IMG/VR virus record: IMGVR_UViG_3300030109_001727
Coordinates: 1 to 28,390 of that record
Source: a virus
Strand: one strand, 5' to 3'
DNA length: 28,390 nucleotides
Position numbers and translations under genes: made by a program. Shown in pieces: positions 1 to 28,390 of the stretch; position 1 is the stretch's first letter, and each line of letters opens with the position of its first letter. Under the pieces are notes generated by a model. That model saw nothing but the letters and a program-made list of their open reading frames with translations. It was not told where the DNA came from and did not search any database.

Positions 1-56
1 ACGGAGCAGCAGCCGGTAAGAACAACAGAATCTTTAAGATAACTGGTGTCGCTTGA
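1..56 (+). CDS. 3' end of an upstream virion gene (partial)
   Basis: The frame beginning at base 3 is open to a TGA at 54-56 and encodes a C-terminus ending RIFKITGVA. The next gene begins 14 bases later behind its own GGTGAT. In tailed viruses the gene just before small decoration and neck genes is often the major capsid protein, so that is the best positional guess, but 17 residues cannot establish it. The other two forward frames hit stops earlier (by base 19 and base 42). Confidence 0.45.
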   Translation, partial: GAAAGKNNRIFKITGVA

Positions 57-70
57 GGTTGGTGATTTAG

Positions 71-487
71 GTGCCAAGAAACGTTAAACTCCAAGGAGTG
101 ATGGATGGGCGTCTTGTACGCGCTATGGACGACGGCGAGGACTTCGGTTTTATCCCTGTAATGCTCAGGGTTAATACTGCGGCAGGTGCAGATAATACTG
201 TTGCTCTTACTATGGAAAGGGCTTTTACAGTAACAGACTGTCAAGCACAGAACATTGGTGGAGCAGGTGCTTCAAGTGATACACTTCAACTAAAGAATGG
301 TTCAAGTGCAATTACTAACACTCTTGATATGTCCGGTGCAGACAACGTAATTGTCCGAGCCGGTACTATTGATGACGCTCAGATGGAAATTGCCGCAGGT
401 GGTACTCTTAATGTCGTTGCTCTTGATAACACCGGAGATAACCAACCGGCAAAGATTGTTTACATCACAGGCTACTATCACAAGTAA
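71..487 (+). CDS. Small beta-rich head-region protein (decoration-like, unassigned)
   Basis: 138 residues from a GTG start at 71, chosen because GGTGAT (61-66) lies four bases upstream, the spacing seen at many starts here. The protein is rich in Gly, Ala, Thr, Asn and Asp, with alternating short hydrophobic strands and no predicted membrane segment or long helix, as expected for a beta-sandwich virion protein. It follows the possible capsid gene and precedes neck-type genes, a position where capsid decoration or head-fibre proteins are often found. I do not recognise a specific family; the decoration role is inferred from position and composition only. Confidence 0.6.
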   Translation: MPRNVKLQGVMDGRLVRAMDDGEDFGFIPVMLRVNTAAGADNTVALTMERAFTVTDCQAQNIGGAGASSDTLQLKNGSSAITNTLDMSGADNVIVRAGTIDDAQMEIAAGGTLNVVALDNTGDNQPAKIVYITGYYHK

Positions 488-497
488 GGTGATTTAA

Positions 498-635
498 GTG
501 GAAACATTTGAAGATGAATCCGGATTGTGGGAAGTTAAGCAAGTTGGCAAGAGAAAGGTTATGACTCTCGTTAAGCCAGTTAAGAAGAAGGCCGCTCCTA
601 AGAAGAAAGCAGCCAAGAAGAAGAAGAGCGAGTAA
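498..635 (+). CDS. Small protein with Lys/Ala-rich histone-tail-like C-terminus
   Basis: A 45-residue reading frame with a GTG start at 498, preceded by GGTGAT (488-493) with four bases between. The N-terminal ~20 residues are acidic to mixed (METFEDESGLWEV). The C-terminal ~20 are almost only Lys, Ala and Pro, with the pattern PVKKKAAPKKKAAKKKK. The stop is followed two bases later by the ATG of the next gene, so the two are translationally linked. A second small gene at 14319-14516 ends in a near-identical tail. Such tails resemble linker-histone or bacterial histone-like C-termini and would bind DNA or acidic surfaces; the actual role is unknown. Confidence 0.75.
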   Translation: METFEDESGLWEVKQVGKRKVMTLVKPVKKKAAPKKKAAKKKKSE

Positions 636-637
636 GC

Positions 638-1012
638 ATGGCTAAGAAGTTATCAAAGGCACAGTTGGTGTCTAAACTTAAGAAGCAGGGCATCGCTGTT
701 CCCAAGTCTGCTAAGGTTGAGGACATGCAACACAGGCTCGACCATTGGCACGGAGGCGGAGGCTTTATAGTCAGATTGCTAAAGAACCCTGCTAATGCTA
801 AGTGGGAAGGACATCCTGTAAAATTACTTAAGGATAAAAGTATTTTATACTGGATACCAAAGAGCGACATGGCTACTGAAATATTAGAATCTAAGATAGT
901 GATGAATTTAGGTCTTGTGGCGGAACCTTCAAATGACGCTCAAGTCATTGACGTACCATTGGACTACCGGATGGTGACAGAAGATGGCAGTAACGACAGC
1001 GCAGATTCGTGA
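638..1012 (+). CDS. SAP-like domain protein of the head/neck region
   Basis: 124 residues starting at the ATG two bases after the previous stop. Residues ~5-37 (LSKAQLVSKLKKQGIAVPKS..., then a second helix ending RLDHW) have the spacing of a SAP/HeH helix-extended-loop-helix motif, which in known families binds nucleic acid or acts as a small packing module. The rest has a Gly-rich turn (HGGGGF), a short beta-like region and an acidic C-terminus. The last 29 bases overlap the next gene in another frame. A second SAP-like motif occurs in the membrane protein at 9653-10015. Function in the particle is unknown; binding to packaged DNA or to the neck is a guess. Confidence 0.65.
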   Translation: MAKKLSKAQLVSKLKKQGIAVPKSAKVEDMQHRLDHWHGGGGFIVRLLKNPANAKWEGHPVKLLKDKSILYWIPKSDMATEILESKIVMNLGLVAEPSNDAQVIDVPLDYRMVTEDGSNDSADS

Positions 1013-1421
1013 TTTACTCAACAGACCTAGAGGACTGAATGAGGGTACCATTACTGAGTACATAACAATTCGCACAGCAGAAGTTAACAAGAAGGCTAGA
1101 GCCGTAGACTATTTTGGTGGTACAGCAGACAATGTACCTACTACTACACTAAAAGAATCTGCAATCAAGATGATGGTATGTGCTGATTGTCTACGTGTAC
1201 TGATTGATACAATACCAGCATGGGTACCAGAGAAAGAGCAAGGAACACAGGACGTTAGATTTAATCAACAACTTAAGTCGTTTGAAAAGCAAGCGCTTGA
1301 AGCGATAAGAGCAATAGAAGAGAAGGGTGGTGCAGCCTTCAAGGTCGATGCTACCACATCGAGAGTAGGTGGCACAACGTCAGCGCAACTGAGCGGAAGC
1401 ATTCATCCTACTAACAGATAG
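984..1421 (+). CDS. Helical neck/head-tail connector-like protein (tentative)
   Basis: 145 residues. The ATG at 984 lies inside the end of the previous gene, with GGTGAC (972-977) five bases before it. The N-terminus (IRDLLNRPRGLNEGTITEYITIRTAEV) and the following helix with a KESAIKMMVCADCLRVLIDTIPAW segment suggest a helical bundle like small gp6/gp15-type head-tail connectors, which start with a similar 'helix, then residue-rich helix for an access tunnel' layout. The C-terminal ~30 residues are Gly/Ser/Thr-rich and probably flexible. Two cysteines are present (CADC). No clear sequence family match is recognised; connector is inferred from size, helicity and position. Confidence 0.5.
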   Translation: MAVTTAQIRDLLNRPRGLNEGTITEYITIRTAEVNKKARAVDYFGGTADNVPTTTLKESAIKMMVCADCLRVLIDTIPAWVPEKEQGTQDVRFNQQLKSFEKQALEAIRAIEEKGGAAFKVDATTSRVGGTTSAQLSGSIHPTNR

Positions 1422-1432
1422 TAGGTGATGTT

Positions 1433-4400
1433 ATGGCGACAAGGACATGGAACGGCGACGTAAATACTGAATTCGCTAATGCAGCGAATTGGAGTAGCAA
1501 CACAGCCCCGGTTAGTGGAGATACAGTAGTCTTTGACTCAAGCGCAGATGCCAACGCAGTTCTTGTAGACCTGCGGCCATCTTCCGGTCAATTCGCAGAG
1601 GTAATTATAGAAAATAACTTCGACCAACTACTGTCATTTGAACACGCTACTGCGCAGATAAAAACTAATAAATTAACAATAAAAGCAAAAGGTAAAATAA
1701 AGGATACTACCGGCGGTAAAATTACCTTTGTTGGTGGTGGTACCTCTGGTGTATTTGTATTCTTCAATCATGCTGACATGGCTTCTGGGCCACTTGGTAT
1801 GTTCGATACTACTCTATCGAGAACTAGAATGTTTTTTGACTTTAGTGGCGTTACAGCCGGAACAGCAATAAAATTAGAAAACGGCGTGTATCCCAATATA
1901 CTACTTACAGGTACAGGAAACAATAGTACCTTTAGCCCTACTGCTGTGACTGCCGCAGGAACAAACACATATCCTACCACAGATATTTTGACGTTCCAAA
2001 CAGATAGCGATACTTCTATTATACCCGCTACAAAGAATCAAGCAGACCTAGGTAAGATTTTTAGAATCCACGGAGGTATATATGCACAATGCGCAGATTT
2101 TAATTGGGGTAATACTACTTTAGAAATACAACCACAGGATGCAAGCGGAAGTAAAGTACCTTACAATGGTGCTTATTTTGCAAGCGGTAATTTTAGATTT
2201 GGTACAACAGGCAAGATATTCAAAGCCAAATACAATCATCTTCGTATTGCATCCAATACCGGAAAGTATTTCGAATTAGATTCTGGTGCTATTTTATCTT
2301 GCAATAAATTAACTATTTTACCTAACGCAAGATTTTATGGGCCTGATACTACTGTAAACAAAGGAGCGGAAATACAAACTATAGAACAACCCACTATACA
2401 GGGCGATTGGAACTTTGCGCAGATAGCCGAGGGTATTTACAGAAGTAGGAGCAACCCGCCACCGTATCAAGAATACCATAGCATTCTCGCTAACAATCTA
2501 GGGTCAAACGGTCAGGTATTAGCCATCGCTTCTGACGGCTCGCTTGAGTGGTCTTCTTCCGCAGGTGGTGGGGGAGTAACAGTTGAAAATGCTGGCAACG
2601 CACTAAGCACTACTGCTACTATTCTTGACTTTACTGGTAATGGAGTGACAGCAAGCGGTTCGGGCGCCGAAAAAACTATTGCAATTAGTAACACTAACCA
2701 ACTTACTGAGTTTACCTTAGCGGGAGATAGCGGAAGCAGTCAGACTATTGCACATGGCAATACTTTAACAATAGCGGGCGGTACTAACATTAGTTCTGTA
2801 GCAAGTGCTACTGATACAATTACGCTAAATGTAGATGATGCTTTTATTAAGAATGACGCTAACGATACCACAAGTGGCACTATAACTGCGGCGGGGTTTA
2901 CTACTACGGATGGTCCTGTTAGTTTTAAGAGAGATAATAATAGTGCCGTGACAATGGTAGTAGAACAAGACGGTGACGGAGATATTGCTACCTTTAAAGG
3001 CGCAAGCGATGAGTTACTTACTATTAGAAGAACGGGAAGCATTAAATTTAACTTAAGCACTGCCGGTGGCTCGGCTACTGAAAATATAATATCTTATCGT
3101 GATACTGGCGGCGATGAAAGAACCCTTCTTTCTGTGGATGCCGGAACAATTGTTCTTCATAATCGCGGCCCTGATGGTGATGTGGAAATTAGGGGAAACA
3201 CTAGCACTGCCGGAGCAAGCGGAGAAACAACCATAGCAAAGTTTGAAGATACTGCAATTAATCTTTACAAAAATGTCGTAGTAGGAGGCAACCTAACTGT
3301 AAGCGGTACTACAACAACTCTTTCTTCGACCACAGTTGCTACAGGCGACTCTATGCTTTCTCTTGCTACAGGACAAACGACAGAAGGTGCAGACGCAATT
3401 GACATAGGGTTGTATGGAACATATAACGTGGATGATGGCGATGCTGGTAGTAGCACAGGTATTCAGAAATGGGCTGGACTATTTAGGGATGCCAACGATA
3501 GCGGTAAATTTAAGTTGTTTAAAGACGTACAAGCCGAACCTACTACTACTGTAAATACTAGCGCGACAGGCTACACAGTAGCAAGTCTAGTTGCTAATCT
3601 TGAGGGTAACGTCACAGGAAATGTAACAGGAAATGTAAGCGGCTCTGCCGGTTCTGCTACAGGAAATGCCGCGACTGCGACAGCGCTAGAGACTGCAAGG
3701 GCAATCAACGGTGTGAACTTTGATGGTACTGCCGCTATTACTGTCCCAGCCGCAGGTAGTACACTTACTGATACAGTCACAGTAGCAAAGGGTGGTACAG
3801 GCGCAACAAGCCTAACAAATAATGCTATACTAACAGGGGCAGGGACAAGTGCCATCACAGCAGAATCTACCTTTACTTATGTAACAGGTGTTTTAGAAAT
3901 GAACGTAGGTTCAGATGGTTCTAATGATGCGGCTAACATGGTCTTAGATGGTCATGTCACATCTAGCACTAACACAGTATCAGAAATATTAGTGAAAAAC
4001 AAAGGCGATTCTATTACTAGAATTCTAACGGGTAGGGATAGTTCTGATACTGCGGGATTCCTCACTTTCTCAACACAACCCTCCGGTGGTAGCATAACAG
4101 AAAGAATGAGAATAACTTCTGCGGGTAATATCGGAATAGGCACTACAAGTCCCACCTTCCCTCTTCATCTGACATACACAGATGATGATACTGGGCCGGA
4201 AGGAGGCCATGCTTCGGGTGCATCAGGGACAATCGGTACAAGCGCAGAAGGCGGCGGTTTGTATATCGAGAACGAATCAACACAAGATGGTTCTTATGCG
4301 GGCATCACATTCAGAACCGATACTGCCGATGCTAGGATTGCATGGCAATCAGTAGGGTCGAGCCTTGTCAATGAAGGGCAAATGTCATTCTATCTTGACA

Positions 4401-7400
4401 CCCATGACACAGATGGCGGAAGTCCTGATGCAGTATTTACTCTTGAAGAGGTTCTTCGACTCAGAGGTGGAAGTTCTGATTCCGACAGCAATCTTGCATA
4501 CAATCTTGCATACATCAATGGTAGGCTTGGAGTAGGCACTTCGGCTCCCTCAACGCCAGTTCATATCAGAACCACTACTACTTCTCTAGACAATGTTTTA
4601 TTGTTGGAAAACAACGGAGGTAGTGGGTCGCCCGGTGTAGGAATCAAGATGTTCTCCAATGTGGGAACAGCAAACTACCTTGAGATTTTGCATGACGCTT
4701 TCGGCCATACCAACTTCAAGACTGTAAACGGTTCATCGACATACAGTCAGCAATTGTATCTGCAAAATGACGGGAAGGTTTCGTTTGGAACGGGTAATGT
4801 GGGAATAGGCACTACGAGTCCCGATACTCCCCTCCATGTTGCAGGGTCAAGTCATAAGATGCTGACGCTTGAAAGACAAGTGGATAACGAGGGTTATTGG
4901 GCGGGCATTGAGTTTCAACTAGGAGATGATAATTCAACAACGGCAGGTCACATCTATGGTATCATTGGTGGTGCAATAGAAGACCACACTAACGGTGCAG
5001 AAGACGGATTCCTAACATTCCAAACATCGCTTGCGGGAACAACTGCTGAGAAGATGAGAATTACATCTGCCGGCCAACTTCTAGTCGGGAAGACAGCATC
5101 AGTAGCAAGCGAAACTAGGAAACTAGAGGTTGAAGGTAGCATAGCCGCCGCAAGTGGTGGTACAGGTGGAGTAGGATTCCACATGAAGAACTCCGAAGGG
5201 GAGTTCCTGATGTACACCGATGGCGGGGATATGCTTATCAAGGACTACGCAGGTTCAGACACATACCCATTCAAGATAGTAGGTGCGGCTGAGACTGATA
5301 CTTTAAAAATAATGACAGGGGGAGATGTTCGCGTCAAAGATAGACTTGGGGTAGGAACAGATAGCCCCTCTACAAAATTAGAAGTCGTTGGAGACATAAC
5401 CGCAGAGAGGTTAAATCTTCTCAAAAGTAGTGGCTATGCTAGTATAGAGATGGGTGGCCCATCGGGTGCTTTCATAGACTTTAAGAATGATATTACTACC
5501 CCCGATGATTTTGATGCTAGGATAATCACAGACGGAACAGGGTTGGATATTGTCACTAGCGGTTCTAATCATATTACCCTAAAAACAAATGGTTCGCAGA
5601 GGCTTAAGGTGGAAGATGCTACAATTACAATGTACCCATCAACTCTTCAATTTACTACTACAGGTGCGCCTACGATAAAAGGCGGAAACCATAATCCGCT
5701 AACGATTTACGGTAATCAAGATGGAACCCCTACTTCAACATCTAGCAACGTAGTCACACGTTCAACTGCGGCGGCACTAGACTTCGATGTAAACTCAAGT
5801 CAGCAATTGGCTATGAGAATTAAGGACAACAAGGATGTAGATGTGTATGGTGTTTTGAGTGGGCCGGGAGTAGCAAGAGGGGGCTACGGTGCTAACTCGT
5901 TCCATTTTGGTGCGACAGGAAGCACAGAGGATGACGATTGGTATGAGGTATTCCGATGGACTCCTAACGCTACGATGAGCGCAACCACTTCAAACCAATA
6001 CAGAAACTTTGCCGCAAGATTCCAAGTCGTAGGAAGAGGTCTTCAAAGAATAAACTTCGATATGTATGTCCGTGGTGAGTATGGGGTTCAAGGCGACTCA
6101 GGTTGGTGGGCTAGGGAGTTCATCATAGACGGTCTTTCCCAAAGCACAGACGCAGATGGGAACGCTTCGCCCGATGGAGACTCTATCTTCAAGATGGTCT
6201 ACAACGCTGGCAATAGTTTGAGTATGCCCTATGCAAGCCTGTATATGAGAAGGGATGAGGATTGGGAGATAAGAACCTGCAACCTAGTATCCATGTTCAC
6301 CAATTGTGTCTTTGAGTTCAAAGACACCAACGTCGGAGAAACGACACCGACAAATGATACTCATACAGGCTCATATGATTTGTCTCCTTCAATCAGAAAG
6401 AAACTGAGAGTAGATGTGAACAACCAATTAATCAACGGTGTAGAACCAACTGGAATCTACTTTGATGAGTCAAACGATAGACTCGGAATAGGCACCGCAA
6501 GTCCCGCCGAACCACTACACGTTCTAGGAGCGGATAGCGGCCCAATTGCCAAGTTTGAGAGAGATGGGCAAGAGAGCGTGTTTATCAGTGGAAACAATGG
6601 GTGGGGCAATCTATACACAAGCGATGCCGTTCTTGCTTTTGGTACAGGAGGGAGTTCGGGTGCTAATTCTCAAATGATATTGAGTAGTAATGCTTTAATT
6701 ATAGGAGATGGTGATGCTACTGCCGTGACTGATGGTGCTAAACTACACGTTCACGATACAGACGGCTATTCCCTTATTCAAGCAACGGGTACGGGTTCGG
6801 ATTGGATTAATGCTGGGTTGCTATTGACTCAGAGACAAACAGGTTCGCAATATCGAGGTCTTGGTGTATTCATGCACGATGAAACGCATGACACAGAATG
6901 GTTCGCTGGTAGGGCTTATAATAGTGAAGACGAATACATCATAGCCTATGATAGTGCGGCTTCCTCTCACTATAACAAATTAGCCTCTTCTGACCCTAAT
7001 AATATAGATAGCGGTGCTACTAACCTATTAGTTATGGACACATGGGGTAGAATGTATAGCGATTATGGGGGCTATGTAGATGGGAATATGATTTCTTCTA
7101 ACTCTTGGTACCCCATGTCTGACTTGAGTACGCTACCGCGTGGTTTTATCATCAATGGAGCGGCTGATGAAAACTCGATAGTCTGGGGAGAAACACCGCT
7201 TGGTTTTGGGGATGACTTCGGAAGAGGTTTATTGTGGAGATGCCAAGATAACGGAAGTGGGAGTGCGAGTGGGGGATTCTTGAATGCAAACCCTCAACCT
7301 AGAATAGACCCAGAAAAAACTTATCGGCTATCTGTTTGGGTAAAGAGAAGCCACTTAACCGAAGGTGCTTACTATTTGGGTGCATACGGTCTATCTAATG

Positions 7401-9025
7401 CAACAGGTTCTAATCAAGGTCTTCAAGACCCATCGAAGAGAGGTACACTAAATGGTAACTCTAGTGCTGGTTCAACTACGCTAGACCTTAACTCCGATGA
7501 GAGTATGCCCGACCCCGGTGGTGCAACTCGCTATGCAGTAATTAATAACGAAGATACAATCACATATACTGGTAAAAGTGGCGACCAACTAACGGGTATT
7601 CCATCTAGTGGTACTTACGCAATAGACAAGGTACACGGTTCGGGCGCGGTTGTCCAGTACGTTGAGCAAAATGCTTACTTTAAATCTGGTGATTTACCAG
7701 AAGTAGATAAGTGGTATCTAGTCGTAGGCTACATACGCGGTAAGGGAGATACAGGAGACTTTACGGACAGGAGTGCGGTATATGACGGCGAGACAGGAAT
7801 GAAAGTCGGTGAGGGCGGAGACTTTATGTGGATGCCTACTAACACTCACGGTAAGTTTAGAGTCTATATGTTTTACAGTGACGATAACCCAGAGCAGATA
7901 CAACATATGTTTGACCCACGATTTGAAGAGTTAAGTTCAGCACCTTCTCTCGCTCAATACTTCCCCCTTAGAGCAGATGGCTTAACTTCTCAACAACAAG
8001 TTTACATTAAGGAACAGGCTTCTGCGAAAACCGATACTGCCGGTTATGGGCAACTATGGGTCAAAAACTCGGCACCTAACGAATTGTATTTCACTGATGA
8101 TGCAGGTACGGATATCCCCATAAGCAGTATTCCAAATGGTGCAAACAACCGCGTACTCACGGCAACCGGCGCAAGCGGGATGAACGCCGAAGCCAACATG
8201 ACCTTCGATGGTTCTGACCTCATAGTGGACAATGGTGCAACTGCTAGGGTAAGAGCGCAAGGTACTAGCAACTACGCTTCAACCATAGTCGCCTATTCGG
8301 GTGGCGCATATCTAGCGATGGGTGATATGGATTCCAATGAAACGACATTTTTGCAAATGGGAGCGTATGGTGGTATCAATAACTTTGACACCAAAACAAG
8401 AGACTTCCACCTATACGGGACAAACACAACCACAGGATTCTATTTCGATGAGTCGGCAGGGAAGTTTGGAATAGGTGACACTACACCTTCCTACAAACTA
8501 GATGTAAATGGTGACATAAGAGCGCAAGACGATATTTATACTGACAAACTCATAGCAAGTCAAGGTATTAGGTCTAGTAGCAGAGCCTCTTTTAACACCA
8601 TGCAGATGTACTACTACGACAGGCAAAGCATGGGTACGGATGCGGTTTATCTTCGTGTGCCTGTTGGTGGCTCATCAAGTGCCAATCCGGGTTTTTATGC
8701 GATGCCTCATGCGGGTCAAGTTATGCAAGTTATGTTTGGTTTCTATGGACAGACTCTCGCTACTAGCGGTACTGACACATGGACAATACATAAGATTAAT
8801 ACTGGTGGAACTACGGCATCAGTAAATATGGATATAAATTTCGCTAATCTTAACAGAATCGGTACTACAAACAATTACAATATATTAGTGGATGTATCAG
8901 TATTAAGTGATGCAAGTAATCTAAATTTCGCGGTAGGTGATATACTACAAATACAGAGGACTGATGGTAGCCCCATTGACATAGAAAACGTTAATGCACA
9001 GTTATGGGTAGTGTTTGACATATAG
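1433..9025 (+). CDS. Giant 2530-residue receptor-binding fibre
   Basis: The start is ATG with GGTGAT three bases upstream. The N-terminus (TWNGDVNTEFANAANW, then a PVSGDTVVF turn) resembles autotransporter/adhesin beta-helix openings. Residues ~725-803 are a low-complexity Gly/Asn/Thr shaft (GNVTGNVTGNVSG). Six GIGT/GVGT-x-SP-type motifs (GIGTTSP, GVGTSAP, GVGTDSP, GIGTASP, GIGDTTP) at residues ~900, 1032, 1124, 1305, 1684 and 2345, each followed by LHV/LEV/LDV, are the repeats typical of large phage tail fibres. Residues ~1893-2110 look like a carbohydrate-binding jelly roll (YRLSVWVKR) interrupted by a small beta-module. The C-terminus ends in a compact beta domain; no S74 self-cleaving chaperone motif is seen. 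It would bind the host surface. Its site between head and neck genes is unusual, so a head fibre is also possible. Confidence 0.88.
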   Translation: MATRTWNGDVNTEFANAANWSSNTAPVSGDTVVFDSSADANAVLVDLRPSSGQFAEVIIENNFDQLLSFEHATAQIKTNKLTIKAKGKIKDTTGGKITFVGGGTSGVFVFFNHADMASGPLGMFDTTLSRTRMFFDFSGVTAGTAIKLENGVYPNILLTGTGNNSTFSPTAVTAAGTNTYPTTDILTFQTDSDTSIIPATKNQADLGKIFRIHGGIYAQCADFNWGNTTLEIQPQDASGSKVPYNGAYFASGNFRFGTTGKIFKAKYNHLRIASNTGKYFELDSGAILSCNKLTILPNARFYGPDTTVNKGAEIQTIEQPTIQGDWNFAQIAEGIYRSRSNPPPYQEYHSILANNLGSNGQVLAIASDGSLEWSSSAGGGGVTVENAGNALSTTATILDFTGNGVTASGSGAEKTIAISNTNQLTEFTLAGDSGSSQTIAHGNTLTIAGGTNISSVASATDTITLNVDDAFIKNDANDTTSGTITAAGFTTTDGPVSFKRDNNSAVTMVVEQDGDGDIATFKGASDELLTIRRTGSIKFNLSTAGGSATENIISYRDTGGDERTLLSVDAGTIVLHNRGPDGDVEIRGNTSTAGASGETTIAKFEDTAINLYKNVVVGGNLTVSGTTTTLSSTTVATGDSMLSLATGQTTEGADAIDIGLYGTYNVDDGDAGSSTGIQKWAGLFRDANDSGKFKLFKDVQAEPTTTVNTSATGYTVASLVANLEGNVTGNVTGNVSGSAGSATGNAATATALETARAINGVNFDGTAAITVPAAGSTLTDTVTVAKGGTGATSLTNNAILTGAGTSAITAESTFTYVTGVLEMNVGSDGSNDAANMVLDGHVTSSTNTVSEILVKNKGDSITRILTGRDSSDTAGFLTFSTQPSGGSITERMRITSAGNIGIGTTSPTFPLHLTYTDDDTGPEGGHASGASGTIGTSAEGGGLYIENESTQDGSYAGITFRTDTADARIAWQSVGSSLVNEGQMSFYLDTHDTDGGSPDAVFTLEEVLRLRGGSSDSDSNLAYNLAYINGRLGVGTSAPSTPVHIRTTTTSLDNVLLLENNGGSGSPGVGIKMFSNVGTANYLEILHDAFGHTNFKTVNGSSTYSQQLYLQNDGKVSFGTGNVGIGTTSPDTPLHVAGSSHKMLTLERQVDNEGYWAGIEFQLGDDNSTTAGHIYGIIGGAIEDHTNGAEDGFLTFQTSLAGTTAEKMRITSAGQLLVGKTASVASETRKLEVEGSIAAASGGTGGVGFHMKNSEGEFLMYTDGGDMLIKDYAGSDTYPFKIVGAAETDTLKIMTGGDVRVKDRLGVGTDSPSTKLEVVGDITAERLNLLKSSGYASIEMGGPSGAFIDFKNDITTPDDFDARIITDGTGLDIVTSGSNHITLKTNGSQRLKVEDATITMYPSTLQFTTTGAPTIKGGNHNPLTIYGNQDGTPTSTSSNVVTRSTAAALDFDVNSSQQLAMRIKDNKDVDVYGVLSGPGVARGGYGANSFHFGATGSTEDDDWYEVFRWTPNATMSATTSNQYRNFAARFQVVGRGLQRINFDMYVRGEYGVQGDSGWWAREFIIDGLSQSTDADGNASPDGDSIFKMVYNAGNSLSMPYASLYMRRDEDWEIRTCNLVSMFTNCVFEFKDTNVGETTPTNDTHTGSYDLSPSIRKKLRVDVNNQLINGVEPTGIYFDESNDRLGIGTASPAEPLHVLGADSGPIAKFERDGQESVFISGNNGWGNLYTSDAVLAFGTGGSSGANSQMILSSNALIIGDGDATAVTDGAKLHVHDTDGYSLIQATGTGSDWINAGLLLTQRQTGSQYRGLGVFMHDETHDTEWFAGRAYNSEDEYIIAYDSAASSHYNKLASSDPNNIDSGATNLLVMDTWGRMYSDYGGYVDGNMISSNSWYPMSDLSTLPRGFIINGAADENSIVWGETPLGFGDDFGRGLLWRCQDNGSGSASGGFLNANPQPRIDPEKTYRLSVWVKRSHLTEGAYYLGAYGLSNATGSNQGLQDPSKRGTLNGNSSAGSTTLDLNSDESMPDPGGATRYAVINNEDTITYTGKSGDQLTGIPSSGTYAIDKVHGSGAVVQYVEQNAYFKSGDLPEVDKWYLVVGYIRGKGDTGDFTDRSAVYDGETGMKVGEGGDFMWMPTNTHGKFRVYMFYSDDNPEQIQHMFDPRFEELSSAPSLAQYFPLRADGLTSQQQVYIKEQASAKTDTAGYGQLWVKNSAPNELYFTDDAGTDIPISSIPNGANNRVLTATGASGMNAEANMTFDGSDLIVDNGATARVRAQGTSNYASTIVAYSGGAYLAMGDMDSNETTFLQMGAYGGINNFDTKTRDFHLYGTNTTTGFYFDESAGKFGIGDTTPSYKLDVNGDIRAQDDIYTDKLIASQGIRSSSRASFNTMQMYYYDRQSMGTDAVYLRVPVGGSSSANPGFYAMPHAGQVMQVMFGFYGQTLATSGTDTWTIHKINTGGTTASVNMDINFANLNRIGTTNNYNILVDVSVLSDASNLNFAVGDILQIQRTDGSPIDIENVNAQLWVVFDI

Positions 9026-9033
9026 GTGATAAC

Positions 9034-9243
9034 ATGGATTGGGATGAATTAAGAGGAATGAGAGATACCGCACTATTGCAGATGGACAAGTATCAATTGA
9101 CGCTTGCGTATGCGGCATTAACACAAACGCAGAAGAATGAGTTAGCAACATACAGAACGGCCTTGCTTACTCTTCCGCAAGACTACGATACTACGGCAGA
9201 AGCATTGGCTAACTTTCCTACAAAACCCTCTTGGATGGCATAA
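9034..9243 (+). CDS. Tail fibre assembly chaperone-like protein (Phage_tail_APC type)
   Basis: 69 residues; GGTGAT at 9025-9030 overlaps the stop codon of the fibre gene and lies three bases before this ATG, so the two are coupled. The layout WDELRGMRDTALLQMDKY ... YRTALLTLPQDYDT ... FPTKPSW matches the small phage tail assembly chaperone family often encoded just after a large fibre gene: an N-terminal 'RD-LL--D' helix, then 'YR--L--LP', then a proline/tryptophan end. In that family the protein assists folding or assembly of the fibre and is not expected in the finished particle. Adjacent position behind the largest fibre, which lacks a visible self-chaperone, fits this role. Confidence 0.72.
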   Translation: MDWDELRGMRDTALLQMDKYQLTLAYAALTQTQKNELATYRTALLTLPQDYDTTAEALANFPTKPSWMA

Positions 9244-9245
9244 TA

Positions 9246-9253
9246 CTTATATA
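9246..9253 (+). promoter_or_regulatory. Archaeal TATA-box-like promoter element
   Basis: The octamer CTTATATA, in the 31-base gap after the fibre chaperone gene, matches the archaeal TATA-box consensus (YTTAWATA). Its centre is about 26 bases from the ATG at 9275, the usual distance from an archaeal TATA box to the transcription start, so the message may begin at or next to the start codon (leaderless). No strong purine-rich BRE is seen upstream. Confidence 0.5.
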
Positions 9254-9274
9254 CACTTGGGGTGTGGAAAAATT

Positions 9275-9490
9275 ATGAGTGAAGAGATGAGTGAATTGGA
9301 TATGATTAGGCAGGTCGCGTCAGACAGGCTTATTTATATGCGACTAATGGAGAAAGCCGTGAATGACATTGACAATGTGTTGTCTGGTCTCAAGCGTGAT
9401 ATTATGGAAGTATCTAACCAAGTGGCTATGAGAAACCAAGATATGACTATGGTACAAGAGGAAGAGACAGATGAGTCAGCCGAAGAGTAG
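9275..9490 (+). CDS. Small acidic helical protein, possible coiled coil (unknown)
   Basis: 71 residues from ATG 9275. A TTG at 9257 would add six residues (MGCGKI), but it has no better translation signal, and the TATA-like element at 9246-9253 would place the transcript start near 9275. The sequence is predicted to be almost wholly helical (SELDMIRQVASDRLIYMRLMEKAVNDIDNVLSGL) with heptad-like hydrophobic spacing, ending in an acidic tail EEEETDESAEE-like. Its last 20 bases overlap the next gene. Function unknown; small coiled-coil proteins beside membrane proteins could be accessory lysis or structural factors, but nothing in the sequence shows it. Confidence 0.7.
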   Translation: MSEEMSELDMIRQVASDRLIYMRLMEKAVNDIDNVLSGLKRDIMEVSNQVAMRNQDMTMVQEEETDESAEE

Positions 9491-9647
9491 ACTAGGCAAA
9501 ATTGTCTATAGTCCGCCTGAGAAATCATACACGAAGGTAAACATTGAAGAGACACCTCATGGCTACAAGATATACCGGCCCGGCGATGCGAGGCACTTTA
9601 CAGTAATTCCTTTGTCTGCGGTCAAACAAATAATATATGATAGGTGA
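9471..9647 (+). CDS. Small basic hypothetical protein
   Basis: A 58-residue frame with ATG at 9471, inside the end of the previous gene, closing with TGA at 9645-9647. It is basic and proline-containing at the start (MSQPKSRLGKIVYSPPEKSY), then alternates polar and aromatic residues (HGYKIYRPGDARHFTVIPLSAV), consistent with a small beta-sheet fold. Upstream bases GAAGAGACAG offer only a weak ribosome site, as expected for translational coupling. Its stop overlaps the GGTGAG that serves the next gene. The tight nesting between two supported genes is the main reason to accept it. No family recognised. Confidence 0.62.
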   Translation: MSQPKSRLGKIVYSPPEKSYTKVNIEETPHGYKIYRPGDARHFTVIPLSAVKQIIYDR

Positions 9648-9652
9648 GAAAA

Positions 9653-10015
9653 ATGAGTGAAAATAATACAACAGTAGCGGATTGCGTAGCAGACTGCGTA
9701 GAGGCTTCTTCCGGTCTACTAGACGACATAGAAATGGTTCTAGTAGCAGGTGGTGCGCTTCTTGGTCTTGCCGCATGGGCATATCAGAAGTATAAGAAGA
9801 TTACAGCAGATGGGGAAATAACGCTTGAGGAATTGCTAGACGCAGTTGACGAAGCAAAGGATAAGGTCGAAGAAGCCGAGGAACACATAGAAGTTCTTGA
9901 GAAGACTTACGACAAATATAATGTAGCCGAGTTAAAGGCTATGCTCAAGGAGAAGGGACTTCCCGTTGGTGGCAAGAAAGCCGACTTAGTTGCTCGCCTT
10001 GAGGAAGCCCAATGA
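9653..10015 (+). CDS. Single-pass membrane protein with coiled coil and C-terminal SAP-like motif
   Basis: 120 residues. ATG 9653 is preferred over the GTG at 9644 because GGTGAG (9643-9648) sits four bases before the ATG. Residues ~29-44 form one hydrophobic segment (VLVAGGALLGLAAWAY), followed by a charged helix rich in Glu/Lys with heptads (DEAKDKVEEAEEHIEVLEK), then a C-terminal SAP-like motif (VAELKAMLKEKGLPVGGKK). Two CxxxC-spaced cysteines (ADCVADC) lie before the membrane segment. The stop overlaps the next ATG (ATGA). A membrane anchor joined to a potential DNA-binding end is unusual. Possible roles are a lysis/holin-like factor or a virion membrane tether; neither is shown. Confidence 0.72.
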   Translation: MSENNTTVADCVADCVEASSGLLDDIEMVLVAGGALLGLAAWAYQKYKKITADGEITLEELLDAVDEAKDKVEEAEEHIEVLEKTYDKYNVAELKAMLKEKGLPVGGKKADLVARLEEAQ

Positions 10016-10191
10016 GCGGTCGTTTGGCTCCTGCTTGGTTTAGTTGGGTTGAGATTAAACTCTCTAATCAAGCCGACTCCCTTCAAAACCTTGAAGAATC
10101 ACTCGCTTCATATAAGCGAACACAGAAGCGTATGCTTTACGTGATAATGATTATGGTGATACTAAATGGCTTCCTACTGCTCTTCAATTGA
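10012..10191 (+). CDS. Small C-tail-anchored membrane protein (holin-like candidate)
   Basis: A 59-residue frame starting in the ATGA overlap with the preceding gene and ending inside the next one. The N-terminal ~40 residues are soluble and amphipathic (LSNQADSLQNLEESLASYK), then a basic patch KRTQKR leads into an 18-residue hydrophobic C-terminus (MLYVIMIMVILNGFLLLF). The basic patch before the membrane segment predicts the N-terminus stays in the cytoplasm. Directly following another single-pass membrane gene, it resembles two-component lysis or membrane-pore pairs of phages, but archaeal virus lysis proteins are poorly defined, so this is only a candidate. It overlaps the adaptor gene by 26 bases. 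Confidence 0.68.
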   Translation: MSGRLAPAWFSWVEIKLSNQADSLQNLEESLASYKRTQKRMLYVIMIMVILNGFLLLFN

Positions 10192-10696
10192 TGTCGGCCA
10201 AAGATTGGGCCTAAATAGCGCTCAACGCACTTCTGCCAGCACTAGGCTTTCCTCTGCTATTCGTAGAGCGGCTATTGATATGGACCAAGAGTTTCGTGAT
10301 TATGGTCGAAATGCGCCCTCAAGAGAGACCGCTGAGACAACGTTAGACGGCGCGGTAGCGGCAGGGGCTACCACGATAACCCTAACGTCAGGAACGGCGT
10401 TCAGTGACGCTGGAAACGGTAATATAGACGGTGATTCGTTTGCATGGACGGGTAAGTCTACAAATCAACTAACAGGCGTCACAGGTATTACAGAAGACCA
10501 CTTAGATGACGTAACCGTGCAAGAAGGAGAGATGGCTCACGTCCTAAAAGAAATATGTGCTGACTTGGCCGCTGCTTACTACATGGAAGATGAGGGAACA
10601 TTCTTTACAGGCGGAGAAAGTATGAGAGGCGGAATGCTAAGAGAGAGAGGCACTATGAACCTTCGGAGACTAGCCCATCTTGGCTCAGTCGATTAA
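10166..10696 (+). CDS. Head-tail adaptor-like protein with inserted beta-module
   Basis: 176 residues; GGTGAT (10155-10160) lies five bases before the ATG. Residues 1-50 are helical (LGLNSAQRTSASTRLSSAIRRAAIDMDQEFRDYG), and residues ~130-176 hold another helix (HVLKEICADLAAAYYMEDEG). This 'helix pair flanking a beta loop' is how head-tail adaptors of tailed phages are built. Between them, residues ~57-120 form a small beta-module (ATTITLTSGTAF ... DSFAWTGKSTNQLTGV) that recurs in the fibre and apparently in other virion proteins. Position just before the neck, terminator and tube genes supports adaptor. The first helix resembles DNA-packaging adaptor families only loosely, so the exact family is not assigned. 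Confidence 0.6.
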   Translation: MASYCSSIDVGQRLGLNSAQRTSASTRLSSAIRRAAIDMDQEFRDYGRNAPSRETAETTLDGAVAAGATTITLTSGTAFSDAGNGNIDGDSFAWTGKSTNQLTGVTGITEDHLDDVTVQEGEMAHVLKEICADLAAAYYMEDEGTFFTGGESMRGGMLRERGTMNLRRLAHLGSVD

Positions 10697-10705
10697 GGTG
10701 ATGTT

Positions 10706-11515
10706 ATGGTAACAAAAACTCTGGTTGGTAGTACTTCGACAACGATTCAAGGAGATAACAGTAGTTTTACTTTTAAGTTAGATAAAACAGAGTTTAGAAA
10801 TAACATTGAAGAAATAAGAGAAGAAGTAAATACTCTACATAGAAAATTTATTAAAGAGCAACTTAAGACTGCCGCTATGCAAACGGCAAACAGAGTAAGA
10901 GGAAAAACTGTTAAGGAGCGCAGTAATAGACGCAAATCCGGGCCTCTTGGCGCTTTGATGGGGGGAGGAACAGCCCCAGAGCAAATCGCTAACTCATTAG
11001 GTTTTAATTTTAATTACGCTACTAAAAACGAAATAGCCTATACTGCGGGTTCTTATGACCGCGATGAGGGCTTAGATAGCATGACTAGGTTTTCTTCTCA
11101 TCGAGGCATCCCTACAGGTATTAGGGCTAGAAAAATGAAAAAACGAGACCCGTCGCTAGTTGAAATCTATGATGTAACTAGAGCAGGCTTTGAGCAATTA
11201 GGTATAATCAGTGGTGGTGGTGATGGTTCGGGTGACATTGGCGGAGGCAAAACCGCAGATTGGAAGAGAAAAGCAGAAAGTAGTGGGCAAAACATTTTTT
11301 ACGCACTAAAAGGATACGGACTAGGTAAACAGATGTCACAAAGGAAAAACGTGGGGCCAAAAATTAGAAGAGAGGGTTGGCAAGGAATTAACTCTATTGG
11401 TACTATGGAAAGATTATTTAGAAATAATTTAAATCAAAAAGGCTCAATGTTGGCACAGCAACTACAGGCCATCAAAACAAGAAGTGCAGGACAGACAACA
11501 TTGGGGGATTTCTAA
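10706..11515 (+). CDS. Neck/tail-completion-like protein (HK97 gp10 type, tentative)
   Basis: 269 residues with GGTGAT three bases before the ATG. The body is strongly basic, with a long helix near residues 30-65 (RNNIEEIREEVNTLHRKFIKEQ) followed by a Lys/Arg-rich stretch (RVRGKTVKERSNRRKSGP). Proteins of the HK97 gp10 / neck family often begin with such an amphipathic helix, followed by a basic region and a short beta domain, and sit between adaptor and tail terminator, which is the position here. It is longer than the usual 120-180 residues, with a Gly-rich linker (GGGDGSGDIGGGK). The final A of its TAA stop is the first base of the next ATG. Family assignment is by position and general pattern only. 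Confidence 0.5.
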   Translation: MVTKTLVGSTSTTIQGDNSSFTFKLDKTEFRNNIEEIREEVNTLHRKFIKEQLKTAAMQTANRVRGKTVKERSNRRKSGPLGALMGGGTAPEQIANSLGFNFNYATKNEIAYTAGSYDRDEGLDSMTRFSSHRGIPTGIRARKMKKRDPSLVEIYDVTRAGFEQLGIISGGGDGSGDIGGGKTADWKRKAESSGQNIFYALKGYGLGKQMSQRKNVGPKIRREGWQGINSIGTMERLFRNNLNQKGSMLAQQLQAIKTRSAGQTTLGDF

Positions 11516-12570
11516 TGGCAGTAGCAAATAAAAATGAATTTTGGAACGCAAGAATACGCGGAGAAAACCCAGCAAGCCCTGCTGGGCCAAACGTAAGCGA
11601 CGCTTTTACAGGTAGCGGGGGTTCTGCTTCTGGTGGCGCTTGGGTGATTACTAACAGCACGTACACTATAGGTCATGCTAGTGGGATGTCAATATGCGCT
11701 ATGATTTCTTTTAACACCGCTCCTGATGCAGGAGATGCTTTGATAACCCTTGATAACGGAACCAAACGAGTGCAGGTCAGGAGCAAGGGAAATAACACTC
11801 AACTAGATTTAGTTGGCGCTACTACCGTTGTTATTTCTGATTTAGACTTAAATCTTTCGGAAGACAACTCTGTGCCCGTTTTACTTCGGCTTACTATGGA
11901 TTCTGCTGGCAACGCCAAACTATACACGCATGAAATTCTACGAGATACTGATGGCAACGACGCATTTTACTCTGTAGTAGGGTCAAGCACTAGCAGTACC
12001 ACAGCAGCCTTTGGTAACACTACCGGCTCAGTTAATTGGTTTTCTATATACTATAGTAACTTTGGTGCGTTTAACCCAGAGGAACTAATGTTATCTGATT
12101 TTGCGCAGGATACGCTTGCTCGCATGGGTATTTCAGTTGTTGATACTCTAAAGGCGTGCAATAGGCCGTTTATTAAAAAATATGTAGAAGATTCTGCTAT
12201 AATTTTTGGGTATGACTTATCCTCTCAAATGCTAAATAGAATTAGTGCCCCTTCTATTCACGTAGTATTCAGCAATGTTTCATCACCCTCTTTTACCGCT
12301 ATGGGGGGTTCAAGTATCGAACAACTGTATGAAATTGCTATCTATGTTACAACCAAAGGTACTAATTATGAAGAGGCATATAGATTAGGATTAAATATAA
12401 TTGGCGAAGTCTTTGATGAGTTATATGTTAATACGGGTTTGACCGCGACTACAGATAATCTAGAATCATACGCTATGAATCTTGATACAAAACTAGATGA
12501 TGACGAAACTGTGTGTGTTCATCAACTAAATCTGTCTTATAATCGCAGAATAAAGATGACGCGACGGTAA
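11515..12570 (+). CDS. Lectin-like domain fused to tail terminator-like protein
   Basis: 351 residues starting at the ATG overlapping the previous stop (TAATG). Residues ~25-190 look like a concanavalin A/LamG jelly roll: strand-rich, opening GAWVITNSTYTIGHASGMS, with alternating strands and a final VNWFSIYYSNFGAF. Residues ~195-351 match what a tail terminator should look like: a helix after the domain, the strand IHVVFSNVSSPSF, then a strand-helix (YEIAIYVTTKG, EEAYRLGLNIIGEVFDEL) and a last strand ending KMTRR. Terminators stop tail tube growth and join head to tail; position between neck and tube genes fits. The lectin-like extension would project from the neck. Both domain calls come from pattern and context. 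Confidence 0.58.
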   Translation: MAVANKNEFWNARIRGENPASPAGPNVSDAFTGSGGSASGGAWVITNSTYTIGHASGMSICAMISFNTAPDAGDALITLDNGTKRVQVRSKGNNTQLDLVGATTVVISDLDLNLSEDNSVPVLLRLTMDSAGNAKLYTHEILRDTDGNDAFYSVVGSSTSSTTAAFGNTTGSVNWFSIYYSNFGAFNPEELMLSDFAQDTLARMGISVVDTLKACNRPFIKKYVEDSAIIFGYDLSSQMLNRISAPSIHVVFSNVSSPSFTAMGGSSIEQLYEIAIYVTTKGTNYEEAYRLGLNIIGEVFDELYVNTGLTATTDNLESYAMNLDTKLDDDETVCVHQLNLSYNRRIKMTRR

Positions 12571-12578
12571 TATTTATA
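12571..12578 (+). promoter_or_regulatory. Archaeal TATA-box-like element before the tail tube gene
   Basis: TATTTATA begins one base after the terminator gene's stop, in the longest gap of the neck-to-tube region (45 bases). A transcript starting about 26 bases downstream would begin near 12600, leaving a short leader containing GAGGT (12605-12609) before the ATG at 12616. A dedicated promoter would suit the tail tube, a protein made in many copies. Confidence 0.45.
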
Positions 12579-12615
12579 CGTCACGCATGGGCTACGTCGG
12601 AGTAGAGGTATTCCT

Positions 12616-14307
12616 ATGGCAGGAGCAGAATGGTTAAATAGATATGTTTCATTAGAAAAAGAAGCAGCAGGTAGTTACGGTACAGAACCGTCAGGAACGC
12701 AGGTGTTTGGAGAAGTTGACGATGAGTCTTTTAAGGCTACGTTCGACCTTCTAGTTAGGTCAGACATGGCAAGGCAGGTTGCATCGAAGGCAGTTACAAA
12801 CACTCGATACACTGAGGGTTCAATAAACCTAGCAGTGCAGCCCGATGACTTTATGGGCAACATTCTTTCTTCCTTCTTTACCAAGAGGGTTCACTCAGCC
12901 TTTTACGACGATATTACTTTTGCTAATAGAGGTTTCGGATACACCGCAGGTACAGGAGCAATTACTGATGACGGCGGCGGTGACGGAGTTGACAAGATTG
13001 GCTACTGGCAGATTCGCAACGGAGAGCAAGGAAGGTTGGGAGCGCAGTTGGATGCAAGCACTACTTCCACTTTCGTGACAAACGGTACAGGTGAAATAGT
13101 ATTGGAGTCGGTAACAGCCTACTCCGCAGGAGATACAACCGGGTGGGGAGTTCATAACGGACAACAGGTGACTGCATCATACCCCGGATACGGTATTATA
13201 GGAAATGGTGCTGGTGGTAACGGTGGAGGATACTTTAAGTACACAGGTATTAACGCTGGTGCTAATAAACTAACCGGAGTCACTACTTATGCAACAGATA
13301 GTACCTTTACGACCGCCGCAGTTTTAGGTTCTGCTATTGCAGACAACACAACAGTTATCGCTTATGAAAACTACTACAACGGTATTGAACCCGGTAGAGT
13401 GTACGGATACATTACTATCGCCGGTAGTGGCAAAAGCCAAGTTTCACTACATGTAGCAAACGACTTCTTTGGTCTTGCCGCGCTATTAGATGCAGGTGAT
13501 GACACAGGTGGGCAAGTAATCACGACGCCATTAGCAACAATTGGTGGCTCTAAGAAGCACATCTTTGAAGAGCCAACCCTTTCGACTGAAACTTACCCAT
13601 CCTATACTATTAGGGTTGGCAGGGAGTCTAAAGAACACACCTTTACAGGTATGACTTCTACAAGGCTTTCTCTTAGCGCAAACCTAAACGAGTATGTAAT
13701 GGCTTCCGTGGACTTCTTAGGGCAAGCAGAAGCGGCACCAAGCGATATTCAGACTTCGTTCTCTTATTCCGGGAATGAGGTTGACGCACTACACTTTGCA
13801 GAGGCCGAGTTATTCATTGATGGTTCACCAAACAAGTCCACTAAGATTAGGTCGGTGTCCCTTGAAATAAACATCAACCGTGACCTTGATTCTGCTTACG
13901 CAGTAGGTTCTAACACTATTACTCGTATGCCACCATCAAGGACTAGGGAGATTACCGGAACGATGGAGTTCAACGAGATTCTTTATGACGACGCTACCGA
14001 TGCTAAGGGAGAGCCTTCTTACCAAGACTTGGCTACTGCGACAGAGGTTCACAAGATACACCGAGGACAGGGTACACCCGCTCTTAAGTTGAAGTTTACG
14101 GGTGCAGGTACTCTAGCCACAACTGAGTTCTTAGAGATTGACCTTTACAACATCAGGTTCGAGGCACCCACGGCTTCCGTGAGCGGTCGTGACCCAGCAC
14201 GAATGACTGTTGGTTTCCAAGCCTTCTATGACTCAAAGGCTACGGGTGCTGCCAAGGCAATCACCGTAAAGATGAAGGGTAGCAATCTACAAACTAGCGA
14301 CTATTGA
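12616..14307 (+). CDS. Major tail tube protein with inserted beta domain
   Basis: 563 residues. The N-terminus (LNRYVSLEKEAAGSYGTEPSG), followed by DESFKATFDLLVRSDMARQVA and an EGSINLAVQPDDFMGNIL helix-loop, and the C-terminal half (SLEININRDLDSAYAVGSN, then RTREITGTMEFNEILYDD) resemble siphovirus tail tube proteins, including the familiar 'SL-I-N--D ... R-ITG---F' pattern. Family members are usually 150-350 residues; the extra length is a Gly-rich beta region at ~100-260, including FKYTGINAGANKLTGVT, which resembles modules in the adaptor and fibre. It probably decorates the outside of the tube. Context agrees: terminator before it, chaperones and tape measure after it. TATA-like and GAGGT signals precede it. 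Confidence 0.75.
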   Translation: MAGAEWLNRYVSLEKEAAGSYGTEPSGTQVFGEVDDESFKATFDLLVRSDMARQVASKAVTNTRYTEGSINLAVQPDDFMGNILSSFFTKRVHSAFYDDITFANRGFGYTAGTGAITDDGGGDGVDKIGYWQIRNGEQGRLGAQLDASTTSTFVTNGTGEIVLESVTAYSAGDTTGWGVHNGQQVTASYPGYGIIGNGAGGNGGGYFKYTGINAGANKLTGVTTYATDSTFTTAAVLGSAIADNTTVIAYENYYNGIEPGRVYGYITIAGSGKSQVSLHVANDFFGLAALLDAGDDTGGQVITTPLATIGGSKKHIFEEPTLSTETYPSYTIRVGRESKEHTFTGMTSTRLSLSANLNEYVMASVDFLGQAEAAPSDIQTSFSYSGNEVDALHFAEAELFIDGSPNKSTKIRSVSLEININRDLDSAYAVGSNTITRMPPSRTREITGTMEFNEILYDDATDAKGEPSYQDLATATEVHKIHRGQGTPALKLKFTGAGTLATTEFLEIDLYNIRFEAPTASVSGRDPARMTVGFQAFYDSKATGAAKAITVKMKGSNLQTSDY

Positions 14308-14318
14308 GGTGGTTAGGA

Positions 14319-14516
14319 ATGGTAGACAGACTTTGGTTATACGAATTGGGCAGACTAATACCCGATGAGATGATGGATGAATTAGAGGCTATGGAAGTCT
14401 CTGAGGTTCTTGCGGCAGTGCAGTCACTTCCTATAGGGCTTATGGAAAAGCCCAAGCCAGTTAAGAAGGCAAAGAAAGCAGCGCCTAAGAAGAAGGCTGC
14501 TAAGAAGGAGGACTGA
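14319..14516 (+). CDS. Small acidic protein with Lys/Ala-rich histone-tail-like C-terminus
   Basis: 65 residues from ATG 14319; the TTG at 14304 would overlap the tail tube stop and has no signal, whereas GAGGTGG (14306-14312) precedes the ATG. Residues 1-42 are acidic and helical (LYELGRLIPDEMMDELEAME, then VSEVLAAVQSLPIG), and the last ~20 are Lys/Ala/Pro (KPVKKAKKAAPKKKAAKK). That tail matches the one in the gene at 498-635, including an identical 15-base stretch (AAGCCAGTTAAGAAG), so one probably derives from the other or from a shared cassette. The acidic front half differs, which suggests the basic tail is a transplantable tag. Function unknown. Confidence 0.72.
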   Translation: MVDRLWLYELGRLIPDEMMDELEAMEVSEVLAAVQSLPIGLMEKPKPVKKAKKAAPKKKAAKKED

Positions 14517-14520
14517 TTAG

Positions 14521-14709
14521 ATGGCATTCAATGGAGGAACGACAATTACTACTAAGGCAAATCTTAGGGTAAGTACATTCTATGGAGGCGCTACTGCTAT
14601 GCAGAACGCGCTACAAGCCGCTATAGATGATGGTGATGTTATAATTAGTGCAAACCTAAGCAACGGTAGCGCAGGTAAAATGCTTACCATTGTTTGGTAT
14701 GCTGCTTGA
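14521..14709 (+). CDS. Small hypothetical protein between tail tube and tail chaperones
   Basis: 62 residues, ATG five bases after the previous stop, with AGGAGG overlapping the end of that gene about ten bases before the start. The sequence alternates polar and small residues (TTITTKANLRVSTFYGG) with one helix (AMQNALQAAIDDGDV) and ends KMLTIVWYAA, a short hydrophobic strand; no membrane segment or motif is evident. It is compact and stable-looking, perhaps an alpha/beta fold. Position between tail tube and tail assembly chaperones suggests a tail-related role, but I recognise no family. Confidence 0.65.
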   Translation: MAFNGGTTITTKANLRVSTFYGGATAMQNALQAAIDDGDVIISANLSNGSAGKMLTIVWYAA

Positions 14710-14724
14710 TAGTGGGTTTGCGCT

Positions 14725-14886
14725 ATGTCAAGGGCTGGCGCATCCAAAACCTTTATGAACTCACTAGGTACATGGGAACTCAAGCAAGACGGTACAATCC
14801 GTCTATTGAGAGAAGCAAAACAACCAACACAGGTTAAAGAGAGAAGGAAGTGGAGAAAAAATGCCGGTCAAGAAAAAAGAGTTTGA
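14725..14886 (+). CDS. Small basic hypothetical protein
   Basis: A 53-residue frame with ATG 14725 and a TGA at 14884-14886. It is strongly basic, especially at the end (KERRKWRKNAGQEKRV), and has one tryptophan-containing start region (FMNSLGTWELKQDGTIRLL). The last 26 bases overlap the start of the next gene in a different frame, typical of this genome. The ribosome site (GTGGG, nine bases before) is weak. Without it, 151 bases between supported genes would be empty, which would be unusual here. Function unknown. Confidence 0.55.
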   Translation: MSRAGASKTFMNSLGTWELKQDGTIRLLREAKQPTQVKERRKWRKNAGQEKRV

Positions 14887-15211
14887 GTTAGACGATGGAA
14901 GCAAAATTTGGGTGCGACAAGCATCTGGTATAGAGAAACTAAAGATTAGCAATATGCAAGCAAAGGTCTTTAGGCAGTTTGCAAATAAAGGCGAACCTGC
15001 GGATTGGGACGACGAAACAAACCTGTCTTTTAGCGACGCTCTTGATGAGGCCGGCGCAGGACTACAGGCTCAGATAGACCAATGGCTAGTTCCTTGTGTT
15101 ATTGACGATTCTTTTGATGTAAATCTATTTACAGTAGATGAGTTACTACCTATTCTTGCATTCGTCCGTGGTGACGATGAGGAAGGTGCAGTTAATTTTT
15201 TGAGTTCGTGA
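14861..15211 (+). CDS. Tail assembly chaperone, first frame (lambda gpG-like)
   Basis: 116 residues. The start is ATG with GTGGAG upstream. The protein opens with a beta strand (KEFELDDGSKIWVRQASGIE), then helices (KISNMQAKVFRQFAN) and ends with a long helix and hydrophobic patch (FTVDELLPILAFVRG). In tailed phages the gene between the tail tube and the tape measure encodes a small chaperone that coats the tape measure during tail assembly; this one has the right size and position. Near its end a U UUU UUG heptamer (15196-15202), read as UUU then UUG, allows a slip into the next frame. The product after slipping would be 211 residues: 114 from this frame plus 97 from the following one. Confidence 0.72.
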   Translation: MPVKKKEFELDDGSKIWVRQASGIEKLKISNMQAKVFRQFANKGEPADWDDETNLSFSDALDEAGAGLQAQIDQWLVPCVIDDSFDVNLFTVDELLPILAFVRGDDEEGAVNFLSS

Positions 15212-15226
15212 GGGTTGCACCCTCAC
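15196..15226 (+). promoter_or_regulatory. Programmed -1 frameshift signal between the two tail chaperone frames
   Basis: A TTTTTTG heptamer at 15196-15202 is in the exact X-XXY-YYZ phase of the first frame (AAT-TTT-TTG). A 5-base spacer follows, then a perfect 8-bp hairpin: GTGAGGGT (15208-15215), loop TGC, ACCCTCAC (15219-15226). This is the standard layout of a -1 signal, and the overlapping frame is the one a -1 shift would enter. The hairpin also covers the GTG that would otherwise start the second frame, so separate initiation may be weak. Confidence 0.8.
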
Positions 15227-15495
15227 TGTGCATGGCCTTCAAAGGCACAACTCCTTCTGAATTGTGGTTAAAATACAATCAAGAAGGCGGCAGGCATCTA
15301 ATGGAATTAGATATGCACATTGCTATAGAAATCAATGACCGGATTGCAGAGGCTACAAGTAAAGCCTCTAAGACTAAAGCCGGCGCAGGAGGCATCCCTA
15401 CGTTGACGGGTGACGACGCTAAAGACGTAGTGGCTAGAAGAAACGCTAGGCGCGAAGCGAGAAAGAAACAGCAAGAAGATTTATCAGACACTTAG
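15208..15495 (+). CDS. Tail assembly chaperone second frame (lambda gpT-like extension)
   Basis: 95 residues if started at GTG 15208; more probably read as the -1 extension of the previous gene, joined at codon GAG 15202 after slippage. It contains SELWLKYNQEGGRHLMELDMHIAIEIND, a helical region, then an Ala/Lys-rich linker and a basic terminal helix (DVVARRNARREARKKQQED). Lambda gpGT-type fusions combine a chaperone with a second domain that contacts tape measure and tube; position just before the tape measure gene agrees. A separate start is possible because GTG overlaps the stop of the first frame (GTGA), but the start lies in the hairpin stem. Confidence 0.7.
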   Translation: MRVAPSLCMAFKGTTPSELWLKYNQEGGRHLMELDMHIAIEINDRIAEATSKASKTKAGAGGIPTLTGDDAKDVVARRNARREARKKQQEDLSDT

Positions 15496-15547
15496 TATTA
15501 GCACACTATGTAGTGAGCCGTAAGGCAGTAGGTGGAGTGGATGTATC

Positions 15548-18500
15548 TTGATAATTGAGACTGGTTTTGCACTAAACGGTCCTTGGGGTCTTCTTGCTTT
15601 GATGGCTATGGCGGTTGCCATGCTTGTCAATCGAGCGGGCGCGTCAATGGTCTTCTTCGACGTGGTAGGTCGTTTCCAAGCAGAGCGACTAATTAAAGAT
15701 GCAGATACCTCTATGACAGTGTTTAACGCTGTTATGCTAGATTCGTTTGCTAATATCCAAGATTCACTAAACGTCATCGGTACGTCTTTTGAAGGTCTTG
15801 TAAATGAAGTTCTACCGCTGACAGAAGCCATCGCAGACGCAGAAATAGAGTTGGAAAAGTTCTTGCTTGAGGCTGACCAAATAGATGAAATTTCACAAGA
15901 AATAATGGATATGGGTATAGCGTTTGGATTTAGCGGAGACCAAGCATTGAGCGCCTCTGCCAAGATGGCGCAGTTGGCTTCTGTGCTAGGGCCGGGTATG
16001 ACTCCTACGGGAACCGAGTTAGGTCTACAGTTTGGTCTAATTAGCGGTATGGAAACCGAAGCCGCAATGCAGCGACTCATCAACCTAAATCAGCAACTTT
16101 TCTTTATGACAGAAGGAACAGAAAATCTAAATAGCGTAGCAGAAAAGAGAAATAAAATTACTCAAAATACTATAGCGGTTATGGACAAACTTAACACGAT
16201 TGAGAATCGGTCGGCTTCTACGATGGAGCAAATTACATTCGTGATGAATCAATTCGCATCACAGGCACATCTTACCGGCGAAAGCCTAGAAATGATGGCA
16301 GCACAATCCGCTGTTCTTATTGAGACAGGTGAGGAGCAAGGTAAGGCTGGTCGTGCGCTTAGGATGATTTATGCGCGTTTGGGCGCAGACACTAACGGGG
16401 CAAGAAGAGAACTAGAAGCGCTAAATATAGCCGTCGAAGATTCTAACGGAAACCTAAGACCTCTTTCAGAAGTGCTTGGTGATTTGAGTCATCAGTGGTC
16501 GGGATTAGAGGCATCAGAAAGACAGGCTGTAGCACAAAGCGTGGCCGGAAACAGACACTACACAAGATTTATCAAACTGATGAATAACTATGATAGGGCA
16601 GTTCAGTTAGCAACTGAGGCTAACGAAGGATTGTTTCCTGCTATGGAAGAGGTAAACAAAAGACTTGAGGCAGACATTACCCAATTTAGAGCAGCAGAAG
16701 CAGCACTAAGTAATTATCGCGCAGAACTAGGTGACGCTCTTTTACCTGCACTAACAGACGTAACTGAAAAGCAAGCCACATTTACTAAGTTTTTGGCTGA
16801 TGCTGTAGCAATACTAGGAGATAATCGTTTTGGTAATGCCCTCTTGATGGTGGGGTTAGGAATTAAATCTATGGTAGTCCCGATGATGGGCGTAATTACT
16901 AACATAGCCGCTATGACTGTTGCCATGCAGACAAATAGAGCAGTAACAAGGGCTATGGCAGGCGAGCAACTAATGTTAGAAGAAGCGTTTGGTAGAGGTG
17001 CGTTACAACAATTGAGAAATGCAGACTCTCTAAGACAAGTAAATCAGATAGGGCAAGCCGCAATAGCCATGCAGGATGCTCAAATGGTGACTCTAAAGAA
17101 ACTGACACGCGCGAAGGAAGAAGACCTACTAATTGACATTCAAGCAATGAGTTTTATAAACCAAAAAGAGCAAGCAGAAATACGCGCTTTGCAAGGTACA
17201 ATACGACGCACTTCATTGGACAAATCAATGAAGGAAACAGAGATGATGGGCTTAGCCAAAACTAGCAACAAGTACAAAGCGTTAGAAAAAGAAGTGAAAG
17301 CACTAGACCAGACTCTTGCTAAACACCGTGATACTTTAGAGGGGCTACAACTAGCAAATGATAAAACCGCTGCTTCGGTAGACAGAATGGCTAGAGCATA
17401 CGGTGGAAGTAGAGTACAAAAAGGAAAAGAGGAAAATGACAAAATAGAAGAGGAAAACAAACTACGGGCGCAGCAAGCCAAGGAATTGTACGCAGTTGGT
17501 GGGGCGGCTTTAGCGCTTGGGTCGGCGTTTACTTTACTGTTTAAAGATGAAAGATTAGTTAGGCTTGGCATGTCTTTGCAAATAGTAGGAACTGGTATTT
17601 TAACAGCAAAACAACTAGCGTTGGCTGCAAGCACTCTGATTAAGTCCGCCGCAGAAGCAAAGGGCATAACGGTTAAAAAGCAGACTAACCGTGAATTATT
17701 AGCAGAGATATTTGGTCTTGGACAGAACACAAGAGCGCAAGCAATAAATACAGCAGCCGTAAATACAAATACTGCGGCAAAGAGAGCAAATGCCGCTGCA
17801 ACCTCTGCTGCCGCTGGCGCTTCGGCTGGCGGTGCTGCGGCCACCGGCGCCGCCGCTGGCTCTGCTGCCGGGCCTTTTGGTATGCTTGCCGGTGCTGTAA
17901 TAGCAACCGGAATTGCCTTTATCGCATTAAGCGCATCTGCTAAGAAGGCTAAAACTGACATAGATGATTTTAGTTCCGTAGATGGCGTATTAGACACAGG
18001 TACGATACAGATGGAGGCATTTACGGAAGCAGTGTTAGATACTAGCAAATCCCTAGACGACTTAGCACTAGATGCATATAATGCTGAACAGGCAGTTATA
18101 TCACTAGAAGGTGCTACGCTTGATGCGGCAGAAGGTGAGATGAGTGGGCGCAAAGATGCAGAAAAAACCGCACAGCAAGCATACTTAGGCAGAATTGCAC
18201 AATCGGCTAATATGCGAGATAATTTAGAAGCGGACATACAAGCCATTTTAGATGCACAAAAAGATTTAGATAGGCCCGCAGACCCATTTGCAGGTGTTGG
18301 TTCGGGTATAAGTTTAGTAAACCCTGCTAACGAAAGAAATTTAATAGATGACGCAGAAGCGTTAATTGCGGAAGAAGAACATTTAATCGAATTAATAGAA
18401 TCACTAGGAGTAGAGGGCGTAGATGCCATTGTAAAGGCTATTAGAGCAAACGCTACATTTGTAAATCAATTAGAGAAAGACTCGTTGGATGCTACTACGT

Positions 18501-18784
18501 CCATTGCAGGAGTCATGGAAACTGCTACACAGTCACTAACAGAATTTAACAATGCAAGAGAAGAGTTGTTCTTCGGTATGGCTGCATCCAATGTGACGGG
18601 TGATTTGGTAAGACAGGTAGTCAACCGAGGGGTCGAGCATCTGCTAGTCAATACAGAAGTCGTAATGACAAATAACTTCAACGGGATGACTACAGAACAG
18701 GCAGCACAAGAAATACTAGACCATGTAGAGAGAGGTGCAAGGATGAGAGGAGTGGATATGTCTACGGTAAGCCAAAGCATATAG
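15548..18784 (+). CDS. Tail tape measure protein (1078 residues)
   Basis: The longest helical protein here, sitting after the chaperone pair. It sets tail length and is packed inside the tail tube before being ejected with the DNA. The start is taken as TTG 15548, the first in-frame start after the TAA at 15521; ATG 15602 is the alternative. Residues ~10-30 are hydrophobic (GLLALMAMAVAMLV). Residues ~120-405 match the TP901-type tape measure core (ASAKMAQLASVLG, GRALRMIYARLG, DLSHQWSGLEASERQAVAQ, AGNRHYTRFIKLM). Then come long coiled coils, an Ala/Gly-rich membrane-like region (~736-798) and an acidic helical end. The only oddity is the non-ATG start. Confidence 0.92.
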   Translation: MIIETGFALNGPWGLLALMAMAVAMLVNRAGASMVFFDVVGRFQAERLIKDADTSMTVFNAVMLDSFANIQDSLNVIGTSFEGLVNEVLPLTEAIADAEIELEKFLLEADQIDEISQEIMDMGIAFGFSGDQALSASAKMAQLASVLGPGMTPTGTELGLQFGLISGMETEAAMQRLINLNQQLFFMTEGTENLNSVAEKRNKITQNTIAVMDKLNTIENRSASTMEQITFVMNQFASQAHLTGESLEMMAAQSAVLIETGEEQGKAGRALRMIYARLGADTNGARRELEALNIAVEDSNGNLRPLSEVLGDLSHQWSGLEASERQAVAQSVAGNRHYTRFIKLMNNYDRAVQLATEANEGLFPAMEEVNKRLEADITQFRAAEAALSNYRAELGDALLPALTDVTEKQATFTKFLADAVAILGDNRFGNALLMVGLGIKSMVVPMMGVITNIAAMTVAMQTNRAVTRAMAGEQLMLEEAFGRGALQQLRNADSLRQVNQIGQAAIAMQDAQMVTLKKLTRAKEEDLLIDIQAMSFINQKEQAEIRALQGTIRRTSLDKSMKETEMMGLAKTSNKYKALEKEVKALDQTLAKHRDTLEGLQLANDKTAASVDRMARAYGGSRVQKGKEENDKIEEENKLRAQQAKELYAVGGAALALGSAFTLLFKDERLVRLGMSLQIVGTGILTAKQLALAASTLIKSAAEAKGITVKKQTNRELLAEIFGLGQNTRAQAINTAAVNTNTAAKRANAAATSAAAGASAGGAAATGAAAGSAAGPFGMLAGAVIATGIAFIALSASAKKAKTDIDDFSSVDGVLDTGTIQMEAFTEAVLDTSKSLDDLALDAYNAEQAVISLEGATLDAAEGEMSGRKDAEKTAQQAYLGRIAQSANMRDNLEADIQAILDAQKDLDRPADPFAGVGSGISLVNPANERNLIDDAEALIAEEEHLIELIESLGVEGVDAIVKAIRANATFVNQLEKDSLDATTSIAGVMETATQSLTEFNNAREELFFGMAASNVTGDLVRQVVNRGVEHLLVNTEVVMTNNFNGMTTEQAAQEILDHVERGARMRGVDMSTVSQSI

Positions 18785-18796
18785 AGAGAGATAATT

Positions 18797-21700
18797 ATGG
18801 TAAGAGCATGCACAGACAACTATTCGTTTTGGCTTACAGGCTACTACGATGACTTTATAAACGCAAGAGCGATTGCAGACGACTTAAACACACCAAGCAC
18901 ATCAGTTGTGTATTCCTCTCTTAAGAGTCATCATGGTAACCCACTGAACGGAGAGGCAACCTCAAATCCCCGATACAGGTGGTCTGTTGTTGACAGGGAA
19001 AACTACTCTACTGTTTTGGATTCTATTGCCGGAGTAACTATGGGCGAATTGTCCAAACTAAGAAATGCGGGCATGTTCGAATGGCTTACCCACGATACTA
19101 TCAGAAACGGCGCAGACAATTGGGTAGGTAGAGCGCAACTACAGTACCCTAACGGCTTTGCTCCTAACCGATTTAAGTTCGGTGACGGCACTAGCAACAC
19201 CAACTACAAAGACACCGGCATCTCTAGCGGCAGGGGTTATCAATTAATTACAAACGGTTATGACAGCAACGGAACATATATGCTTAACGCAGGGGATGAG
19301 GATGCGTCATTTAGAAGAAGCGCTATGGAGCCATACCATACAAAAACAGATGGGTCTACTGATAACATTACCAGCACTGAGTATGTTAATAAATTAGCAG
19401 GCAAATTTAATAGTTGGTACACTAGTTCTGAACCCGGCAGAAGAATACAGACGGCGCATATTACAGGCGTGTGGACAGGAGAATGTTTGAGTTACGCTAC
19501 GGGCAACGCAACAAACGTCACACCAGAGAATCTATTTCATACGGTAAAATCGCCGGGAGGTAAACCTTTCTTGGTAATAAAAAAGGTTGCGGAAGCCAAT
19601 GGTGCTGAACCTTCTTTGGTATATGACGGAGACTTAAAGGCCCGATTAGACAACGATGTGTTTCATGCTAGAATAGCCGCAAGGTGCTTCCATGGCGATA
19701 CCGCGCAAGCAAATACTATTAGGGGTTCGTCTTTTAGTAACGGAGAATATCCGATGTCGGTTGATTTTCAAATAGGTTTTCCTACAAGTAGTGCGGGTGT
19801 GACTGATACTACAGGTCTAGCAGGAACGCCGGCTATACAGTTTAAACTAATCCTAGGAACTACAAGCGGAACAGGCGGCCTATCAGGTAACTATGTTCAT
19901 TACCCATCTTATGATTGCCTAGGCGCAAGTTACATCGGCGCTTCTGCACAAACCTACAGCAACGATGACGCATGGATTGATGTTGATATTAGAATAGATT
20001 TTACTAATCAAAAATTCTACCCTTATGTTGATGGTACTAGAGTTGGAACATCTTCGGGTTATTCTTTGAATAATACTTCGTTTGGGGGCAGCGTTTCTGC
20101 TTCTGCAATGTATGGTTATGAACTGTATCAAGCCCCCGAAGTCAACGGAGCAACTAGTACCGCAGTAGGAGTAAGTTACTTAATGCTTGATAGAGTAGGG
20201 ATTGTGAGATACTTAACATCCCCTTTGACAAACAAAGATAGACATGCAGAGACACCTATTTCTAACTTGCGTCTGAGTTCTTCAAACGAAGGGTATTCTG
20301 TAGTTAATTTAGAAATAAAAGATGATAAAGATGATGGGGTCGCAGGAACAAGTTCTAGTAATTACACTTACAATTTTAAAAATCTTTTTTCAAACACCGA
20401 CCCCGTTGACTGTGGACTGCTTATTTTTGGTTCGGTAAACGAGCAAAGCGTAGACCGGCCTATATGGAGAGGTATTGTTGACAATATGGATATTAATCAA
20501 GCAACATCAACACGAAGCATTAAATTGCAGGTAACACATAACGCGATTGGATTGTCAAAACAAATCCCTATGTGGGATATTGGACAATTAGCCGCAGGTA
20601 ACGATGAGGACAACTCAAACCCCTATTGGTCAGGTGAGACAGAAGGCATGAAAAGCATTATGAAAATGGGTACTAGACCTTTAAAAATGCTAAGTAATAA
20701 ATTAGGATTTGGTAAGGCCAACGCTTTCCAAGAAAATAAAAATCAAAGGTTGCAACTTGGTTCTGGTATGCCCATACAGATGTACAATAATCACGATGCG
20801 AACGAAGGACCAAACAGCGCAGAAGAAAACTATGACGGTTCTGGTATTGTAGGAATAACACAATTTCTTTATGACGGTTCTGGTAACCCGGTGCAATCAG
20901 TGTCTTCTGGTGGTAGTATTAAAACTGCTGTCAATCTACCTTCCACTACTACTCTTACAGACAGCGACACTATGACTATAATAAACACCACAAATCATAA
21001 TGCTACAAGTAAAGGTATTTTTGACGTATATAACTCAGGCAATGCATTTAGGGGTGTGGGTCAAGTTGTTGGGCTAGACAGCCATACTTATACATCCGAA
21101 AGCGCTAAAATTATCTACATAGGTCAACACATTCCTACTAATGTAGACGACTCATACGCTCTATGGTCTGCCATTTATAGTACAGCGTTTGCCGAGGCTA
21201 TGTATCAAGATTTCTTAGAGGATTATCCAAATACAAATATGCCTACAAGTAATTTTACAGTAATTATGTTTGATGCTGACCCCGGTTTGCAAGCAGGTGA
21301 TAAATTTACTATAAACATGCTAAATATAGACCAAGATAAAACTAATACTACGTTTGCTGCAAGCAGCAACGCAAGCCCTTTGCCTGCTGCATATATGGGA
21401 ACACATACTGTTTCTTCTGCTAATACTGCTAAAGATATTTACACTACTAGTAGGGTGGGAACAACGTTTGGCAGCACTCCTAGTATTCATTACGTTATAA
21501 CAGAAACGCCGGTTGTGACTTGGCGAGAGGATAGATATGGGGATGTCACTACTACAGGAAGCACACTAAGTGGGGGTAAGAGGTACCCTTGGTGTAAGGA
21601 CTCTGGGCAGTATGTAGATACCTCTTCTGATGTAGGCAAGGCTTTGTACAGACCGCTTCACGCTCGCTGGATGCGGGACTTACCGCAATCTCTGTGGTTT

Positions 21701-24700
21701 AAATATCATTTCGGTGTTATAGATTATGACCCACTAGGCGCTGATGCTAACTCAGATATTACAGGAGGTTACAACCCAAATGATATTAGTGTGAGAACTA
21801 CCACAACAGCCGGAAACGTTATTGCTTCAATCACTAAAGGAGATACATCCGTACAAATCTCACAACTTTTATACGACTCGCTCGTAGCAAAACAGGCGTG
21901 GGCTGGTGTAGCAGAAATTAGAGCAGAAGGGTTTTGGACTGCTGGCGTGGGTTTGGGTGAGGATGCGGGCACGCAGACAAATAAAAGAGGTAAATTTATT
22001 TGGCAGGATTTATACACGAACGGCGGTAATTACTACATGATAGGTTGTAAGTACATTGATGCTTCTTTTAGTATTGGTACCGGAACTAAAAACAGAGTCG
22101 GTACAAATACGGCATACAAAAATGTAGTATTTATTTTACCATTAAACTTTTCTAATAATTACAATCATCTATGGCTTCTTTGGGCTGATATGAGAATAGA
22201 TGGAAACGCAAACGCAGATGGTGGAGATAGAAAAACCAAGTTTGGTTTAATTTCTCCTACGCCGGAAAACTACAAAATCAATCTACGGTATTTAGATAAG
22301 TTGACAACAGACGGAACACCAGATTCTTTTACAGAACTTAAGGTGAACGATGATGTGACGATGTGGGACATCAGTGCTACAGACCCATGCACTAACGCCG
22401 GATTCTCTAAACCGGCAAACTACGGCGTAGGTACATCTTCTACCGCTTTGGATAGTGTAGCGCTGTCTGCAAACTCAGGCAACATAGGTAGTCACGGTGT
22501 TGCTAAATTACTTGTTACAAAAAACGGCCACAGTATTACGTCTGACTACGTGCATTTATTTAATACAAATAGCCATGATGGAATACACAAAGTCCTCAAC
22601 AACGCAACAAACACCTTAGTTTTAGATACAAAGTATTTAGGAACTGATACTGGTGGTACTGGTGGTACAAGACTAGTACCTGTCAATGAGGCTGACAAGG
22701 AAAGATACCAAGATTGGGAAGATAAAGGCGGTGCTATGTGCATCATTGATGCCTCTCCTTTCTTTAATCTTAATACGGGCGCTAATCAAGGTGGCGTATA
22801 TCAGGTAGGCGGAGGTACAACAGACCTTAGTGACTATTCTGTAAAGTCCACAGGATTCCCTGCTCTGATAGATAACTATTGGGCGGAAGTAGTAACCTCA
22901 GACAACAACAAAGCATCCACTCAAAGTTCTCACCCTAACGCATACAAAATTATTAGTGATATAACAGCGATGAAAACAAGCGCGGTGGCAGGTCAAAGTC
23001 ATATAGAAGTAGATAATTTAGAAATTTTTGCTGATAGCGGCACAGGTAGAATTATAGTAGAAGAAGAAGTAAGTGGCTCTAACGAAAAACAGCCAGCATT
23101 TCACTACTTTAAATGGGCTTGTAAAAATTTAACAGAAAGAACCGGAAGCGCAATGACTAGTGTGGCTAGTGGCGGCCCTGATTTCTATGGTCGTTATAAT
23201 CACGTACTTACTTTAACTGGTACTGATTGGGAGGATTTAGGAATAAGGCCCGGCATGGGAATTTACAATGTTACAAAGGAACAATGGCACACAGTCATGG
23301 CAGTTGGTGAAGGGGGTGACACTAAGTTGGAAGTGGATAGAGGTAGAACGGCTTCACTAGCAGACGCAGGTTATCTTTGGGACGCAAGCGATGATTGGCG
23401 AATACCTGTGCAATTAGGCGGTATTTGGAGTATGTATGTAGAAGTGTCTAACAACGCAAACCCAAATCAAACTATGATGGAAATCAACGATGCCTTTGAA
23501 GAAGATACTCATTTTGGCCTGCGTCGTGGTTTTAGTATAAAAGATGCGCCGGATGAAACGACGGACGATTATGACTATGAGGTAGCGACAGTCAGTACAA
23601 CTATTTATACTGCTAGTCAGAATATTACAAGACTTGTAATGCACGTAGAAGGAGATATAGAAGCGACCAACATAGGTACATTCTACGATAGTGAAAAAAT
23701 AAGAACGATGTGGAACGCAGGACTAACTAAAACATGGTCGCCTCCAACAAGATTAACTTCTTTTTATGATATTAATAACGTACCTCTTACCACAATAATG
23801 ACTAGTGATGGTACTGCCAACAGCAGTGATACCTATGGGGGTATAGTACAGGTCGGGAGTAAGCCACTGGTAAACGCATTAAGAGATATAAAAGCGGGTT
23901 CTGGTTTCGGTACTACCAATGGCTCTCACACTACTTTTTCTTGGCTTGCTGGGCGCGACGGTAGAATAGATTTTAGACCTAAATTTAACAGCGGTATTGC
24001 ATTTGACAGAGACAATATGCTTATAAACAATGTTAAGACTACAGTTTCGGGTAACGTAACAAATGTGAGAATTTATTACAACAGCAACAAAGACTTTGTA
24101 GACCATCCAAGTGCGGGCACAGGGTCTACTACGAATTGGAAAGTCTTAGAATACCCAAAGATTTACAACAGAAAAGAGGCAGAAAGATTAGCACAAAAAG
24201 AATACAATTCTAGCAGGAAGACTAACGCCATTCTAACTGTCGAGCCAAACGCACCAAGTTATACAGAAGACAGCACGACAACTTTAGTTTCGAGTCATTT
24301 GCTACAGAGCGGTCGCTATGGGTATATCGCTGACCCTTATATTGCGTTGCAAGGTAAAGCCGACACGTCTGTAAAGCCCACTAGTTGGACTAGGTTGGGT
24401 ACAGGAGGCTCTATGTTTACAGGCATGAGTAATGCTTTTGACGGTAATCTAGGTACGAACGGAACTCTTGCACAGAGGTGGGGCAAGTCAGCAGGACAAG
24501 CAAACACGTCCGCAAGCGATGTTACTTGGGCTAACAATTTCTATTGGTACGGCTCTGCTTCTGTCAGTCATGCACTACAGGTAGTACACGTACCAAACCA
24601 TTGTCCACTTGTTAGCGAGGAAACAGGAGAAGAGTTGAGAATCTTTGTCACTCCCGCCGAAAACCAAACTCTTGCGGATTACCCGTCTGTGGATAACATC

Positions 24701-26134
24701 AAATTTAACATATGGTTGGTAGATTACGAGTACAGTAACGACAGAATCAAAGCCGCTAATATCTCCGGCACAGGTGGAACGCATAGCCTAAACAACGCAG
24801 ACAGATACAGTAGAACTATTGTAAAAGATAACGGTTTCTATGAACTCACTATCCCTAAATCCTATTGGAATAACGGTGGCTCTGCGTTTAGCCCATCCCG
24901 TAAAATGATTATTTCTTTCAATGCTGACTATTGTAGAGACTTGATACGACATAGATGCGGAGACCCTGCGAGCGCCAACATTTACAAGAGCGCAAACACT
25001 CTTCCGGGTATCGTAGCGGGCACATCTTCGGGCAACATCACTACAGGAAACACCGATTCTATCTTCCCTCTAGGTGGCAGAATGTATGATGAGTGGTACA
25101 TGTTCCACGGCTCAGGCTCAAGAGCCATTTGGAATGGTCCTAGGATTCATGTGGTTAGAGATATGTCCTACATTCCAGCATCGTTCGTAAAACTTACGGA
25201 TGCTGGTTTAGGTTACAACGACCAAACTTTTGTCATAAAAAGTCTTGATTGGGACATCGAGGCTGGCGGGCGTGACAAGTTAAATTTGACGCTTGCGTTA
25301 GATGAATCTCTAAGGGCAGATAACCTAGCCTCTTTCTTGCCCTCTAACACTGTATTTACTCCGACATTTAATCCACCTGCTGCTTCTCCTCCCTCTATAC
25401 CTCCACCCTCAATCACACCGGGAGTAGAATCTCCTCCTCTCTCTCTTGGGCCTCCCGCAGGGCAGGGTTTGACGGGCTGGGCTAGTGGTGCCTTTTCATC
25501 GAGTAGTGGTATCAACAACTCATCAACCGGCTTGTTTAACAGAATGAGAGGTAGGATGAACGACAGACTAAACGACATAGGAAGCGGAGAGACTAGGGTG
25601 TTAGGGGGAGACAGAGCGAGCGTGACACCGCAAAACACTACTACACATACGCCCAACACTGTTGTAAATGTCTCAGGAGGAAACGCCGTAAATACCGCTG
25701 CTGGTTACACTTTCCCCGGCGTTGGCAACGTAGAGGATACCAACAGCCCATACTTCTCTAGTGCCTTCATGCAGACGCTTACCATCCCTGCTAACGTAAC
25801 CTCTGATACGTTGGTAGTAGTAGCCAACGTCACACATATGGCCGCGAGCGGTAACGCTGTTATTACGGCAAAAATAACTAACGCCGGAACGGAATATACA
25901 CAATCTACGTTGATAAATGCAGCCGTAGCAAATCAGCAAATAACGCTATTTAACGGAAGAGTCAGTGGTGCAGATGTTGCGGGTACAATCATAGATTTAG
26001 AGTTGAGTAGAGTTGCAGGAAGTGGGCAGGATAACTCATCATACAACTCTGTAAACATCACTAATGTTGGTCTAAAACAATCTCAGACATCTGTAGATAC
26101 AAACTCCCCGACAAGTCAATTATCAGGAGTTTAG
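18797..26134 (+). CDS. Giant tail tip/baseplate hub protein with lectin-like domain
   Basis: 2445 residues starting 12 bases after the tape measure gene; gene order (tape measure, then hub) is that of siphovirus tail tips. Residues ~289-478 resemble a LamG/ConA lectin domain (WIDVDIRIDFTNQKFYPYVD, a typical jelly-roll signature). Residues ~490-600 (NLRLSSSNEGYSVVNLEIKD, then RPIWRGIVDN) and ~1758-1808 (RKEAERLAQKEYNSSR) look like gp27/late control D-type hub domains, closing with YNDQTFVIKSLDWDIEAGG at ~2140. A Pro-rich hinge (~2183-2223) leads to a separate C-terminal beta domain (~2285-2430), perhaps for host contact. No peptidase or glycosidase motif was seen. Domain calls are from patterns; the hub role is well supported by position. 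Confidence 0.8.
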   Translation: MVRACTDNYSFWLTGYYDDFINARAIADDLNTPSTSVVYSSLKSHHGNPLNGEATSNPRYRWSVVDRENYSTVLDSIAGVTMGELSKLRNAGMFEWLTHDTIRNGADNWVGRAQLQYPNGFAPNRFKFGDGTSNTNYKDTGISSGRGYQLITNGYDSNGTYMLNAGDEDASFRRSAMEPYHTKTDGSTDNITSTEYVNKLAGKFNSWYTSSEPGRRIQTAHITGVWTGECLSYATGNATNVTPENLFHTVKSPGGKPFLVIKKVAEANGAEPSLVYDGDLKARLDNDVFHARIAARCFHGDTAQANTIRGSSFSNGEYPMSVDFQIGFPTSSAGVTDTTGLAGTPAIQFKLILGTTSGTGGLSGNYVHYPSYDCLGASYIGASAQTYSNDDAWIDVDIRIDFTNQKFYPYVDGTRVGTSSGYSLNNTSFGGSVSASAMYGYELYQAPEVNGATSTAVGVSYLMLDRVGIVRYLTSPLTNKDRHAETPISNLRLSSSNEGYSVVNLEIKDDKDDGVAGTSSSNYTYNFKNLFSNTDPVDCGLLIFGSVNEQSVDRPIWRGIVDNMDINQATSTRSIKLQVTHNAIGLSKQIPMWDIGQLAAGNDEDNSNPYWSGETEGMKSIMKMGTRPLKMLSNKLGFGKANAFQENKNQRLQLGSGMPIQMYNNHDANEGPNSAEENYDGSGIVGITQFLYDGSGNPVQSVSSGGSIKTAVNLPSTTTLTDSDTMTIINTTNHNATSKGIFDVYNSGNAFRGVGQVVGLDSHTYTSESAKIIYIGQHIPTNVDDSYALWSAIYSTAFAEAMYQDFLEDYPNTNMPTSNFTVIMFDADPGLQAGDKFTINMLNIDQDKTNTTFAASSNASPLPAAYMGTHTVSSANTAKDIYTTSRVGTTFGSTPSIHYVITETPVVTWREDRYGDVTTTGSTLSGGKRYPWCKDSGQYVDTSSDVGKALYRPLHARWMRDLPQSLWFKYHFGVIDYDPLGADANSDITGGYNPNDISVRTTTTAGNVIASITKGDTSVQISQLLYDSLVAKQAWAGVAEIRAEGFWTAGVGLGEDAGTQTNKRGKFIWQDLYTNGGNYYMIGCKYIDASFSIGTGTKNRVGTNTAYKNVVFILPLNFSNNYNHLWLLWADMRIDGNANADGGDRKTKFGLISPTPENYKINLRYLDKLTTDGTPDSFTELKVNDDVTMWDISATDPCTNAGFSKPANYGVGTSSTALDSVALSANSGNIGSHGVAKLLVTKNGHSITSDYVHLFNTNSHDGIHKVLNNATNTLVLDTKYLGTDTGGTGGTRLVPVNEADKERYQDWEDKGGAMCIIDASPFFNLNTGANQGGVYQVGGGTTDLSDYSVKSTGFPALIDNYWAEVVTSDNNKASTQSSHPNAYKIISDITAMKTSAVAGQSHIEVDNLEIFADSGTGRIIVEEEVSGSNEKQPAFHYFKWACKNLTERTGSAMTSVASGGPDFYGRYNHVLTLTGTDWEDLGIRPGMGIYNVTKEQWHTVMAVGEGGDTKLEVDRGRTASLADAGYLWDASDDWRIPVQLGGIWSMYVEVSNNANPNQTMMEINDAFEEDTHFGLRRGFSIKDAPDETTDDYDYEVATVSTTIYTASQNITRLVMHVEGDIEATNIGTFYDSEKIRTMWNAGLTKTWSPPTRLTSFYDINNVPLTTIMTSDGTANSSDTYGGIVQVGSKPLVNALRDIKAGSGFGTTNGSHTTFSWLAGRDGRIDFRPKFNSGIAFDRDNMLINNVKTTVSGNVTNVRIYYNSNKDFVDHPSAGTGSTTNWKVLEYPKIYNRKEAERLAQKEYNSSRKTNAILTVEPNAPSYTEDSTTTLVSSHLLQSGRYGYIADPYIALQGKADTSVKPTSWTRLGTGGSMFTGMSNAFDGNLGTNGTLAQRWGKSAGQANTSASDVTWANNFYWYGSASVSHALQVVHVPNHCPLVSEETGEELRIFVTPAENQTLADYPSVDNIKFNIWLVDYEYSNDRIKAANISGTGGTHSLNNADRYSRTIVKDNGFYELTIPKSYWNNGGSAFSPSRKMIISFNADYCRDLIRHRCGDPASANIYKSANTLPGIVAGTSSGNITTGNTDSIFPLGGRMYDEWYMFHGSGSRAIWNGPRIHVVRDMSYIPASFVKLTDAGLGYNDQTFVIKSLDWDIEAGGRDKLNLTLALDESLRADNLASFLPSNTVFTPTFNPPAASPPSIPPPSITPGVESPPLSLGPPAGQGLTGWASGAFSSSSGINNSSTGLFNRMRGRMNDRLNDIGSGETRVLGGDRASVTPQNTTTHTPNTVVNVSGGNAVNTAAGYTFPGVGNVEDTNSPYFSSAFMQTLTIPANVTSDTLVVVANVTHMAASGNAVITAKITNAGTEYTQSTLINAAVANQQITLFNGRVSGADVAGTIIDLELSRVAGSGQDNSSYNSVNITNVGLKQSQTSVDTNSPTSQLSGV

Positions 26135-26850
26135 TACAGGTCGCGCAAGCCTAGGATTCTCTTGGCTTTCTCTCTACCTAGTCCCTCTATCTCCATGATG
26201 GATTTCTGCGTGGTTCTAACGGCTAATATCTTAGGTATGCTGCCGAACTTTTGTAATAAATCTTCTGCGTGTTTCGGTGTGATTCCCTCTAGAGAAGATA
26301 GCACTTTGATGCGTGGGTCTAACTTTGCCTTGACTAAATCTTTCTGTATATCTAGAGGTAGTTTTGACACACCAATTTTACTTTTAACGTTAATCTGATG
26401 ATGGTTAGTCACAATCCAATTTACAAACTCGTCCATACTTGCAAGTTCCATATATCTGATATTAGGAAATCGCTGATAGAAATGCATCTTGAATTGCTGA
26501 ATTGTCTTCTTCATACGCGCAGTCTCAACAGCCATGTGTCTTGCTGTGGGTCTACCTCCGGGCACATAGGGTTTTAGTTTGGTCCCGTAAACAACTAAGA
26601 ACGGAGTTTCAAACTCTGCCTCTAAATCTTTTAGTTGGTCTACGATAGTTCTACTGCGACCTAGCCCCAAGACAGAGCGATACAAGTCGTTTATTTCCTT
26701 GGCCTCTATGCCCCAAGTACCCATGCGATAGTCTGATGACTTCATACGCAGGACTCTAGCCTGACCCTTGCTATCTAGTTTTGCATCACCCATTCTCATT
26801 AGGATTTTATCAATCACTTTCGGGTTTTCTCTATCATCTACTAGTAGCAT
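26131..26850 (-). CDS. XPF/ERCC4-family nuclease with C-terminal helix-hairpin-helix
   Basis: 239 residues from ATG 26850; GTG 26865 would add five residues, but the TATA-like element at 26873-26880 places a transcript start at about 26850, suggesting a leaderless message. The N-terminus has the nuclease motif LLVDDRENPKVID (D6, E8), then SSDYRMG (D40) and WGIEAKEINDL, which is the ERKxxxDL motif with Arg replaced by Ala (E49, K51, D55). Residues ~185-236 form a tandem helix-hairpin-helix region (LEGITPKHAEDLLQKFG, EIEGLGREKAKRILGL) for DNA binding. It would cut branched DNA during replication, repair or recombination. Unlike Hef, there is no helicase domain. It converges with the hub gene and overlaps its stop. 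Confidence 0.88.
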   Translation of the reverse strand: MLLVDDRENPKVIDKILMRMGDAKLDSKGQARVLRMKSSDYRMGTWGIEAKEINDLYRSVLGLGRSRTIVDQLKDLEAEFETPFLVVYGTKLKPYVPGGRPTARHMAVETARMKKTIQQFKMHFYQRFPNIRYMELASMDEFVNWIVTNHHQINVKSKIGVSKLPLDIQKDLVKAKLDPRIKVLSSLEGITPKHAEDLLQKFGSIPKILAVRTTQKSIMEIEGLGREKAKRILGLRDLY

Positions 26851-26872
26851 AAAACTATCACACACTTTCCGT

Positions 26873-26880
26873 ATTTAACT
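26873..26880 (-). promoter_or_regulatory. Archaeal TATA-like promoter of the nuclease gene
   Basis: On the minus strand this reads AGTTAAATAC, containing TTAAATA, close to the archaeal TATA consensus. Its centre is about 26 bases upstream of ATG 26850, the expected distance to a transcription start, so the nuclease could be transcribed from here as a leaderless message, separate from the upstream ferredoxin operon. Confidence 0.5.
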
Positions 26881-26889
26881 ATATTGTTA

Positions 26890-27165
26890 TTATTCTGCTA
26901 GAACGGGAGAGTCTCCTTCGGCCAACGGGGCATCGGCGGCCTCAGTTTCGTTTTTCTCAATCCAATCTATTTCAGAATCGGGAACGTCATCTTCGTAATA
27001 TATTGCATCTACAGGACACTCAGACACACAGGCATTACAGTCTATGCAGTCATCGGGGTCTATTACTAAGTAAGTATCCATCTCCCTAAAAGCGTCAACA
27101 GGACAAACAGATACGCAGTCCTGATACTTGTGGTTTACACAAGCCGAGGTAACTACATATGTCAT
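26890..27165 (-). CDS. Ferredoxin, seven-cysteine [3Fe-4S][4Fe-4S] type (FdxA-like)
   Basis: 91 residues from ATG 27165; ATG 27174 would add three residues, but the ATGA overlap with the upstream stop favours the shorter form. Seven cysteines follow the FdxA-type plan: C9-x7-C17-x3-C21-P and C40-x2-C43-x2-C46-x3-C50-P. By analogy with Azotobacter ferredoxin I, C9/C17/C50 would hold a [3Fe-4S] cluster and C21/C40/C43/C46 a [4Fe-4S] cluster; position 12, a cysteine in FdI, is His here. An acidic C-terminal tail (~55-91) may set partner choice. It carries one electron at a time between redox enzymes. Partner unknown; it could serve host-derived metabolism or an Fe-S protein of the virus. Confidence 0.9.
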
Positions 27166-27302
27166 ATGATACACCCATCATCGCCGCAACAAGATACTAT
27201 TTTAGTTTTACAATTAAGACACGCGGAAGAACCGTGGACTTCTATAAACCCTTTAGTGCTTCCACACATAGGACATCTTACTTTTTTCTGTGCTATTGCC
27301 AT
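27162..27302 (-). CDS. 46-residue zinc-ribbon-like protein
   Basis: ATG 27302 follows the primase stop closely, and GGGAGGT (27315-27309), made from the last codons of the primase gene, lies six bases upstream, giving the strongest ribosome site in this operon. The protein has CPMC at residues 10-13 and CLNC at 28-31, a classic CxxC...CxxC zinc ribbon. Two further cysteines follow each other (C38, C39) and one is near the end (C44). The stop overlaps the ferredoxin start as ATGA. Such small ribbons often act in transcription or replication complexes by binding nucleic acid or a partner protein; which applies here cannot be said. Confidence 0.82.
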
Positions 27303-27306
27303 TTAC

Positions 27307-28305
27307 TTACCTCCCTTTTATTTTTGTGTGCGCCCAACACGGTCCTGCGTCAACAAGACAATAATCAGGCGCGTGTGCGTACCCCATGATACTCTCGACA
27401 TGGTGCCGTGTGATGTGCGGATTGAAGTCTCTCCAACCCAAAGTTCCCATGAATGTAGTAATCTGTGCTGCTATCTGTCCCTTCTGCTGTGATGTAAGAG
27501 ACTGCGGAGGTGCGAAGTTGCGTAGATTCTCAGCAAGATGTAGCGCCAAAGCGATTCTGACCTTATGCTTTGGATTCTCATGGTAAATAAGGCTCTGTAG
27601 GCAGGGCGGTATAGGCACTAGGTCTGCGGTGCCTATCTCTCCTTCAAACTTGTCACATATATGATATACTTCTTGTAGTGGATTGTCTGCCATCCATTGT
27701 ATAAAATCAAACTCTGAATCAGGAGATGCGCCTCTGAACGGGTCTAGTATTTTGTACTCTTCTACAGGCTGCTTAGGGATTGCAAATGTGTGTGGGTCTT
27801 CGGCAAACAGTTTAGCAGGAATATTGACAGCCCATGACTTTCTTTTAGGATTAAAAGTATCAGGAATACGAGTGAGTTTTTGTGGGTGACCTACACCATC
27901 TAAGGTTTTTAGACCTTTGGCTCTCTCTTTTTGGTATCTTTCTATGTGTCTAGACACGCTCATACCAAACACCGGCTTGGTGAAGAATTGATGAACATGA
28001 AAACCCCTACCTGTAAACACTAGTCGAACATCCCCGTTAAGCCTATTTAGAAGCGTTCTAACGTCGTCTTTTACCTCACAGAGGGTACCCCCCTCCAACA
28101 TGTCAAAGTCCCACCACGCACGGTCTATGATAGCAGAATCGGCATCCATCTTCCATGGCTTCACGGGGTCACGTCTTTCAAATGAGTAAAGGCTTGTGTA
28201 ACAGGACGCCTTTCCGTTCAACTGAGATACATACTTGTTGAAATCCTGACGGCTATCGCAAACATTACGGCGAAGCCCTATCTCTCTTGGAAAACTCATT
28301 AACAT
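27307..28305 (-). CDS. AEP-superfamily primase (PriS-like) with possible Fe-S C-terminal domain
   Basis: 332 residues; start ATG 28305 with GGTGAT (28314-28309) three bases upstream; ATG 28299 is a weaker alternative. The core shows the archaeo-eukaryotic primase motifs: WWDFDML at 64-70 (catalytic D66, D68), VFTGRGFHVHQF at 96-107 (the sxH nucleotide-binding motif, H103) and RIPDTFNPKRKSWAVNI at 146-162. It would make primers for replication. The C-terminal third has cysteines in a spacing reminiscent of PriL: PPC at 233-235, then C316 and C323 (YCLVDAGPCW), so a Fe-S domain fused in one chain is possible. Only three such cysteines are present where PriL has four. It heads an operon with a zinc ribbon and ferredoxin. 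Confidence 0.88.
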   Translation of the reverse strand: MLMSFPREIGLRRNVCDSRQDFNKYVSQLNGKASCYTSLYSFERRDPVKPWKMDADSAIIDRAWWDFDMLEGGTLCEVKDDVRTLLNRLNGDVRLVFTGRGFHVHQFFTKPVFGMSVSRHIERYQKERAKGLKTLDGVGHPQKLTRIPDTFNPKRKSWAVNIPAKLFAEDPHTFAIPKQPVEEYKILDPFRGASPDSEFDFIQWMADNPLQEVYHICDKFEGEIGTADLVPIPPCLQSLIYHENPKHKVRIALALHLAENLRNFAPPQSLTSQQKGQIAAQITTFMGTLGWRDFNPHITRHHVESIMGYAHAPDYCLVDAGPCWAHTKIKGR

Positions 28306-28308
28306 ATT

Positions 28309-28314
28309 ATCACC
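28309..28314 (-). promoter_or_regulatory. Ribosome binding site of the primase gene
   Basis: GGTGAT on the minus strand overlaps the upstream gene's TAG stop by one base and lies three bases before ATG 28305. This supports translational coupling and the longer start, and matches the signal used by plus-strand genes. Confidence 0.75.
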
Positions 28315-28390
28315 TACTCGGTCTTGGGTAATACCACTACGTCAAAGAAAACAAATGGATAAGTTCTTGATGTTCGCTTCAACTTATAGT
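28314..28390 (-). CDS. 3' end of an upstream minus-strand gene (partial)
   Basis: Reading leftward from the window edge, one frame is open for 24 codons and ends at TAG (28316-28314), encoding an end rich in hydrophobics (TYPFVFFDVVVLPKTE). The other two frames hit stops at once. The GGTGAT of the primase gene overlaps this stop, which is the normal arrangement in this genome, so this is probably the last part of a coupled upstream gene, perhaps also replicative. The fragment is too short to name. Confidence 0.55.
   Translation of the reverse strand, partial: YKLKRTSRTYPFVFFDVVVLPKTE

Follow-up and report, generated by a model that had tools for sequence, protein, structure and literature searches.

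Predicted -1 frameshifting between two putative tail assembly chaperone frames in a family of uncultured, probably archaeal viruses

The window analyzed here is the whole 28,390-nucleotide stretch of DNA presented above, positions 1 to 28,390 of the IMG/VR virus record IMGVR_UViG_3300030109_001727. It carries two overlapping reading frames, ORF1 and ORF2, between the genes of the tail tube and the tape measure proteins, which is where a pair of tail assembly chaperone frames normally sits. The features of the locus are:

12616 to 14307, + strand: major tail tube protein gene (Pfam Phage_tube_2, E 9.4e-12).
14861 to 15211, + strand: ORF1, putative gpG-like tail assembly chaperone frame, 116 amino acids; kept in 92 of 92 distinct pairs; predicted fold with pLDDT 90 and a weak match to HK97 2OB9.
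15180 to 15188, + strand: Shine-Dalgarno-like stretch AGGAAGGTG, 7 nucleotides 5' of the heptamer; suggestive only as a possible stimulator.
15196 to 15202, + strand: putative slippery heptamer U_UUU_UUG, invariant in 11 clade members; C_CCU_UUN takes its place in other clades.
15203 to 15207, + strand: spacer AGTTC, 5 nucleotides, of constant length in the window clade.
15208 to 15226, + strand: hairpin with an 8-bp stem and a 3-nucleotide loop, probable stimulatory structure; stem near-invariant in the clade, loop-facing bases variable.
15202 to 15495, + strand: -1 frame extension, gpT-like, 97 residues after the slip; conserved as protein directly past the slip site.
15548 to 18784, + strand: tail tape measure protein gene (Pfam PhageMin_Tail, E 2.1e-17; NCBIfam tape_meas_TP901 above the cut-off; PHROGs tape measure).

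ORF1 ends in AAT TTT TTG AGT TCG TGA, and T_TTT_TTG at 15196-15202 is read in its frame. In -1, an open frame extends from 15196 to 15495, and joining the two frames by a -1 shift would give a protein of 211 amino acids. Across the spacer stands the stem GTGAGGGT/ACCCTCAC, closed by the loop TGC. The initial annotation had described this heptamer as in exact frame, the spacer as 5 bases long, the 8-bp hairpin as perfect with a 3-base loop, and the downstream frame as open in -1 up to 15495, and each of these statements was borne out. The string TTTTTTG occurs at three sites on both strands of the window where 6.5 would be expected, which is below chance. For the window, a sequencing artefact was rejected, as identical elements are found in 11 sequences from different contigs.

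Neither ORF1 nor ORF2 matched any family, chaperone families included, at a meaningful score in Pfam or PHROGs, and no relatives of ORF1, ORF2 or the tube protein were found among GenBank phage records. An AlphaFold2 model of ORF1 gave as its first PDB match the HK97 tail assembly chaperone 2OB9, a weak one (Foldseek E 0.29; VIA-align Z 4.6 over 81 residues at 4.1 A), and a viral structure library returned several tail assembly chaperones at low scores. The predicted fold is suggestive of a tail assembly chaperone, not proof of one. The model of ORF2, moderately confident at a pLDDT of 75, had no useful structural match. Elsewhere in the window, two very large ORFs of 2530 and 2445 amino acids (1433-9025 and 18797-26134) had no useful Pfam match and presumably encode tail fibre or tip proteins.

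Scans of IMG/VR yielded 92 distinct ORF1-ORF2 sequence pairs, and in 91 of them ORF2 lies in the -1 frame relative to ORF1. A canonical in-frame heptamer is present inside the overlap in 79 of these 91: C_CCU_UUG in 37, C_CCU_UUA in 14, C_CCU_UUU in 17 (three of which overlap U_UUU_UUG) and U_UUU_UUG without C_CCU_UUU in 11. The remaining 12 pairs have N_CMU_UUU_C, that is N_CCU_UUU_C or N_CAU_UUU_C, at which re-pairing of UUU on U_UU is still possible. XXXYYYZ strings in frame occupy 89 of 1170 codon positions in the overlap versus 34 of 9265 elsewhere in ORF1 (a background of 0.37% per codon), and because of this concentration we regard the putative slip site as conserved throughout the whole family. 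We treat conservation as the deciding test of the signal, and its outcome is overwhelming. Its identity turns over between clades, with 16 changes on the tree, and the residues that flank the junction align gap-free across site types. The initial annotation proposed to check relatives for conservation of the heptamer: U_UUU_UUG is invariant within the 11-member clade, and other clades use C_CCU_UUN. At the end of ORF1 in L119, L121 and L159 there is an overlapping double slip site, CCCTTTTTTG, in which C_CCU_UUU is followed by an in-frame U_UUU_UUG; it is possibly an intermediate form.

The six-T homopolymer of the window clade could in principle produce mRNAs of altered base count by transcriptional slippage, although a run of six T is short for that process. 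We consider this reading extremely improbable and reject it because most relatives, those with C_CCU_UUN, have only three or four T and arrive at the same product.

A second alternative is that there are two separate genes, with ORF2 starting independently at GTG 15208 or ATG 15232, perhaps coupled to ORF1 termination. The GTG opens the stem, the ORF2 frame includes a conserved ATG, and the overlap spans only a few codons, as in coupled genes. However, the ORF2 frame codes for F-x-x-V-A-P-S-L-C immediately past the slip site, followed by the conserved M-A-F-K-G (90 sequences), and the VAPSLC codons change freely at synonymous positions while the residues are held (Val as GTA, GTC, GTT or GTG and Leu with six codons, in the same 90 sequences). 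In 39 of the 90 there is no ATG, GTG or TTG upstream of the conserved Met, and a Shine-Dalgarno-like motif before the conserved ATG was found in none of them. Several other genes of the window do have such motifs: GGTGA(T), a Shine-Dalgarno form common in archaea, precedes 6 of the 13 gene starts checked (71, 984, 1433, 9034, 10166 and 10706). The window clade does have one GTG in the ORF2 frame, but without a good Shine-Dalgarno sequence. The initial annotation took the hiding of GTG 15208 by the hairpin as a hint that the fusion is the intended product, which is not supported: this GTG is kept only in the window clade and probably just represents the first bases of the stem. Across the family, the second frame is conserved as protein and shows no good start of its own. 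Because ORF2 is conserved upstream of its Met, with no start codon there in those 39 sequences and no Shine-Dalgarno-like motif in any of the 90, the simple two-gene reading is excluded, and an independent start, which would also leave the conserved in-frame heptamers unexplained, was rejected as very improbable. It is very likely, judging from the sequences, that a -1 frameshift of the gpG/gpGT type joins the two frames. The initial proposal of a lambda-like -1 slippage between two tail chaperone frames is thus supported by the -1 phase of 91 of 92 pairs, the 79 canonical heptamers and an ORF2 without a good start.

The energy of the hairpin alone is unexceptional (-13.6 kcal/mol over 45 nucleotides, z -1.5), but perfect 8-bp stems with loops of 3-8 nucleotides are rare, occurring at four sites in the 28 kb, where shuffled sequences give 0-7. 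The chance of such a stem starting no more than 9 nucleotides from a given heptamer is about 0.1%. Within the 11-sequence window clade the stem codons GTG AGG ... CCC TCA are invariant while the loop codons GTN GCN vary; departures within the stem are limited to one G-U pair and one lost innermost pair. The GTGA of the stem overlaps the ORF1 stop and is doubly constrained. CCC and TCA are free in both frames, and still they are invariant in 11 of 11 sequences, whereas elsewhere in ORF2 just 3 of 30 comparable codons are. Ser TCA at this stem site occurs 11 times in a tally of 90 sequences, which equals the member count of the window clade, all of whose members carry it; other clades mainly use AGC or TCT for that Ser. 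The clade (n = 11) has, at a spacing of 5 nucleotides, inside the range of 5-9 nucleotides past the heptamer, a stable structure with an invariant stem and a variable loop that appears to be under selection. Compensatory pairs, which the initial annotation proposed to look for among relatives, were absent, the window-clade stem being nearly invariant, and an Rfam search gave no match.

Most relatives have C_CCU_UUN without a conserved strong stem. The strong hairpin is specific to the window's 11-member clade, and the heptamer and hairpin that had been called a complete signal are so in those 11 sequences and not in most relatives. The Shine-Dalgarno-like stretch AGGAAGGTG has the strongest or near-strongest anti-Shine-Dalgarno pairing of ORF1 in the U_UUU_UUG clade (mean percentile 0.01); it also encodes a conserved E-E-G, and may act as a third stimulator of slippage. 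One could then suppose that the frames are joined as described with the hairpin incidental, slippage depending on the heptamer with or without this stretch. This reading would fit the clades that use C_CCU_UUN without a conserved strong stem, and also the rank of the stretch, which in the window clade comes first within ORF1. Against it, stem positions that neither frame constrains hardly change in the window clade, in contrast to the variable loop, and Ser TCA at the stem site is usual in this clade but not in others. We judge an incidental hairpin unlikely, with some chance of being right. Because CCC and TCA are invariant though free, and TCA is clade-wide here where other clades mainly have AGC or TCT, the strong stem has most likely originated together with U_UUU_UUG and is under selection at the RNA level. 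A loose long-range stem, AGUUCCU...AGGAAC, lies 60 nucleotides after the C_CCU_UUU site in L036, L046, L051 and their kin. One of its pairs exchanges G-C and A-U (3 of 11) and involves the ORF1 stop codon (TGA/TAA); the exchange is modest in comparison with shuffled sequences and is only a lead.

The explanation that we hold with strong confidence is one gene with two products, the chaperone and a fusion, made by a hairpin-assisted -1 slip. Most ribosomes would stop at 15209-15211 and release the 116-residue gpG-like chaperone. A minority, stalled at the GC-rich hairpin with Phe-UUU in the P site and Leu-UUG in the A site, would move back by one base, re-pair on UUU/UUU and read ...NFL-EFVRVAPSLCMAFKG... 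to 15495, giving the 211-residue gpGT-like fusion. On the lambda model, the N-terminal part would serve to bind the product of the tape measure gene just downstream, and the extension to bring in tail tube subunits; slip efficiency would set the ratio of the two products.

The sole exception among the 92 pairs is L008 (IMGVR_UViG_3300025110_000229, pair at L008:3001-3637), in which ORF2 lies in the +1 frame. Its ORF1 ends in GTA TCC TTT CGT TGA, with a putative +1 site UCC_UUU_CGU_UGA, and has neither the heptamer nor the hairpin. On the tree L008 is nested within the U_UUU_UUG clade (100/100 for 12 rows; 99/92 for the 8 rows that include the window), and its junction protein AVSFVEFLQVAPALCMAF aligns gap-free to AVNFLEFVRVAPSLCMAF. 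In the other long genes of L008, about 5000 codons, the codon pair TTT CGN is absent and CGT is seldom used. According to the passage of PMC7230728 that cites Firth et al. (2012), UCC_UUU_CGU is the +1 site of influenza A PA-X. With this state known from a single contig, there is a formal possibility that a zero-frame fusion was assembled with a one-base error. Because of the joint loss of all -1 elements and the exact +1 motif beside the stop, we lean towards a real switch of frameshift direction within the family, in which L008 would have lost the -1 elements and gained a PA-X-type +1 site while keeping the junction protein.

A frameshift in the tail chaperone genes is conserved in dsDNA phages, according to a passage on Xu, Hendrix and Duda (2004) in PMC7911831. 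The arrangement described here resembles lambda gpG/gpGT in its overlapping frames, which immediately precede the tape measure gene, its -1 slip (here predicted) at an in-frame heptamer, and its short and extended products. It differs from lambda in having no detectable sequence similarity, in its heptamers (U_UUU_UUG or C_CCU_UUN), in the strong hairpin of one clade and in being known from sequence alone. The initial annotation regarded programmed frameshifting as rarely described in archaeal viruses, a view contradicted by passages of PMC5009743, PMC7911831 and PMC7230728, in which both -1 and +1 sites have been published for haloarchaeal tailed viruses: -1 sites in HVTV-1, HCTV-1, -2 and -5 and Hardycor1 (G_GGA_AAT; PMC5009743, PMC7911831) and +1 sites in HSTV-2 and the HF1-group haloviruses (TTT-CGC; PMC5009743, PMC7230728). 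As far as these passages tell, all are predictions. The viruses with -1 sites share with ours the gene arrangement, the direction and archaeal hosts (here probable), whereas they have G/A-rich heptamers and known, isolated hosts and ours are metagenomic marine viruses. L008 has its +1 motif, TTT CGT, immediately ahead of the stop of ORF1, and this motif belongs to the TTT-CGC type of HSTV-2 and the HF1 group; +1 is the HF1 group's own state, while in L008 it is nested in a -1 clade with the same fusion protein. The tail chaperone frameshift is therefore of a kind already known, here with unusually strong comparative support, and the direction switch in the sister L008 is the most unusual point.

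The initial view of the virus as likely archaeal is supported as probable, and we would place the host among the archaea with good though not full confidence; Poseidoniales are the likely host, not proven. A family B DNA polymerase and an ERCC4 nuclease occur in almost all magroviruses of Poseidoniales (Marine Group II archaea; PMC10160649). The window encodes a Hef/XPF-like ERCC4 nuclease, as do 15 of 16 relatives. No PolB was found in the window fragment, and the combination is seen with relatives included: for the PolB of relative G001, the closest phage records are those of haloarchaeal tailed viruses (98% coverage, 23% identity). The likeness to magroviruses is one of gene content, with no direct sequence match to a named magrovirus, and frameshifting goes unmentioned in PMC10160649. 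No provirus match was found in genome contigs, no MCM or PCNA in the 16 relatives, and no tRNAs in the window or two relatives. Eight of the 16 relatives (G005-G012, e.g. L101:13472-14932, - strand) have a Cpn60-family chaperonin, the one examined being GroEL-type (group I), although in other respects these viruses have an archaeal look. At 26890-27174 (- strand) the window has an FdxA-type ferredoxin, possibly an auxiliary metabolic gene, with a proteobacterial FdxA model as best match. The GroEL-type chaperonin and the bacterial-type ferredoxin count against an archaeal host.

Some 90 naturally occurring versions of a single recoding site are available from this family of uncultured and probably archaeal viruses; the heptamer, the stem, the distance to the stop and even the direction of the shift vary among them and the product is conserved. 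If true, the switch in L008 would show that selection acts to keep the fusion product, the mechanism of recoding being replaceable. Without knowledge of the shift, the fusion protein is also overlooked when such virus genomes are annotated. This set of variants also opens the response of archaeal ribosomes to -1 and +1 signals, which is largely untested, to reporter tests.
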